A DNA stretch of 55,042 nucleotides from Desulfocapsaceae bacterium (lineage in GTDB: Bacteria > Desulfobacterota > Desulfobulbia > Desulfobulbales > Desulfocapsaceae). The DNA lies in the NCBI GenBank assembly GCA_030653035.1, contig JAUSAB010000102.1, forward strand, positions 1 through 55,042, read 5' to 3'. Numbering within the stretch: the first letter of the stretch is position 1; the number at the start of each line of letters is the position of its first letter. Both the position numbers and the translations under genes were made by a program. Under the pieces are notes generated by a model that saw nothing but the letters and a program-made list of their open reading frames with translations, was not told where the DNA came from and made no database searches. Positions 1-55,042 of this stretch are shown here, one piece after another.

Positions 1-512
1 TCGCGGGATGGGCGATCAACAGCGCCATGATCATCATGGCCGCTGCGGTTTTCTTTTCCAGCCACACCGTGGTCAGCGAGCTTGCCCAGGCAGAAGAGAC
101 CTTGCGGCCGCTGCTCGGCAATAATGCGGCCTTCGTCTTTGCCACTGCCCTGCTTTTTGCCGGTGTGTCGTCTTCTATCTCCTCCGCTTTGGCCGGTGGC
201 AGTATCTTTGCCGGATATTTCAGCGAACCTCTGGATGTCGCCGACAGTCACTCGCGGCTGGGGATCGTGATCTCCATCGGCTTTGCCGCCCTGGCAGTTT
301 TGTTTCTCACAGATCCCTTCCAGGGCTTGATCTGGAGCCAGGTGATTCTCAGTATTCAGTTGCCGTGGACGGTTTTTGGGCTCATCGCCCTCACCTCATC
401 CGAAAGGGTCATGGGCATGCACCGGAACACGGGCATAGAAAAATGGATGCTGTGGGGGGTTGCCGTGCTCATTTCCGTATTGAATGGCATCCTGCTCTAT
501 AGTTTTTTCTGA
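1..512 (+). CDS. Nramp-family divalent metal transporter, 3' part
   Basis: This is the C-terminal part of an Nramp (SLC11/MntH-type) proton-coupled Mn2+/Fe2+ importer of the inner membrane. The reading frame is open from base 3 (AGWAINSAMIIMAAAVFF) and runs to TGA at 510-512, so the start lies outside the window. About four hydrophobic segments are visible. The stretch SQVILSIQLPWTVFGLI followed by LTSSERVMG is the conserved Nramp pattern for the last conserved helices. The metal-binding DPGN and MPH motifs would lie upstream and cannot be checked. The following MFS gene starts 13 bases after the stop. Nothing ties it to the lipid locus. Family assignment is fairly sure; the metal is inferred. 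Confidence 0.8.
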   Translation, partial: AGWAINSAMIIMAAAVFFSSHTVVSELAQAEETLRPLLGNNAAFVFATALLFAGVSSSISSALAGGSIFAGYFSEPLDVADSHSRLGIVISIGFAALAVLFLTDPFQGLIWSQVILSIQLPWTVFGLIALTSSERVMGMHRNTGIEKWMLWGVAVLISVLNGILLYSFF

Positions 513-525
513 GGCGGGTCTGCTG

Positions 526-1881
526 ATGCATGCAGTTGCAAACAACGAAAAGAAAAGGCCGCCCATCCGCCATCTTCTACGCGCCCTCCGTTCCCGGAAC
601 TATCGCCTCTTTGTTGCCGGGCAAAGCGTGTCCCTCGTAGGAACCTGGATGCAGATGGTGGCCATGAGCTGGCTTGTTTACCGTCTGACCGGTTCTGCCA
701 TGCTGTTGGGTATTGTTGGTTTTATCAGCCAAATTCCGACTCTTCTTATCTCCCCTGTCGCCGGTGTGCTTGCTGACCGCTGGGACCGGCGGCGTCTCCT
801 GATCGCGACCCAGACTCTTGCCATGTTGCAGGCGGCCTGTCTTGCCCTGGTCGTGCTGACAGGAATCGTCCAGGTCTGGCAGATTATTCTGCTGAGCCTG
901 ATTCTGGGTATTGTTAGTGCCTTTGACATCCCGATACGCCAATCCTTTGTCGTCGAGATGGTCGAACATCGGGAGGATCTGGGCAACGCGATTGCCCTTA
1001 ATTCCTCGATGGTCAATGGTGCTCGGCTCATCGGCCCATCTATTGCCGGATTGCTCGTGGCCTCAGTGGGAGAAGGGATCTGTTTTATCCTGAACGCCAT
1101 CAGCTATCTGGCGGTCATTGTGGCGCTTGCGTCCATGCATATTCCGCCGGCTTTGCATCGCCAGCGTTCCCGGCGGCCTATCCTGCAAGAACTCCATGAA
1201 GGCTTTCTCTACGCTTATGAATTTGGCCCGATCAGGAGTATTCTGCTTCTGCTGGCCCTGGTCAGTCTCATGGGGATGCCCTATTCTGTGTTGGTGCCTG
1301 TTTTTGCCAAGGAGATCCTGCATGGTGGGGCGCATACCTTCGGGTTTCTGATGGCGGCAGCGGGCAGCGGTGCCATGGTCGGCACTCTGTATCTTGCCTC
1401 CCGCCAAAGTGTCCTTGGGCTTGGCCGGGTGATTGTGACGGCGACGATCTTTTTCGCTGTTGGTATCGCCACCTTTGCCCTTTCCAGTCACTTCATCCTT
1501 TCGCTTATGGCATTGGCGGTGACAGGATTTGGGGGAATGACGCTGGTTGCCTCTTGTAACACGGTTTTGCAAACGATTTTGGATGAAGATAAACGCGGCC
1601 GGGTCATGAGCTTTTTTACCGTAGCGTTCCTGGGGGTGACGCCGTTTGGAAGTCTCGGCGCCGGGTCTATGGCCGGCATTATCGGCCCACGTGGCACCTT
1701 GCTTCTTGGCAGTGTCGGGTGTCTTGTCGGCGCGGCTGTTTTTGCACGATATCTGCCGCAAATCAGGGAGCAGGTGCGCCCTATCTATCTGCGCATGGGA
1801 ATCATTCAGGAGGTTGCTAATGGAATGGAGAGCGCGGCAGAACAACCACCCTTACCGGAAGACTTTTCATCTGAAAAATAA
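526..1881 (+). CDS. MFS transporter, EntS-like (MFS_3) exporter
   Basis: A 451-residue major facilitator protein of the inner membrane with about twelve hydrophobic segments. The N-terminal RSRNYRLFVAGQSVSLVGTWMQ and the loop DRWDRRRLL after helix 3 are typical of the EntS-like MFS_3 group, which exports siderophores and other small molecules. An in-frame ATG at 484 lies inside the preceding gene; I prefer ATG 526, which has GAGG about 11 bases upstream and directly precedes the cytosolic tail and helix 1. The gene probably shares a transcript with the metal transporter before it. The substrate is unknown. It might export the product of the adjacent locus, but nothing in the sequence shows that. 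Confidence 0.85.
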   Translation: MHAVANNEKKRPPIRHLLRALRSRNYRLFVAGQSVSLVGTWMQMVAMSWLVYRLTGSAMLLGIVGFISQIPTLLISPVAGVLADRWDRRRLLIATQTLAMLQAACLALVVLTGIVQVWQIILLSLILGIVSAFDIPIRQSFVVEMVEHREDLGNAIALNSSMVNGARLIGPSIAGLLVASVGEGICFILNAISYLAVIVALASMHIPPALHRQRSRRPILQELHEGFLYAYEFGPIRSILLLLALVSLMGMPYSVLVPVFAKEILHGGAHTFGFLMAAAGSGAMVGTLYLASRQSVLGLGRVIVTATIFFAVGIATFALSSHFILSLMALAVTGFGGMTLVASCNTVLQTILDEDKRGRVMSFFTVAFLGVTPFGSLGAGSMAGIIGPRGTLLLGSVGCLVGAAVFARYLPQIREQVRPIYLRMGIIQEVANGMESAAEQPPLPEDFSSEK

Positions 1882-1942
1882 TCGCGGCTTGGGACAACCT
1901 CGTTGATCTTTTCAAAGAGATGATGATCTTGCAAAAAGTACC

Positions 1943-2013
1943 CTTCGACAAGCTCAGGCTGAACGGTGATTCTCTCAACATATCGAAATTCCTTCATGCT
2001 GAGCTTGTCGAAG
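1943..2013. repeat. Inverted repeat CTTCGACAAGCTCAG
   Basis: A perfect 15-bp inverted repeat, CTTCGACAAGCTCAG (1943-1957) and CTGAGCTTGTCGAAG (1999-2013), with a 41-base spacer. It lies in the 235-bp gap between the MFS gene and the convergent cytochrome gene. Palindromes with this core are widespread intergenic repeats in Proteobacteria. It could form a hairpin at the end of both transcripts. No gene is visible in the gap. Confidence 0.75.
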
Positions 2014-2116
2014 CACCTGTTTTTTAGAGGCGGTTGAGACTTTTTGTGAAAGTATCATGAGATAAGAGAACGCACAAAGGGTCTTCATAATCTGTAACGA
2101 CACCCCCCCGTCCATC

Positions 2117-2434
2117 CTAAAACGTCTTCAGGATATACTCGGCGATTGCCTTGGCGTCGCTGTCGGGTAGTGACTTGCTATCGAATTTCGACATGCCCGG
2201 CCCGGGGTTGCGCATCTTACCGACGATTTCCTCGACGGTGTTGACCTCCCGCTCTCCCTTGTGCAGAGTTTCTTTGGGGTTAATGACGTTGCCGCCGTTC
2301 GGATGGCAGACACTGCAACGTTGTTTGAAAAGTTCTTCCCCGTTGGCCGCAGCCTGGGCGCTATTCGTTATTGGCATCCACAGGCAGATGGCGGACAGAA
2401 TAAGTGGAAGGGTAAGACGTTTCTTCATTTTCAT
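2117..2434 (-). CDS. Small periplasmic c-type cytochrome (class I)
   Basis: A 105-residue precursor with a Sec signal peptide (MKMKKRLTLPLILSAICLW, probable cleavage after AQA) and one haem-attachment motif CSVCH at about residues 40-44. The distal MRNPGPGMSKFDSKSLPD part carries the expected axial Met. The C-terminal ADAKAIAEYILKTF-like helix fits the cytochrome c6/c553 fold. It is a periplasmic one-electron carrier. The start is set by AGGAGA upstream of the ATG. It is on the same strand as the ACP gene, which ends 62 bases upstream of it. Whether it serves the lipid locus, for instance as an electron carrier for the desaturase-like enzyme, is not shown. Confidence 0.88.
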   Translation of the reverse strand: MKMKKRLTLPLILSAICLWMPITNSAQAAANGEELFKQRCSVCHPNGGNVINPKETLHKGEREVNTVEEIVGKMRNPGPGMSKFDSKSLPDSDAKAIAEYILKTF

Positions 2435-2496
2435 GATTCTCCTCTCTTAAAGATTTTCTTTTCGTTAGTGCCGTATTGTGCGGCAAGAAAATTGGT

Positions 2497-2754
2497 CTAT
2501 CTGTTGGCCATGATATAGTCGGCAAGGTGGGCCACCGATTGTAAAACAACCCGGCTGGTATTCTCCGAGTCCATTCTGACCCCGTATTCTTTCTGCACGG
2601 TTACGGCAATCTCCAGGGCGTCCAGGGAGTCGGTTCCCAGGGGGGAATCGGGACCGATCAGAGGGGCATCAGGACCTATTTGATCCAGATCCACGTCGTG
2701 GAGATTGCAGGTGGTGCATATCAGTTCGAGCAGTTCACGTTGTAGCGGATCCAT
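2497..2754 (-). CDS. Acyl carrier protein (ACP-1)
   Basis: An 85-residue stand-alone acyl carrier protein. The phosphopantetheine attachment site is the serine in LGTDSLDALEIA (about residues 39-50), at the start of helix 2 as usual. It would carry acyl intermediates on a 4'-phosphopantetheine thioester in the cytosol. It follows the ABC exporter and BtrH-like genes on the same strand. In the butirosin pathway a BtrH protein takes its acyl group from a dedicated ACP, so this ACP may be the donor for the BtrH-like protein here. That pairing is inferred from position. It is the first of four distinct ACPs in the window. Confidence 0.93.
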   Translation of the reverse strand: MDPLQRELLELICTTCNLHDVDLDQIGPDAPLIGPDSPLGTDSLDALEIAVTVQKEYGVRMDSENTSRVVLQSVAHLADYIMANR

Positions 2755-2797
2755 AGGAGGTTGTGGTATCGAGTTTGTTATGGATGATTGTTAGAAG

Positions 2798-4087
2798 TTA
2801 TTGTTGCCTTCCGGCAAGTTTCCAGGAGAAAAAAGCGCACACGGCAAAAAACAGCAATAATCGGCCAAGGTCACCGACAATGGCGGACAGGGAATATCCC
2901 CGCAGCAGCAGATCCTGGAAGGCGGTCAGTCCCCAGTTGAGCGGCGAGATGATGCTGAGGCGCTGCATCATATGAGGCATGGCATAGACCGGCACCATCA
3001 CGCCCCCAATGGCGGCGGCGGCCACAACCGAGGTGGCGCCCACAGTGGAGGCCTGTTCGTAGGAGTTGCAGATAAGCCCCAGGAAAATACCGTAACCGCA
3101 GGCGGCCAGGCTTGAGAAGAGAACGGTGAGGAGCACCGCGGGTAGGTTCATCGAAACGGTAAAGGCCGGAAGTCCAATCAGAGGGAAGAGAAAGGCGCCG
3201 ATCAGGGCAATGAGCACGAACTGGCAGAGACAGATACCCATATAGGCGATGGCCTTACCGGCAAAGAGGACAAGCGGCGAGACGGGCAGGGCCATCAGGC
3301 GCACCCAGATGCCGGAGTTACGTTCCCGGAGGATCGAGCCGGCAATGGGGATGGCGGTGAAAAACATGCCGAACAGGGCCCAGGCCGGCACGTTTTGCTG
3401 CACCGGATTGTATGATGTTATGGTTGCTCGAGTGTTGCTTGGGTTTTCTGTCAGGGTCAGAAGGGGCTGGCTGAAAAGGGCGGGGAGTTTGTTGCTGTCC
3501 AAGGGTGCTGCTTCCGGCGGGACATTGAGACCGGCCATGGCCTCCTGTAGAGTCTTGCTGAGCATGGTAATCTTGGCCTCCTGGCTCATGACGGTTAAGG
3601 CCATCTGCAGTTGGGCGGTAACGCCTGAGCGTAAGCCGGCCATGATGCCCGGATCAATAAAAAGATGCAGGGGAGTGGTCATACTGTCCGCTGGATTTTC
3701 CGTTCCTTTTCCTGGCTGAAAAAGACGGGCGGCCGCCTCCTTGAACCGGTAAGTTGCGTCTTTGGGAATCACAATTCCAACCTGATAGTCGCCGTTGGCC
3801 ACTGCCTTCTGGATCTCGGCCATATCTTTCCGGTTTTCGTCCCACACCACAAGTTCCAGATTGCCGGTTTTCAGCTGTGTTTGCAGTGATCGGCCCAGAT
3901 CCCCTTGATCGAGGTCGAGAAAAAGGACCTGGGTTTTTTTCTGGCCGGTGAGTTCCATGACGTTTTCCTGCACCAGAGTAATCACGATCACAAGGATTGC
4001 GGGCATGAGAAACAGGACCAGCAGACCGGTCCGGTCGCGCAGCAGGAGCAGGAATTCCTTGGCCGTGGCGGTAATAATCTTCAGCAT
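2798..4087 (-). CDS. ABC-2 type transporter permease
   Basis: A 429-residue inner-membrane permease of the YhhJ/YbhR-like ABC-2 class. It has one N-terminal membrane helix (about residues 20-42), a large periplasmic domain (about 43-230) and five or six C-terminal helices, including GMFFTAIPIAGSILRERNSGIW, the conserved ABC-2 segment. With the ATPase gene upstream it forms a probable export complex. The half-transporter layout implies a homodimer. The 222-bp gap before the ATPase holds a repeat, but both genes are on one strand. Together with the BtrH-like protein and ACP-1 it suggests export of an acylated molecule. The substrate is unknown. Confidence 0.88.
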   Translation of the reverse strand: MLKIITATAKEFLLLLRDRTGLLVLFLMPAILVIVITLVQENVMELTGQKKTQVLFLDLDQGDLGRSLQTQLKTGNLELVVWDENRKDMAEIQKAVANGDYQVGIVIPKDATYRFKEAAARLFQPGKGTENPADSMTTPLHLFIDPGIMAGLRSGVTAQLQMALTVMSQEAKITMLSKTLQEAMAGLNVPPEAAPLDSNKLPALFSQPLLTLTENPSNTRATITSYNPVQQNVPAWALFGMFFTAIPIAGSILRERNSGIWVRLMALPVSPLVLFAGKAIAYMGICLCQFVLIALIGAFLFPLIGLPAFTVSMNLPAVLLTVLFSSLAACGYGIFLGLICNSYEQASTVGATSVVAAAAIGGVMVPVYAMPHMMQRLSIISPLNWGLTAFQDLLLRGYSLSAIVGDLGRLLLFFAVCAFFSWKLAGRQQ

Positions 4088-4179
4088 GGTAGGGCGCGCG
4101 GGGGAAAAGATGATTTGTAACTATTCATTCTACAAACCGCTGTTGAACGAAGCAATCATGCAGCAATGTCTTGTCGTGA

Positions 4180-4262
4180 GCGGTTTTTCCCTCACCCCAC
4201 CCCTTGTCCAAAAGGAGAGGGAGTTTTCGCCCGTCTCCCAGCGAGAGAAGGGCCGGGGATGA
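4180..4262. repeat. REP-like palindrome (CCCTCACCCC family)
   Basis: The gap 4088-4309 holds a G+C-rich imperfect palindrome running from TCCCTCACCCCACCCCTTG to AGAGAAGGGCCGGGGATGA. Repeats of this make-up, with CTCACCCC and GAGAGGG arms, are common between genes in many Proteobacteria. It separates the ATPase and permease genes of the exporter and may form an mRNA hairpin. I see no gene here. Confidence 0.5.
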
Positions 4263-4309
4263 AGGAGAGCGATATCTACCGGATGAGACGACTGCCGTTT
4301 TTAGGTTCA

Positions 4310-5110
4310 TTATGAGTCTCGAAGCTCCTTGCCGGTCAGATGGAGAAACAGCTCTTCCAGGTTGGCCCTGCCGCTTTGCTGGAGCAAGGCGGCTGGTGTT
4401 CCCTCTTCCACCAGTCGGCCGTTATCGATGATGCCGATCCGGCTGCAGAGCTCCTGCGCCTCTTCCATGTAGTGGGTGGTGTAGAGAATGGTGGTTCCTC
4501 TCTGGTTGATGGCTGTCAACTGTTCATGGATCAGGTTTCGGGACTGGGCATCGATGCCGACGCAGGGTTCATCAAGGATAAGCACCTGCGGATCGTTGAT
4601 CAGGCCCACCGCCAGATTCAGCCGCCGTTTCATGCCGGTGGAAAAGGTGGCTACCGGCTGGCGCGCATGGTCGGCAAGTCGGGCAAATTCAAGACCCTGT
4701 TCAATCCTTTCTGCTAGTTTTTTCCCTTGGATTCCGCAGATTTTGCCAAAAAAGGTGAGGTTTTCCCGGGCCGTGAGCTTGTCATAGAGTCCGATGTTTT
4801 GCGGCACCAGGCCCAGAATCTGCTTGATTTTGTTCTCGCTTTCCCGGAAAACCATGCCCATAATCCGGGCGGTGCCGCTGTCAGGGGGAAACAGACCGGT
4901 GAGAATGGAGATGGCCGTGGTTTTTCCGGCGCCGTTTGGCCCCAGCAGGCCATAAAATTCCCCTGGCTGGACATCAAGACTGAAATCATTGAGCGCCGGG
5001 GAATTGGCGTTTTTATATTGTTTGATCAGGCCGCTCGCAAAAATGGCACCGCTTGACCCCGAGTCAGGCCGGGCCGGGTTGCCCTGGTTTATGGATGCTG
5101 TTTGGTCCAT
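4310..5110 (-). CDS. ABC transporter ATP-binding protein
   Basis: A 266-residue nucleotide-binding subunit. Walker A is GPNGAGKTT (57-65), the Q-loop lies in LVPQNIGLYDKLT, the signature is a variant FSTGMKRRLNLA, Walker B is VLILDEPCVGID, and the switch histidine is in TTHYMEEAQELC. These are features of the ABC-2 exporter ATPases (CcmA/YhhH type). Its partner is the permease gene downstream. Its 5' end overlaps the 3' end of the BtrH-like gene by 22 bases, which suggests translational coupling. Confidence 0.93.
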   Translation of the reverse strand: MDQTASINQGNPARPDSGSSGAIFASGLIKQYKNANSPALNDFSLDVQPGEFYGLLGPNGAGKTTAISILTGLFPPDSGTARIMGMVFRESENKIKQILGLVPQNIGLYDKLTARENLTFFGKICGIQGKKLAERIEQGLEFARLADHARQPVATFSTGMKRRLNLAVGLINDPQVLILDEPCVGIDAQSRNLIHEQLTAINQRGTTILYTTHYMEEAQELCSRIGIIDNGRLVEEGTPAALLQQSGRANLEELFLHLTGKELRDS

Positions 5111-6096
5111 TGTCTCAACTCGGTAAAAACTGTTTTTTCAAGAGCGGCGCAGCGGTTGAGGCACTCGGCCATGGCAGGATAGCTGTCGTCAGGCCGGGCA
5201 CGCTTCTTACATATACGGGCGGCCATGGCCGCAAATTCCCGCCAGGTATCACCGGCCGTAGTCATCGATGCGGCGCAGTTATGAAGCAGGGGAGCGTCCA
5301 TCACCTCCGCACTCTCCTGAAGAAAGGCCGCGTACATGAAACGAAAGCCACCGCCGCCGGTGCCGATTTCCTCCTGCATGCGCACCACATGGCCCAGGTG
5401 CAGATCCGCGCTGTCCTGGCCCAGGCGCTGCGGCCATCTGACCATGCGGCCCGCCAGGAATCGTATCCCTTTGACCCCGATCAGGGGAAAGGGGACGGCA
5501 AGCATCATCCTGCAGACGGATTGAATCCCGCTGACGATGAGAGGCCTCCGCTCCAATTTGGCGGGTACCTGGGTCAGATAATACATTTTCCCTTTGGGGG
5601 CAAGGGCGCCGGAGGCAAATCTGGCCCGCGCCAGATCTTGGGCCGGGCAGCGGACCGGTTCCGGGAATACCGGGTCGCTGATCAGGTAGTCGTTGCCTTC
5701 TTTGCCATAGACGACCAGATTGTGGGCATTGAAGTGAAAGCGCAGGGCCTTGGGGAAATAGGGCAGCCAGAAAACCCCGGTTTGGAGGCCCACGGGGATA
5801 CCGGCGGCAAGGGCCCGGTCCAGTTCGGCCATGGCCTCATCCTGGTTGCGGAATTTCTTCTCGACCATATGGACGCCGGGGGTGGCGGCGATCCGGTGAA
5901 GGATATGGCCGGCGGCGGCCCGGTAGGTGACCAGGGGCAGCCCGTTGATGCGGATAAAGGGCAGATAGCCGAAAAAAAGGCCGCCGCCGATCCCGAAAGC
6001 CATGGCCTCGGACATGGGGATGCCCTGATGGGTCAGCAGGTTGGCTGCCACACCGCTTTCACAGTGGGCGGACTGGTTGTGAGGAAAATCCGGCAA
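5089..6096 (-). CDS. BtrH-like acyltransferase (BtrH N-terminal domain, DUF4872)
   Basis: A 335-residue protein of the butirosin BtrH family. BtrH moves an acyl group from an acyl-ACP to an amine of its substrate. The N-terminal HCESGVAANLLTHQG (about 11-25) carries the likely catalytic cysteine, and GIGGGLFFGYLPF and FNAHNLVVYGKEG match the rest of the domain. The C-terminal half corresponds to DUF4872. I read a TTG start at 6096, because no ATG lies between it and the upstream gene and GGAG is 9 bases away. Downstream come the ABC exporter and ACP-1, so the natural reading is acyl-ACP transfer to an amine followed by export. The acceptor is unknown. Confidence 0.8.
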   Translation of the reverse strand: MPDFPHNQSAHCESGVAANLLTHQGIPMSEAMAFGIGGGLFFGYLPFIRINGLPLVTYRAAAGHILHRIAATPGVHMVEKKFRNQDEAMAELDRALAAGIPVGLQTGVFWLPYFPKALRFHFNAHNLVVYGKEGNDYLISDPVFPEPVRCPAQDLARARFASGALAPKGKMYYLTQVPAKLERRPLIVSGIQSVCRMMLAVPFPLIGVKGIRFLAGRMVRWPQRLGQDSADLHLGHVVRMQEEIGTGGGGFRFMYAAFLQESAEVMDAPLLHNCAASMTTAGDTWREFAAMAARICKKRARPDDSYPAMAECLNRCAALEKTVFTELRQWTKQHP

Positions 6097-6112
6097 AAGG
6101 CTATGCTCCAGG

Positions 6113-6532
6113 CTACTTAAGGTTATAGAGGGGAGGCTGGAGCCTGCCCTGGGTCAGGTCATCCGGGGAAATCTGGTATAACTCCGCGTACTTCTTCAGG
6201 GTGTCGGCAGACAGTCTTTTAAAGAAAAAGGGAACAAGGTGCAGGCAAACTTTCCACCGCGCTTGACCGGTGTACTGGGCCAGCAACCCGGTGTCCATCT
6301 GGTTGGCGGTCATGTAGTAGTGCAGACAGCTCACCCGTCCGGCAGCGATCCTGTCTTTGGAGGCGGCAATATTCTTGTCAATCTCCTGCCAGGCTTGGGT
6401 GTTGACAACATTTACCGGCTGCCAGACATCATCCAGCGTCAGTTCGTATTCACCCTTGCTGTTGACTCCATAGCTGATAATCTTCAGGCCATTGGTGATG
6501 CTTTCGTCGGCAGGGTGATCAGGCAGGGGCAT
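6113..6532 (-). CDS. Conserved-looking hypothetical protein next to the BtrH-like gene
   Basis: A 139-residue soluble protein that I do not recognise. It has no signal peptide or membrane helix. The central part (about 60-110) has an HYYMTANQMDTGLLAQYTG segment and the C-terminus ends in a predicted helix, SADTLKKYAELYQISPDD. It lies 16 bases upstream of the BtrH-like gene on the same strand, so the two are very likely co-transcribed. It may assist BtrH-type acyl transfer. The function cannot be read from the sequence. Confidence 0.7.
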   Translation of the reverse strand: MPLPDHPADESITNGLKIISYGVNSKGEYELTLDDVWQPVNVVNTQAWQEIDKNIAASKDRIAAGRVSCLHYYMTANQMDTGLLAQYTGQARWKVCLHLVPFFFKRLSADTLKKYAELYQISPDDLTQGRLQPPLYNLK

Positions 6533-6664
6533 GGTTGATTGTCAGGTAAAGAGGTGTTGTTGTTAACTGTTTGGTATCGTTTGAATTGGTAGCGTGAAAA
6601 TTAATTCTGTACTTTTGGTTTCCATGCAAATCATTTTACTCGTGTGTATAACGTTTAGCTCACT

Positions 6665-6744
6665 TGCCGCAAGGGAACACAAATTTGCAACAAGCACCGG
6701 AAACACCGCAAGGGCAACAGGCTATAAGCCCGCGCCCCTTGCGG
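6665..6744. repeat. Inverted repeat CCGCAAGGG / CCCTTGCGG
   Basis: In the gap 6533-6806 a CCGCAAGGG motif occurs twice (near 6666 and 6705), and its reverse complement CCCTTGCGG lies near 6736. They can form a long-range hairpin. The left flank reads TATAACGTTTAGC, which looks somewhat like an integron attC end, but the core-site consensus is not met. No gene is visible in this gap. Confidence 0.45.
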
Positions 6745-6806
6745 TCAATGTGTAGCGCCAGGTTTATCCTTATTCGTTGGGTCAGTTAGCAATTTCATTC
6801 TTTATT

Positions 6807-7091
6807 TTATGTGGTCCTCTTTTTAGGTGCTGGGTTGACTTTTTCCGCATTAACTGTGTGAATATTTACCTTTTCTTCTTCTGTCTTTGATATTCCAATG
6901 CGAGACACACCTAACATTGCACCAGGGCATATTAATTCTGGTGAGGGGCCTATGGCCCCAACTGCTATTTGAAACTGAACAGATAAGTTATAAAGGCCTT
7001 CATGAAGCCCTTGGTGCTTAATAAGTATTTCTGTTATTTCAATAAGTGAAAAATCTGCTGTCTGGTTTTGAATATTTTCAGTTGATTGCAT
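6807..7091 (-). CDS. Hypothetical protein, third gene of the hicAB operon
   Basis: A 94-residue protein of unknown function. The start at 7091 (MQSTENIQNQTADFSL) overlaps the last 14 bases of hicB, so it is probably translated by coupling. An ATG at 7133 would extend it further into hicB and is less likely. The N-terminal half is a predicted amphipathic helix (SLIEITEILIKHQGLHEGLY) followed by a short sheet-like part, and the tail is basic (NPAPKKRTT). Three-gene hicAB operons exist, but I recognise no family here. Confidence 0.6.
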   Translation of the reverse strand: MQSTENIQNQTADFSLIEITEILIKHQGLHEGLYNLSVQFQIAVGAIGPSPELICPGAMLGVSRIGISKTEEEKVNIHTVNAEKVNPAPKKRTT

Positions 7092-7536
7092 TGAATTTCT
7101 CCCACGCAAGTGGTTTTTCCATGGTGGCAACAACGGTTACTGATGTTTGGCTATCAGTTATCGTAATATTGTGATTATGAGTATGCTCAATTCTTACAAC
7201 ACCGTCTTGCTCTATGGCGGCTTTGATGGATTGAGCTACGAAGTCATTCAGAGTAATATCGCGATGACAAGCGACCTCAACAGCTTTTCTGTGAAGCTCT
7301 TGTCCTACTCTCACATTGAAAGTACCGCTATAAGGCTTATTGGCAGGTTTACCTGTTTCCTTGCAATAAGCGAGATAACGATCAACCGCCTCCTTGAAAT
7401 AAACCACAATATCATCGACGGTGTTCCCTTCGTAGGTGATAATGTCGTCAATAAAAAGAATTTGACCATGCAAGCAACCATCTTCAATGCTGACATCTAT
7501 CGTTCCGGTATAACCTTTGTATAAGGGTTTGTTCAT
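7078..7536 (-). CDS. hicB: HicB-family antitoxin
   Basis: A 152-residue antitoxin. The N-terminal half (YKGYTGTIDVSIEDGCLHG to DDIVVYFKEAVDRYL) is the partly degraded RNase H-like HicB fold that blocks HicA. The C-terminal half (TFNVRVGQELHRKAVEVA, DITLNDFVAQSIKAAI) is a ribbon-helix-helix DNA-binding domain that would autoregulate the operon. It overlaps hicA by four bases (ATGA), the usual toxin-first order for this family. It sits in the accessory island beside the BtrH group and probably helps keep that island in the genome. Confidence 0.9.
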   Translation of the reverse strand: MNKPLYKGYTGTIDVSIEDGCLHGQILFIDDIITYEGNTVDDIVVYFKEAVDRYLAYCKETGKPANKPYSGTFNVRVGQELHRKAVEVACHRDITLNDFVAQSIKAAIEQDGVVRIEHTHNHNITITDSQTSVTVVATMEKPLAWEKFNAIN

Positions 7537-7787
7537 GACACCACACCTATATGCTTGAGTACATTTTTTGCGTCGCGCACTTGATAAGACTTTAATATCC
7601 CTGACGGATGGGTTTTTGACATGCTAAAACGAAAACCGCTAGTATGTTCAAACATATAGTGCGATCCTCCACTGCATGTGTTTTTGAACCCAATATAGCC
7701 CATTAGCGTAATAAGATCGTGCCAGGGGAAATCTTTTGGCGGCGGACCGGCACAAAGTTTAGCCAAGAGTTTTTCTTTTTTTGACAT
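7533..7787 (-). CDS. hicA: HicA-family mRNA interferase toxin
   Basis: An 84-residue toxin with a double-stranded-RNA-binding-like fold. HicA proteins cut mRNA independently of ribosome codon choice. The diagnostic motif is GGSHYMFEH (about 41-49), whose first histidine is catalytic. It is preceded by LMGYIGFKNTCS and followed by RFSMSKTHPSGILKSYQVRDAKNVL, which gives the full-length family pattern. It is therefore probably active and needs HicB from the overlapping downstream gene. Confidence 0.9.
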   Translation of the reverse strand: MSKKEKLLAKLCAGPPPKDFPWHDLITLMGYIGFKNTCSGGSHYMFEHTSGFRFSMSKTHPSGILKSYQVRDAKNVLKHIGVVS

Positions 7788-7809
7788 TAAATCTTACCAC
7801 GCTGTATTT

Positions 7810-8061
7810 TTATGTGCAACTAATATGTAGTTGCACATGGTCGCCAGGAGCGCCTTGTTCGCTGAGTACATTTTGGTTTAACGACAAAACGACAAGCTGA
7901 TTTTTTAAAATATCTTTTAGCTTTTTTAGCATTTCACTGTTTTCAGATGTAAGTACTAATGCTCCTTCTTCTTTTGACTCTCGGATAGGGACACGATTCC
8001 CGAAAAATTCGCTTAGCAAAATATTTTGAGATTCAACCAGGAAATTAGGGGCACTCCCCAT
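7810..8061 (-). CDS. Hypothetical short ORF whose start lies in a palindrome
   Basis: An open frame of 83 residues with no recognised family. The first residues (MGSAPNFLVESQ) are encoded by a 28-bp palindromic repeat at 8040-8067, so the start codon may be accidental and the ORF may be a remnant. The remaining part looks protein-like (EEGALVLTSENSEMLKKLKDILKNQLVVLSLNQ, with a predicted helix between two strands). It lies 22 bases upstream of hicA on the same strand. Confidence 0.4.
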   Translation of the reverse strand: MGSAPNFLVESQNILLSEFFGNRVPIRESKEEGALVLTSENSEMLKKLKDILKNQLVVLSLNQNVLSEQGAPGDHVQLHISCT

Positions 8062-8067
8062 ATTTCC
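8040..8067. repeat. REP-like 28-bp palindrome, copy 1
   Basis: An imperfect palindrome with GGAAAT and ATTTCC ends and a GGGGCACTCCCC core. Related copies lie at 10531-10558 (core GGGACACTCCTC) and, as a half copy, at 10448-10469. A further degenerate one lies at 11198-11217. Repeats of this type often belong to REP-associated tyrosine transposase (RAYT) families, but no such transposase gene is in the window. Confidence 0.65.
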
Positions 8068-8255
8068 CGCCTGGACGCTAAAAACATTTTTTTCTAATAC
8101 AGGGTTAAGCTGCCTGCGTTACAGGCAGGAAAAAGTCCCCATTCGGCGCATGGGAATCAGAAAAGCTTCTTGCTGCCCTCTGTTTAATCGTTCGGTTTGG
8201 CGGTTGCCCCGGTTGATGGCTCCAAGTGTCATTAGGGACATGCCTAAGCGTTTTT

Positions 8256-10367
8256 TTAGTGTCTTCCTTTTGTAATGGCTGGTAAAAACATTGGCCAAGG
8301 AAATTTTTTCTTGAAGGATGCAGAAATGTATTTCTGGTCATCCATGGTAACCGTGCAAACTCCTGTTCCCGTACAATCACCTCCCGACCAGCCAATAAAG
8401 ACACTATTGTCTGCAGGATCGGCGGCGAGGGTGACGACGGTGTCAAGGGCATAGGTTTCTGAACAATCGGTGCCGCAGTTAATACCGGTCGGCGTGCTTG
8501 TCACCGTGCCCTTGCCTGTACCTGTTTTGCTGATCGTGAGAGTTTGTTTTTGAGTAAAACTGGTTTGCCAAGCAAGATACGGATAGCCGTCGTTTTTATC
8601 CGGATCAATTCTCCAAATATTGTCAAAATCCCAAGCAACGAAGCTGGCTTGCAGTTTCATTTGTGCGTCAGTTAAACCGTGGGTATCATCACAATTGGCT
8701 CCGCCCAAGGCATCACTTCCGCACATTATATCGAAACCCGATGTTTCTGTGTCCCAATAGGAACCGCTTTGAGTGCTTTGTTGGTATTGCCAGCCGATCA
8801 TGCCGCCATTACTGGAGCCGCCGCTGACTTTAGCGGTGGAGTATGAATTGTTGATAATGCCAGAAGAACTAAACTGCCCTTCGTTTATACCTACCAAGCC
8901 GCCTGCATATCCAAGAGATTGAAGCTCGCCTTTAAAATAGCAATTTTCAATTTTGCCGCCTACGCCGTGTCCAGCAATACCGCCGAGATAACCGCTCGTC
9001 CCGATAGTCATATCACCCCAGCTTTGTGATATGGTTCCACTGTTTTGGATAGCAAAGCCGCCGCATTGGTTGCCGTTGCTAAGTTGCATAGAACCGGTAA
9101 TAGAGCTTTTTTCAATTGTTCCCGAGTTGTAGGCGCTGAATCCTCCGCCATAAGTTGTATGGCCGATGAGTTGTACTTTGCGAAAATTTACCCCAGAAAT
9201 TCGGCCACCGCTGTCAATTTGACCAAATATTCCTATATAGTCGGTATTCATGTACAAATCGCTGATATTGTAATTGTATCCATTCAAAACTCCACCAAAA
9301 CCAATTGACAAAAATCCTTTTCCGCCATTCCAGTTTTTCGTTTCGGCGCAATCAATATCATTTTTAATCTCATAGTACCAGCCTCCGTGATTAATGATAT
9401 TCTGAAATTCTTGGCAAGTGGTGATTGGTGCCGGTTGGCTTGGCGAACCCAGGCTGGAATTATTAATTGTCATAGCAACCGGGCCAAGCTTGCCGACATT
9501 GTTTGCGTTGTCAGTTGCAATCACATATAAATTATACGTGCCATCCGCTATTGTTGTTGAGTCCCAAGAAAAACTAAAACTCGGAGCATAGTCATAGCTG
9601 TTCCAATCTTTTTCAGCCAATGTTTTACATATTGCTGGTTGTATTAAATTGTTTTCATCATCTCCCAGCCAAAGACAAACATCTTTGACTAAGGAGTCAT
9701 TGTCCTCGGTTGATACAGCAATCCCGACTTGGTTTCCGGAAACTTCTCCGTAATAAGAATACACTTCAATATGGCCGGTAGGTGCAGTGATATCATCAGA
9801 GCTGACGGCTATATCGTCAATGTGGATATCATTGCCATAGGTGCTAATCCCTAAGAAACCAATGCGCACATCGGTCATCCCGCCGCCGGTGTAGGCGTCG
9901 ATATTGATCGTGTGTTGGGTCCACTGAGTGGTGCCATCATAGCGGGCGATAGGCGCACCCGCGTCGGTCCAGGTGCCGCCAGCATCGGTCGAAACCTGCA
10001 CTTGCACGGTGTCAGAGTTGGGGTATATGATGTCATGGTACATCCAGAGAGAGACCGTTGCGTTGGACTGGCTGCTGAGGTCGATGCCACTGGTTTGGTA
10101 AAGCCGGGTTTGGCCGCTCTGGGTTGAATAAGAGTTAAAGACGGCCATGTTGGGGGCGCTATGTGGAGAAATTCCGGCAGGATGAATCGAAGCTGTAGAC
10201 GTGATCCAATTGCCGTCTGTTCCACTTACATCTACCACGCCCCAGTTGGTGGAGAAAGCCGGGGCTGCAGAGGTGTCGAACCCGTCTGAAAGCAGTGTGA
10301 CTGCGCCCGCTGGACTACTGGTGGCCATTACCGCCAACGTAAGTAAGAAAAACCATTTTTTCTTCAT
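8256..10367 (-). CDS. Large secreted protein with GLUG repeats and FPWPMFLPAI C-terminus
   Basis: A 703-residue exported protein. It has a Sec signal peptide (MKKKWFFLLTLAVMATSSPAGA) and a strong GAGGAGG ribosome site. Residues about 25-190 form a jelly-roll-like carbohydrate or adhesion domain. About 190-300 is an Ig-like domain (IADGTYNLYVIATDNANNVG). About 310-590 holds GLUG-type repeats (GGFSAYNSGTIEKS, GGIAGHGVGGKIENC, GGLVGINEGQF). About 610-685 is a bacterial repeat of the InlB B type (GTGKGTVTSTPTGINCGTDC). It ends in KKKFPWPMFLPAITKGRH. The same ten-residue FPWPMFLPAI end occurs in two other secreted proteins here. It is probably a surface adhesin; it has no clear tie to the lipid locus. 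Confidence 0.88.
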   Translation of the reverse strand: MKKKWFFLLTLAVMATSSPAGAVTLLSDGFDTSAAPAFSTNWGVVDVSGTDGNWITSTASIHPAGISPHSAPNMAVFNSYSTQSGQTRLYQTSGIDLSSQSNATVSLWMYHDIIYPNSDTVQVQVSTDAGGTWTDAGAPIARYDGTTQWTQHTINIDAYTGGGMTDVRIGFLGISTYGNDIHIDDIAVSSDDITAPTGHIEVYSYYGEVSGNQVGIAVSTEDNDSLVKDVCLWLGDDENNLIQPAICKTLAEKDWNSYDYAPSFSFSWDSTTIADGTYNLYVIATDNANNVGKLGPVAMTINNSSLGSPSQPAPITTCQEFQNIINHGGWYYEIKNDIDCAETKNWNGGKGFLSIGFGGVLNGYNYNISDLYMNTDYIGIFGQIDSGGRISGVNFRKVQLIGHTTYGGGFSAYNSGTIEKSSITGSMQLSNGNQCGGFAIQNSGTISQSWGDMTIGTSGYLGGIAGHGVGGKIENCYFKGELQSLGYAGGLVGINEGQFSSSGIINNSYSTAKVSGGSSNGGMIGWQYQQSTQSGSYWDTETSGFDIMCGSDALGGANCDDTHGLTDAQMKLQASFVAWDFDNIWRIDPDKNDGYPYLAWQTSFTQKQTLTISKTGTGKGTVTSTPTGINCGTDCSETYALDTVVTLAADPADNSVFIGWSGGDCTGTGVCTVTMDDQKYISASFKKKFPWPMFLPAITKGRH

Positions 10368-10447
10368 AAGAACCTCCTCTTTGTTTTTAAATTATATCTC
10401 TTCTGTTTTTTTAGGCAGTTCCATGGTGGTCAAAAGGAAATTATGAA

Positions 10448-10469
10448 GGAAATTAGAGACACTCCTGAA
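10448..10469. repeat. REP-like palindrome, half copy 2
   Basis: GGAAATTAGAGACACTCCTG matches the left half of the REP-like palindrome at 8040. It directly precedes the duplicated yciB fragment. Confidence 0.5.
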
Positions 10470-10475
10470 TGGCAC

Positions 10476-10527
10476 TCTTCTCCGGGACGTTGATATGGCG
10501 GGCAAGAAACAGCGACTGAATGACCAG
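10476..10527 (-). pseudogene. Duplicated 3' fragment of the yciB gene
   Basis: These 52 bases match 11239-11290, the 3'-terminal coding part of yciB, at 50 positions. Read on the minus strand they encode LARHINVPEK, against LSRHINVPEK in the intact gene. One difference is silent (AAC/AAT) and one is Ser to Ala. The copy lies downstream of the intact gene, with about 710 bases in between that hold one foreign-looking gene, so it marks the far edge of an insertion. Confidence 0.85.
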
Positions 10528-10530
10528 TAG

Positions 10531-10558
10531 GAAATTCGGGACACTCCTCGTATTTCCA
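10531..10558. repeat. REP-like 28-bp palindrome, copy 3
   Basis: Imperfect palindrome GGAAATTCGGGACACTCCTC ... ATTTCC, very close to the one at 8040-8067. It directly follows the duplicated yciB fragment. Confidence 0.65.
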
Positions 10559-10594
10559 TCATAGATGTCCCCAATTTGTCCCTTGTTTTTATTT

Positions 10595-10981
10595 TCATAT
10601 TGCAGACAATGAGAATAGAGCTAATGATATCATTCCTAAAATAAAGAATATTATTGGCACAAAGCCTATCATTCTCCCCTGATCAATTTTGATAAATTGT
10701 TCAAGTGTTTCTGCACCGACTACATATTTTTTGGCAGTTATAATATAGCCTAAGGTATAGAAAGAAGCCCATGCTGAGAATAATATTGTTAACACGAAAG
10801 ATAACAAAGAAGTTGCCAATAGAAACTTTGATGAACCCGTCGGTAGCTCTCTAATAAATGCTGCAATTATGACGATTGTTCCACTGCTCAATGTAGATAA
10901 ATGTTTAAACAGTTCTACTCTGATTTTTAAAGAATCATTAAAATCGTCGATATACTCCCCCAATTTTTCTAGTTCTTTCAT
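10595..10981 (-). CDS. Small membrane protein of unknown function
   Basis: A 128-residue integral membrane protein. I start it at the ATG at 10981 because GGAGG lies six bases upstream. A longer frame reaches 11095, but its extra part is made of hairpin repeat DNA. After an amphipathic N-terminal helix (MKELEKLGEYIDDFNDSLKIRVELFKHL, written here to locate the coil region 1-28 in two parts: MKELEKLGEYIDDF and NDSLKIRVELFKHL) there are three hydrophobic segments (GTIVIIAAFI, FLLATSLLSFVLTILFSA, MIGFVPIIFFILGMISLA). I do not recognise the family. It is the only gene between the intact yciB gene and the duplicated yciB 3' fragment, so it is probably the cargo of that insertion. Confidence 0.7.
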   Translation of the reverse strand: MKELEKLGEYIDDFNDSLKIRVELFKHLSTLSSGTIVIIAAFIRELPTGSSKFLLATSLLSFVLTILFSAWASFYTLGYIITAKKYVVGAETLEQFIKIDQGRMIGFVPIIFFILGMISLALFSLSAI

Positions 10982-11010
10982 AGCAATCCTCCATTTTATT
11001 GTTAATTGCA

Positions 11011-11160
11011 TATAACGCCGCTGTTGAGCCTCGAGCATCACAGGCTCGAACGCCTTGATAGGTGTGAACCTGTCAAGGTGTTCGAGTTTACTCAATAGCG
11101 GCGATAAGCTCGTCCGCTTTGGCGGACGATAGGTCGGAACGCGCAGCGGTCCGACCTATC
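11011..11160. repeat. Array of four nested or adjacent hairpins
   Basis: Four inverted repeats lie side by side upstream of the small membrane-protein gene. The outer stem AACGCCGCTGTTGAG (11014-11028) pairs with CTCAATAGCGGCG (11091-11103). An inner stem at 11045-11062 and 11069-11086 pairs over 18 bp, with only G-T wobbles as exceptions, around a six-base loop TGTGAA. A third, CGTCCGC/GCGGACG, is at 11111-11128. A fourth, GATAGGTCGGA/TCCGACCTATC, is at 11128-11160. The outer pair looks somewhat like an integron attC site (GGCGTTATATGC on the minus strand), but the core consensus is not met. Confidence 0.7.
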
Positions 11161-11221
11161 AGTGTATTAGGCAGAATATTGCAAATATTTGTGCTGGGAA
11201 TTCGTGACTCTTCCTGAATTC

Positions 11222-11773
11222 TCACTCCCCAGAGTCAATCTTCTCCGGGACATTGATATGGCGGGAAAGAAACAGCGACTGAATGACCAGGAAGACCATG
11301 GTCATCCCGAGCATGCCAAAGAGTTTGAAGTTTACCCAGGTATCGCGGTCGAAGTTGTACATCACGTAAAGATTAGCCCCACCCATAATCAGGAAGAAGG
11401 CTACCCAGCTTAAGTTGAGTCGCCGCCAGATTGGGTTTGGCAGGTTGATCTGGGCGCTCATCAGTCGTTCGACCACGGTCTTTTCCCCGAAGAACTGGCT
11501 GCCCAGAAAGGTGGCGCCGAAAATCCAGTTGATCACGGTGGGCTTCCATTTGATGAACTGTTCGTTGTGCAGGTAGAGAGTCAGGCCGCCGAAGATCACC
11601 AGGATTGCCAGCGTGACCAGCTGCATGGTTGCCACCTTGCGAGTTTTCAGCCAGGTGACGGCGACGTGCAGAAAGGTCGCGGCGATGGCGACAGCGGTTG
11701 CCACATAGATGTCGAACATCTTGTAGGCGATGAAAAAAAGCAGGATGGGAAGGAAATCGGTAAGCAGTTTCAT
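11222..11773 (-). CDS. yciB: YciB/IspZ-family inner-membrane septation protein
   Basis: A 183-residue inner-membrane protein of the YciB (intracellular septation protein A, IspZ) family, linked to cell envelope synthesis at the division site. It matches the family in length and in five or six membrane segments. The conserved motifs are DFLPILLFFIAY at the start, FIKWKPTVINWIFGATFLGSQF in the middle, and LNLSWVAFFLIMGGANLYV and WVNFKLFGMLG in the second half. It is the last gene of a three-gene operon (lipoprotein, PagL-like, yciB), five bases after the PagL-like gene. Its 3' end is partly repeated at 10476-10527. Confidence 0.88.
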   Translation of the reverse strand: MKLLTDFLPILLFFIAYKMFDIYVATAVAIAATFLHVAVTWLKTRKVATMQLVTLAILVIFGGLTLYLHNEQFIKWKPTVINWIFGATFLGSQFFGEKTVVERLMSAQINLPNPIWRRLNLSWVAFFLIMGGANLYVMYNFDRDTWVNFKLFGMLGMTMVFLVIQSLFLSRHINVPEKIDSGE

Positions 11774-11778
11774 GGTTA

Positions 11779-12402
11779 TTAAAAGGTGACTCCGACAAGC
11801 AGTTTGCAGGAGTTTAAGGGGTCGTTAGGCTCTTCGCTGCCGCCATTGGAGATATGATGGTAACGCATTTCCAGCAGAAGATTGTAGTTTTTGTCCATCT
11901 CATATTCCATTCCGATGCCGAACTGATAATTGCCGTTCAACTCCGCGCCCATGCCGGGAACATCGGCAAAACTGTAGACCGGGCCGCCGCCGCCAAACAG
12001 GTAGGGGTGGATGGTCTGATCGGCGGTAAAGGTGTAACAGGCAAGAAAATTCATGCCAAGCATGGTGGAGGTATCGGGACTGACGACAAAATGGACCGGC
12101 ACCTCCACCAGAATGGAATGAAAGCCGCGATACCAGCCGGAACCGATATCATCAAAAATGATGTGAGTGTAGCGGGGGACAAGATCAATGGTTTCGACCC
12201 GTTGGGTTGTCTGACCCCAACCGGGAAAACTCTGGCCATAGCCGCCCAGCACGGCCCAGGTGTCTTTGGAGGTATCAATGGCGGCGGCGTTTGCAGAATC
12301 AGTTCGCATAATAACTTGCGACGTCAGGAAAAAAACGAGTAACAAGATGGCGGCATGTCTGCTGTTAAATTGTTTTTTCCATAGAGATTGATGGTTGCTC
12401 AT
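11779..12402 (-). CDS. PagL-like lipid A 3-O-deacylase (acyloxyacyl hydrolase)
   Basis: A 207-residue outer-membrane beta-barrel precursor of the PagL family, which removes the 3-O-linked acyl chain from lipid A. The hydrophobic signal lies at about residues 17-37, with cleavage near ANA. The C-terminal part carries the PagL signature MRYHHISNGG with the catalytic His-x-Ser pair, then EEPNDPLNS supplying the candidate acidic residue, and a final beta-strand LLVGVTF ending in Phe, as in barrel proteins. The start overlaps the end of the upstream lipoprotein gene by four bases (ATGA). A lipid A-modifying enzyme beside acyltransferase genes fits an envelope-lipid locus. Confidence 0.8.
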   Translation of the reverse strand: MSNHQSLWKKQFNSRHAAILLLVFFLTSQVIMRTDSANAAAIDTSKDTWAVLGGYGQSFPGWGQTTQRVETIDLVPRYTHIIFDDIGSGWYRGFHSILVEVPVHFVVSPDTSTMLGMNFLACYTFTADQTIHPYLFGGGGPVYSFADVPGMGAELNGNYQFGIGMEYEMDKNYNLLLEMRYHHISNGGSEEPNDPLNSCKLLVGVTF

Positions 12403-13070
12403 TTTTTCTTACCTTTGACAGGGGTTTTCTGTGTTGGTGCGACAGCTTCTTTTTGTATCGGCGTTGAAATGGCTTTCTTCTCCGGCATGGAATCAACGAC
12501 ATACTTGGCCACAACTCTTCCCATATCGTCAAGCAAGGTATTGTCAGAACCACTCCAAGATGCACCCCAGGCATTGTTCCAACTGGATATTTTTTCTTCA
12601 CGGACTATTTTGTGGGTGACACTGTCAATGAGTTGAAGATTCAACTCAACTCCTGAACTACCTGCCATGGGCCCGCCCCAGATACGGGCAGAAGTAGATA
12701 CTATACGCATTTCTGTGATGTCCGCTTGGATAATCAGCGTATCTCCAGTGGCAGGCTGTTCTTCTGAGGCGGTAATAACTTTCTTGAAGCGATCTTCCAT
12801 CTGCAACGAGGTCATCATGCCGTGCTGTACTTCCTTGGCGGCCTGAGGGTAATCTTTGGCAATCTCCGGTTTTGCGGTGAAAGTAGAAAACACGAGATTA
12901 TCATACGGTTTCTCTAATTTCTTTACGACAGGAGTGGCGGCTTGATCGGCTTGACTTGTTGTCCCTGCTGGATCAGCGGGATCAGGTTGTTTCTGGGTAC
13001 CGCCGCAAGCAACAAGGAGGAAGAGAACAAGCGATGGAGCCAACGGTTTCAAAGGTAAAAATAATTTCAT
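12399..13070 (-). CDS. DUF4410-like lipoprotein
   Basis: A 223-residue lipoprotein with signal peptide and lipobox LLVACG (cysteine at about residue 22). A Pro/Ala/Gln-rich linker follows (about 23-50), then a globular part with DNLVFSTFTAKPEIAKDYPQ, DTLIIQADITEMRIVSTSAR and a glycine-rich GGPMAGSSGVELNLQLID segment. This agrees with DUF4410 outer-membrane-associated lipoproteins. The C-terminal tail is basic (KTPVKGKKK). It is the first gene of the operon with the PagL-like and yciB genes. The function is unknown. Confidence 0.8.
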   Translation of the reverse strand: MKLFLPLKPLAPSLVLFLLVACGGTQKQPDPADPAGTTSQADQAATPVVKKLEKPYDNLVFSTFTAKPEIAKDYPQAAKEVQHGMMTSLQMEDRFKKVITASEEQPATGDTLIIQADITEMRIVSTSARIWGGPMAGSSGVELNLQLIDSVTHKIVREEKISSWNNAWGASWSGSDNTLLDDMGRVVAKYVVDSMPEKKAISTPIQKEAVAPTQKTPVKGKKK

Positions 13071-13280
13071 GGTCGCTGCCTTTGTATTGAGTGTTTGTTG
13101 TGTTCAGATTATAAATCCTGAACCTGAACTGACTCGATGAATTAGTAAATTTATTCACAATATCCATTAAAAAAAGATGCCTGTCAAGGATAACTGCTGG
13201 ATTTTCGGCGCTGTTAGCCGCTATCCTTGAGGTTCCTTTGAATTCCCCCTTCTTTGATTTTCTGATTGAGGCAAGACACT

Positions 13281-14762
13281 ATGAAAAATGCTGATATGAA
13301 GAAAGTCCTGATTATCGGCTCTGGAATTGGTGGCTTGAGTGCCGGTATTATCCTGGCCAAACTCGGGTTTGCGGTCACAGTGGTCGAAAAAAACAGGCAG
13401 CCCGGCGGGATGATGCGCAGCTATGTGCGTCAGGGGGTGCATTGTAATGTCGGCCTGCATTATATGGGGGCGCTCGATGAGGGGCAGGTGCTGCGCCGTT
13501 GTTTTGATTATCTCGGCGTAACCGCTGATTTGACCCTCGTGCGCATGGGCACGGACGGCCCTATTGATCGCTATCTGTTTACCGATAAGAGATTGGGGAT
13601 TGATTCATTTGATGTGCCTGCCGGATTTGAGGCCTACGAGGCCAATTTACGGGAGGCCTTTCCCGGCCAGCATCAGCAGATCACCGCCTTGATGACGATG
13701 CTGCGCCGCAGCGCAAGCCAGTTTGATCAACTGGACTTTCTCTATTCGGATAAGTCGCCGCTGTCCTGGTTTGAACAAGCGGAGCCGCTGGGGGCCGTTT
13801 TCGATCGTCTGGGTTGCAGCCCTGGGTTGCGGGCGGTTTTTGGCCTGCCTTCCGTCCTGATCGGGGTTCCTCCGGCAGTCTGTCCGCAATTTTATCATAC
13901 CATGGCCCTGGCCAGTTATCTCTTTTCCGCCTGGCGCCTGACCAGCAACGGCGCCCATATGGCTGATGTGTGTGTCCGGCGGCTGACATCCCTTGGCGGG
14001 CAGGTGCGCACCGGCGATGCGGTTGCCCGGATTCGGACAGCGGACGGCGGAGTGCGGGGTGTTACCTTGACCTCCGGGGAAACCATCGACGCTGACCTGG
14101 TTATCGGCGCCATCCATCCCAAGGAGATTGTTGGACTGCTTGCGCCTGAACATGTCAAACCCTCCTATCGCCGCCGTGTGCAAGGATTGACCGATACTCA
14201 CGGCATGATGGCGGTGCATGCCCTGGTGCCGGCCAGCCAACATCCGGCCTTTGCCCACAACTTGTTTGCTATCGAGACCGATGCCGTCGGCGATACACGC
14301 GATCTGATCTATGTGCAACTGCGGCCCAGCGAACGGCCGGATCAGAACCTGCTCTCGTTGATCACTTCCGGGCATGAGAACCTGTGGGAACCTTGGCGGC
14401 AGACCCATACTGGTCAGCGCGGGGATGAATATTTGCAGGCCAAGACGGACTTTGCCCATCGCCTGATCGCCCAGGCGGAAAAAATTACCGGTCCGCTCCG
14501 CGGTGTACGGCTGCTCGATGTCTCCACGCCGCTGACTATTCGGGATTGGGTGAATAGTCCCAACGGCTCGGCGTATGGGGTAATGCGTTCGACCGAACAA
14601 CTGCTTTCGGGCGCTATGCTCAATCGCTCATCGGTGCGGGGCCTGTTCCTGGTCGGGCAGAGTGTCATGAGTCCAGGGGTGCTCGGCACCATTATCGGCT
14701 CCCTGGCCACGGTGCAGTTTATCGTCGGCCCGGAACGATTCAGGCAGGAGGTCAGGATTTAG
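13281..14762 (+). CDS. Phytoene desaturase-like FAD-dependent oxidoreductase
   Basis: A 493-residue flavoprotein of the CrtI/retinol saturase superfamily. The N-terminal dinucleotide fold VLIIGSGIGGLSAGIILAKLG is the GxGxxG Rossmann motif, followed by VVEKNRQPGGMM. The C-terminal GSAYGVMRSTEQLL and FLVGQSVMSPGVLGTIIG form the closing FAD contact. Such enzymes desaturate, saturate or isomerise polyene chains. I use ATG 13281, with GAGG 9 bases upstream; TTG at 13266 is an alternative. It is followed at its stop codon by a composite hairpin and then by a B12-radical SAM gene. A CrtI-like enzyme next to type II ketosynthases and radical SAM genes recalls proposed ladderane gene sets. Confidence 0.88.
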   Translation: MKNADMKKVLIIGSGIGGLSAGIILAKLGFAVTVVEKNRQPGGMMRSYVRQGVHCNVGLHYMGALDEGQVLRRCFDYLGVTADLTLVRMGTDGPIDRYLFTDKRLGIDSFDVPAGFEAYEANLREAFPGQHQQITALMTMLRRSASQFDQLDFLYSDKSPLSWFEQAEPLGAVFDRLGCSPGLRAVFGLPSVLIGVPPAVCPQFYHTMALASYLFSAWRLTSNGAHMADVCVRRLTSLGGQVRTGDAVARIRTADGGVRGVTLTSGETIDADLVIGAIHPKEIVGLLAPEHVKPSYRRRVQGLTDTHGMMAVHALVPASQHPAFAHNLFAIETDAVGDTRDLIYVQLRPSERPDQNLLSLITSGHENLWEPWRQTHTGQRGDEYLQAKTDFAHRLIAQAEKITGPLRGVRLLDVSTPLTIRDWVNSPNGSAYGVMRSTEQLLSGAMLNRSSVRGLFLVGQSVMSPGVLGTIIGSLATVQFIVGPERFRQEVRI

Positions 14763-14882
14763 AAGCCGTTAAATTCTTGAACAAGGTTTTTTTGTTCAAG
14801 AATTTCTACGGCTTCTTATGCCGCTTCAAAGAACCAGCCAGTTTTTTGGGGCTGTTTCTTTGAAGCGGCGTCTGGCTTGATA
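14760..14882 (+). repeat. Composite double-hairpin element, copy 1
   Basis: Begins exactly at the stop codon of the flavoprotein gene. Hairpin A pairs GAAGCCGT-taa-ATTCTTGAACAA (14762-14784) with its complement at 14792-14815. Hairpin B pairs GCCGCTTCAAAGAA (14820-14833) with TTCTTTGAAGCGGC (14856-14869). Hairpin B and its flanks (TTAT before, GGCGTCT after) recur almost unchanged at 30571-30634 in the opposite orientation. Hairpin A shares only its GCCGTTA base with the partner there, while its inner stem differs. It may act as a terminator or protect the mRNA 3' end. The rest of the gap 14763-15045 holds no gene. Confidence 0.8.
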
Positions 14883-15045
14883 ACATCTCACGAGCTCTTG
14901 TCTTTGTCGGAGAGCCCAAGTTCGTGGGAATCAGGATTTTTTGGTCGCCAAAGTCCATTCCTGTTGGTATGTTTCCGGTTCGGCTTTCCTGCATTGGTGA
15001 TTGTATCCGGGATGGCATCCCATGCCTTTTCTGTCTGTATTTATG

Positions 15046-16497
15046 ATGAATATTCTTCTTGTCAATCCCCCGAATTGCGGGCGCAGTATTCCCGAAGAGC
15101 GTTATGGGATAACGTCGCTCAAGCAGATTTTTCGTGGCGAACCCCTTGCCTTGGAAGAGCTGGCAGGAAACCTGCTGGAGCAGAGGGTGCGTATTCTTGA
15201 CCTCAAGGCCGCTCCCGCCATCCCTGGCTCCAGCGGCATTAGGCCATCCCTGGCCGTCGCCGCTCCTGCCAGTCGCTCCTGCGCCGTCCTTGGCGCCCGC
15301 GACACTGGGCCATCCCTGGCCTGCGTCCCGGGCGCCCGCGGCATTAGGCCATCCATGGCCGTCGCAGACCTTGATGGCCTGGATGCGGAGTTGCGCGAAT
15401 TTCAACCTGATGTGGTCGGGATTACGGGGGTGACCTGCGAGGCGAATACTATGCTGCAGATTGCCGCCAGGGTCAAGGAATCCTGCCAGGCAATCGTGGT
15501 GGTCGGCGGTATCCATGCCAGCAATGATCCGGCGTTTTTCAATCATGAGGCGGTTGATTACATCGTGGTCGGGATCGGCAAAAAGGTCTTTGCCGATCTG
15601 GTGTCTGTGGTTGAGAACGGCCATGATATTGTTGATCTGCCTGGAGTGATACGGGCCAGACCCGGCAGCCTGATTGAACGGCCGCCCCTGCGGAACTGTG
15701 TGGATGATCTGGTCATGGAGCGGCCCCCTGCTTATGGGTTGGTAAGCCGCTATCGCTCGCACTACATCCTTGAAAAGATGGGCATCAATATGGGCTTTGT
15801 CGCCTCGGCCTACGGCTGCCCGCACCGATGCCTGTTCTGTTCCATTTACGGTCAGACGGGCGGCGGCTATCTGACAAAATCCATAGACACGGTGATCCGG
15901 GATATCGGATTGCTGCCTGATATTCCGATCATCAGGCTGGTGGATGCCAATACCTTTGGCGATATCAAGCGGGCGGAAGAACTAGGCCGCGCCCTGCTGG
16001 CGTCGGGTTTGAAGAAACAGTATCTGGCCGATATCCGCTCTGATACAGTTGTCCGTCACCCGGAAATGCTGCGGCAGTGGAAAGAGGCGGGATTGCGGGC
16101 GGTGATCATCGGCTTTGAAGAGATTGATGATGCCAGCCTGTCGGCCATGAACAAGGCCAATCAGGCGTCCATGAATGCGGAAGCCATTACCATCCTCAAT
16201 GATCTGGGAATCACCATTGTCGGTGATTTTATCATCTCGCCCGACTATGATGAGGATGACTTTGATCGTCTGGATACCTATCTCGGCACAAGGCAGATTG
16301 ACTTGCCGATGGTCACCGTCATGACCCCTCTGCCGGGGACTGCCCTGTACCGGCAAGAGCATCACCGGATTATCAATCACAACCTTGATTATTACACCTT
16401 GACCAATGCCGTGACTCCAACCAGACTTGACGAACAGCGGTTTTACAGCCGCTACGCAGCCCTTCTTGCTACCAGCCACCAAAACGCCAGGTTATAA
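15046..16497 (+). CDS. B12-binding radical SAM protein with a repeat-derived insertion
   Basis: A 483-residue enzyme with an N-terminal cobalamin-binding Rossmann domain (start MNILLVNPPNCG at 15046, then PDVVGITGV and VVVGGIHASN) and a radical SAM barrel. The [4Fe-4S] site is CPHRCLFC. B12-dependent radical SAM enzymes methylate unactivated carbons or carry out ring-forming and rearranging steps. Between LDLKAAP and LDAELREFQPD, where the family has a short loop, about 50 residues are inserted. They are encoded by three tandem copies of a ~45-bp repeat at 15217-15366 (IPGSSGIRPSLAV, GARDTGPSLA, GARGIRPSMAV). The KAS III gene starts 3 bases after the stop. The substrate is unknown. Confidence 0.88.
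   Translation: MNILLVNPPNCGRSIPEERYGITSLKQIFRGEPLALEELAGNLLEQRVRILDLKAAPAIPGSSGIRPSLAVAAPASRSCAVLGARDTGPSLACVPGARGIRPSMAVADLDGLDAELREFQPDVVGITGVTCEANTMLQIAARVKESCQAIVVVGGIHASNDPAFFNHEAVDYIVVGIGKKVFADLVSVVENGHDIVDLPGVIRARPGSLIERPPLRNCVDDLVMERPPAYGLVSRYRSHYILEKMGINMGFVASAYGCPHRCLFCSIYGQTGGGYLTKSIDTVIRDIGLLPDIPIIRLVDANTFGDIKRAEELGRALLASGLKKQYLADIRSDTVVRHPEMLRQWKEAGLRAVIIGFEEIDDASLSAMNKANQASMNAEAITILNDLGITIVGDFIISPDYDEDDFDRLDTYLGTRQIDLPMVTVMTPLPGTALYRQEHHRIINHNLDYYTLTNAVTPTRLDEQRFYSRYAALLATSHQNARL
15217..15366 (+). repeat. Three tandem copies of a ~45-bp coding repeat
   Basis: Copies at about 15217-15261, 15283-15328 and 15323-15366 share the core GGCCATCC[C/A]TGGCC preceded by GCG[A/G]CA and CC[A/G]TCC. 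All are read in the same frame and give an (R/G)PS(L/M)A pattern. Related single copies lie at 18811-18853 (between genes) and 24454-24503 (inside a glycosyltransferase gene). Confidence 0.75.
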
Positions 16498-16500
16498 TCT

Positions 16501-17658
16501 ATGAATGTTTTTATTACCGCTGTCTCCGCCTTTCTTCCCGGTCAACCGGTGCGTAATGATGATCTGGACCGGTATCTGGGGAAGGTGGAGCGGATCGCGG
16601 CCCGGACCAGGCAGATCATCCTTGCCAATAACGGTATTGAGAGCAGACACTATGCCATCGACCCGGAAACAGGGGTCGCCACCCATAGCAATGCCCAGCT
16701 TGCAGCCGAGGCCGTGCGTCGTTTAGCGCCTCAAGGCGAAGAGTGGTCCAGCCGTTTTCTTGAATGCCTCTGTTGCGGCACCTCATCGCCGGATCAGCTC
16801 ATGCCCGGTCATGGCGTCATGGTGCATGGGGAGCTGGGGGTTGGGCCGTGCGAGGTCATCAGTACGGCCGGGATCTGTCTCTCCGGGATCAACGCCTTGA
16901 AATACGGCGCTATGTCAGTGGCCCTGGGGTTGACGAACAGCGCGGTAGCCACCGGTTCTGAGCTGGCCTCCACCTTTATGCGCACGGCTTTCTTTCAGGC
17001 CATGCAGGATGAGGTTGATCGGCCGGAAGGCAGTAAGCGTCATCCTGCTTTTTCTTTTGAGGCGGAATTTTTGCGCTGGATGCTCTCTGATGGCGCTGGA
17101 GCGGTCCTGATTGAAAACAAACCGTCCCCAGACCATCTTTCTTTGCAGATCGACTGGATAGAGATCATCTCCCATGCCCATTGCCTGGAAGCCTGCATGT
17201 ATGCCGGCGCCGTGAAACAGGAAGACGGCAGCCTCAAGGGTTGGCGGGAGTATGCGGTGGGGAGTGACGCGGTATGGCACAATGTCATGACCGTGAAACA
17301 GGATGCCCGGCTGCTTAATCGGGAGGTGATTCGGACCCTGGTTGGTAAAACCCTGCCGACGGTTGTGACTAAACATGGTTTGAAACCAGAGGATATTGAC
17401 TGGTTTCTGCCCCATTATTCTTCGCAATACTTCCGGGAACCGCTCCGGCAGCAACTGCAGGAGATCGATTTTGTCATCCCGGAGGAGCGCTGGTTTACCA
17501 ATCTGGCGAGCAAGGGTAACACCGGATCCGCCTCTTTCTATATCATGCTCGAAGAGCTGTTTGCTTCCGGCAGACTGAAAAAAGGAGAGCGGATATTGGG
17601 CTTTATCCCTGAAAGCGGCAGGTTCTCTGCGGGCTGGATGCTGCTGACGGTAGTTTGA
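16501..17658 (+). CDS. Beta-ketoacyl-ACP synthase III-like (FabH family)
   Basis: A 385-residue KAS III-type ketosynthase. The catalytic triad is present: Cys126 in STAGICLSG, His305 in WFLPHYSSQ and Asn340 in SKGNTGSAS. Such enzymes start chain synthesis by condensing an acyl-CoA or acyl-ACP with malonyl-ACP. Some (DarB-like) instead join two finished chains. It is longer than house-keeping FabH (about 320 residues), with an insertion near residues 160-190 (AFFQAMQDEVDRPEGSKR), which fits a special substrate. It is the last gene of the plus-strand group flavoprotein, radical SAM, KAS III, and ends in a hairpin shared with the convergent gene. Confidence 0.9.
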   Translation: MNVFITAVSAFLPGQPVRNDDLDRYLGKVERIAARTRQIILANNGIESRHYAIDPETGVATHSNAQLAAEAVRRLAPQGEEWSSRFLECLCCGTSSPDQLMPGHGVMVHGELGVGPCEVISTAGICLSGINALKYGAMSVALGLTNSAVATGSELASTFMRTAFFQAMQDEVDRPEGSKRHPAFSFEAEFLRWMLSDGAGAVLIENKPSPDHLSLQIDWIEIISHAHCLEACMYAGAVKQEDGSLKGWREYAVGSDAVWHNVMTVKQDARLLNREVIRTLVGKTLPTVVTKHGLKPEDIDWFLPHYSSQYFREPLRQQLQEIDFVIPEERWFTNLASKGNTGSASFYIMLEELFASGRLKKGERILGFIPESGRFSAGWMLLTVV

Positions 17659-17748
17659 AATAAGGCTGAAGACCGAAGGCTGAAGGACAACCAGCGCAAA
17701 AGAGGCGGCACGTCAGTGGCGCCAGCCCTTCAGCCTTCAGCCTTATTT
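17658..17748. terminator. Bidirectional hairpin built of GGCTGAA heptamers
   Basis: A perfect 14-bp inverted repeat, AAATAAGGCTGAAG (17658-17671) and CTTCAGCCTTATTT (17735-17748), with extra GGCTGAA/TTCAGCC units inside. It overlaps the stop codons of the two convergent genes, and each arm ends in a short A/T run, so it should terminate transcription both ways. The same heptamer family forms an inverted repeat at 21176-21259. Confidence 0.75.
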
Positions 17749-18761
17749 CTCCAGCAGGTGGGGTCTGAGGCCAGATAATCACCGGTCATCTGGTAGGCCG
17801 CCCCGCGGCAGCCGTAGCACTCTTCGGCTTTTTCACAGGTGCGGCAGACCCCTTTGATCATGTTGCGGTAATTTTTCAGGTTGTTGATCACCTCACTGTG
17901 TTTGAGGATGTGGGCAAGTTTGTTGTTGCGGATATTGTCGAGGGCAATGGTGACCCCGACACAGGGGGTGACATCGCCGGTGGCTGTGACCACGCAGGAG
18001 ACCTGGTGGCGCATGCACTTGTTGCCCACCAGTGGCGGCTGGGGTTCCCAGTCGCGGCCAAACCGTTCCCGGTCCATGGCGGAAAGACCGGTGAACAGTT
18101 CCTTGAGCTCGCCGGAATCAACACTCAGCCAGATATTGTCCAGGGCATTGGCCTGCGGGGTGATGACCTCGAAATAGGGCTCGATGTTCTCTTCCCGCAG
18201 CCATTGCCACAGAGCGGGGAGTTCCTTGATGTTCTGGCGGCAGATGACGGTGCTGATGGCCAGGAATTGATCCGGTGAAGGATATCCAGCCGCCCGCAGA
18301 GTGGCAAGTGCCGAGTTGATGATCTGGAAGGCCCCCTTTTTACCAGCCAGCCGGTCCTGAGTTGCCTCGTCCCGCGAATTCAGTTTCAATACCACCCGCA
18401 CCTTTTCTTCGGCAAGGACTGCGGCAAGATCATTGTCAATGCCGGAACCGTTGGTGAACATCTCAATCTCCAGCCCCTCACGACCCAGAAATCGCAGCAT
18501 TTCCACAAGGTGCGGATAGATGCTTGGCTCCCCGCCGAGGATGATGATCTTGCGTGCGCCCAGGGTCTTGGCCTGCAGGATGACATCTTTTATCTCCTCG
18601 CGGGAGAGTTCGTTCCGGCATTCAGCGCGGTCCGGGACATAGCAGTAGGAGCAACGGAAATTACAGATCCGGCTGAATTCGATTTCCATGGAAAGCAGTC
18701 TGTCTGCGGCCACGGCCTCACGGATCTCTTGTTCGGTAAATTCAAGATTATATATCTGCAT
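17730..18761 (-). CDS. Radical SAM/SPASM-domain protein
   Basis: A 343-residue radical SAM enzyme. The SAM-cluster motif is CNFRCSYC at about residues 33-40, followed by the SAM contact GGEPSIYP. The C-terminal SPASM-type region carries a cysteine series for auxiliary Fe-S clusters (CVVTATGDVTPCVG, then CRTCEKAEECYGCRGAAYQ and a final CW). SPASM enzymes often modify peptides but also other substrates. No precursor peptide gene is seen here, and the neighbours are lipid genes. It is the last gene of the minus-strand operon that begins with the acyl ligase. No B12-binding domain is present. Confidence 0.88.
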   Translation of the reverse strand: MQIYNLEFTEQEIREAVAADRLLSMEIEFSRICNFRCSYCYVPDRAECRNELSREEIKDVILQAKTLGARKIIILGGEPSIYPHLVEMLRFLGREGLEIEMFTNGSGIDNDLAAVLAEEKVRVVLKLNSRDEATQDRLAGKKGAFQIINSALATLRAAGYPSPDQFLAISTVICRQNIKELPALWQWLREENIEPYFEVITPQANALDNIWLSVDSGELKELFTGLSAMDRERFGRDWEPQPPLVGNKCMRHQVSCVVTATGDVTPCVGVTIALDNIRNNKLAHILKHSEVINNLKNYRNMIKGVCRTCEKAEECYGCRGAAYQMTGDYLASDPTCWRNKAEG

Positions 18762-18810
18762 GTTTTTTAGGGGCTGTTATGAAATAACCATTACATTTTT
18801 ATCCATTTTT

Positions 18811-18853
18811 ACCATGGCCATGGATGGACTCGCGTCGCTTGCTCCATGGAAGG
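18811..18853 (-). repeat. ~45-bp repeat, intergenic copy
   Basis: Read on the minus strand this is CCATGGAGCAAGCGACGCG followed by AGTCCATCCATGGCCATGG, matching the repeat copies inside the glycosyltransferase (24454-24503) and radical SAM (15217-15366) genes. It sits in the 160-bp gap between two radical SAM genes of the operon. This intergenic copy shows the repeat is not bound to coding DNA. Confidence 0.65.
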
Positions 18854-18921
18854 ATAAAGAGCGACCGGCCCACTATGCCGTTCAAGGGGTTACAATGCTA
18901 CAGTTATTTTTGCATAATGGC

Positions 18922-20412
18922 TCAGTATTGTTCGAGGTCTTTAAAGCGGTTCATGTTTTCCCATCGTGTAACTTCTCTTTGGTAGCGGCCTTCCCAGCCA
19001 TCTTTCTTCATCATCATCCGGTAGCGGAGCTTCAGAAATGGCCGGAAGCAAAAACGCCAGATGGAGGTCCACACTCGCCCCTGTTTTTTTGCCTGGGACG
19101 GAGGGTTCCACCAACCTAACACTATCTGGCGCTGGTACCAGAACTGGTATTGGAGTTGAGCCGAGTCCAGGTGCTTCGTCCGCACATTGGCCCACAGGCC
19201 GTTGTACTTTTTGTAATCGGTCTGATTGGTCACTAACCCATGGTCCAGCAGCTGTTCCCGCATGGCGGTCTTGGGGTAGGGGGTCAGGATCTGGCAGTAG
19301 GAGGCATCGGCGCCAATATCCTTAAAAAACGCATAATTTTCCTTGATCGATTCTTCATCATCTTCCGCGAAACCGAAGATCAGGCCGCCGATCACCATCA
19401 TCCCATAGCGGTGGCAGTTGTCAATGGCCTTTTTGGAGGAGCTGACAATATCACCCTTACCGGCACTCTGTAAATTTTTGACAGAGCCATTTTCAATGCC
19501 CAGAAACACTGAGCGAAATCCCGCTTTCGCCATTTTGGCGACCATTTGTTCCTGGGTGGCCATGGTTACGCAGTCGGCCTGAACGACAAGGTTGAGCCCT
19601 TTATACTTCCTGGCAATAATCGCATCACAAAGCTCGATGACCCGGGCGGGGTTAAGGACGATATTGTCATCGGTGATGAATATCCACCTGGTTTTTCGAT
19701 TATAATAAATATCATCAATGTCTGCCAGCACCCGGCTGATGGGGTAGGTGCGGAAGGTGCGGCCGTACATGTGGCGCATGGAGCAGAAGTTACAGGCGCG
19801 GGTGCAGCCGCGCGAGGTCTCCACCAGTTCGATCTTGGAGGCGAGAATGTGGTAGCCCCAGGTCAGTCGGCGCCCATCGCGGATCGGGAGTTTGATGGTG
19901 TTTAGATCAAGGTTTTCACCACGGGGATTATGAACAAATCCCCCATCCTTTTTATAGGAAAGAGAGGGGATGGCAGCCAGGTCATCGCGGCCGTCCAGTC
20001 CGTTCACCAGACGGCGGCAGGCCTCTTCCCCTTCCCCCCGGATCATGAAGTCGATCCATTGTGACTCCTGTGAGGCGGCGATTTCTTCATGCATCAGGGT
20101 GGCATGGTAGCCGCCGATGACGATCTTGACCTCGGGCCGCAGAACTTTCAGCAGATGGGCAATCTTGATGCAGGTGTCATATTGCCAGGTCATAGCTGAC
20201 AGGCCGACCAGATCGGGTTTGATCTTGGCCATCACCGAGGTCAGATATTTTTTGATGGAGCGCCGTTTGCGGATCAGATCAATGAGATAGACTTCATGAC
20301 CGGCATCGATATTGCCACCTATCGAGGCAATGCCGTGGTTGGGCAGGTGAAACGCCGTTTCATGGATGATGATCGGCACCACATCGGGCATAGAGATGAA
20401 GATGACTTTCAT
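18922..20412 (-). CDS. B12-binding radical SAM protein
   Basis: A 496-residue enzyme. The N-terminal cobalamin-binding domain (about 1-150) shows PDLVGLSAMTW and KIVIGGYHATLM. The radical SAM domain carries CTRACNFC at about residues 203-210, preceded by the usual ETSRG. The C-terminal extension (about 400-496) is rich in Trp/Arg/Lys (WYQRQIVLGWW, RFCFRPFLKLRYRMMMKK) and may contact membranes or ACP; that is a guess. It follows the PlsC-like acyltransferase gene by 7 bases. The family methylates or cyclises unactivated carbon centres. The substrate is unknown. Confidence 0.9.
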   Translation of the reverse strand: MKVIFISMPDVVPIIIHETAFHLPNHGIASIGGNIDAGHEVYLIDLIRKRRSIKKYLTSVMAKIKPDLVGLSAMTWQYDTCIKIAHLLKVLRPEVKIVIGGYHATLMHEEIAASQESQWIDFMIRGEGEEACRRLVNGLDGRDDLAAIPSLSYKKDGGFVHNPRGENLDLNTIKLPIRDGRRLTWGYHILASKIELVETSRGCTRACNFCSMRHMYGRTFRTYPISRVLADIDDIYYNRKTRWIFITDDNIVLNPARVIELCDAIIARKYKGLNLVVQADCVTMATQEQMVAKMAKAGFRSVFLGIENGSVKNLQSAGKGDIVSSSKKAIDNCHRYGMMVIGGLIFGFAEDDEESIKENYAFFKDIGADASYCQILTPYPKTAMREQLLDHGLVTNQTDYKKYNGLWANVRTKHLDSAQLQYQFWYQRQIVLGWWNPPSQAKKQGRVWTSIWRFCFRPFLKLRYRMMMKKDGWEGRYQREVTRWENMNRFKDLEQY

Positions 20413-20419
20413 AATTCGT

Positions 20420-21202
20420 TCATACTGTTTTCCGTTGGTATCTCTCTCTCACCTGTTGTTCCAGTTCGGTCGCCGACGGGATATGGTGCTGATAGTCTGG
20501 TTCGATGCGGTCAAGGAGCTTCAGGCTGATGGTATTTTTGACACTGGTCTGAAAAAGAAACCGGCCGGGGATAAACAGGTTGTTGGTATTTTCAAGCTGC
20601 AGGACATAGATCGGCGCCCTGCAAAGCCTGGCAATCTTCATGGCCCCCTGGTTCAGGTCGCCGAGCCTGCCGTCCCGGCTCCTGGTCCCTTCCGGAAAGA
20701 TAAAGAGGTTGCCGCCGTTGGCCAGAAAATCCTGCATGGTCTCCATCTGCCTGATCATCAACCGGGTAAACCGGCCCTCGCCGCTGGCCGGGAAATACCC
20801 TGATTTTCGGATAATCCAGCCAAAGACCGGCATGGTGAAAAACCGGGTCTTGACCAGGGTGCGGTGCTGTTCAAACAGGGCGATCAGCAACAGGGGGTCC
20901 AGATAGGAGAGGTGGTTGCAGACAATCACTGCCGAGCGGATGGCCGCCACCTCCGTCTCGATCTCCCATCTGTGGCTGGGGGCAGCGCTCCTGAGGATCC
21001 AAAAAAAAACCTGAAAAAAACGACTGTTCAGACGCTGAAAACAGCGTTCCTGTTCCTTGGCAAAGAGGGCGCAGGCCAGATAGCGCCATGAAAAGAACAG
21101 GAAAAAACCAGGGATGAACCAGGTCCAGCAGAGGATGGTGACAAGAAAATCAGGGAACCTGAAGACCGAAGACCGAAGGCTGAAGGCTGAAGGTTCACTC
21201 AT
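20420..21202 (-). CDS. PlsC-like 1-acylglycerol-3-phosphate acyltransferase family protein
   Basis: A 260-residue membrane-associated acyltransferase. It has the two diagnostic motifs: NHLSYLD (the HX4D catalytic pair) and FPEGTRSRDG (substrate binding). There is a hydrophobic N-terminal anchor (FLVTILCWTWFIPGFFLFF). It would esterify an acyl chain onto a glycerolipid or another hydroxyl. The first codons (SEPSAFSLRSSVFR) are encoded by GGCTGAA-type heptamer repeat DNA, so the true N-terminus may have been shaped by repeat invasion. I use ATG 21202, the second codon after a GTG. It lies 33 bases after the FabF-type gene and 7 bases before a radical SAM gene. Confidence 0.88.
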   Translation of the reverse strand: MSEPSAFSLRSSVFRFPDFLVTILCWTWFIPGFFLFFSWRYLACALFAKEQERCFQRLNSRFFQVFFWILRSAAPSHRWEIETEVAAIRSAVIVCNHLSYLDPLLLIALFEQHRTLVKTRFFTMPVFGWIIRKSGYFPASGEGRFTRLMIRQMETMQDFLANGGNLFIFPEGTRSRDGRLGDLNQGAMKIARLCRAPIYVLQLENTNNLFIPGRFLFQTSVKNTISLKLLDRIEPDYQHHIPSATELEQQVRERYQRKTV

Positions 21203-21259
21203 CACGTAATGCCCGGATCAAGCCATTCACGACCTTAAAAACCTTCAGCCTTCAGCCTT
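21176..21259. repeat. Inverted repeat of GGCTGAA heptamers at a gene junction
   Basis: A perfect 20-bp inverted repeat (AAGGCTGAAGGCTGAAGGTT at 21176-21195, complement at 21240-21259) with a 44-base spacer. One arm encodes the N-terminus of the acyltransferase (PSAFSL) and the other the C-terminus of the ketosynthase (ERLKAEGF). It therefore lies across the junction of two operon genes. Confidence 0.85.
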
Positions 21260-22494
21260 TCACCTGATTTAATCAGCAGACAGGTGTTGACCCCGCCGAA
21301 GGCAAAGTTCTGAACGGCCCCGATTCCTATGGTTGCCGGGGTTAACTGCTGCACATGGCGCAGCATGCGGCAGCGTTCGTCAATGTTTTCAAGGTTCAGG
21401 GTGGGGGCGATAAAGCCCTGCTCCATCATGTAGGTGGTCAGGATCGTCTCAATCACCCCGCAGGTGCCCATGGTGTGGCCCATATAGCTTTTCAGGCCGG
21501 TGACGAACGGGCCGTTGTCGCCGTACACACCATGGATGGCCTGGGATTCGATGACATCGCCCATTTTGGTGGCGGTGGCATGGGCACTGACAAAGTCCAC
21601 ATCCTCAGGCGCGATCTCCGCATCTTTCAGGGCCAGTTGCAGGGTGGTGGTAATGCCTTGCAGGTTGGGGAGGATGAGGTCGCCGCCGTTGTTGTTGCAG
21701 GCAAAGCCGATGACCTCGGCCAGAATCGGTGCGCCGCGTCGTTTGGCCGACTCGTATTCTTCCAGGAGCACCGCGCCGCCGCCCTCGCCCACGACCAGAC
21801 CGTCGCGGTCACGGTCAAAGGGCCGGGGGGTGCATTGCGGCGTCGCATTATAGGCGGTGGAACAGGCGAGCAGATTGTCGAAGACCGCGACGGTGGTGGT
21901 GTCGTATTCATCGGCACCGCCGCAGATCATGGCATCCTGCATCCCGTATTTGACCATTTCATAACCAAAACCAATGGCCTGGCTGCTGGTGGTGCAGGCG
22001 GTGGACGAGGCAATGACCCGACCGGTGATGCCGAACATGCGGGTGATGTTGACCGCTGTGGTGTGGACCATCGATCTGAGGTAATCCACGGCCCCGATGG
22101 AAGAGAATTTGGTGTCCAGCTCCTGAAAAAATGTCCGGTAGATATCGCGCTGGACCGTCGGGCTGCCATGGGTGGAGCCGAAGGCCACGCCCAGCCGGCC
22201 GCCGGTGATAAATTCCTGATCCAGGCCGGAGGCCTCCAGCACATCCTTGGCCACCTGACAGGCATAATAGGCAACCGGCCCCATGGTCTTGCGGTGCGTC
22301 CGTTTGAAGCCGTAGTCGATGGGATAATCAACCGAACCGAAAACCCGGGAGTGAATATGCTTGTTCAGCAGCCCATCATCGCGCAGGGGCTTGACCCCGG
22401 ATATTCCCTGTCGGAGACTGTTGATGATATCGTCTTTCCCATAGCCGATGGGGGTGATTGCTGAGCAGGCAGTGATGACAACGCGTCGCTTCAT
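21235..22494 (-). CDS. FabF-type beta-ketoacyl-ACP synthase (KS-1)
   Basis: A 419-residue ketosynthase of the KAS I/II family. The full Cys-His-His triad is present: Cys167 in SSTACTTSS, His305 in VSAHATATKMGD and His340 in KSYMGHTMGT. It should therefore be active in chain elongation with malonyl-ACP. Length and motifs are standard. It overlaps the upstream ACP gene by four bases (ATGA), so ACP-2 and KS-1 are probably made together. Its last residues (GERLKAEGF) come from heptamer repeat DNA. It is one of three separate FabF-type synthases here, apart from the KS-CLF fusion. Confidence 0.93.
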   Translation of the reverse strand: MKRRVVITACSAITPIGYGKDDIINSLRQGISGVKPLRDDGLLNKHIHSRVFGSVDYPIDYGFKRTHRKTMGPVAYYACQVAKDVLEASGLDQEFITGGRLGVAFGSTHGSPTVQRDIYRTFFQELDTKFSSIGAVDYLRSMVHTTAVNITRMFGITGRVIASSTACTTSSQAIGFGYEMVKYGMQDAMICGGADEYDTTTVAVFDNLLACSTAYNATPQCTPRPFDRDRDGLVVGEGGGAVLLEEYESAKRRGAPILAEVIGFACNNNGGDLILPNLQGITTTLQLALKDAEIAPEDVDFVSAHATATKMGDVIESQAIHGVYGDNGPFVTGLKSYMGHTMGTCGVIETILTTYMMEQGFIAPTLNLENIDERCRMLRHVQQLTPATIGIGAVQNFAFGGVNTCLLIKSGERLKAEGF

Positions 22495-22748
22495 GGCTTG
22501 CGGGACGTTTCTATGGTTTCAATGTAATCGAGAATATCGTTGATGGTCCTGATAGACATGGCCTTTTCCTTCTCTTCCCAACTCAGTTTGTAGCCGAGAA
22601 TCAGTTCGATTTTTCCCAGCAGTTCAATGGCGTCGATGCTGTCAAAGCCATGGTCGTCGCGGAGGTTGTCATCGAGTCCGGGTTTTTCAAACTCAAAGTC
22701 TTCGGTCAGGATGGTCAGGATTTTCTCTTGTAATTCATCTCTTTTCAT
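22491..22748 (-). CDS. Acyl carrier protein (ACP-2)
   Basis: An 85-residue acyl carrier protein. The phosphopantetheine serine is in GFDSIDAIELL (about residues 34-44). Helix 2 is acidic, as usual, for docking to ketosynthases. The four-base overlap with KS-1 suggests a dedicated ACP-KS pair. The 99-bp gap to the upstream acyltransferase holds no gene. Confidence 0.93.
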   Translation of the reverse strand: MKRDELQEKILTILTEDFEFEKPGLDDNLRDDHGFDSIDAIELLGKIELILGYKLSWEEKEKAMSIRTINDILDYIETIETSRKP

Positions 22749-22847
22749 AACTGGCGTCCAGGCAAGGGCTAAAAAACGGGAAAATTTTTATCAGTACAAT
22801 GAACTTGGATACTCTATTTTTCGTTTAAATTCAAAAAGAACTTTTAT

Positions 22848-23774
22848 TTAAGCTTCATTGAAGCCAGCGGTCTTTTCTTCGCCTGGTTCTTTACTGTTCT
22901 CCGGTAATTGAAGAAAACGCTCAAAATGGTACCATTCAAAGGGGTGCTGCCGCAGCATTTTTTCGAGCAGATCGGCGTACTGCTGGGCGGCTGCGGTGAT
23001 GGCCGGATCTCTGTCCCGGCGGGCGTGCGGTTTGATGGCAATGGGGTCAGAGAGGGTGAAGCGGTATTCGTTTGTGCCGGTGCGGAAGGCGAAAAAGACG
23101 AAGAGCGGCGCCCCGGAGAGCAGGGCGAAGATATAGGGCGCCGCCGGCACATAGGCGTCATGGCCGAGGAAGGTGACCCGTATCTTGCGTTGATCGCTGC
23201 GCCAGACGATATCCCCGGTTATGGAGACGATGCCCCCGGCCTGGAGATGGCGGATGCCATCGACGGCGGCAAAGGGTGAGCCGCCGTCCTGATCGACGCC
23301 GATGATGGTGACCCCGGCCCGGCGCAGATCTTCTTTCTGCATATGCTCGACGCCTTCTTTTTCCTTGACGCCCATGTAGAGCAGGAGCCGCAGGTCATCT
23401 TTCTGCTGGCGGAGCAGTTTGGCCGCTATTTCCCAGTTGCCGAGATGCGACATCAGCAGAATTCCCCCCTGTTTGCCGATGACGGCCTCCAGTTTTTCCC
23501 AACCCTGGGAGGTAAAGGTGGTGGTGTCGGTCCGGCTTGCCAGGAAGCGGTCGAGGTGGATGGTGGTGAAATTCTGATACTGTTTGAAGGTACACCACAG
23601 GTGATACAGGCTTGATCGTTCCGGGAAAAGCGCGCCATAAAAACGGCGGCTTTCCGGGACCTTGCTGGAAAAGAGAAAATAGCCGGCAGCAACGATCCGG
23701 GAGAAGACCACCAGCAGCCAGGGGCCGCACAGTCGGGTCATCCTGACAAGAAAACGGTAGCCAAGTCCTTTCAT
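22848..23774 (-). CDS. LpxL/HtrB-type lysophospholipid acyltransferase
   Basis: A 308-residue inner-membrane acyltransferase of the LpxL/HtrB (lipid A late acyltransferase) family. The catalytic HX4E motif is SHLGNWE (about residues 109-115). The N-terminal part has the usual membrane anchor (CGPWLLVVFSRIVAAGYFLF). In aryl polyene clusters a protein of this family, next to a glycosyltransferase, attaches the polyene to a lipid; the same order is seen here. It overlaps the glycosyltransferase gene by four bases. The chain transferred is probably the product of the local ACP/KS system. Confidence 0.9.
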   Translation of the reverse strand: MKGLGYRFLVRMTRLCGPWLLVVFSRIVAAGYFLFSSKVPESRRFYGALFPERSSLYHLWCTFKQYQNFTTIHLDRFLASRTDTTTFTSQGWEKLEAVIGKQGGILLMSHLGNWEIAAKLLRQQKDDLRLLLYMGVKEKEGVEHMQKEDLRRAGVTIIGVDQDGGSPFAAVDGIRHLQAGGIVSITGDIVWRSDQRKIRVTFLGHDAYVPAAPYIFALLSGAPLFVFFAFRTGTNEYRFTLSDPIAIKPHARRDRDPAITAAAQQYADLLEKMLRQHPFEWYHFERFLQLPENSKEPGEEKTAGFNEA

Positions 23775-24526
23775 TTGCGGGAGGCTCCAAAAATTCGTTC
23801 CCAGATCAGCCGGTTGAAGGTGCTGGAATTGCGGCAGAAATCTTGCCAGGGCTGAAAGTGGCTGACCCGTACTCCCTTGGGCTGATAGACCACTTCGATC
23901 GGCGCTTCCCTGGTCTCTATTCCCCTTCGTTTTGCCTTGACCAGGATCTCAACCTCAAACTGATATCTTCTGGCCTCGACATCCAGATTCAGGGCTTCGG
24001 GCAAGGGGTAGAGCCTAAAACCGGACTGGGAATCCGATATCAGCGGCCCGCCGGAGGCCCAGACCCAGAAGTTGGAAAAGCCGCGGCCAAAGCGACTGGT
24101 CCAGGGCACGTTCTTCCCCACCATTCCCTTCCGCTTGCCGACGACTATGACCCGGCTGCCGTCAGCCGTCGCCTGCATCAGGGCCCCGGCATCCTCGGGC
24201 CGGTGCTGACCGTCGCCGTCGATGGTGAGGGCCCGGTCGCAGCCCCGCTCCACGGCCGCGGCGAACCCGGTGAGCAGGGCCGCCCCCTTGCCCTGGTTTT
24301 CCGGGTGGCGGAGCACGGTGATCCCTTTGAGGCGGCTCAGGATCTCGGGGGTCTTGTCGGTTGAGCCGTCATCAACGACGATGACAGGCATCCCCAGTTT
24401 CAGGGCCTCCCGGATTACCCCTTCAATCCGCTGTTCGTGATTATATACTGGGATGACAACGGCCACGGATGGCCGAGTGTCGCTCGCTCCAGGGATGGAT
24501 GAAGAGTGACTGATAGCGGTCTTCAT
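23771..24526 (-). CDS. Family 2 glycosyltransferase
   Basis: A 251-residue GT-A-fold glycosyltransferase of the dolichol-phosphate mannosyltransferase-like GT2 group. The core shows VAVVIPVYNHEQ, VIVVDDGSTDKT and the metal-binding TIDGDGQHRPED. I start it at ATG 24526, which overlaps the stop of the DAK2-DegV gene (ATGA); a longer frame upstream is out-of-frame shadow. Residues about 7-20 (HSSSIPGASDTRPS) are encoded by a ~45-bp repeat also found inside the B12-radical SAM gene at 15046, so the N-terminus was extended by a repeat insertion. There is no C-terminal membrane domain. It would glycosylate a lipid carrier next to the LpxL-type acyltransferase. Confidence 0.9.
   Translation of the reverse strand: MKTAISHSSSIPGASDTRPSVAVVIPVYNHEQRIEGVIREALKLGMPVIVVDDGSTDKTPEILSRLKGITVLRHPENQGKGAALLTGFAAAVERGCDRALTIDGDGQHRPEDAGALMQATADGSRVIVVGKRKGMVGKNVPWTSRFGRGFSNFWVWASGGPLISDSQSGFRLYPLPEALNLDVEARRYQFEVEILVKAKRRGIETREAPIEVVYQPKGVRVSHFQPWQDFCRNSSTFNRLIWERIFGASRK
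24454..24503 (-). repeat. ~45-bp repeat inside the glycosyltransferase gene
   Basis: Minus-strand core CATCCCTGGAGCGAGCGACA then CTCGGCCATCCGTGGCC. It is read in frame and gives SIPGASDTRPSVAV, close to IPGSSGIRPSLAV in the radical SAM gene at 15217-15261. Confidence 0.7.
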
Positions 24527-26235
24527 CTTGTCTGCCCTCCCGCCCAGGCCATGGCCCAGGTCCCCGGCCCCATATGGACGCCGGAGGTCAGCGACAGGGG
24601 CGCCAGCAGAATCTCGGCCATCGGCGCGGTCTGCCGCACCTCCGGCTGCACCGTTTCCGTCACCCATTTTTCATTGTCGGAATATTGGAGCAAGATGACG
24701 GGGGCCACGCCGGGCGTCCCTTTCCGCAACTTCTTCAGGGCCAGCGCGAGCTGTCCTTTGCGGCTGTGGACGACGCCTGCCTTGCGGACCTCGTTGCCCA
24801 CCGGACTGATCACCGGTTTCATATGGAGCAGGTCACCAAAAAACCCCTTGGGCCTGGCAACCCTGCCGCCGGCCACCAGGTATCGCAGTTGGTCGATGAA
24901 GACATATTCCTGGCAGTCGGTCATTGTTTGATAAACAAAGGCGAGGACATCTTCAACGCTGGTGGCGTGTTCGGCATAGCGGGCGGCAAGCAGGGCAATG
25001 AGCCCCAGCCGTCCCGAGGCCGAGCCGGTGTCGATGATCTCCAGCAGGTTGGTCGGATCGTTGCCTTCCTTCCAGCGTCTGGCGGTGTCAACATTGCCGG
25101 TGAAGGCCGATCCGACGCAGAGGTAGAGGGTCTGGCCGAATTGCTGGCATACGCTCTGATAGTGCTGATAGCGTTCAAAGATGGAGGCCTGGGCGGTGGT
25201 GACCTTGACCCCTTGCCGCATCAGGGCGTAGATTTCAGCTGGCGAATGCAGGCTTTCCGGCCTGCTCTGCTCCTGGGCGAGGATGTAGCTGTCAAGCAGG
25301 GTGATGCCATGGCGTCGTGCCATCTCCCGGCTCAGGGAACCGGCGCCATCGGTCATGATGTGGACAATCTGCCGCTTCTCCGGGCCGGTAAAACGGGTGG
25401 GATCGTCTTGATCCATGGCCTCGTCCGACCAGTCGACGATCTCGCCCAGTGACGAAAGCCGGTTGCGCAGTTGCTGGCGGTCTGTGGTATGGATATGGAC
25501 CTTGATCCCGGATGTCGCCGGGAGGACGACCACGCTGTCACCCCATTCCGTTGGGATCTTGTCGGCCCCAGTCTGCTGGTTTTCGGTCTGGATGAGGGCG
25601 CTGACACAAAAACTGGCGGTAGGACTGGCGTGGAAATCGGCTTTGATGGCCAGCTTTCCGGCAAAGAGCTTAGGGATTGAAGGAAGGGCGGCGGGCTGTC
25701 CGGCAAGCTGCCGGAAAAACCCTTCAAAGAAGATATACATGGCCAGGGCCCCGGCATCGACGACGCCTGCCTGCCGGAGATCGGGCAGCATCTGGGTGGT
25801 GGCCAGCACCGCCTCCTGCAATTCGGTGCAGAGAGAGGAATAAAGTTCCTCTGGAACTGCCTTCCCCGCTAAGCTTACGGCCAGGCAGTCAAAGACATTG
25901 AGCATGGTGCCGGCCTGGGGGCGGGCCAGGGCGGCCCAGGCCTTGTCGCGGCCCCGTTCGGCATTGCCGGCCAGATCCGCAAAGCCCTCCGACTGAAAAA
26001 ACTCCTGGAAAAAGGCGGCGGCGATATTGCCGGAGTTGCCGGTGGCGCAGCGGGTCAGCAATTCCAGGGTCTGCAATTTATCGGTCTCACAGTCCCGCAG
26101 GGGAGCGAGGCTGATGCGCAGATTGGCCCCGGTGTCACCGTCGGCCACGGGGAAGACGTTGATCCGGTCGAGGAGGTCGGACCAGGCCGACAGATTTTCG
26201 TAACCGCTGGCAAAGGCGTGGCGCATGGTGCTCAT
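24523..26235 (-). CDS. DAK2-DegV fusion (FakA-FakB-like fatty acid kinase)
   Basis: A 570-residue fusion. The N-terminal part (about 1-200) is a DhaL/DAK2 kinase domain with the nucleotide-site signature RINVFPVADGDTGANLR and GNSGNIAAAFFQEF. The C-terminal part (about 280-560) is a DegV fatty-acid-binding domain: IVHIMTDGAGSLSREMAR, VTTAQAS, and the closing LRYLVAGGRV and KPVISPVGNEV. In Firmicutes FakA (kinase) and FakB (DegV) are separate and make acyl-phosphate from fatty acid. Here kinase and fatty-acid carrier are joined. I start at ATG 26235, which overlaps the ligase stop (ATGA). It probably activates or salvages fatty acids for the locus. The FakA middle domain is not evident. Confidence 0.88.
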   Translation of the reverse strand: MSTMRHAFASGYENLSAWSDLLDRINVFPVADGDTGANLRISLAPLRDCETDKLQTLELLTRCATGNSGNIAAAFFQEFFQSEGFADLAGNAERGRDKAWAALARPQAGTMLNVFDCLAVSLAGKAVPEELYSSLCTELQEAVLATTQMLPDLRQAGVVDAGALAMYIFFEGFFRQLAGQPAALPSIPKLFAGKLAIKADFHASPTASFCVSALIQTENQQTGADKIPTEWGDSVVVLPATSGIKVHIHTTDRQQLRNRLSSLGEIVDWSDEAMDQDDPTRFTGPEKRQIVHIMTDGAGSLSREMARRHGITLLDSYILAQEQSRPESLHSPAEIYALMRQGVKVTTAQASIFERYQHYQSVCQQFGQTLYLCVGSAFTGNVDTARRWKEGNDPTNLLEIIDTGSASGRLGLIALLAARYAEHATSVEDVLAFVYQTMTDCQEYVFIDQLRYLVAGGRVARPKGFFGDLLHMKPVISPVGNEVRKAGVVHSRKGQLALALKKLRKGTPGVAPVILLQYSDNEKWVTETVQPEVRQTAPMAEILLAPLSLTSGVHMGPGTWAMAWAGGQTR

Positions 26236-27599
26236 GGGGTCAGGAGCCCGATGATGGCATCCCGGTCGTACTTGCCGTTTTCCTGCAGCGGGATGCGGTC
26301 GATGGTCTTGAGCAGTCGGGGCAGGGCGTAGAATTCGAGCGACGTGACCAGGGTCTTCCTGAGCAGATCCATATTCACCTCCGTCCCCTGAATCAGGGCC
26401 ACAATCCGGTGTTCCCTGCCTCCCGGTTCGGGCAGGGCCATGACCACACAGTCGCTGACCTGGGGCACCTTTTTGATGATGGCGCGCACCTCTTCCAAGT
26501 CCACCCGTTTGCCTCCCACCTTGGTCACCCCGTCCACCCGTCCCTTGAGGATAAACTGGTTTGGCCCGCATTGCTCCACCCGGTCGCCGGTGGTAAAAAA
26601 GCCGTCGTCTGCCACCGGCAGTTCCGGCGACAGATAGGGGGAGCGCACGCAGAGGCGCTCATCCTTGATCGTCCACGCAACTGTGGGGAAGGTGGTGAAG
26701 GAGGTCTCGCCCATCGATCTGTTACGGGTAGCGATGCCGCCGGTTTCGGTGGAGCCGTACACCTCGACGATGCCCACCTGGTTGAGTTGGGTGAAGGACT
26801 CATTGTCGTCGGCGTCCAGCATCCCGGCGGAAGAGAAGGCCAGCCTGAGGGAGGATGCCGCCACCTTTTTCCCGCGCAGGGCCCGGTAATGCGGGGGGAT
26901 GCCGGCCAGAAGGGTGGCCCGCTGTCCCTGGATTGCATCGGCGATCTCGCCGGGGTAAGAGGGGCTGTCCATGCTGACCGAGGCCCCGGAGACCAGGGGC
27001 AGGATCACGGAAAAGAGCAAGCCGTAGATATGGTAAGGGGGGATGGTGGCGACGATGCAGTCTTTTTCGGTCACCGCAAAGTGGCGGGCCAGGGCAAAGC
27101 CCTCGCCGAAAAGATTCTCCCCGGTTTTTGACCAGATCTGCGGCGTGCCGGTGGAGCCGCCGGTGAAGATCCGCAGCAGTTCCGCCTGCGACGAGATCGG
27201 TGCGGATGTGGCAAGCTCCGCCGCTGTCCCCGCTTGCGGGCGGATGATGGCGGTGCCCTCCGGCAGGTCTCTGCCGGTATCGGTAATGGCGGCGGTAAAG
27301 CCGGTGAGCTGCTGCATTCGGGCCAGGGCCGGGGTGGACAGGGCGAAGGGCAGAAGCAGGGTGGGGCCCTTGGGCTGGGAAGGATGAAGGGCGGCAAGAA
27401 GGATCGCGGCCATGACCGCCCGGTCGTCCACGGCCAGACAGATAGAGGCACCCTGATATTCAGGAGCAGCCAGGACGGCACGCAGCCCGGCCGCCATGGC
27501 GTAGACCTCGCCGAAGGTGGTACCGGAGCGGATAAACTCCTTGTCTGGAAATTGTGGCCCTGCCAGCAGGGCTTGGATGTTTTGGGAATTATTCAGCAT
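26232..27599 (-). CDS. AMP-dependent acyl ligase (short ANL family enzyme)
   Basis: A 455-residue adenylate-forming enzyme. Motifs in order: FTGGSTGTPQIW (phosphate loop), IPPYHIYGLL, VYGSTETGG, FFTTGDR, GRVDGVTKVGGKRVDLEEV (hinge) and NGKYDR with the catalytic lysine. It is shorter than usual acyl-CoA synthetases (about 500-550) because the N-terminal part is reduced, as in the ApeH-type ligases of aryl polyene clusters. Such enzymes load an acid onto an ACP. It is the first gene of a tightly overlapping operon: ligase, DAK2-DegV, glycosyltransferase, LpxL-type transferase, ACP, KS, PlsC-like, radical SAM. Confidence 0.9.
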   Translation of the reverse strand: MLNNSQNIQALLAGPQFPDKEFIRSGTTFGEVYAMAAGLRAVLAAPEYQGASICLAVDDRAVMAAILLAALHPSQPKGPTLLLPFALSTPALARMQQLTGFTAAITDTGRDLPEGTAIIRPQAGTAAELATSAPISSQAELLRIFTGGSTGTPQIWSKTGENLFGEGFALARHFAVTEKDCIVATIPPYHIYGLLFSVILPLVSGASVSMDSPSYPGEIADAIQGQRATLLAGIPPHYRALRGKKVAASSLRLAFSSAGMLDADDNESFTQLNQVGIVEVYGSTETGGIATRNRSMGETSFTTFPTVAWTIKDERLCVRSPYLSPELPVADDGFFTTGDRVEQCGPNQFILKGRVDGVTKVGGKRVDLEEVRAIIKKVPQVSDCVVMALPEPGGREHRIVALIQGTEVNMDLLRKTLVTSLEFYALPRLLKTIDRIPLQENGKYDRDAIIGLLTP

Positions 27600-27684
27600 G
27601 AACAGGTATTTTACGATATTTTCAATTTGGTTCTAATTACTGCAAGGGAGCCAGGGGACTATGGTCAGTGTCCCTTATTTCTTC

Positions 27685-28578
27685 CTAGCTCATCTTTTCA
27701 GGATATTGCAGGACAATCATAGCTGACAGGACAATCAACACCCCCGGCAAGACAGCCGGTTTAGGCAAACCATGGCCAAGCAGTACATCGATGATCAGCA
27801 CAAATGCCGGATAAAGATAGGAATAGGCCATGACCTTGGTCGCCCCCAGGATGGGGGTGCAATACTGGGTGAGAAAAAAGGTCGTGATGGTTGTAAACAG
27901 AGCCAGGTAGAAAATGCCAAACCAGACAAAGGCTGGTACCTCTTGCCAAGCAACACCCAGAAGGCTTGAGCCTCCAAAGAGGAGCAACCAGACACTACCG
28001 GTCACGAGTATCCAGAAGGTCATGACCAGCATCGGTTCCCCCCGGTGCAGCAACTTAATCAACGGGGTATAGAGCCCCATGGCGAGACATCCACCCAGAA
28101 AAATCACATCACCCCTGTTCCAGTCCATATTCATCAACACCCTGGGATCACCCCGGAAAATCACCCAGATCGCGCCTGCCATACCGCAGACCAAGGCGAT
28201 TCGCTGGGCTCTGGACATCCTCTCCCGCACCAGTAACGAGGCGTAAATACCGGAAAAAGAGGGGACCAAAGCGAAGATCACACTGGTATTCAGCGCGGTT
28301 GTAAACCGCAGAGCCCAGAACATGCACAAGAAAAAGATCACCAGTGCCAAGCTGATCATGGCACATCGCAGAATAAAAGGCCAGCGAACGGCCAGACCAT
28401 GACGTAAATAGACATAGGGACCAAGCATGACGGCGGCAAGCACAAACCGCACCAGAGTAAGGGCTGCCGGGTCGAGCATCCGGGTGAGTGCCGCCCCCAT
28501 CGGAAAGGAGGTGGAGACAAGGATAGCACAAAGAACCATCAAGAGATGGATATGGGGAGGAACCCTTGATAATTTCAT
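27685..28578 (-). CDS. EamA/DMT-family transporter
   Basis: A 297-residue inner-membrane protein of the drug/metabolite transporter superfamily, with two EamA repeats and about ten hydrophobic helices. Examples are ILVSTSFPMGAALTRMLDP near the start and LGATKVMAYSYLYPAFVLIIDV near the end. Members export amino acids or other metabolites. The substrate is not predictable. It lies between two biosynthetic operons on the same strand, with 85 bases to the ligase gene. It may be an insertion rather than part of the pathway. Confidence 0.88.
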   Translation of the reverse strand: MKLSRVPPHIHLLMVLCAILVSTSFPMGAALTRMLDPAALTLVRFVLAAVMLGPYVYLRHGLAVRWPFILRCAMISLALVIFFLCMFWALRFTTALNTSVIFALVPSFSGIYASLLVRERMSRAQRIALVCGMAGAIWVIFRGDPRVLMNMDWNRGDVIFLGGCLAMGLYTPLIKLLHRGEPMLVMTFWILVTGSVWLLLFGGSSLLGVAWQEVPAFVWFGIFYLALFTTITTFFLTQYCTPILGATKVMAYSYLYPAFVLIIDVLLGHGLPKPAVLPGVLIVLSAMIVLQYPEKMS

Positions 28579-28663
28579 GATTATTCTATCTGTCTCTCTC
28601 GGTATCTCTTGTTAGGTATAATAGTTCTGTCCCTTTTTTCTCTATTTGTTAAAGGCTGTTGTT

Positions 28664-29074
28664 CTATTGTGCATAATTCCGCCAGTAAACATTTATTTTT
28701 TCAATAGGTTGAAGGCTTTTAAGGGCCACTTTTGTGAACTTAACCTTGAGTGGTATTGGCTCGTTTGCATCCAAAATTAACATGACTTGGTTTTGATTAT
28801 GGCTCGAATATTTATTTTCTAATTCGATAATTGTTCCGTTGTCTGAAATCAATTTTCCTTTGATCGATCCATTTGGGAATTTACTTTTAACTTCTTCAAA
28901 ACTCATTTTGTCATTAATATAGTTTGAGATGTCAATACGGATTGAAGCTCCGCCGGTTATGGCAGTAATCGGTTTATCCGGCGCAACAAATACCCATTCT
29001 TCTGACAGACTTATGGGAACTGGTGTCAGCAATATAAATTTCGAAAAGAATAATATTAGGAGAAATATCTTCAT
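28664..29074 (-). CDS. Exported hypothetical protein
   Basis: A 136-residue protein with an N-terminal hydrophobic segment (MKIFLLILFFSKFILL) that looks like a signal peptide. I choose the ATG at 29074 because the signal follows at once; a GTG at 29134 would add 20 polar residues, and neither has a good ribosome site. The rest (SIRIDISNYINDKMSFEEV, IIELENKYSSHNQNQVML) suggests a beta-rich periplasmic domain. It is much more A+T-rich than the neighbouring operons, which suggests later acquisition. I recognise no family. Confidence 0.6.
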   Translation of the reverse strand: MKIFLLILFFSKFILLTPVPISLSEEWVFVAPDKPITAITGGASIRIDISNYINDKMSFEEVKSKFPNGSIKGKLISDNGTIIELENKYSSHNQNQVMLILDANEPIPLKVKFTKVALKSLQPIEKINVYWRNYAQ

Positions 29075-29171
29075 TAATTTTTTGCATTTAACTGGTGAAA
29101 ATACAGAATAGCGACATGCTTTTTCTTTATTCACTTGGTCACATAATTAGTCACATCCTACCTACTCACTC

Positions 29172-30437
29172 CTACCTACTCGCATCCCGTCCAAACGACT
29201 GCCCCGCCAGGCTTCTGTCCCGCGGCTTGAAGGTGTCGTCGGCCATCTCTTTTTTCACCACCTGCTGGAACAGTTTCACCATTTTGATCTTTTGCGATTC
29301 ATCGTGGTAGAAGGTGTTCCAGGCATAATCGAGCAGTTCCTGCAGCTTGCCCGGGCTCATCTGTTTGGGCTGGAAGACGACTTTGTCCGCTGAATAGTCG
29401 TTCCAGTCCTGGGAGAGGATGCGGTTCTGCTTGTTGAGCTCGTCCCAGGCCTTGGTGTGGGGGAAGGGGGTCAGTACCGTGAATTCGGCGAGATCCAGCT
29501 CGATCTCCAGGAGGAAGTCGATCAGCCGTTTGATGAAGTCTTCATCGTGATTGTCGAGGCCCAGCAGGATCGTGCCTTCGACGCCGATGCCGTGATCATG
29601 GTAGCGTTTGATCCGCTCCTTGATATAGTCCGAAGTGTCAAAGACCGCCTGATACACATACCAGGCCCCGGCCTGGGCTGCGAGATCGAGGACCTCGGGC
29701 TTGTCTTCGATGGGGTGGGAGCACCACTTCTTTTTCAGCGGGATCATCTCCCGGAACAGGTCCAGTTCCCACTGGGTGTTCTGGGCCAGGGAGTTGTCGA
29801 CGATGAAGAGGCGGTTGTTGTCAATTCCTGCCATCTCGGCCACCGCCTTGTCGATGGGCCGGGGCCGGAAGACCCGCCCGCCCAGGTAGGACACGGCGCA
29901 GGGATAGCAGTTGAAACGGCAGCCGCGCGAGGCGTGGACCAGATCGACCATCTGCACGCCCTTGTAGTTGTAGAGCTTGCGGTTGAGCAGATCGCGGCGC
30001 GCCGGGCCGACCAGTCCGATATCGGGCCGGTCATTGATGAAGTCGTAGCGGGGCTGGAGCTTATTGTTACGGAAATCGGCCAAAACCTGTTCCATCCGCC
30101 CTTCGGCCTCGCCCAGGAAAACGGCATCGGCGTGTTCCATGGTCTCTTCGGCATGGAGCATGGTGGCGATGCCGCCAAACATGACCTTGATTCCTTTCTT
30201 GCGGTAGATATCGGCAATCTCCCAGCCCCGTTTGACCTGGACGGTGAGCATCATCGAGATGCCGACGAAATCGACCTCCTCGTCAAAATCGATGGTTTCC
30301 AGATTCTCGTCGGTAAAATCGACAGTAACGTAGTCGGGAAGGGTGGCGGCAAAGACCACCGGGCCATGGGGAGGCAGGTGAAACTCGGTCTGCCGGTCCA
30401 GCTTGGCCCATTTCGGATAGATCAGTTTGAATTTCAT
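29172..30437 (-). CDS. B12-binding radical SAM protein
   Basis: A 421-residue enzyme. The N-terminal cobalamin-binding domain shows VDFVGISMMLTVQ and KVMFGGIATMLHAEE. The radical SAM motif is CRFNCYPC (about residues 171-178), preceded by HASRG. It then has the TIM-barrel segments RLFIVDNSLAQ and GTILLGLDNHDED. It lies downstream of a lipoprotein, LolA-like, FabG, dehydratase operon but is separated from it by a 246-bp hairpin-rich gap, so it may be only partly co-transcribed. As in the other three B12 enzymes of the locus, the reaction is not predictable; methylation or carbocycle formation on an acyl chain is a reasonable guess. Confidence 0.9.
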   Translation of the reverse strand: MKFKLIYPKWAKLDRQTEFHLPPHGPVVFAATLPDYVTVDFTDENLETIDFDEEVDFVGISMMLTVQVKRGWEIADIYRKKGIKVMFGGIATMLHAEETMEHADAVFLGEAEGRMEQVLADFRNNKLQPRYDFINDRPDIGLVGPARRDLLNRKLYNYKGVQMVDLVHASRGCRFNCYPCAVSYLGGRVFRPRPIDKAVAEMAGIDNNRLFIVDNSLAQNTQWELDLFREMIPLKKKWCSHPIEDKPEVLDLAAQAGAWYVYQAVFDTSDYIKERIKRYHDHGIGVEGTILLGLDNHDEDFIKRLIDFLLEIELDLAEFTVLTPFPHTKAWDELNKQNRILSQDWNDYSADKVVFQPKQMSPGKLQELLDYAWNTFYHDESQKIKMVKLFQQVVKKEMADDTFKPRDRSLAGQSFGRDASR

Positions 30438-30502
30438 GGTAAAGCGTTCCCTTTTATACCGTTGGGATAAAATAATAATGTTCTATTGAACAACAAGAAC
30501 GG

Positions 30503-30684
30503 CAAGGTGCCGTAACGAAATGGTTGAAAAAGTGTAATAGTTATCTTGTAACGGCTCCTTGTATGTTTTTATCGGCAAGACGCCACTCAAAGAAACAGCC
30601 GGAAAAGATTAGCTGTTTCTTTGAAGCGGCATAAGGTGCCGTAACCGAATGAGCGAAAAAGCATGCTCATTCACTAACGGCACC
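30503..30684 (-). repeat. Composite hairpin element, copy 2 (three hairpins)
   Basis: Read on the minus strand, this begins at the TAG stop of the lipoprotein gene. Hairpin A pairs GGTGCCGTTA with TTACGGCACC (30635-30684), with an inner stem GAATGAGC/GCTCATTC. Hairpin B (30571-30634) reads TTATGCCGCTTCAAAGAAAC ... GCTGTTTCTTTGA and matches hairpin B at 14816-14882. A third arm pair, GGAGCCGTTAC/GTTACGGCACC, lies at 30504-30560 with an unpaired interior. The 246-bp gap 30438-30683 is almost wholly filled by this element and has no gene. Confidence 0.8.
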
Positions 30685-31349
30685 TAATTTTCAGCATTGA
30701 TCAGGGTCATTTTCAGGGTGTAGCCTGTCTGGCCGAAACCCTTGAGTTCCAGATGTTCCGGGATCAGGCTGTCTCCCATTTTTCGGCATGAGCGCCCAGT
30801 AATGGAGCGGTCCATGACGTGATCGGAGGTATAACTTCGTATCTGCCAGCAGTCATCTGTCGCCGGCAGGATATCAAGGGTCCGGCCATCAATGCCGGGA
30901 TAGCGGCACACCGGCCCATTGTCGGCGGCGCGTCCGTAGCGCATGGTTTGCCCAGGAGGCGCGACAAAGATCGTCCGGACATCGCCCATCAAGCCCTCGC
31001 CAAAGGCCGGTTTGTCAAACGGGGGTACCGCCCGCTTGACTGCCAGCCCCTTGCCCTCCTGGTAAGCGGCCTCAAAGAGGGTGAATCCTTCAATCGTCAT
31101 CAAGACACAGGAAATCTCGTCTCCGGCAAGGCTGGTGACCCCGATAACCGTGCCGCCCGAACCGTCCTGCATCGAAAAATCGATGGAATGGACAAACTGC
31201 CAGCGCCCCTGGGGATAGACCGCTGCGCAGCCCTTGGCTCCGCTCACATCCTCGTTTCCATTCAGCGCGGTCAGCTCCGGCATGGGTCGCCGTTCCGCCG
31301 CACAGGCGGCAAGCAACAGGAAAAGGATGGACAGCAGGAAGGGTCTCAT
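30684..31349 (-). CDS. Outer-membrane lipoprotein, resembling DUF3261 type
   Basis: A 221-residue lipoprotein with signal peptide and lipobox LLAACA (cysteine at about residue 16). The mature part has GRWQFVHSIDFSMQDGSGG and ISCVLMTIEGFTLFEAAYQEG, a pattern like the DUF3261 lipoproteins of aryl polyene clusters; this match is from memory and only moderate. It overlaps the LolA-like gene by four bases. A LolA-like protein beside its own lipoprotein suggests a dedicated route that moves the lipid product to the outer membrane, as LolA-LolB does for lipoproteins. The stop codon TAG lies at the edge of a composite hairpin. Confidence 0.75.
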   Translation of the reverse strand: MRPFLLSILFLLLAACAAERRPMPELTALNGNEDVSGAKGCAAVYPQGRWQFVHSIDFSMQDGSGGTVIGVTSLAGDEISCVLMTIEGFTLFEAAYQEGKGLAVKRAVPPFDKPAFGEGLMGDVRTIFVAPPGQTMRYGRAADNGPVCRYPGIDGRTLDILPATDDCWQIRSYTSDHVMDRSITGRSCRKMGDSLIPEHLELKGFGQTGYTLKMTLINAEN

Positions 31350-31963
31350 CTGTCGGTGAACAGGGACGCCGGGATCTCCTGATTGAGGACCCTGTTGGTG
31401 AAGATGAGCCGGGTGGAGGAGTCGGGCCCCTCGAAAATCGTGACGGCATCGAGCAGTCCGGCCTGGTCACCAAGTTTGAGTTCAATCGTGCTGATCAGGG
31501 CGGCAATCCCCTTGTCTTTAGGGGTAAGGAGGATGGTATTTTTGTCCGGAAAGGTGACGGTGAACATCGCATTGTCGGTAAAGCGGCCGTCAAGCCAGTT
31601 GGAGATCTCGGCCAGCACCACCTGCATGGAGTCAAGCTGCATCCCCTTTTCTTCGGTCAGCCGGCCGTCGCGTTCGATGAATTTTTTCACCTTGCCGCCA
31701 TGCATGAGCAGGATGGAGTGCAGGGGCTTCTGGTATTCCCAGCGCAGAGACTGGGGGGCCTGAAAGGTAAAGGTGCCGGTGGAGATGATGGGGCGGGCGA
31801 GGATCTTCAGATGCTTTTCCTGGACGAAATCGGCCTTGACCGAGCGCAACTGGATTGGGGCCTGTGCCGCCTCGCTGTCCTTGGCCTGCGGAGTTGATCC
31901 TTCGGCAGGGGCATGGGCTGGCAGGAAAAACGTAAGGGTGAGAAAGAGAAAAAAAAGTTTCAT
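31346..31963 (-). CDS. LolA-like outer-membrane carrier protein
   Basis: A 205-residue periplasmic protein with a signal peptide ([20 protein letters not shown]) and the LolA-like fold: VKADFVQEKHLKILARPIIS, GTFTFQAPQSLRWEYQKPL, then a run of beta strands. LolA binds lipid tails in a half-barrel and carries them across the periplasm. Aryl polyene clusters hold a LolA-like gene thought to handle the polyene lipid, and here it sits between FabG and a lipoprotein. The start ATG overlaps the FabG stop by one base (TGATG), so translation is coupled. Confidence 0.88.
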   Translation of the reverse strand: MKLFFLFLTLTFFLPAHAPAEGSTPQAKDSEAAQAPIQLRSVKADFVQEKHLKILARPIISTGTFTFQAPQSLRWEYQKPLHSILLMHGGKVKKFIERDGRLTEEKGMQLDSMQVVLAEISNWLDGRFTDNAMFTVTFPDKNTILLTPKDKGIAALISTIELKLGDQAGLLDAVTIFEGPDSSTRLIFTNRVLNQEIPASLFTDR

Positions 31964-32730
31964 CAGGACATCCCGCCGTTGACTGAGATCACCTGGCCGG
32001 TGACATAGGAGGCGGCATCGGAGCAGAGAAAGGCCACCACCTTGGCCACTTCTTCCGGTCTGCCGATCCGGTTCATCGGGATCATGGTCTTGATGTGGTC
32101 CTTGGGGGCATTCTCGATCATGTCGGTCTCGATCAGGCCGGGGGCGACCACGTTGACCCTGATCCCCATACGGGCGACCTCGGCGGCGACGACCCTGCTG
32201 GCCGCGTTCAAGCCGGCCTTGGCCGCCGAATAGTTGGCCTGGCCGCGGCTGATCATGAGCGAACTGACGGAGGAGACAGAGACAATGGCCCCCTGACGCT
32301 TGCGGACCATCAGTTCCAGCACCGGCCGGGTCATGTTGTAAAAGCCGTTCAGGCTGGTATCAATGACCGACTGCCATTTTTCCGGCGGCATCATCATGAA
32401 CAAGCCGTCGGCGATGATCCCGGCGTTGTTGACCAGGATGTCGATGGATCCCTGCCGGGCGCCGATCTCCGCCACAATGTTTTCCACGGCCTGTCCGTCG
32501 CGGACATCAAACTGACAGATCTCGCCCCGACCGCCTTCTCCGGTAATTGTGGCCAGGGTCTGCTCTGCGCCTTGCTGGTCGCTATGGTAGTTGATGACGG
32601 TGTAATAACCAGATCGTGCCAGCTCGACGCAGATGGCCCGGCCGATGCCCTTGCTGCCGCCGGTGATGAGGGCGGTCTTCTGAGCCTCTTGCAAAATGAT
32701 CTTTTCGCCCAAACTCTTCGTTATGCTCAA
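31963..32730 (-). CDS. FabG-type 3-oxoacyl-ACP reductase (SDR)
   Basis: A 255-residue short-chain dehydrogenase. The NAD(P) motif is [12 protein letters not shown] follows; the catalytic residues are Ser in VSSVSSL and Tyr-x3-Lys in YSAAK; the C-terminus is [15 protein letters not shown], the FabG ending. It reduces 3-oxoacyl-ACP to the 3-hydroxy form with NADPH. The start is a TTG at 32730, with GAGG about 8 bases upstream; no ATG lies in the first part. It is the only ketoreductase in the window, so it should serve all the ketosynthases. Confidence 0.9.
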
Positions 32731-32842
32731 AATTTTATCCTCGGAATATCAGCTATATGCCTGCGGAAAAATTTTTCGCAAGCCTCGATTTTGGGACGAA
32801 AATCTTCCTTTTGCAACAGGCTCTTCTGTTCGTTGTCTGTTG

Positions 32843-33286
32843 TTATTGCTCGCCCGCCTGAAAAAGTTGCAGGGTGGCCCTGCCGATTATCTGATTGTCC
32901 ATTGTCAGTTCGCAGGAGACTTCCCGCAGATTTTCAAAACTGTAGGTGTTTTCAGCCCTCGCCATGATGCTGCTGCCCAGGGGCAGGCAATCGATAGCAA
33001 AATCAGCCTTTTTGATGCCCACGATCCAGCCCATCTGATTGGAGTCCCGGCCCTTGGTCCGGATCCGGTCCCAGCCGTTGCAGATCCCGGCGGTCTGGGC
33101 GGCCAGCTCCACCAGAATCAGCGGATGCACGCCGTTCTCATCGGCCATCGGCCACGACGAATCGACCAGAAAAAGGGCGCGGGCCGTCTTGCTGTCAACC
33201 TCAAGGATCTCCTTGACCAGCAGCATGTTGCCGCGATGGGGAAGAAGGTCTTCGAGGGTGAGATCGGAGAGTGTTGTCGTGCTCAT
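32843..33286 (-). CDS. ApeP-like hotdog 3-hydroxyacyl-ACP dehydratase
   Basis: A 147-residue hotdog-fold protein. The start LEDLLPHRGNMLLVKEILEVD and the HPLILVELAAQTAG helix match the FabA/FabZ-like ApeP subunits of aryl polyene systems. His and Glu of the active site (VHP..., ...VELAAQ) are kept. ApeP works with an ApeI partner to remove water from 3-hydroxyacyl-ACP. The likely partner here is at 43138. It is the first gene of the minus-strand FabG/LolA operon and is divergent from the ACP-3/KS-CLF operon. Confidence 0.85.
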   Translation of the reverse strand: MSTTTLSDLTLEDLLPHRGNMLLVKEILEVDSKTARALFLVDSSWPMADENGVHPLILVELAAQTAGICNGWDRIRTKGRDSNQMGWIVGIKKADFAIDCLPLGSSIMARAENTYSFENLREVSCELTMDNQIIGRATLQLFQAGEQ

Positions 33287-33386
33287 GCCCGTATACCTTG
33301 TCGCACTTGAGGGAACCTTGATTGTCAGGTTCGATACGATACCCCATTTCCGAGGGAAGGGCCACCTCTTGATGGCACAATTTTTC

Positions 33387-33416
33387 TTGGCATTATCTTT
33401 TTTTACGCAGTATATA
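33387..33416 (+). promoter_or_regulatory. Candidate sigma70-type promoter for the ACP-3/KS-CLF operon
   Basis: TTGGCA (33387-33392) and TATATA (33411-33416) with an 18-base spacer, in the divergent 321-bp gap 33287-33607. It lies about 190 bases before the ACP-3 start, so the mRNA would carry a long leader that contains the hairpin at 33521. The match is by eye only. Confidence 0.4.
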
Positions 33417-33520
33417 TTTCTGAAATGATATCCATTTCAAGTTTACGGAAACCGGCTTTGCGTCATTGCCGGAGTACAGCCGGAATCTCCCCGCAATTCA
33501 ATAATAACCCCGATAAACGG

Positions 33521-33589
33521 GATAAGTATCTTCACGAAATTCGTTTCAAAAAAGAGGCTCAGAGGAAACGAATTTCTAAGGTACTTATC
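33521..33589 (+). promoter_or_regulatory. Two-part hairpin in the leader of the ACP-3/KS-CLF operon
   Basis: The outer stem GATAAGTATCTT (33521-33532) pairs with AAGGTACTTATC (33578-33589) with one wobble. The inner stem GAAATTCGTTTC (33536-33547) pairs perfectly with GAAACGAATTTC (33565-33576). It ends 18 bases before the ACP-3 start codon, so it may affect translation or mRNA lifetime. It has the same outer-plus-inner stem plan as the composite hairpin elements, but a different sequence. The rest of the gap 33287-33607 shows no gene. Confidence 0.75.
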
Positions 33590-33607
33590 AAACAGTGACA
33601 GTCAATT

Positions 33608-33874
33608 ATGGATAAGCTTATCGCCGAGCTGAAGGTCAAGATTATTGATATCCTCAATCTTCAAGACGTGAGCCCTGAGAATTTCGATGAAAACGCCCGG
33701 CTGGTTGGTGGCGATCTGGGCATTGACTCCATAGATGTTCTGGAGATGGTGGTCATGGTGGAAAAAGACTATGGTGTTGTCATCAACAGCCAGGAAATCG
33801 GCGAGAAGGTCTTTTCTTCCCTTGCCGCCCTTGCCGGATATATCAAGGAAAACCTGCCCGGCTCATCAACCTGA
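33608..33874 (+). CDS. Acyl carrier protein (ACP-3)
   Basis: An 88-residue acyl carrier protein. The phosphopantetheine serine lies in LGIDSIDVLEMV (about residues 37-48). It ends one base into the start of the KS-CLF fusion gene (TGATGG), so the two are translated together, as ACP and KS/CLF are in type II PKS systems. It is the first gene of the right-hand plus-strand biosynthetic series. Confidence 0.93.
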   Translation: MDKLIAELKVKIIDILNLQDVSPENFDENARLVGGDLGIDSIDVLEMVVMVEKDYGVVINSQEIGEKVFSSLAALAGYIKENLPGSST

Positions 33875-36018
33875 TGGGGAAGCGGGTGTACATTGCCGGT
33901 GCGGGCATTATCAGTCCGCTGGGCAAGGGCCTTGCGGCGACAGTTGAGGCGCTGCAGGCCAATTCTTCGGCCATCAGGCCGCTGGATCTTTTTCCGCTCC
34001 TGCATGGAGAACCTTTGCCGGTGGGGCAGGTCCGGGGACTGGATGAATCATCCTCTCTGCCCAGAACGCATCGTCTGGCCCGGATTGCTGCCATACAGGC
34101 CATGGCCGGGGGCAGTCAGCCGCCTGATGCAGTTATTCTGGGCACTACCACCGGCGGCATCTTGACCACAGAGCAGTTGCTCAGGGATAATGTGGGCGAC
34201 AAGGAGTTGTACCGCTATCACGGGTTAAACAGTGTCGCCGAGTATATTGCCAGAGAGACCGGTTGCCGCGGCCCGGCCCTTGCGGTTTCCACTGCCTGTT
34301 CGTCAGGAGCTGTTGCCATTGCCATGGCCCTGGAAATGCTGCGCAGCGGCAAGGCGAAAACGGTTCTTGCCGGAGGAGTGGATTCTCTGTGCCGCCTGAC
34401 CTATTTTGGTTTTCATTCCCTGCAGCTGGTGGACAAAAAAGGCTGCCGTCCTTTTGATGCGGATCGGCATGGGATGGCGGTGGCGGAAGGTGCGGCCATG
34501 CTTTTGCTGACCACCGAAAGGCCAGATACCCCTCTGGCTGAACTCCTTGGCGCCGGTCTTTCCTGCGATGCCTATCATCCGGCCGCGCCCCACCCCGAGG
34601 GCCGAGGCGCTCTCATGGCCATGTGGGCGGCCCTTACTGATGCCGGTCTTGAACCGGAGGACATTGACTATATCAATCTACACGGGACCGGCACACCGGA
34701 AAACGATCTGGTCGAATCTAAGGCCATCAAGACCCTCTTTGTCACGCCGCCTCCGCTTTCCTCCATCAAAGGGGCGATGGGCCATAGTCTGGCCGCTTCC
34801 GGCGCCATTGAGGCGGTGGTGTCGGCCATCGCTGTTTTCCAAAACTTTCTGCCTGCCAATACCGGTTGGGAGAAGTTGGACCCAGCCCTTGGTCTCACCC
34901 CGTTGACGCAGCCGATAAGTCAGCCGGTAACGGCCGTGCTCAGCAACTCTTTCGGGTTTGGCGGCAATAACGGCTGTCTGGTGATCACCCAAGCAGACAG
35001 CGTGCCAGCATCGCCTGCGCCCCGAGGGCCTCGTGCCGGGCTGGCCGTCCATGGCAGGTCCTGTGTGTCCGGCTCAGGGAATACTGCGGCCACCATGTCC
35101 CAACTTGTCCAGGGACTCCCTGTTGCCGGTATGGTGGATCTTGACAGCCTCTCAGAAAACCTGCCGCCGCGTCTGGTCCGCCGTCTGAAACGGCTGCCGC
35201 GAATGACGTTGTCCCTGGCGGCGGCTGCCCTGGCAGATTCCGGTCTTGAGGAAAAACCATCCGCCGTGTTTATGGGCACCGGCTGGGGTGCGCTCTCGGA
35301 AACGTATGATTTTTTGACCCGGCTTGCTGAATCGCAGGAACAGTTTCCCAGTCCCACTGATTTTGTCGGCTCTGTGCATAACGGGCCGGCCGGTCAGGCG
35401 GCCATCATGTTCGAGGCCACCGGGGCCAATATTACCACCAGTGGCGGTGATTACTCCTTTGAGCAGGCGTTGCTGGCCGCCGACCTGATGATGAAGGAAG
35501 GGGATGAGCGCAGCCTTGTGCTCGGCGTTGATGAGGGCCATCAGGCGCTGTCTCCTTTGCTTGATCCCTCCATTGCCCCTGCAACGCTTCTGGCCGATGG
35601 CGGCGGGGGGTTGTGTCTGAGCAGAACCAGCAACGGCGCGCAATGTCTTGTTCGGGTTCCCTTTTATCAGAGCAGCGCCACTGAGGGGGCCATTGATTTG
35701 CTGATCGAGACCCTGGGCGGAGTCCAGATCTTGAAGAGCAAATATGCGTTGGTGCTGGCGGGGATTCCGGCAGCGGTCCGGGAAGAAGGCGAGGCCCAGT
35801 TGGCACGGTTTGTTGACCAATCCGGATGCCAGGCCCCGGTGATCCGCTATCGCGAGTTGACGGGTGAGTTTGCCTCGGCCTCGGCCGTGGCCGCGGTCAT
35901 GGCTGTTTCCTTCCTGACTGAGCGGCAGCTGCCGGCAGGAGAGGAAGACGGCAAGAATGCCATCCTGGTGCTTGGTCTGGGACCATATCTTTCGGCCATG
36001 GAATTCTCCCGCCCATGA
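33874..36018 (+). CDS. Ketosynthase fused to a chain-length-factor-like domain
   Basis: A 714-residue protein made of two ketosynthase-like halves. The N-terminal KS (1 to about 380) has the full triad: Cys142 in STACSSG, His270 in NLHGTGTP and His304 in KGAMGHSLAAS, and ends in SFGFGGNNG. The C-terminal half (about 395-714) keeps the fold (VFMGTGWGALSET, FVGSVHNGPAGQAAI), but the active-site cysteine position reads TTSGGDYS (about 521-528). That is the pattern of a chain length factor. In type II and aryl polyene systems KS and CLF are separate proteins that form a heterodimer; here they are covalently joined. ACP-3 precedes it and a B12-radical SAM gene overlaps its end. Confidence 0.9.
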   Translation: MGKRVYIAGAGIISPLGKGLAATVEALQANSSAIRPLDLFPLLHGEPLPVGQVRGLDESSSLPRTHRLARIAAIQAMAGGSQPPDAVILGTTTGGILTTEQLLRDNVGDKELYRYHGLNSVAEYIARETGCRGPALAVSTACSSGAVAIAMALEMLRSGKAKTVLAGGVDSLCRLTYFGFHSLQLVDKKGCRPFDADRHGMAVAEGAAMLLLTTERPDTPLAELLGAGLSCDAYHPAAPHPEGRGALMAMWAALTDAGLEPEDIDYINLHGTGTPENDLVESKAIKTLFVTPPPLSSIKGAMGHSLAASGAIEAVVSAIAVFQNFLPANTGWEKLDPALGLTPLTQPISQPVTAVLSNSFGFGGNNGCLVITQADSVPASPAPRGPRAGLAVHGRSCVSGSGNTAATMSQLVQGLPVAGMVDLDSLSENLPPRLVRRLKRLPRMTLSLAAAALADSGLEEKPSAVFMGTGWGALSETYDFLTRLAESQEQFPSPTDFVGSVHNGPAGQAAIMFEATGANITTSGGDYSFEQALLAADLMMKEGDERSLVLGVDEGHQALSPLLDPSIAPATLLADGGGGLCLSRTSNGAQCLVRVPFYQSSATEGAIDLLIETLGGVQILKSKYALVLAGIPAAVREEGEAQLARFVDQSGCQAPVIRYRELTGEFASASAVAAVMAVSFLTERQLPAGEEDGKNAILVLGLGPYLSAMEFSRP

Positions 36019-37361
36019 AGATCCTGCTCATCTCCCCCAATACCCTTACCGTTCCCTATCCCGTCTATCCCCTTGGTCTTGATTATGTCGCCGGGTCTAT
36101 TGGCGCGGAGCATCAGGTCAGGATCGCGGATCTGAATATTCATTCGCTTGCGGTTCTCGATGAGATTCTGCACGATTTTTTTCCGGACATTATCGGCCTG
36201 TCCTGCCGCAATATTGACAACACCGAGGCCGGTGATCCCCTGTTTTTTATCAGTGAATACCGCAAGCTGGTGGTCTGGCTGCGGGAACGCTCAACCGCCA
36301 CCCTTGTCTGCGGCGGCAGTGGTTTTACCATCATGCCGGATCGTGTCTTTGCGGCCCTGGGGGTGGATTACGGGATTATCGGTGAAGGAGAGCGGTTCGG
36401 TCTGCTGGTGGATGCCATTCACAGTGGCCGGGAAGCGGAGGAGATCTCCGGCGTGATCTCCGCCGCCGCCCCGGCAGAGCTTCCCGGCCCCTGGGCTGGT
36501 ACGCAGGCGCGTAAATTCCATTCCGATGCCTCTCATGTGGATTTTTATCTCAGAAATGGGGGGATGCTCAGTCTGCAGACCAAACGGGGCTGCTCCTTTC
36601 GCTGTATCTATTGCCCCTATCCTCATATTGAAGGGAAAAGGCACCGGCTGGTACCGCCCGATGCGGTGGCCCGGACCGCCATGGAACTGCAGGAGGCCGG
36701 GGCAAGATATCTGTTTATCACCGACTCGACCTTTAATTCGGATGTGGCCCACAGTCTGGATGTGGCCAGGGCCTTCAAGGCCGCCGGGGTTTCCATCCCC
36801 TGGGGTGGATTTTTTGCCCCGCTCCGGTTGCCGTCTGATTATTTTTCCATCATGGCCGATGCCGGTCTCAAGCATGTAGAGTTCGGCACCGAGTCGATGT
36901 CGGCGGCCATGCTTGCAACCTACCGGAAACCGTTCGGCATTGATGATGTCTATGTTGCCCACAGCCAGGCCCGGGATGCCGGATTGCTTGTGGCGCATTA
37001 CTTTCTTCTGGGAGGGCCGGGGGAGTCTGCCGCTACAATCAGAGAGACTCTTGATCATATTGAGAGGCTCAAGCGGACGGTGCTCTTTTTCTTTATCGGC
37101 ATTCGTATCTATCCGCACACCGCCCTTTATGATATTGCCCTTGAGGAGGGCAGGATCACCCCGGAAACAGATATGTTGCGCCCGGTCTTTTATCAGGCTG
37201 AGGCCATTGAGCGTGACGCGATTGAAGAGTTGATCACGACGCGAGCGGACAAGCGCGTCAACTGGATTGTAGGCTCGGGCGGCGCCACGAGCGCGGCCAC
37301 CGTCAGAAAGATGTATGATCGTGGCTATTCCGGCCCCTTGTGGGAATATCTGGCCCGCTAA
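36015..37361 (+). CDS. B12-binding radical SAM protein
   Basis: A 448-residue enzyme with an N-terminal cobalamin-binding domain (MKILLISPNTLTVPYPVYP, PDIIGLSCRNID, LVCGGSGFT) and a radical SAM domain with CSFRCIYC (about residues 195-202), preceded by TKRG. Its start overlaps the KS-CLF stop by four bases (ATGA), so it is a core part of this operon. Its 3'-terminal 78 coding bases are repeated at 43017-43098, behind the RHS island. Before the insertion the next gene of the operon was probably the dehydratase at 43138. Confidence 0.9.
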   Translation: MKILLISPNTLTVPYPVYPLGLDYVAGSIGAEHQVRIADLNIHSLAVLDEILHDFFPDIIGLSCRNIDNTEAGDPLFFISEYRKLVVWLRERSTATLVCGGSGFTIMPDRVFAALGVDYGIIGEGERFGLLVDAIHSGREAEEISGVISAAAPAELPGPWAGTQARKFHSDASHVDFYLRNGGMLSLQTKRGCSFRCIYCPYPHIEGKRHRLVPPDAVARTAMELQEAGARYLFITDSTFNSDVAHSLDVARAFKAAGVSIPWGGFFAPLRLPSDYFSIMADAGLKHVEFGTESMSAAMLATYRKPFGIDDVYVAHSQARDAGLLVAHYFLLGGPGESAATIRETLDHIERLKRTVLFFFIGIRIYPHTALYDIALEEGRITPETDMLRPVFYQAEAIERDAIEELITTRADKRVNWIVGSGGATSAATVRKMYDRGYSGPLWEYLAR

Positions 37362-37511
37362 TGTTGAGTTTTTTTTGTTATGTTTCTCCCTTGTTGACAA
37401 CGTGCTGTTCTTGGTGGTTGTAGCTTGTATGATTTTCTCTGTATTTTGTTGTAATTATCAGTGTAGTGTTGGGCCATGTGTTTTTCCTCTGATAAATTAG
37501 GCTTTTAAATT

Positions 37512-40500
37512 TTGTTAAATACTGTTGTGGGGTATCACATGTTTTTAAAAATCACTTGTCAGAAAAATAACAGTCCAACGTATGCATGGTTGATGTTATT
37601 CGTTTTGTCTTTCTTAATCTTTGACATCACTCCATTGTCTGCGGCTGCGTTGCGTCTTGACGCAAATTTTACCCCCAGTTTTACTCATACCCAGGCTGGG
37701 TTTGCCTATCTCACGGACATTAAGGAACTCAATGATGGAAGAATTATGGTTGGTGGATGGTATGATTTCGTCAACGGGACGCCTCGTGGCCGCATCGCCC
37801 GACTGAATTCTGACGGAAGTCTGGATACAGGATTTAACCCAGGGGTTGGGGTTGATTATGATGTGAAAGCCATTGAGGTGCAGGCCGATAACAAAGTTAT
37901 TGTCGTCGGCTATTTTTGGAATGTAAATAATATCGCCAAAAATAATGTCGCCCGCCTGAATGCTGACGGGAGTGTCGATACTTCATTTACCGCTAATACT
38001 GATTCCTCGGTTTGGGATATTAACCAGGACAAGAATACCGCCAATGATCCTTTCTCTGCCGTAAGCGGCCATTTTTTTCTCGGGGGGCAGTTTACATATG
38101 TTAATGGCACTGAGCGTCGACATGTAGCGAAACTGACTCCGCAGGGGAGCCTTGATACCACATTTAATACCGGTTCTGGGATTACCAGCGGAACCAGGGT
38201 ATGGACGGTCGCAGCCTTACCTGAAAGCAAGGTGTTAGTGGGTGGTGATTTTACAGGATTTAATACCCATAGCTATTCCAACCTTGTTCGTCTTTCTGCC
38301 TCAGGAGCCGTAGATACTGCATTTTCTATTGGTTCAGGGGCTAACTCGATTGTAACGAGTCTTGCGGTTCAGCCTGATGGAAAGTATCTGGTTGGCGGAG
38401 CGTTTACCACCTTCAACGGCACCGGGCATAGCGGCATTGTGCGCCTTCTCAGCACAGGCGCGATCGATCCGTCATTTAATTGCAATGTCACTGGCGGTTA
38501 TGGTGAAATTCGATCTATCAGCCTGCAGAGTGATGGGCATATCATCATTGGAGGAAATTTTACCACCGTCAATGGTTCTTCTCGTCTTAACATTGCCCGC
38601 CTGAATCCCAATGGCAGTCTTGATATGGAGTTTGGTACTGAGGCGGTAGTTAATGAGACAGTTACCACAGTGGCTGTGCTCGGACAGAATCAGATTGTCA
38701 CGGGGGGACATTTCACTCAAATCAATGGGCAGGCGCGGGAGAAGATTGGCCGGTTTGCCGTTGATCCGTCATTAGGTGGTCCCGCTGCTAATCCGCATAC
38801 ACTCTTTGCCGGCGGCAAGGATGATTGGCGTCGCGTTAATCTACCCAAGGCCTTTGTTAATACGGGTAGTCTTGATGTTTTAGCCGAGGGGACATTGTTT
38901 TATATGCCCACACTGGGACCATCGTTGTTCGCCCGTCTTTCTTATAACTCTTTTCTTTATACGGAATCGACCGGCAGTTTTGGTAGCCATTGGCGTTTTC
39001 TCTATGAATCCTCTCTCACGCAACAAGGCCCTACTCAGGTTGTGTTGCAAAAAGGGGCCGGTGACCGGGAAACCTTTGTGAGCAATGTTAATTTGGCAAC
39101 GGCGACTCCGGCTTCACCAGTGGTGCTGAGCCCCATGCAGGGAAATTTTAATCAACTGACATCTTATGGGACATATCTGCTGTATAAGGAGAAAGACACC
39201 GGGTTTGTATATCGTTTTGACGCTCCAACGCTTGGGCAGAAGGCGTATTTGACAGAGGTTGCAGATAAAAACAATAACGCCTTGACAATATCGGTTGACC
39301 TCTTGACAGGGCGTATCAGCTCTATTACCGACCCCGCCAACAGGCAACTCCTTTTTACCTATACGGCTGGGCGATGTTCTAAAATTACAACTCCCGATAG
39401 CCGAACCATCGAATTTACCTATGACGCATCGGGTCAATTGATCCAGATTAAAGATATGATGGGTTATCTTGGCAAGTACGCTTACACGAACGGCGATTTA
39501 ACCTCCACCAATATAGACGAGGATAGTTCCACATATACCTATAGTGACAAAAAGTGGGGCACTGGGAAGTATGCTTCTAAGGTTACCGCCGCAAATGGTA
39601 TCACGCAGATTGAGCCACTCAATGGCAGTATCAATCAGGTGCGATGGACCACACCGACTGGGAGCGCTACCATTGTTGCAAGCACTGCGGGAAAAACTGC
39701 CGGCACGAAAGATCCATTAGGCGCAATGAGTAGTTTTGCATATGTTGACGGTCTGCCGACAAGTTTTAGTGATGCTAACGGAAAAACCAAGGTGTTCGAG
39801 TACGATGGTCGGGGAAATATTACCAAGGCCACAGATGCGTTGTCGCATTCATTCCTGTATTTTTATGACGCAAATGACAACTTGATCGAGCGTCGAGATG
39901 CCCTGGGGAAGAAGTGGCTATACGAGTTTGACGCCAAAAACAATTTGACAAAAATCAGCTATCCCAATGGAGCAACAGATGTCTTTACGTATGATGCCCA
40001 AGGACGAATGGTGACATATTTAGATAAACGAAATAAACAAACCTCATATACTTATGATTCTTATGGGAATTTGCTGAACACGACGTATCCAGATGGCGGA
40101 GTGCTAAAATATTATTACACTTCAAATGATGCATATACCCGTTGCTCGAAGATTGTTGATACGCGCAATAAGGAAAAGCATTACACCTATGATGCGAACA
40201 ATCGGATTACAGAAATTTCATACGGATCGACATCGGGCATTAAGGTGACCTATACCTATGACGCGTTGTCACTGCTGTCAGTTAAAGATGAACGAGGATT
40301 TACGACACGCGTCGAACGAGACGATTTTGGCCTGATTATCAGGTTGATTGATCCCTTGAACGCTTCTACCAAGTTTCAATATGACGCGAACAATAATCTT
40401 ATACAGCTTGAGGATGCGTTAGGGCGAGTCAGTAAAACCGCGTTTGATGCCGCCAATCATCCAAGTATCACCACCGACCCGATGAATCATGTCTTAAAAC

Positions 40501-42383
40501 GATATTATGACCCAGAGGGCAATCTTACCTCGATTATTGATCAGAGGTCGAAGACAACCCATTTTACCTATGATGATAATAACCGTTTGAAGACCGTTAG
40601 CAATCCATTAGATCATAGTATCTCTAATACGTATGATGATAATGGAAGACTTGCCAGTGTAGTGAACGCCAAAGGGGCGGTTGTGGCGTACAGTTATGAT
40701 TCGGTTGGCAATATGCTTACAAAATCTTTTAATGGCGTGTTGCAAGTGGCGTATAGTTATGATAACGCTGGTAATTTGACAAATGCCAATCACAGTACAA
40801 TCGGAAGCACGACGTATACCTACGACGAAAAGGGCCGGATTGAAACGATTACCTGGCCCGATGCCAAGGCGGTAACATATGGATATGATACAGAAGGAAA
40901 TGAAACCAGCGTGACCTACCCCGACGGGCTCGTTGTCTCTTCGCAATATGATTTGTTCTGCCGCCGTAAATTGCCTGCGGCCTTCCGGCACGGCCCGGTT
41001 GATGATGTCAGTCCACATAAAGAGAAGGCAAATCAGGCAACCAAGATAGCATGGAACGGAAGCAGTATTGACTTTGAATACGATCAATCGGCTAATTTGA
41101 TCAAAGAAACTCGCTTAAATGGCACTGTTTCGTCTTACAGTTTCAACGCAAAGCGTAAAGCAACGAATGTTAATCATAGCTTAGGTCTCACCTCGTTTCT
41201 TACATTGACTAATACGTATGATGTGATTGGTAATGTTGCAATGTCGTTGAATACCGGCATGATCCCTCCCCCGTTTACCTCCATGGCTGTCAACAACAGC
41301 TTTGATAACGCCAACAGCATGACTTCTTTTGGAAGTACAGCGTATACCAGTGATCTTGATGGCAATGTCACGGCAATAGGATCGAGCTTTTCGGCCAGTT
41401 ATGATGCCGAAAACAAAATTGTTTCCAGTACCATGAATGGGATAACAACGACCTATTCATACGATGGTTCGGGAAGGCCTTACCGTATTGTCAAAGCTGG
41501 GGTAACCTCGTATTATCACTGGGATACTAAAGGGAGGTTGCTCTTTATTAGCAATGCTGCCGGGACAATAATTGCGCGGTACGTATATCGGGGCGCGCGT
41601 CTTGTGGCGCAACAAGTACAAAATGGCGATTGGTATTATTATCATTTTGACACGATCGGCAATACACTGGCCTTAACTGATGGCAGCGGGCAGGTCGTAA
41701 CCAAATATGCCTACAACCTTTTTGGTCTCAAGGCTGTTGTGGAAACATCTATTTTCAATCCATTTACCTTCGTCGGTCAATATGGCACTATTGAGCTTGC
41801 TGATGGCTTATATTTAATGGGTAATAGATTGTATGACGCCTCAACAGGTCGTTTCCTCCAGCGAGATCCTCTGGGAATGACTGGCGGGTTGAACTTGTTT
41901 GTTCATGCCGGTAATAATCCCATTAACTCTATCGATCCGGAAGGAACAGAAGAAGTTGACCCTGGAGATATTGAAGATGTTCCAGAAGAACAGCGACTTA
42001 AAATAAAGAGCGGTACTGCCGATTTGAATTCGGGGGAACTTCCTGAGGATGGTGATGCCAAAGACGATAAAGTAGTATTTGATGCAATAGGCGACGTCGG
42101 TCGTTCTCTTGCTAATACAGCTGAAGATCTTCAAGAATTGAGTGGTAATATTCCGTTACTTCCGATTCCTGGGAATAATTTTGTAACAGCAGCACGACGA
42201 GCACGGGATGGAAAAAATGGTGAGGCCGCTTGGGAAGTTACAAAAGGGATTGTGAGTTTGATCCCTGGTTATGGTCAAGTAGCCGGCGCTGGTATTGATA
42301 TCAGCGAAGCCCTGATAAAAGTAGCACAGGCATCTTCACAATCACCGCCAAGCCCAATATATAAACAACAGTATGAGCGTTAA
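37512..42383 (+). CDS. RHS/YD-repeat protein with delta-60 N-terminal repeats
   Basis: A 1623-residue exported giant protein. The N-terminus has a hydrophobic export signal (AWLMLFVLSFLIF); ATG 37539 is an equally good start. Residues about 60-430 hold seven or eight delta-60 repeats (GRIARLNSDGSLDTGF, NNVARLNADGSVDTSF). Residues about 660-1440 hold YD repeats (ATDVFTYDAQGRMVTYLD). The RHS core ends with STGRFLQRDPLGMTGGLN and INSIDPEG near residue 1477. The last 146 residues are the variable tip (FVTAARRARDGKNGEAA), whose activity I cannot assign. A G+C-rich stretch near 40960-41000 (CRRKLPAAFRHGPVDD) breaks the YD pattern. No clear immunity gene follows. It is an island gene interrupting the biosynthetic operon. 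Confidence 0.9.
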   Translation: MLNTVVGYHMFLKITCQKNNSPTYAWLMLFVLSFLIFDITPLSAAALRLDANFTPSFTHTQAGFAYLTDIKELNDGRIMVGGWYDFVNGTPRGRIARLNSDGSLDTGFNPGVGVDYDVKAIEVQADNKVIVVGYFWNVNNIAKNNVARLNADGSVDTSFTANTDSSVWDINQDKNTANDPFSAVSGHFFLGGQFTYVNGTERRHVAKLTPQGSLDTTFNTGSGITSGTRVWTVAALPESKVLVGGDFTGFNTHSYSNLVRLSASGAVDTAFSIGSGANSIVTSLAVQPDGKYLVGGAFTTFNGTGHSGIVRLLSTGAIDPSFNCNVTGGYGEIRSISLQSDGHIIIGGNFTTVNGSSRLNIARLNPNGSLDMEFGTEAVVNETVTTVAVLGQNQIVTGGHFTQINGQAREKIGRFAVDPSLGGPAANPHTLFAGGKDDWRRVNLPKAFVNTGSLDVLAEGTLFYMPTLGPSLFARLSYNSFLYTESTGSFGSHWRFLYESSLTQQGPTQVVLQKGAGDRETFVSNVNLATATPASPVVLSPMQGNFNQLTSYGTYLLYKEKDTGFVYRFDAPTLGQKAYLTEVADKNNNALTISVDLLTGRISSITDPANRQLLFTYTAGRCSKITTPDSRTIEFTYDASGQLIQIKDMMGYLGKYAYTNGDLTSTNIDEDSSTYTYSDKKWGTGKYASKVTAANGITQIEPLNGSINQVRWTTPTGSATIVASTAGKTAGTKDPLGAMSSFAYVDGLPTSFSDANGKTKVFEYDGRGNITKATDALSHSFLYFYDANDNLIERRDALGKKWLYEFDAKNNLTKISYPNGATDVFTYDAQGRMVTYLDKRNKQTSYTYDSYGNLLNTTYPDGGVLKYYYTSNDAYTRCSKIVDTRNKEKHYTYDANNRITEISYGSTSGIKVTYTYDALSLLSVKDERGFTTRVERDDFGLIIRLIDPLNASTKFQYDANNNLIQLEDALGRVSKTAFDAANHPSITTDPMNHVLKRYYDPEGNLTSIIDQRSKTTHFTYDDNNRLKTVSNPLDHSISNTYDDNGRLASVVNAKGAVVAYSYDSVGNMLTKSFNGVLQVAYSYDNAGNLTNANHSTIGSTTYTYDEKGRIETITWPDAKAVTYGYDTEGNETSVTYPDGLVVSSQYDLFCRRKLPAAFRHGPVDDVSPHKEKANQATKIAWNGSSIDFEYDQSANLIKETRLNGTVSSYSFNAKRKATNVNHSLGLTSFLTLTNTYDVIGNVAMSLNTGMIPPPFTSMAVNNSFDNANSMTSFGSTAYTSDLDGNVTAIGSSFSASYDAENKIVSSTMNGITTTYSYDGSGRPYRIVKAGVTSYYHWDTKGRLLFISNAAGTIIARYVYRGARLVAQQVQNGDWYYYHFDTIGNTLALTDGSGQVVTKYAYNLFGLKAVVETSIFNPFTFVGQYGTIELADGLYLMGNRLYDASTGRFLQRDPLGMTGGLNLFVHAGNNPINSIDPEGTEEVDPGDIEDVPEEQRLKIKSGTADLNSGELPEDGDAKDDKVVFDAIGDVGRSLANTAEDLQELSGNIPLLPIPGNNFVTAARRARDGKNGEAAWEVTKGIVSLIPGYGQVAGAGIDISEALIKVAQASSQSPPSPIYKQQYER

Positions 42384-42437
42384 AAATGGGTTTTGCCTAA
42401 TTATGCAGAATGAGTAGTCAGAAAAGATAGTAACAGG

Positions 42438-42971
42438 GTGAAAATAATGAATCTACGGAGCATTGGCTTTTTCTTTTTGATGGTGACATTGCTGTGGCCG
42501 ACGGCATGGGCTGGTGCTGTCGCATACACCTACGATAGTCTTAACCGATTGATAAAAGCTGAATATGAGTCGGGTGTTCAAGTCACCCACACTTATGATG
42601 AGGTGGGTAATTTAACTTCCATTGCACAAATACAGGTCTATCCACCGAGCGCGCCGATATTGAACAGCATTGATCCTGGCCCCGGTAGTGCAACGCTTGT
42701 TTTTTCTGTACCTGTTTATAATGGTGGGCTACCAATTTCAATCTATACAGCTACTTGCATGGCCACTGGTCTAGTTACTCGAATTGCCATTGGCAATGGT
42801 TCCCCACTTATTGTCTTAAATTTGACAGAGGGGGTGACCTATGAGTGTTCGTTAACGGCTACTAACAGTGGGGGATTTACGAGTGTTGCTTCAACGGTTA
42901 TGACAGTAATAGCAGATCCTAAGTTTCCTTGGCCTATGTTCCTGCCCGCCATCATAAAGGGTGCAAACTAA
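42438..42971 (+). CDS. Small secreted protein: YD repeat, Fn3-like domain, FPWPMFLPAI end
   Basis: A 177-residue exported protein. It has a signal peptide (SIGFFFLMVTLLWPTAWAGA), then two YD units (YTYDSLNRLIKAEYESG and THTYDEVGNLTSI). A fibronectin III-like domain follows (about 65-160; PPSAPILNSIDPGPGSATL). The end is PKFPWPMFLPAIIKGAN, the C-terminal motif shared with the proteins at 8256 and 48589. It looks like a shortened version of the RHS type of protein. It lies 54 bases after the RHS gene and may be its partner. I know no function; an immunity role is unlikely because it is exported. Confidence 0.75.
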   Translation: MKIMNLRSIGFFFLMVTLLWPTAWAGAVAYTYDSLNRLIKAEYESGVQVTHTYDEVGNLTSIAQIQVYPPSAPILNSIDPGPGSATLVFSVPVYNGGLPISIYTATCMATGLVTRIAIGNGSPLIVLNLTEGVTYECSLTATNSGGFTSVASTVMTVIADPKFPWPMFLPAIIKGAN

Positions 42972-43016
42972 ACATTGCATGTTTGATTAAGCCCCTCCCC
43001 GCATATGCCGCTCTGT

Positions 43017-43098
43017 GCCGCGAGTGCGGCCACCGTCAGGAAAATGTATGATCGTGGCTATTCCGGCCCCTTGTGGGAATATCTGGCCCGCTAATGTT
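43017..43098 (+). pseudogene. Duplicated 3' end of the radical SAM gene 36015-37361
   Basis: 82 bases match 37284-37365 at 78 positions. They encode ASAATVRKMYDRGYSGPLWE followed by YLAR and the stop, as at the end of the intact gene. Three of the four differences are in synonymous codon positions and one is Thr to Ala. The copy lies right behind the RHS island, upstream of the dehydratase at 43138. It marks the far edge of the insertion 37366-43016. Confidence 0.9.
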
Positions 43099-43137
43099 CT
43101 TCTTTCCTTCTCTTTATGCTGGACTTGAGGTGATAAC

Positions 43138-43521
43138 TTGTGGTATTCACTTGTTGAAATAGTGAAATGGAGAAACGAGGAGATCTGTGCCCTGGTGACC
43201 ACAGAGGACAGCTCGCCTTGGTTTTCCGGTCATTTCCCGGGCGATCCGATTTTACCGGGAATTGCCCAGTTAAAAATGGTTGCCGATATTATTGCGACCT
43301 ATAAAAAAGAAAATTTGCGGATGACCGGTTTGAGCCGGATCAAATTCAGAAAGATCGTCCGCCCCGGAGAAGTGCTTGCGATTTATGCCACAACCGGCAA
43401 ACTGCAAGATCAGTACGCATTCCGCATAACCAGCAGTGATGAGGATGTTTGCTCCGGCATGATGTTTATGGGTTCTCCGGGCATCGAGAGTGATCAGGCT
43501 ACCCTGAGCAATAGAGCGTGA
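43138..43521 (+). CDS. ApeI-like hotdog dehydratase
   Basis: A 127-residue FabZ-like hotdog protein. The motif SGHFPGDPILPGIAQLKMV keeps the catalytic His, but the FabZ glutamate position (PGxxxxEA) is Lys. ILPG(I/V)AQL is the ApeI form of the motif, and in aryl polyene systems ApeI acts as a complex with ApeP. The likely partner is the ApeP-like protein at 32843, about 10 kb away in another operon. The start is a TTG at 43138, with GAGGTGA five bases upstream. It directly follows the duplicated radical SAM fragment, so it was probably the next gene after 37361 before the RHS island came in. Confidence 0.85.
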   Translation: MWYSLVEIVKWRNEEICALVTTEDSSPWFSGHFPGDPILPGIAQLKMVADIIATYKKENLRMTGLSRIKFRKIVRPGEVLAIYATTGKLQDQYAFRITSSDEDVCSGMMFMGSPGIESDQATLSNRA

Positions 43522-43615
43522 CAATGTAGTAACAATGTAGGAGCTGTTACGGAATCGTGTTCCGTCTATCTGTCTGGACGACGAAATTATTTTATACAAT
43601 GGCTTAGAGACTTTC

Positions 43616-43885
43616 ATGACTAACGACACTGCACAAACAACCATCACTCGCATCGCGGAAATTATCATCAATGAGCTGAAGCTCGAAGATGTCACCTCCC
43701 AGACCTTTGACCCTGACCTTGATCTGGTCGATGAGGTGGGCATTGACTCCATGGATCTGGCGACTATTGCCTTGGTCCTGCGTGACGAATACGGTATCCG
43801 GATTGATGAAGATGATTATCCCAAGTTGACCACCGTGCGCATCATCGCCGAGTACATCAATACCAAGCTGACCAGTGGCGAATAA
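43616..43885 (+). CDS. Acyl carrier protein (ACP-4)
   Basis: An 89-residue acyl carrier protein with the phosphopantetheine serine in VGIDSMDLATIAL (about residues 41-53). The stop is directly followed by the ATG of the next radical SAM gene. It lies between the ApeI-like gene and two paralogous radical SAM genes, so its acyl chain could be the substrate of those enzymes. That is inference from position. Confidence 0.93.
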   Translation: MTNDTAQTTITRIAEIIINELKLEDVTSQTFDPDLDLVDEVGIDSMDLATIALVLRDEYGIRIDEDDYPKLTTVRIIAEYINTKLTSGE

Positions 43886-44941
43886 ATGACTGCGCCGGTG
43901 CAGGAGTACAAATTCTCCGAGATCATATCGGATCCCGTTATCCGGGAGCGGTGGGAAAAGGTGCGCCGCTATTTTTTCCTTCGGGAATCCACCTATGATA
44001 TGAGCAATCGGTGCAATATCCGCTGCGAAGGCTGTTATTACTTTAACGGTGAAAAACAATTCGCCGAGGAAAACAGGGACCCGGAAGCCTGGCGGCAGCT
44101 CCTGGAGGCTGAAAAGGCCAGGGGCATTACCTTTGTGGTGCTGGCCGGAGCCGAGCCGTCACTGGTGCCGGAGTTGTGTGAGACCTGTTACGGGGTGATT
44201 CCTCTGGGGGCCATTGCTACGAATGGATTGAAGGCCCTGCCGCGGGAAATAGATTACCGGATTCATCTCTCGGTCTGGGGCAATGACCGCACCAGTCTTG
44301 CCATCAGAAAGGCCCCGGATATGCTGGTCCGGCAGATAGCAAACTACAAAGAAGATCCCCGGGCCGTCTTTGTCTATACCTTTACCCCGGTCAATATCGA
44401 CGAGGCCTGGGAAGTGACGGAACTCCTGGCCAAAAACGGCATGAAGATCACCTTCAATATGTTTTCTTCCCCGGTCGGCTATACCGGACCGCTGCGTCAT
44501 ACCCCGGAAACCCTTGCCGGAACGAAGCGGGTCATGACCGAACTGCTTGCCGAATTCCCGGAAACGGTTCTTTTTTCCCCCTACAATATTGTTGCCCACA
44601 CCAGTCAGCAGGGGCTGCATGAATTGTTTTCCTGTTCGTATCCCCGCATGAACCAGTCGATGACTATCGGTCTTGGCCGGTCTTTTCGCCAGTACCGCAC
44701 CAACCTGCAATGGGACCGAGACGCGGCCTGCTGTGTGCCGGATACCGATTGTGACGACTGCCGTCATTATGCTGCGGGCAGCGCCGTGGTCACGGCCAGG
44801 ATGTATCGGCACGCCACGGATCCGGTGACATTTGCCGCCTGGCTCGATTATGTTGATACCTATCTGGCGGTCTGGGTCAGAGGATATGACAAGGGCGTCA
44901 ATCTCTGTGCTACGCCGGTTATTCCACCACTCAATAATTAG
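43886..44941 (+). CDS. Radical SAM protein, paralogue A
   Basis: A 351-residue radical SAM enzyme without a B12-binding domain. The SAM-cluster motif is CNIRCEGC at about residues 43-50, preceded by YDMSNR. The SAM contact is AGAEPSLVP. A C-terminal group of cysteines (CCVPDTDCDDC, about residues 287-297) could bind a second Fe-S cluster. It is related to the next gene (same ILG/GxEP, CCxxxxxDCxxC and NGL-(K/I)xxPR segments). Its start follows the ACP-4 stop without a gap. The tandem pair may form a heterodimer or act in sequence on an ACP-bound chain. Confidence 0.88.
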   Translation: MTAPVQEYKFSEIISDPVIRERWEKVRRYFFLRESTYDMSNRCNIRCEGCYYFNGEKQFAEENRDPEAWRQLLEAEKARGITFVVLAGAEPSLVPELCETCYGVIPLGAIATNGLKALPREIDYRIHLSVWGNDRTSLAIRKAPDMLVRQIANYKEDPRAVFVYTFTPVNIDEAWEVTELLAKNGMKITFNMFSSPVGYTGPLRHTPETLAGTKRVMTELLAEFPETVLFSPYNIVAHTSQQGLHELFSCSYPRMNQSMTIGLGRSFRQYRTNLQWDRDAACCVPDTDCDDCRHYAAGSAVVTARMYRHATDPVTFAAWLDYVDTYLAVWVRGYDKGVNLCATPVIPPLNN

Positions 44942-44958
44942 TAATTCTCCGAGAAACC

Positions 44959-45957
44959 ATGAAAACCGTCAGTTCCCTGCTTGATGATCATTGGTATGAG
45001 CGTTATAAAAAAATATCCAAGCTCAATATCCGCAGTTCCATCTATGATGTGACGGACCGTTGCAACCTGCGCTGTAAAGGGTGCTTCTTTTTTTCCTCGA
45101 ATGAGCACAAGGCGGCGTCTGAAGAAAAGGATGTCAGCAAGTGGCATGCCTTTGTAGACAAGGAGATGGAGCGCGGGGTAAATCTGGCCATTCTCATCGG
45201 CGGCGAACCCACCCTTTGTCTCGACCGGATCGAGGCCTTCTACAAGCGGCTGCCCACTTTCTGCGCCACCAATGGCCTGATCAAGGTGCCCCGGGACCGC
45301 TTTCCTGATATGATGGTCGGCCTCTCCCTGTGGGGTGATGCGGAGGATGAAACAACCCTGCGCGGCCAGGATACCTTCAAGATCACCAGTGCCAACTATG
45401 AGGGTGATCCCCATGCCTATTATCTCTACACCATCACCCCGAAACAGCTGGGCAAGACCGAGAAAATCATCAAGAAAATCGAAGGGATCGGCCTGAAAGT
45501 CCATATGCAGCTCTTGTCCAATGACGAGGCGGTGGATGGTTTTTCCTGGCAGCCGGATGAACTGGTGGCGGTGCGGGCGGAGATGGATGCCATGCTCGAC
45601 GCCTATCCTCAGACCGTGATCTCCTCCAAGTATTATCACGAAATCATCACTACCGGCAAAATGCTGGGTCGGCCGTTCGGGTGGATGGAATGCCCCTCGG
45701 TGACCGATGCCATTGACAAGAGAGAGCCCAGGCCCAAACGGCTGACCAATTTCATTCGCTGGGCATCGGATCTCAAGACCATGCATCGCTGTTGTACCTC
45801 GGAGACCCGTGACTGCTCCACCTGCAAGGATGGCGCCGCCCACATGAGCTGGGTCATGGTCAACAAGCGGGCGCACATGGAGAGCACTCGTGATTTGCAG
45901 AACTGGATTGAGGTGTATGAGATGTTTGCCAAACTTTACCAGTTCATCCCCTGGTGA
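44959..45957 (+). CDS. Radical SAM protein, paralogue B
   Basis: A 332-residue radical SAM enzyme related to the one before it. The SAM motif is CNLRCKGC (about residues 35-42) after YDVTDR, and the SAM contact is IGGEPTLC. The C-terminal cysteines CCTSETRDCSTC fit an auxiliary cluster. The gap to the upstream gene is 17 bases. It is followed by a heptamer-built inverted repeat and then by a ketosynthase gene. I see no RiPP precursor near it. Confidence 0.88.
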   Translation: MKTVSSLLDDHWYERYKKISKLNIRSSIYDVTDRCNLRCKGCFFFSSNEHKAASEEKDVSKWHAFVDKEMERGVNLAILIGGEPTLCLDRIEAFYKRLPTFCATNGLIKVPRDRFPDMMVGLSLWGDAEDETTLRGQDTFKITSANYEGDPHAYYLYTITPKQLGKTEKIIKKIEGIGLKVHMQLLSNDEAVDGFSWQPDELVAVRAEMDAMLDAYPQTVISSKYYHEIITTGKMLGRPFGWMECPSVTDAIDKREPRPKRLTNFIRWASDLKTMHRCCTSETRDCSTCKDGAAHMSWVMVNKRAHMESTRDLQNWIEVYEMFAKLYQFIPW

Positions 45958-45961
45958 AATG

Positions 45962-46041
45962 AATTACGAATTACGAATTACGAATGAGAGAGCAGCAACG
46001 TTATTATCCAATTCGTCATTCGTAATTTTTAATTCGTAATT
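45962..46041. repeat. Inverted repeat of AATTACG heptamers
   Basis: AATTACG occurs three times in tandem at 45962-45982, and ATTCGTAATT-type units follow at about 46011-46040 in inverted form. It fills the 84-bp gap between a radical SAM gene and a ketosynthase gene and reaches to the ketosynthase start codon. It has the same plan as the GGCTGAA heptamer repeats, with a different unit. Confidence 0.8.
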
Positions 46042-47292
46042 ATGTCCTTAAAAGACGCGGTCATTGTCGGTTATGATGCCATCTCCCCGCTGGGGAATGA
46101 TCTGGATAGCCAATGGCAGCAGGCCCTTGCCGGCAAAAGCGGGATCGGCACGCTGACCCGTTTTCCCCTCAGCGATGATTTTCCGGTCAGGATTGCCGGT
46201 CAGGTTCCCTCCATTGACCATCTCGATTACCCCTTTCTTTCTGCCAGGCACCAGGCGGCCTGGAGCTCTCCGGTTTTCAAATACTCTCTGCTCACCGTGG
46301 CCAGGGCCCTGGCGCGCAGCGGGATAGAGATCAATCCCTCCATTGCCTCGCGGGTGGCGGTGACTTACAGCTCCGCCATTGGCGGTCTCGATGCGGTATT
46401 GCATGCCGACCGGAGGATGCGGAGCGACAACAAACTGCCCCCACCGTACGCCAACCCCAATGCCTGCATCAACATGATCGGCGGTAAGATTGCCATTCAC
46501 ACCGGGGCCAAGGGGCCGATCACCTCCACCATCTCCGCCTGCGCCACCGGGCTGACCTCGATGATCATCGGCGCCATGTTTCTGGCGCAGAACCGGGCCG
46601 ATGTTGCCATCTGCGGGGCGGTTGATTTTGCTCTGGTGGAACCGATCGTCGCCGGCTTTTATACCATGAACGGTGTTTATTCCCCCAAAGAAGGGCAGGA
46701 GTACGGGGCTCCGGAGACGGCCAGTCGGCCGTTTTCCGCCACCCGGCGCGGTTTTGTCCTCTCGGAAGGGGCGGGGGCGGTGATCCTTGCCACCCGTGAA
46801 TTTGCCGAGGCCCACGGCCTGCTGTATCGTTGTGAACTTGCCGGCTGGGGCATGACCTCCGATGCCCATCACTTTGTGGCTCCGTATCTGGAGACGGTCA
46901 AACAGTGCATGGCTGATGCTATCAGCGATGCCGGTATCACTCCTGCGGATATCGCTGTCGTCAATGGTCACGCCGCATCGACCAAAGTCGGGGACCAGGT
47001 GGAATATGACGCGCTGAAGGCAATCTTTGGCGACGAGATGCCGCCGGTCTGCGCCAACAAGTCCTTGATCGGGCATGCCATGGGTGCCTCCAGCGTCATT
47101 GAAACCATTTTTGCTTTGCAGGGGATGGAGGAGGGGATTGTTCCGCCCACCATCAATTACACCCCTGATCCGGAAATCGAGATCGATTGCGTAGCCGAAG
47201 GAAAACGGGGGCTCAGTCAGGAGTTTGTCCTGAAAAATTCTTTCGGTTTTGGTGGATGCAACGCCTGCGCGGTGTTGAAAAAAGCAGGTTGA
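46042..47292 (+). CDS. FabF-type beta-ketoacyl-ACP synthase (KS-3)
   Basis: A 416-residue KAS I/II-type ketosynthase. The triad is complete: Cys167 in ISACATG, His310 in VNGHAAS and His345 in LIGHAMG. The end SFGFGGCNACAVL is standard. It should elongate an acyl-ACP chain. The AATTACG inverted repeat ends at its start codon, so the ribosome site is weak and may lie inside the repeat. Downstream the operon is interrupted by a toxin-antitoxin pair and a lipase-like gene, before it goes on with the next ketosynthase at 52291. Confidence 0.93.
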   Translation: MSLKDAVIVGYDAISPLGNDLDSQWQQALAGKSGIGTLTRFPLSDDFPVRIAGQVPSIDHLDYPFLSARHQAAWSSPVFKYSLLTVARALARSGIEINPSIASRVAVTYSSAIGGLDAVLHADRRMRSDNKLPPPYANPNACINMIGGKIAIHTGAKGPITSTISACATGLTSMIIGAMFLAQNRADVAICGAVDFALVEPIVAGFYTMNGVYSPKEGQEYGAPETASRPFSATRRGFVLSEGAGAVILATREFAEAHGLLYRCELAGWGMTSDAHHFVAPYLETVKQCMADAISDAGITPADIAVVNGHAASTKVGDQVEYDALKAIFGDEMPPVCANKSLIGHAMGASSVIETIFALQGMEEGIVPPTINYTPDPEIEIDCVAEGKRGLSQEFVLKNSFGFGGCNACAVLKKAG

Positions 47293-47303
47293 AGGTCTTT
47301 CGT

Positions 47304-47342
47304 CTCCATGCGCCGCATGGGAACCCATTCCGGCCTGCGTTG
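47304..47342. repeat. GCGCCGCATGGGAACC repeat, copy 1
   Basis: CCATGCGCCGCATGGGAACC followed by CATTCCGGCCTGCGTTG, the same string as at 52115-52157. The CCCATGCGCCGCATGGG core is a palindrome. The gap 47293-47425 holds nothing else that I can see. Confidence 0.7.
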
Positions 47343-47425
47343 AGGATGTAGTAGATGTGGGGTGCGTTTTACGTACCCCACCCTACATTTGGGGTACGAG
47401 AAAAGACAGAGCAGATTGTCGTTAA

Positions 47426-47713
47426 TTACCGGTTTTGCCAGCCAATAGGATTGCGTTTCATGTGCATAATGGCGACAACAAGAATGTTGTTGTTCTGAAT
47501 CTGATAGATGACGCCATAAGGAAATTTGTTGGTGATACAGCGTCTGGTTCGAGGGGAAATGCGGGGCCAAGCCTCTGGAAAAGAGGAAATTCTGTTCAGC
47601 GTAGTGGTGATTTCAGTAGCAAATTCATATCCCAAACCAGGACATTGAACATTATAATAGTCAACTGCTTCGATAAATTCCTGTTCCGCATGAGCAAGGA
47701 TAATGATGTTCAT
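47426..47713 (-). CDS. RelE/ParE-family toxin
   Basis: A 95-residue toxin of the ParE/RelE plasmid-stabilisation family. The N-terminal helix pair (HAEQEFIEAVDYYNVQCPGLGYEF) and the C-terminal FPYGVIYQIQNNNILVVAIMHMKRNPIGW carry the usual family pattern. Such toxins block gyrase (ParE) or cut mRNA (RelE); which applies cannot be told. Its start overlaps the antitoxin stop by four bases. The pair sits in the island that splits the ketosynthase series. Confidence 0.9.
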   Translation of the reverse strand: MNIIILAHAEQEFIEAVDYYNVQCPGLGYEFATEITTTLNRISSFPEAWPRISPRTRRCITNKFPYGVIYQIQNNNILVVAIMHMKRNPIGWQNR

Positions 47714-47934
47714 TTTGTGTTGAGTTCAGCCAGGACTGTAGAAAAGGGTCTGGCGGTTATTTTTCCGGCCTTAAAACCATCAAGGCGGGATTCTGCCTCC
47801 TCTGCCCATAACAGATCAATAGTGTTTTGTCGCTCCTGATCAAAACTGTGAAAAAGTTTTTCAATAAGCGATGCCTTTTCCACAGGCGGCATGGCGAGGG
47901 CATCTCTGAAAATCTGTTGGGCATTATTTTCCAT
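47710..47934 (-). CDS. Addiction-module antitoxin (short unstable antitoxin family)
   Basis: A 74-residue antitoxin of the putative addiction module component family (Unstab_antitox). The signs are the MPPVEKASLIEKLFHSFD helix and the C-terminal WAEEAESRLDGFKAGKI segment. The family pairs with ParE/RelE toxins, as it does here. AGGAGA lies about 11 bases before the start. It should bind and neutralise the toxin encoded directly downstream. Confidence 0.88.
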   Translation of the reverse strand: MENNAQQIFRDALAMPPVEKASLIEKLFHSFDQERQNTIDLLWAEEAESRLDGFKAGKITARPFSTVLAELNTK

Positions 47935-47961
47935 GGTATCTCATCTCCTGATGATTGACAA

Positions 47962-48092
47962 TCTCGCAAAAAGTCCAGACTGTCACAATGTCATTTCGAC
48001 CATCGGGAGAAATCTTAATAGTACCCAGTGCTTAAGAAGAAAGATTTCTCGCTGTCGCTCGAAATGACAGGCTTTTTTGACTTTTTGCGAGA
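47962..48092. mobile_element. MITE-like 131-bp imperfect palindrome
   Basis: Terminal inverted repeats TCTCGCAAAAAGTC (47962-47975) and GACTTTTTGCGAGA (48079-48092) enclose two further matching pairs, TGTCATTTCGA/TCGAAATGACA (47989-47999, 48059-48069) and GAGAAATCTT/AAGATTTCTC (48007-48016, 48041-48050). It has no coding capacity. The sequence ATGATTG occurs on both outer sides (47951-47957 and 48098-48104), which might be a target-site copy. The gap 47935-48588 also holds the repeat at 48238 but no gene. Confidence 0.75.
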
Positions 48093-48189
48093 CCATCATG
48101 ATTGGTAGAGGTAATATTCCCTTTAATATACTTCTTTAGGAGAAAAAGAAAAAGGGTGCGAGGGAATCCATCTTGTATTCGCGTGTTGT

Positions 48190-48216
48190 ATCTCGTTCCC
48201 ATGCGCCGCACTGGAA
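48190..48216. repeat. GTTCCCATGCGCCGC palindrome, copy 2
   Basis: CTCGTTCCCATGCGCCGCAC followed by TGGAACGAG, a near-perfect palindrome of the family also seen at 47304, 52109 and 52236. Confidence 0.7.
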
Positions 48217-48237
48217 CGAGAGTGAACAAGTTTGAAG

Positions 48238-48329
48238 TGTAGCCTGGATGGAGCGTCAGCAGAATCCGGGGCCGGTGTCGCTACAGAGGTAAAATTCCCC
48301 GGATTGCGCTGCGCTTTATCCAGGCTACG
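48238..48329. repeat. GTAGCCTGGATGGAGCG inverted repeat
   Basis: GTAGCCTGGATGGAGCG on the left and CGCTTTATCCAGGCTAC on the right, with AATCCGGGG and CCCCGGATT as inner arms. It is a well-known type of intergenic repeat in many Proteobacteria. A left half copy lies at about 51987-52004. Confidence 0.75.
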
Positions 48330-48588
48330 GGTTGTCCTATAGGAAACCTCGTGTTGACATCTGCCCCGCCTTGTAGTTGTCTCCGCAAATAAAACAGAAG
48401 GAGCAGAATTGCTCCTCTGGGTTGCTTGTTATGGAAGGCGCGAAGGCCGCTTTGGCGACTGTTGCCGCTTGTGTGGTACGCTGTGGGTGTTGTGTTTTTG
48501 CAAGGTTGAATGGCTGGCTGTGGTTTGGGAGATTGAGGGAAAGGTTTGGTGGGGAAGTAACGGATTATAACCAAAAAAGGAGAGGAAA

Positions 48589-51500
48589 ATGAGGGGTGTG
48601 CTGCAAAAAATGAAGTGTCTGGGGGGGGGGGGGCTTGCTGGTGATAACGCCATGAAAATCGGCAGGTTTGCCCAAGTTTTGCTGTTTATTGCTGTTATGT
48701 TTCTTGAACTACCTGCCTATGCTCAAATACCCACTGATGGTTTGGTGGGGTATTGGAGTTTTGATGATGGCACTGCCAATTTGACTGCTGGCTCAGCCAA
48801 TAACGGCCAGCCAACGAGCGCCGTCACTTTTGGCCCTGGGAAAAGTGGGATGGCGGCAGTTTTTCAGGGGGTGGATAATCCCGGTCATATTTATATTCCA
48901 AACTCAGCAGCCTTGCAGTTTACAAGTGGGGCGACCTATTCCGTGTGGGTAAGGGTGGATGCGCTTAAAGCGATGGATGGAAGGGGAAATACCGTTACAA
49001 GTTATGGGGGAGGAACTGTTTTTGCAAAAAGTCATGATAGAATTGGAGCGGCATTTGGATTCTCTGTGAATTCAGCAAATGAAGCTGGCGCAGGGGTAGG
49101 TTCCTTTGCATCGTGGGCAGCAGGGCAGAGTGACCCTTTATGGACACCTCAAAAGCAGGTTGGTGATTGGGCGCACTTGACCTGCATTTTTTCAGCATCG
49201 TCCGGTATCAAGATTTATGTAGATGGCCAATTGTACCGGACATCTACAAACCCTGTTCTTTTTGCAGACATGAACGGACAGGATCTTTTTATAGGGAAGT
49301 TTTCTGACTCCTGGTATCCGTTTTATGGGGCAATTGATGAAGTCCGCATTTATAACCGAGTGCTGAATGAAGCCGAGATTGCTGAGCTTGCAGGAGGTCT
49401 CACCCAATCCCCCGGCTCTTTCGTCTTCTCCCCCATCTCCAGCCCGGTGGAACCAAACACCTGCTTCCCCGTTCGCATAGAGGCACGCACCGCCGGTGGC
49501 ACTCTGGATACAACGGTAAACGGGTATGCGACGTTGAGTGCGAATTTTGGAGGTGTTTCGTCAAAAAGCCTTTATTTTAATAATGGAGTCGCGGTTCATG
49601 GTTGTATTACAGTTCCATCACCAGGGAAAAACAAGCAGTTGACCGCGCAGGGTCTTGGTTTGAGCGGAACAAGCAATTCTTTTGAATGTGTTGGGACTTG
49701 TTTTGGTTCCATTGCATTGTTTCTTGATCCTGATACGACTGCTATCCTTTTTGACCAAACAACTAATGCTGAAGTTGGGAGACAGGTTTCAACGGAAGAT
49801 CCGCAATCGAATATTTACATGGTAAAATTTGCCAATGTCCCCTGTGGAGCCTATAGATTGAGGGTCGAAAAAGGACCTCTGTATAAAGACAATATTGAGT
49901 TGAATGTCACAGGGGGAAATGTGAAAGTGGAGAAAATATCTTTACCACAACCCGGGATAAAAGGCACCCCGGTGATTTTGATACCAGGTATCATGGGGTC
50001 TTCACGTCCCGTTGGGAAATGGGATATTGTACCACTCTTAGGGGATAGTTACCCTGATAAATCTCTTCGATTTCATGGCCCTCTTGTAATGGGTTGGAAT
50101 GATTTAGAATTACAGTTAATAAAAGCAGGATATACAGTTTTCCGTTGTCCTTGGGATTGGCGGAGTGGAATTGGAAGCAAAAATGGAACAGAAGCGATAC
50201 GAATGAAAGAGAATGTAAAAAATTTTCTTATTCCAGTTATTGATGAGGCGTTGAGGCATCCCGATTCTACTACTGGTAAGGTAAGTATCGTGGCTCATAG
50301 TATGGGGGGGCTGGTGGCTCGGGCATACATTCAAAGTGCTGATTTGTATCGGAATGATGTGGAAAATTTGGCCTTAATAGGAGTTCCTCATTTAGGGTCT
50401 GTAAAGCCTTATTTTTTGTGGGAGGCTGGAGATGCCATAACTGGGGATAAAATTTTTGATGATACATTTTATACTGATGTAATAAAACGAATGTGGGAAG
50501 ATACATATGGTCAAGATAACTGGAAAAATTGCAATGCAAAAGCGATTAAAGAATTTATTCATGAAAAAAGTCCTTCCCTCCGCCAGCTTATGTCGACAGA
50601 CTATTGTTTAATGAAGGAAGATGGTACCACATTGCCTGTAGAGTCTGATGGGAATGTTAATGTTTGGTTGAATGAATTAAATAACGGCACAAATGGATTC
50701 AAGAAACCTACAGATGTTTTTAGCAAGGATTTTGGCGCCAAGGTTAAGACCAGAGTGTTTTTAAGCAATAGTGGATATGATAGCACATTAGAATATATTC
50801 AGATTAATAATAAAATATTTACATATCCTGATAAAACTACATCTTATGTGGATGGTATTCCGTCTGATGTCGGGCCAATTACTTGTGCGGAAGAAAAAGC
50901 TGGGAAAAAAGCCACAAATAATAATGAGCTTTTTTTCAGTGGAGATGGGACAGTGCCTTTGGATAGTGCCGCTTATCCACTAAAAGCAGGGTGGGCGGAT
51001 CGTGCAGAGTTTATTAGTGGAAAGTCACATACGTTCATGATCTGGAGCTTTCTTCAAGATATACCAGATTTTCTTGATGGAAATCCGGGCGTAATCACGG
51101 AACCTAAATCAGTGGTAATTTCCAAAGAAACAACAAAAGACGCTGTGAATATGACGCCACAGCTTGGTTTTTCAGTAATTGGTAATGCCGGGTTATTGAT
51201 TACAGATACCTTGGGTAGAAAGAGCGGCATTTCACCAGATACGCATGCATTGGTAAATGAAATTCCTGGGGCAGATATTGTCGCTGATGAAACGGGTGCG
51301 TCTGTTTCTTTCAGTGACGCTCCGGCTGGCCAATATCACCTCACTTATTTTGGTTATAGTGAACAAAGTTTCTCCTTATCTGTTTCTGCCTTTAATGCAT
51401 CTGGTGAAGCGGAAGAAGAGTCGTTTAAGGGGTATAAGCCAGCATCTCCACAAACCATAGTGATACAGTATAATCCGTTGTTGGAAAACCAGATTGTTGT

Positions 51501-51864
51501 CCAGCCAGTTGTTGCCGAGCCTCAGGAAATGGAAGCTGTTTCATACTCCTGCGGATCAGCGAAGTGTACACAATTACGATGGAAACCAACAGTGGCGATA
51601 GGAGTGAAGGAGTACGTGATTTATCGCAGATTATTGCTTGAATCTATGTATTCTGAATTGGCTCGGGTACCGGTGACGGCTACCAATTATAAAACCGGAG
51701 AAGCATGGAACAGTGATGAGTCTTTGCCGCTTAATGGCTATAAAGTGTCAGCAATCAAGGCGGATGAGACAGAGAGTTTCTTTGCCAAGGATAAAGAGGG
51801 CGAATGTGTCTTCCCTTGGCCTATGTTCTTGCCGGCAATAACTCATGGAACCCAGCACCCTTAA
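48589..51864 (+). CDS. Secreted LamG-lipase protein with FPWPMFLPAI end and poly-G tract
   Basis: A 1091-residue exported protein. From the ATG at 48589, with strong AGGAGAGG, the frame passes through 13 consecutive G (48621-48633) into the signal peptide MKIGRFAQVLLFIAVMFLEL, whose own ATG at 48652 has a weak ribosome site. Domains: LamG-like (about 50-265; LVGYWSFDDG, GAIDEVRIYNRVLNEAEIAEL), an Ig-like part (about 270-360), and an LCAT/lipase-type alpha/beta hydrolase (about 458-870; TPVILIPGIMGSS, nucleophile Ser570 in AHSMGG). The protein ends with VFPWPMFLPAITHGTQHP. It probably acts on lipids or esters outside the cell. It is an A+T-rich island gene between two ketosynthase genes. Confidence 0.88.
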   Translation: MRGVLQKMKCLGGGGLAGDNAMKIGRFAQVLLFIAVMFLELPAYAQIPTDGLVGYWSFDDGTANLTAGSANNGQPTSAVTFGPGKSGMAAVFQGVDNPGHIYIPNSAALQFTSGATYSVWVRVDALKAMDGRGNTVTSYGGGTVFAKSHDRIGAAFGFSVNSANEAGAGVGSFASWAAGQSDPLWTPQKQVGDWAHLTCIFSASSGIKIYVDGQLYRTSTNPVLFADMNGQDLFIGKFSDSWYPFYGAIDEVRIYNRVLNEAEIAELAGGLTQSPGSFVFSPISSPVEPNTCFPVRIEARTAGGTLDTTVNGYATLSANFGGVSSKSLYFNNGVAVHGCITVPSPGKNKQLTAQGLGLSGTSNSFECVGTCFGSIALFLDPDTTAILFDQTTNAEVGRQVSTEDPQSNIYMVKFANVPCGAYRLRVEKGPLYKDNIELNVTGGNVKVEKISLPQPGIKGTPVILIPGIMGSSRPVGKWDIVPLLGDSYPDKSLRFHGPLVMGWNDLELQLIKAGYTVFRCPWDWRSGIGSKNGTEAIRMKENVKNFLIPVIDEALRHPDSTTGKVSIVAHSMGGLVARAYIQSADLYRNDVENLALIGVPHLGSVKPYFLWEAGDAITGDKIFDDTFYTDVIKRMWEDTYGQDNWKNCNAKAIKEFIHEKSPSLRQLMSTDYCLMKEDGTTLPVESDGNVNVWLNELNNGTNGFKKPTDVFSKDFGAKVKTRVFLSNSGYDSTLEYIQINNKIFTYPDKTTSYVDGIPSDVGPITCAEEKAGKKATNNNELFFSGDGTVPLDSAAYPLKAGWADRAEFISGKSHTFMIWSFLQDIPDFLDGNPGVITEPKSVVISKETTKDAVNMTPQLGFSVIGNAGLLITDTLGRKSGISPDTHALVNEIPGADIVADETGASVSFSDAPAGQYHLTYFGYSEQSFSLSVSAFNASGEAEEESFKGYKPASPQTIVIQYNPLLENQIVVQPVVAEPQEMEAVSYSCGSAKCTQLRWKPTVAIGVKEYVIYRRLLLESMYSELARVPVTATNYKTGEAWNSDESLPLNGYKVSAIKADETESFFAKDKEGECVFPWPMFLPAITHGTQHP
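48621..48633 (+). repeat. Poly-G tract of 13 bases
   Basis: Thirteen G in a row between the strong start codon (48589) and the signal-peptide ATG (48652). Tracts of this length change length by slipped-strand pairing and are a classic source of phase variation. With 13 G the two starts are in the same frame. Confidence 0.9.
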
Positions 51865-51873
51865 CAGGATTTG

Positions 51874-52262
51874 AGATTGGTTCCCATGATTTGCATGGGA
51901 ACCAATCTCTGTCTGTGTCCACTCGACGGGGTGCGTCCGTACTGCGAACCCCTGCGCCACACACGATCAAGGTTAAATTGGAATTGTAGCCTGGATGGAG
52001 CCTGATCGGTTTGCCCGCCGATTTTCTTTCTGCCAGCGCCGCAGAAAGGACTTGAATTTGACCATTCCGGTGGCTATACATATCGGAAAACTCTGTTTTA
52101 TTTCTGGTGTTCTGGTTCCCATGCGCCGCATGGGAACCCATTCCGGCCTGCGTTGCAGGCCGTTGTTTTTCTGTATCGTGCAGGAAATTATAATGGATGC
52201 GACGCATCCAGCCTGCGTTCCCCCGAAGTCTTCGCTTACCTGCGCCGCATGGGAACGAGCAA
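51874..52262. repeat. Cluster of GTTCCCATG...CATGGGAAC palindromes and half repeats
   Basis: The 426-bp gap 51865-52290 is made of repeat DNA. It contains a palindrome ATTGGTTCCCATGATTTGC ... ATGGGAACCAAT (51877-51906), a GTAGCCTGGATGGAGC half repeat (51987), GGTTCCCATGCGCCGCATGG (52109) followed by GCCTGCGTTGCAGGC (52149), and CTGCGCCGCATGGGAACGAG (52240). No gene is convincing here. The KS gene at 52291 must take its promoter or read-through from within this region. Confidence 0.75.
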
Positions 52263-52290
52263 AAAATCATAACTTGTATTCGTAATTCCT

Positions 52291-53556
52291 ATGAAAGCAC
52301 CGCTGAACAGAAAGGTCTTTGTCATTGGCTATGGGGCGGCCACCTCCCTTGGCAATACATTTGCCATCACCTGGGAAGCGGCCCTAGCCGGTCAGGCGGG
52401 GTTTCGCCGGATAACCAGGTGCGAGGTTCTTACCCGCAGCAACGTGGTGGGCGAGATCCCGGACTGGGATCCGGGCCTTTTGGAATATGTTAGTCGCAAA
52501 GATGCCTCGCTCTGGGATGCCGCCTATGTCTTTCTGACCATGGAGATCTGCCGTCAGGCCCTGGCTCATGCCGGCCTTGAGATTAATGAAGAGACCGGCC
52601 CAAGGACCGGCTGCCTGATCGGTTCGGCCCTTAACGGGGTGGATGCGTACCGGATTGCCATGGACAATTATGTCAACCGGGGGCCGCTGAAGGTCAGCCC
52701 TTATCTGCTGCCCAATGTCTGCGCCAACCTCCCGGCGGGCAAGGCCGGCATGCTTCTGGGATTCACCGGACCCATTTTTTCCCCCCAGGGAGCCTGTGCT
52801 TCCGGTAATCATGCGATTGCTATCGGGGCGAGGATGATCAGGGACGGCGACTGTGATTTTGTCCTGGCCGGGGGGGTTGAGACCTGTCTGGTACCGGAAA
52901 TTATCCAGGGGTTTGCCAATATGCTGGCCACCATCAAGATCGGGCCCAAGGATCGCGCCTTTGATGATCCCACCCAGGCATCGCGGCCGTTCAGTGTTGA
53001 CCGCAAGGGTTTTGTCCTTTCCGAAGGCGCCGGGGTGGTGGTGCTGGCGGCCGAAGAGGCCGTCCGTTCCCTTGGCCTGACTCCAAAGGCCGAGGTGATG
53101 GGCGTCGGCTGGAACTCAGACGCCAACCATTTTACCCGTCCCAATCAGGTGACCATTGTTCGGGCCATGCGTGCGGCTATCGAAGATGCGGAGATTACGC
53201 CTGTGGATATCGGTGCGGTTAACGCCCATGGCACCTCAACCCCCACCGGTGATAGCACCGAGGTTGCCTGCCTCCGAGAGGTTTTTGGCCCCGCGCTGCC
53301 CAAGATTCCGGTATCGGCCAACAAGTCGCAGGTGGGCCACAGCCTGGGCGCCAGTGCGGCCATTGAGGCAGCCCTGGCTATCGAGGCCATGGGCCAGGGG
53401 ATTGTCCTGCCCACGGTCAACCATATACCCGACCCTGCCTTCAGCGACCTGGATGTGGTCCCCAATGAGGCCCGCAAGCACCCGCATGAATTTGTGCTCT
53501 CCAATTCATTCGGTTTTGGCGGCACCAACTGTTGTCTTGTCTTTCGAGGAATGTGA
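52291..53556 (+). CDS. FabF-type beta-ketoacyl-ACP synthase (KS-4)
   Basis: A 421-residue KAS I/II-type ketosynthase. The triad is complete: Cys169 in PQGACASGNHA, His313 in VNAHGTSTPTGD and His350 in QVGHSLGASA; the end SFGFGGTNCCLVF is standard. It is distinct from KS-3, so the locus may use different synthases for different steps or chain lengths. The stop overlaps the start of the thioesterase gene by one base. It is the first gene after the repeat and lipase island. Confidence 0.93.
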   Translation: MKAPLNRKVFVIGYGAATSLGNTFAITWEAALAGQAGFRRITRCEVLTRSNVVGEIPDWDPGLLEYVSRKDASLWDAAYVFLTMEICRQALAHAGLEINEETGPRTGCLIGSALNGVDAYRIAMDNYVNRGPLKVSPYLLPNVCANLPAGKAGMLLGFTGPIFSPQGACASGNHAIAIGARMIRDGDCDFVLAGGVETCLVPEIIQGFANMLATIKIGPKDRAFDDPTQASRPFSVDRKGFVLSEGAGVVVLAAEEAVRSLGLTPKAEVMGVGWNSDANHFTRPNQVTIVRAMRAAIEDAEITPVDIGAVNAHGTSTPTGDSTEVACLREVFGPALPKIPVSANKSQVGHSLGASAAIEAALAIEAMGQGIVLPTVNHIPDPAFSDLDVVPNEARKHPHEFVLSNSFGFGGTNCCLVFRGM

Positions 53557-54035
53557 TGCGACCCAAACCCTTTATTCCGGAATTTCTGGACAAACCCTCC
53601 ATGGTCAGGGACAAGAACAGCGGCAAGATATGGCATCGCTGCGAGTTGCGGACCCTCTATGTGGATACGGACCGTTCGCAGGTTGTCTATCACGCCAACT
53701 ATCTGAGATATTTTGAATTTGGTCGGGGTTCACTCATGCGGGATGCCGAATACCCGTATAAGAAGATTGAAGAAAGCGGCTATATCTACCCTATTATCAA
53801 GACCGAGCTCAACTACTATTCGCCCCTCTTCTATGATGACCTGATGTACATCCATACCCGGCCGGCCACCATCGAACTGGTTAAACTGCAGTTTGATTAT
53901 CTGATTACCAGGGCTGACACCGGCGAGATTGCCTGCACCGGTTTTACCAAACATTGCGCCGTGAATACCAAGGGCATTCCGGTTGAGATCGATGCCAAGA
54001 CCATCCGGCTCTGGCAGGAATTTCCCGGTTCATGA
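53556..54035 (+). CDS. YbgC/4-hydroxybenzoyl-CoA-type hotdog thioesterase
   Basis: A 159-residue hotdog protein. The signature LYVDTDRSQVVYHANYLRYFEFGRGSL, located at about residues 36-62 and seen as YVDTDRSQVVYHANY then LRYFEFGRG, keeps the catalytic Asp of the acyl-CoA/acyl-ACP thioesterase family. It would hydrolyse an acyl thioester and may release or edit the ACP-bound chain. Aryl polyene clusters also hold such a thioesterase. The start ATG at 53556 overlaps the KS-4 stop by one base. It overlaps the next gene by four bases. Confidence 0.9.
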   Translation: MRPKPFIPEFLDKPSMVRDKNSGKIWHRCELRTLYVDTDRSQVVYHANYLRYFEFGRGSLMRDAEYPYKKIEESGYIYPIIKTELNYYSPLFYDDLMYIHTRPATIELVKLQFDYLITRADTGEIACTGFTKHCAVNTKGIPVEIDAKTIRLWQEFPGS

Positions 54036-54880
54036 CCGTTATGACCATCTGGCGTATCCCTGTTGCCATTGACGTCCGTCCCTGGTTTGCCGATCACTGC
54101 TTTGACGGTAAAGTCGTGCTGCCGGCGGTTGAAACCATGGCCCTGCTGGCGGCAGAGGTTGCCGGGAACCATCCGGAAATCGATGGCCTGGTCATGAATA
54201 ATGTCCGTTTTGCCAGGTTCCTGGAAATTCCCGAAGGAAGCATCCATATTGCGGCCCTCATTGAATGCAATCAGCATGAAAACGGCTCGATTTATGCCAA
54301 ATTGCTCAGCCGGAGGCCGGGCCAGACCATGACGCGGCTGCAGGAGCATGGTGAGATCCTCTTTTCTCCGGCTGGAGAAAAGCAAACCCCTGTCTTCGAA
54401 TTTGACCGGGAACCCCAGACGGCTCCTGCCATGATGATCCCGGCAGAACAGGTGTACCGGGAACTGGTACCCTTTGGTCCAGGGTATCATACCCTGCAGG
54501 GAGACTTGCATCTTGGTGACAAGGTTGCATGGGGACGGTTGCAGGCCCCGGTAGTGGCGATCTCCGACCGTGTCCGGGAACGCATCGGCTCCCCCTTTCC
54601 CCTGGATGGTGCCTTTCATGCAGCCTGTGTCCTGGGACAGCGAACAGTTGATTTTGTGCCCTTTCCCGTGGGATTTGACCGGCGAATCATCCTCCACCCC
54701 ACGCAGCCCGGCGTCAGTTATTGCACCACGGTGGAATTGCTCTCCCTGACCAGCGATGAACTCCTCTTTGATCTGCACATTTTTAATGATCAGGGGCAGG
54801 TCTTTGAGAGTGTCACAGGCCTGCGGATGCGGGATGTGAGCGGCGGGAAGATCAAACCGCCGGAGTGGATGAAAAGATAG
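54032..54880 (+). CDS. PKS-type double-hotdog dehydratase
   Basis: A 282-residue stand-alone protein of the polyketide synthase dehydratase (PS-DH) fold. The first hotdog carries ADHCFDGKVVLPAVETM, the HxxxGxxxxP motif of PKS dehydratases. The second carries FPLDGAFHAACVLGQ with the catalytic Asp. It would remove water from 3-hydroxyacyl-ACP. Such double-hotdog DH domains usually lie inside modular PKS or PUFA synthases; here it is separate. With the ApeI/ApeP-like pair it is the third dehydratase of the locus, which suggests a chain with several double bonds. It is translationally coupled to the thioesterase. Confidence 0.87.
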   Translation: MTVMTIWRIPVAIDVRPWFADHCFDGKVVLPAVETMALLAAEVAGNHPEIDGLVMNNVRFARFLEIPEGSIHIAALIECNQHENGSIYAKLLSRRPGQTMTRLQEHGEILFSPAGEKQTPVFEFDREPQTAPAMMIPAEQVYRELVPFGPGYHTLQGDLHLGDKVAWGRLQAPVVAISDRVRERIGSPFPLDGAFHAACVLGQRTVDFVPFPVGFDRRIILHPTQPGVSYCTTVELLSLTSDELLFDLHIFNDQGQVFESVTGLRMRDVSGGKIKPPEWMKR

Positions 54881-54894
54881 GAGGAGGGAGGTCA

Positions 54895-55042
54895 ATGGTA
54901 CAACCGGATTTAATTCGTGTGGCTGTTTTTGAAGGGAAGCAGATTCGTAAAATCATGCATGAAGGTGAATGGTGGTTTTCGATCGTTGATATTGTGGCAG
55001 CTCTTACTGACAGCAACATTCCCAAACGCTATTGGAGTGATC
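54895..55042 (+). CDS. BRO-N/DinD-like protein, 5' part
   Basis: The first 49 residues of a protein that runs out of the window. The start ATG at 54895 has a strong GGAGGGAGG site. The sequence FEGKQIRKIMHEGEWWF and SIVDIVAALTDSNIPKRYW is the BRO N-terminal domain, found in phage antirepressors and in DNA-damage-inducible protein D (DinD). It lies 14 bases after the dehydratase gene on the same strand, but is unlikely to belong to the pathway. It probably marks the right edge of the biosynthetic locus. Confidence 0.85.
   Translation, partial: MVQPDLIRVAVFEGKQIRKIMHEGEWWFSIVDIVAALTDSNIPKRYWSD

What the first reader, a model, noticed from the sequence alone, without database searches (positions are those of the whole stretch)
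33874..36018. Ketosynthase and chain-length factor fused in one polypeptide
The N-terminal half has the Cys142-His270-His304 triad; the C-terminal half keeps the fold but has Gly-Gly where the active cysteine should be. In type II PKS and aryl polyene systems these are two proteins. A covalent KS-CLF would fix the stoichiometry and the chain-length pocket.
Basis: partly seen in the sequence, partly recalled or inferred. Interest (0 to 1): 0.75.

Follow-up and report, generated by a model that had tools for sequence, protein, structure and literature searches.

The report
One-chain ketosynthase–chain length factor fusion
In sulphate-reducing bacteria, the chain-building enzyme of an unusual anaerobic lipid pathway and its inactive partner, which are two proteins in related bacteria, are joined into one protein; the fusion is real and conserved, but similar one-chain pairs are known elsewhere.

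Summary
The ORF at 33874-36018 (+, 714 aa) is real. Residues 1-372 are a ketosynthase with Cys142-His270-Lys299-His304. Residues 389-714 form a complete condensing-enzyme fold without the catalytic residues; their nearest solved relatives by sequence are chain length factors (CLFs). One correction: the Cys-equivalent is Asp526, and Gly524-Gly525 lie just before it.

It is not an artefact. All 24 close loci found carry both halves in one frame, as do 20 of 395 genomes sampled across the phylum. Both halves are under purifying selection; the linker is nearly fixed in length but free in sequence. The 35 fused KS domains form one clade, grouped with KS from loci that have separate, usually abutting or overlapping KS and CLF genes. 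One fusion of neighbours explains this.

The predicted chain matches the PfaC KS-CLF didomain over both halves (TMq 0.82), so covalent KS-CLF is not new in principle, and two Streptomyces plasmids hold an apparently independent stand-alone fusion. New here is a conserved fusion in ladderane/aryl-polyene-like clusters, often beside a TIGR04072-type radical SAM gene. It suggests that the non-canonical FabFs of anammox clusters are CLFs. Product, intramolecular pairing and chain-length control are inferred.

The parts
33608..33874 (+). acyl carrier protein gene, directly upstream; its TGA overlaps the fusion's ATG by one base (TGATG)
   Evidence: PF00550 33.7 bits; overlap read; ACP upstream in 22 of 22 assessable close loci
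33874..36018 (+). KS-CLF fusion gene, 714 aa
33874..34989 (+). ketosynthase half, residues 1-372 (C142, H270, K299, H304)
34297..34299 (+). codon of nucleophile Cys142
   Evidence: C in 35 of 35 fused and 22 of 22 unfused KS
34990..35037 (+). interdomain linker, residues 373-388
   Evidence: 15 residues in 17 of 20 relatives aligned (14-17 in all 20), sequence highly variable
35038..36015 (+). chain-length-factor half, residues 389-714
   Evidence: PF13723; nearest PDB chains are CLFs; fold
35449..35451 (+). codon of Asp526, equivalent of the KS nucleophile Cys
   Evidence: hhalign C142-D526; D in 35 of 40 fused copies
36015..37361 (+). B12-binding radical SAM enzyme, TIGR04072 (lipid/ladderane type); ATG overlaps the fusion's stop, 4 bases shared
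   Evidence: 373 bits, cut-off 360; a homologue is downstream in 19 of 21 assessable close loci and nearby in 11 of 16 further fused loci of the phylum
31963..32730 (-). FabG/FlxB-like ketoreductase, divergent operon
32843..33286 (-). ApeP-like dehydratase (below cut-off)
   Evidence: PF22817 25.5 bits, cut-off 27
31346..31963 (-). LolA-like lipid carrier
   Evidence: PF03548 56 bits

Best explanation
The protein is a stand-alone, covalently joined KS-CLF condensing enzyme. The N half loads the growing acyl chain on Cys142 and decarboxylates malonyl-ACP with His270/His304. The catalytically dead C half packs against it across the usual condensing-enzyme dimer interface, within the same chain, and shapes the acyl tunnel. 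It elongates a chain on the ACP encoded immediately upstream, with the neighbouring FabG-like KR and ApeP-like DH; the B12-radical SAM enzyme translated next is expected to modify the product. The gene most simply arose once, by fusion of adjacent KS and CLF genes, and was inherited within the phylum, with one probable transfer to a gammaproteobacterium. Shown by sequence: domain content, conservation, one clade of fused KS, relatives with separate genes. Inferred from models: the intramolecular pseudo-dimer. Inferred from homology only: chain-length control and a polyene or aryl-polyene/ladderane-like lipid product.
For: KS and CLF assignments. C half nearest to 9s5h_C, 6kxd_B (Iga12) and 6qsp_B (ApeC); N half nearest to 9s5h_B, 7f28_B and 6qsp_A, chains of the same or the same kind of KS-CLF entries. 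Model pTM 0.92; top Foldseek hit 6riw PfaC KS-CLF, TMq 0.82 over 880 columns. C half alone has the full condensing-enzyme fold. One frame in 24 of 24 close loci and in 20 of 20 strong hits among 395 genomes. dN/dS against the nearest relative L007 0.157 (KS) and 0.193 (CLF). Fused KS one clade, SH-aLRT 100 and 99. Of the 28 weaker, separate-CLF loci that I fetched (of 78 such places), 27 have a KS directly upstream; 22 of 24 measured pairs lie within -14 to +2 nt.
Against: TMq 0.82 comes with rmsd 7.0 and 19% identity, so the domain arrangement is only broadly matched. The VIA second look lists only single-domain rows for the full model. The C half scores weakly against any known CLF (41 bits at best), and the ApeC of 7f28 ranks below two FabFs; by fold FabF and CLF chains are intermixed. 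Trees are midpoint-rooted, so direction (fusion rather than fission) is parsimony only. Nothing tests catalysis, pairing, chain length or product. The radical SAM gene is absent downstream in 2 of 21 close loci (L015, L019) and not found in 5 of 16 wider ones (L097, L103, L104, L110, L113, two of them with under 2 kb of downstream DNA); the ACP is not directly upstream in 2 of those 16 (L099, L107).
Confidence: 0.82

Rival explanations
1. The halves pair between two chains: KS of one with CLF of the other, giving a (KS-CLF)2 assembly, or KS-KS homodimers with CLF wings; the linker merely fixes 1:1 dosage.
For: A linker of about 15 residues does not by itself decide between cis and trans pairing; the prediction was of one chain only.
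Against: Single-chain model is confident (pTM 0.92) and matches the PfaC didomain over both halves. An intramolecular arrangement is the one proposed for gammaproteobacterial PUFA synthases (PMC13311796, passages).
Confidence: 0.15
2. The C half is not a CLF but a divergent enzyme of its own (e.g. decarboxylation or acyl transfer using Asp526/Glu665).
For: Acidic residue at the Cys position in 37 of 40 fused copies (D 35, E 2) and Glu at the second His position in 30 of 40 (Q 6, H 1, R 1, gap 2); W471 in 39, L474, T477, H502 and N503 in 40 of 40; purifying selection.
Against: No Cys-His-His; best solved relatives are CLF partners; unfused homologues sit right behind a KS gene.
Confidence: 0.1
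3. The fusion is an assembly or frameshift artefact, or the C half is decaying.
For: 21 of the 24 close loci are labelled MAG.
Against: Same frame in 24 of 24 close loci, including Desulfobulbus rhabdoformis DSM 8777 and Thiorhodococcus mannitoliphagus DSM 18266, and in two single-contig genomes, G020 and G035; both halves under purifying selection.
Confidence: 0.01

Closest known systems
PfaC KS-CLF didomain of PUFA synthases (PDB 6riw)
   Same: KS then CLF in one chain; best whole-chain fold match; called a KS-CLF didomain and proposed to dimerise intramolecularly (PMC13311796, PMC12895367, passages)
   Different: Part of a multidomain megasynthase; 19% identity over the Foldseek alignment. 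Ours is 714 aa with condensing-enzyme domains only, and the host genome has no PfaA over the cut-off
ApeO-ApeC of aryl polyene clusters (PDB 6qsp, 7f28)
   Same: KS half nearest to ApeO after 9s5h_B; C half hits ApeC; ACP, FabG-like KR, LolA and an ApeP-like DH nearby
   Different: Two proteins; ApeC keeps one thiolase fold only (PMC8358021, section read), whereas our C half has the complete fold
FabF / non-canonical FabF pairs of anammox candidate ladderane clusters (kuste3605/3606, kuste2804/2805) and PDB 9s5h
   Same: 9s5h_B and 9s5h_C are the best sequence relatives of the two halves. 9s5h_C carries V163, N298, Y300, G302, K328, E333, Q342: 7 of 7 checkable residues of the 8 listed for Kuste3606 (alignment; table), so it is probably that protein or an orthologue (inference). 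Glu at the second His position is shared
   Different: Separate genes in anammox (passages); one chain here
Iga11-Iga12 (ishigamide KS-CLF, PDB 6kxd)
   Same: C half hits Iga12 at 40 bits, profile positions 44-298, also with Gly-Gly before the Cys position
   Different: Two proteins, actinomycete polyene pathway
Streptomyces sp. NBC_00876 / NBC_00536 plasmid proteins (788 / 787 aa)
   Same: Stand-alone KS-CLF-like fusion in a type II FAS/PKS-like cluster
   Different: Its KS falls outside the clade of the window's fused KS and of their unfused relatives, so apparently an independent fusion; about 32-34% identity

Membership tests
KS-CLF condensing enzymes | KS with Cys-His-His triad | tested here: met
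   35 of 35 fused KS domains
KS-CLF condensing enzymes | partner of condensing-enzyme fold lacking the nucleophilic Cys | tested here: met
   Fold; Cys at that position in 0 of 40 fused copies
KS-CLF condensing enzymes | partner nearest in sequence to known CLFs | tested here: met
   Top three PDB hits of the C-half profile are 9s5h_C, Iga12 and ApeC; Iga12 and ApeC are CLFs per PMC8358021, 9s5h_C is inferred
KS-CLF condensing enzymes | KS and CLF form a pseudo-symmetric heterodimer | tested here: inconclusive
   pTM 0.92 and TMq 0.82 to 6riw, but rmsd 7.0
KS-CLF condensing enzymes | CLF half sets chain length | not testable with these tools
   needs enzymology
PfaC of PUFA synthase | KS-CLF order in one chain | tested here: met
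PfaC of PUFA synthase | further domains of a PUFA megasynthase | tested here: not met
   714 aa, only condensing-enzyme Pfam families; TIGR02813 0 of 1 over cut-off in the own genome
Aryl polyene ApeO-ApeC | two separate proteins, CLF half-sized | tested here: not met
   one chain; complete C-half fold
TIGR04072-associated (ladderane-type) lipid cluster | TIGR04072 gene over cut-off in the cluster | tested here: met
   36015-37361, 373 vs 360 bits; only match over cut-off in the genome
Ladderane producers | ladderane lipids present | not testable with these tools
   The paper found none in Desulfotalea psychrophila, which has a syntenic cluster (PMC2649909)

The most novel reading that the evidence does not exclude
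The fusion is a 'Rosetta stone': one protein shows that the catalytically dead, non-canonical FabFs of anammox candidate ladderane clusters (kuste3606, kuste2805), once suggested to recruit a ready-made ladderane moiety, are chain length factors of the KS encoded beside them. TIGR04072-type clusters would then be anaerobic, polyene-making type II synthases whose chain length is set by a KS-CLF pair, fused in one lineage of sulphate-reducer-type bacteria.
Probability: 0.55. Interest if true: 0.6.

Novelty: new variant of a known kind. Interest (0 to 1): 0.42.

Why it matters
KS-CLF pairs set chain length in polyene and aromatic polyketide pathways. A natural, small, single-chain version is convenient for crystallography and engineering, since stoichiometry is fixed and one gene is expressed. 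Because it sits in clusters related to the unsolved ladderane pathway, it also suggests a role for the 'non-canonical FabF' genes there. The idea of a covalent KS-CLF is not new, so the step is moderate.

Tried and rejected
Artefact or decayed domain: rejected. Fusion confined to the family of the window: rejected; 20 of 395 phylum genomes, in several families, and a gammaproteobacterium, Thiorhodococcus mannitoliphagus, nested among Desulfobulbus in the KS tree, which I read as gene transfer (contamination of that 47-kb contig was not tested). 'Categorically new covalent KS-CLF': rejected because of PfaC and Streptomyces (only 10 of 1288 plasmid records were listed, 1 of 1288 covers 80% or more of the query in one place). 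PUFA synthase in the own genome: the PfaA model rings only below cut-off, as it does in 11 of 14 control genomes.

Results that led nowhere: the VIA second look on the full model lists only KS-half matches; no KS-CLF didomain is among its 50 rows, which says nothing. phmmer with an unfused CLF at E <= 1e-10 found nothing; at 0.1 it gave 21 weak KS and CLF hits. No paper on this fusion was found in the searches. In one search the phrase 'KS-CLF didomain' occurs only in listed papers on PUFA synthesis (5 of 7 papers listed), and '9S5H' matched only an unrelated linguistics paper. The library lacks most subscription journals, so absence proves little. Passages of PMC9821293 and PMC9902471 held nothing on the fusion.

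Rows dropped before counts. Tree: L001-L006 and L059-L068 (duplicate places), L014, L021, L022, L027, L029, L030 (truncated or frame-broken), identical rows, segments under 330 aa, and all but 29 of 77 other-KS sequences; 90 rows used, of which 22 are KS of the 28 unfused loci; 4 of 28 unfused loci (L075, L088, L091, L093) not measured; the nearest possible start codon was taken mechanically; 40 C halves = window + 39, L021 left out; window plus 20 of the 24 fused loci (L014, L021, L022, L029 left out). Unfused loci fetched: the 26 best of 78 weaker places plus two from the window's order.

Full report
THE OBSERVATION. The ORF at 33874-36018 (+) encodes 714 aa without a stop. Pfam places PF00109/PF02801 on the N half and PF13723 (Ketoacyl-synt_2) on residues 428-555. 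NCBIfam's best model is PRK09185, on residues 3-374 only (338 bits, below its cut-off of 407). In the C half, profile-profile alignment pairs C142 with D526 and H304 with E665. So the Gly-Gly (524-525) sits just before the Cys position, which holds Asp in 35 of 40 fused copies (E 2, N 2, S 1).

FOLD. AlphaFold2 with 21 sequences gives pLDDT 84.3 and pTM 0.92 for the whole chain; the C half alone, with 18 sequences, gives pLDDT 88.9 and pTM 0.91. The C half matches complete condensing enzymes (Z about 32, 321 of 334 residues, rmsd 3.3). Foldseek intermixes FabF and CLF chains, and the listed VIA rows are FabF or KS chains, so the fold alone does not say CLF. The whole chain's top Foldseek match is 6riw, the PfaC ketosynthase-chain length factor, TMq 0.82 over 880 columns with rmsd 7.0. 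This favours an intramolecular KS/CLF pairing but does not prove it.

WHAT THE C HALF IS. With a profile of 18 C halves, the top PDB hits are 9s5h_C (41 bits), 6kxd_B (Iga12, the ishigamide CLF; 40 bits) and 6qsp_B (ApeC; 36 bits), ahead of all FabFs (at most 24.5 bits); the other ApeC, 7f28_A (22.8 bits), ranks below two FabFs. The best hits of the N half are 9s5h_B, 7f28_B and 6qsp_A, the partner chains in those entries. ApeO-ApeC is described as a KS-CLF heterodimer with a half-sized CLF in PMC8358021 (sections read). A Bacteroidota record (Aureispira plasmid) annotates the separate homologue as 'beta-ketoacyl synthase chain length factor', directly after ACP and KS; it scores 121 bits with the C-half profile.

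CONSERVATION. The genome-contig scan returned 52 loci: 24 (L007-L030) carry the fusion and 28 do not (L052 is a possible further case). All 24 have KS and CLF signals in one frame; 5 are cut by a contig end and 1 has a broken N-terminus. Titles name Desulfobulbaceae, Desulfobulbus, Desulfobacterales, Desulfobacteraceae or Deltaproteobacteria, and the gammaproteobacterium Thiorhodococcus mannitoliphagus; 21 of 24 are MAGs. Among 38 near genomes, own included, 15 have it at full length and two more in pieces at contig ends. Among 395 genomes of the phylum, 20 (own included) have a strong C-half match (E <= 3.5e-97), all 20 in frames of 720-865 aa. The next hit is at 1.9e-26; the 78 weaker places lie mostly in frames under 480 aa, a few in longer open frames (517-821 aa). 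Against the nearest relative L007, dN/dS is 0.157 (KS) and 0.193 (CLF); the linker is 15 residues in 17 of 20 relatives (14-17 in all) but highly variable in sequence. A tether of nearly fixed length and free sequence between two constrained domains is what a working fusion should show (inference).

ORIGIN. I fetched 28 of the 78 weaker places (the 26 best and two from the window's order). A KS gene lies directly upstream on the same strand in 27; the other contig starts too close to tell. In 24 measured pairs the KS stop and nearest possible CLF start lie within -14 to +2 nt in 22, overlap by 4 nt in 13, and the two genes are in different frames in all 24. In a KS tree of 90 rows the 35 fused KS form one clade (SH-aLRT 100), joined at support 99 to 19 of the 22 unfused KS; three unfused KS lie further out. 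One change of state suffices. The root is a midpoint, so that fusion came after separation rests on parsimony. The simplest history is one fusion of abutting neighbours through a small frame-changing event.

CONTEXT. In the close loci the ACP is upstream in 22 of 22 assessable and a homologue of the TIGR04072 radical SAM gene downstream in 19 of 21 (not in L015 and L019). In 16 further fused loci over the phylum, the ACP is directly upstream in 14 and such a radical SAM gene nearby in 11, so the link is strong but not absolute. In the window, ACP, fusion and radical SAM overlap by 1 and 4 bases, as in a translationally coupled operon. Around them lie a FabG/FlxB-like KR, LolA, an ApeP-like DH (25.5 bits, cut-off 27), an AMP ligase, a DarB-like ketosynthase, further KS genes, acyltransferases and several radical SAM genes. 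This is the kind of cluster that Rattray et al. (PMC2649909; outline, passages, one section and part of the discussion read) compared between anammox bacteria and Desulfotalea psychrophila, which made polyunsaturated hydrocarbons but no detected ladderanes.

LINK TO ANAMMOX. In K. stuttgartiensis a FabF and a non-canonical FabF have consecutive locus tags (kuste3605/3606, kuste2804/2805; PMC4790861, passages). The printed alignment of 9s5h_C shows V, N, Y, G, K, E, Q at seven positions, identical to those listed for Kuste3606; the eighth listed position is not covered. I infer that 9s5h is that pair or its orthologue; no tool named its organism. If so, both halves of the window's protein have the anammox pair as their closest solved relatives. 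The fusion then supports reading the odd FabFs as CLFs rather than as recruiters of a ladderane building block, the alternative that Rattray et al. discussed.

PRECEDENT. Covalent KS-CLF is known as the PfaC didomain, proposed to dimerise intramolecularly (PMC13311796 and PMC12895367, passages). Two Streptomyces plasmids carry stand-alone 788 and 787 aa KS-CLF-like fusions, annotated only as beta-ketoacyl-ACP synthase family proteins; they group outside the window's clade. So the finding is a new variant of a known kind: a small, conserved, apparently independently evolved KS-CLF fusion in an anaerobic lipid cluster.

LIMITS. Product, chain length and oligomeric state are untested. The genome scan used short peptide patterns and finds close relatives only. 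Phylum counts are from a sample of 395 genomes. Function statements for KS, CLF, KR and DH rest on established knowledge of these families.

Noticed in passing
37512-42971: RHS/YD-repeat protein (1623 aa) plus a short RHS fragment sit between the radical SAM gene and the second ACP (43616-43885); in L007 that gap is about 0.5 kb, so this looks like an insertion into the cluster.
   Followed up: partly
48589-51864: 1091-aa ORF with a lectin-like Laminin_G_3 domain and an LCAT/PGAP1-like alpha/beta hydrolase, between two KS genes that are adjacent in L007; a second apparent insertion.
   Followed up: partly
L114:6944-9310 and L115:6947-9310: Apparently independent stand-alone KS-CLF-like fusions (788 and 787 aa) on plasmids of Streptomyces sp. 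NBC_00876 and NBC_00536, within type II FAS/PKS-like clusters.
   Followed up: partly
L023: Thiorhodococcus mannitoliphagus (gammaproteobacterium) carries the same syntenic cluster, nested among Desulfobulbus in the KS tree: probable transfer of the whole cluster.
   Followed up: partly
L015, L019, L110: Fused genes not followed by a TIGR04072 homologue; downstream lie LolA-like and B12-radical SAM genes of another kind, so the fusion seems to be used with another module.
   Followed up: no
L052:2245-4410: 722-aa open frame in an Actinomycetota MAG with a KS match and a weak CLF match (21 bits); possibly another fusion.
   Followed up: no
16501-17658, 13266-14762, 15001-16497: DarB-like ketosynthase beside a phytoene-desaturase-like oxidoreductase and a B12-radical SAM gene, suggesting a resorcinol-type lipid branch in the same region.
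   Followed up: no
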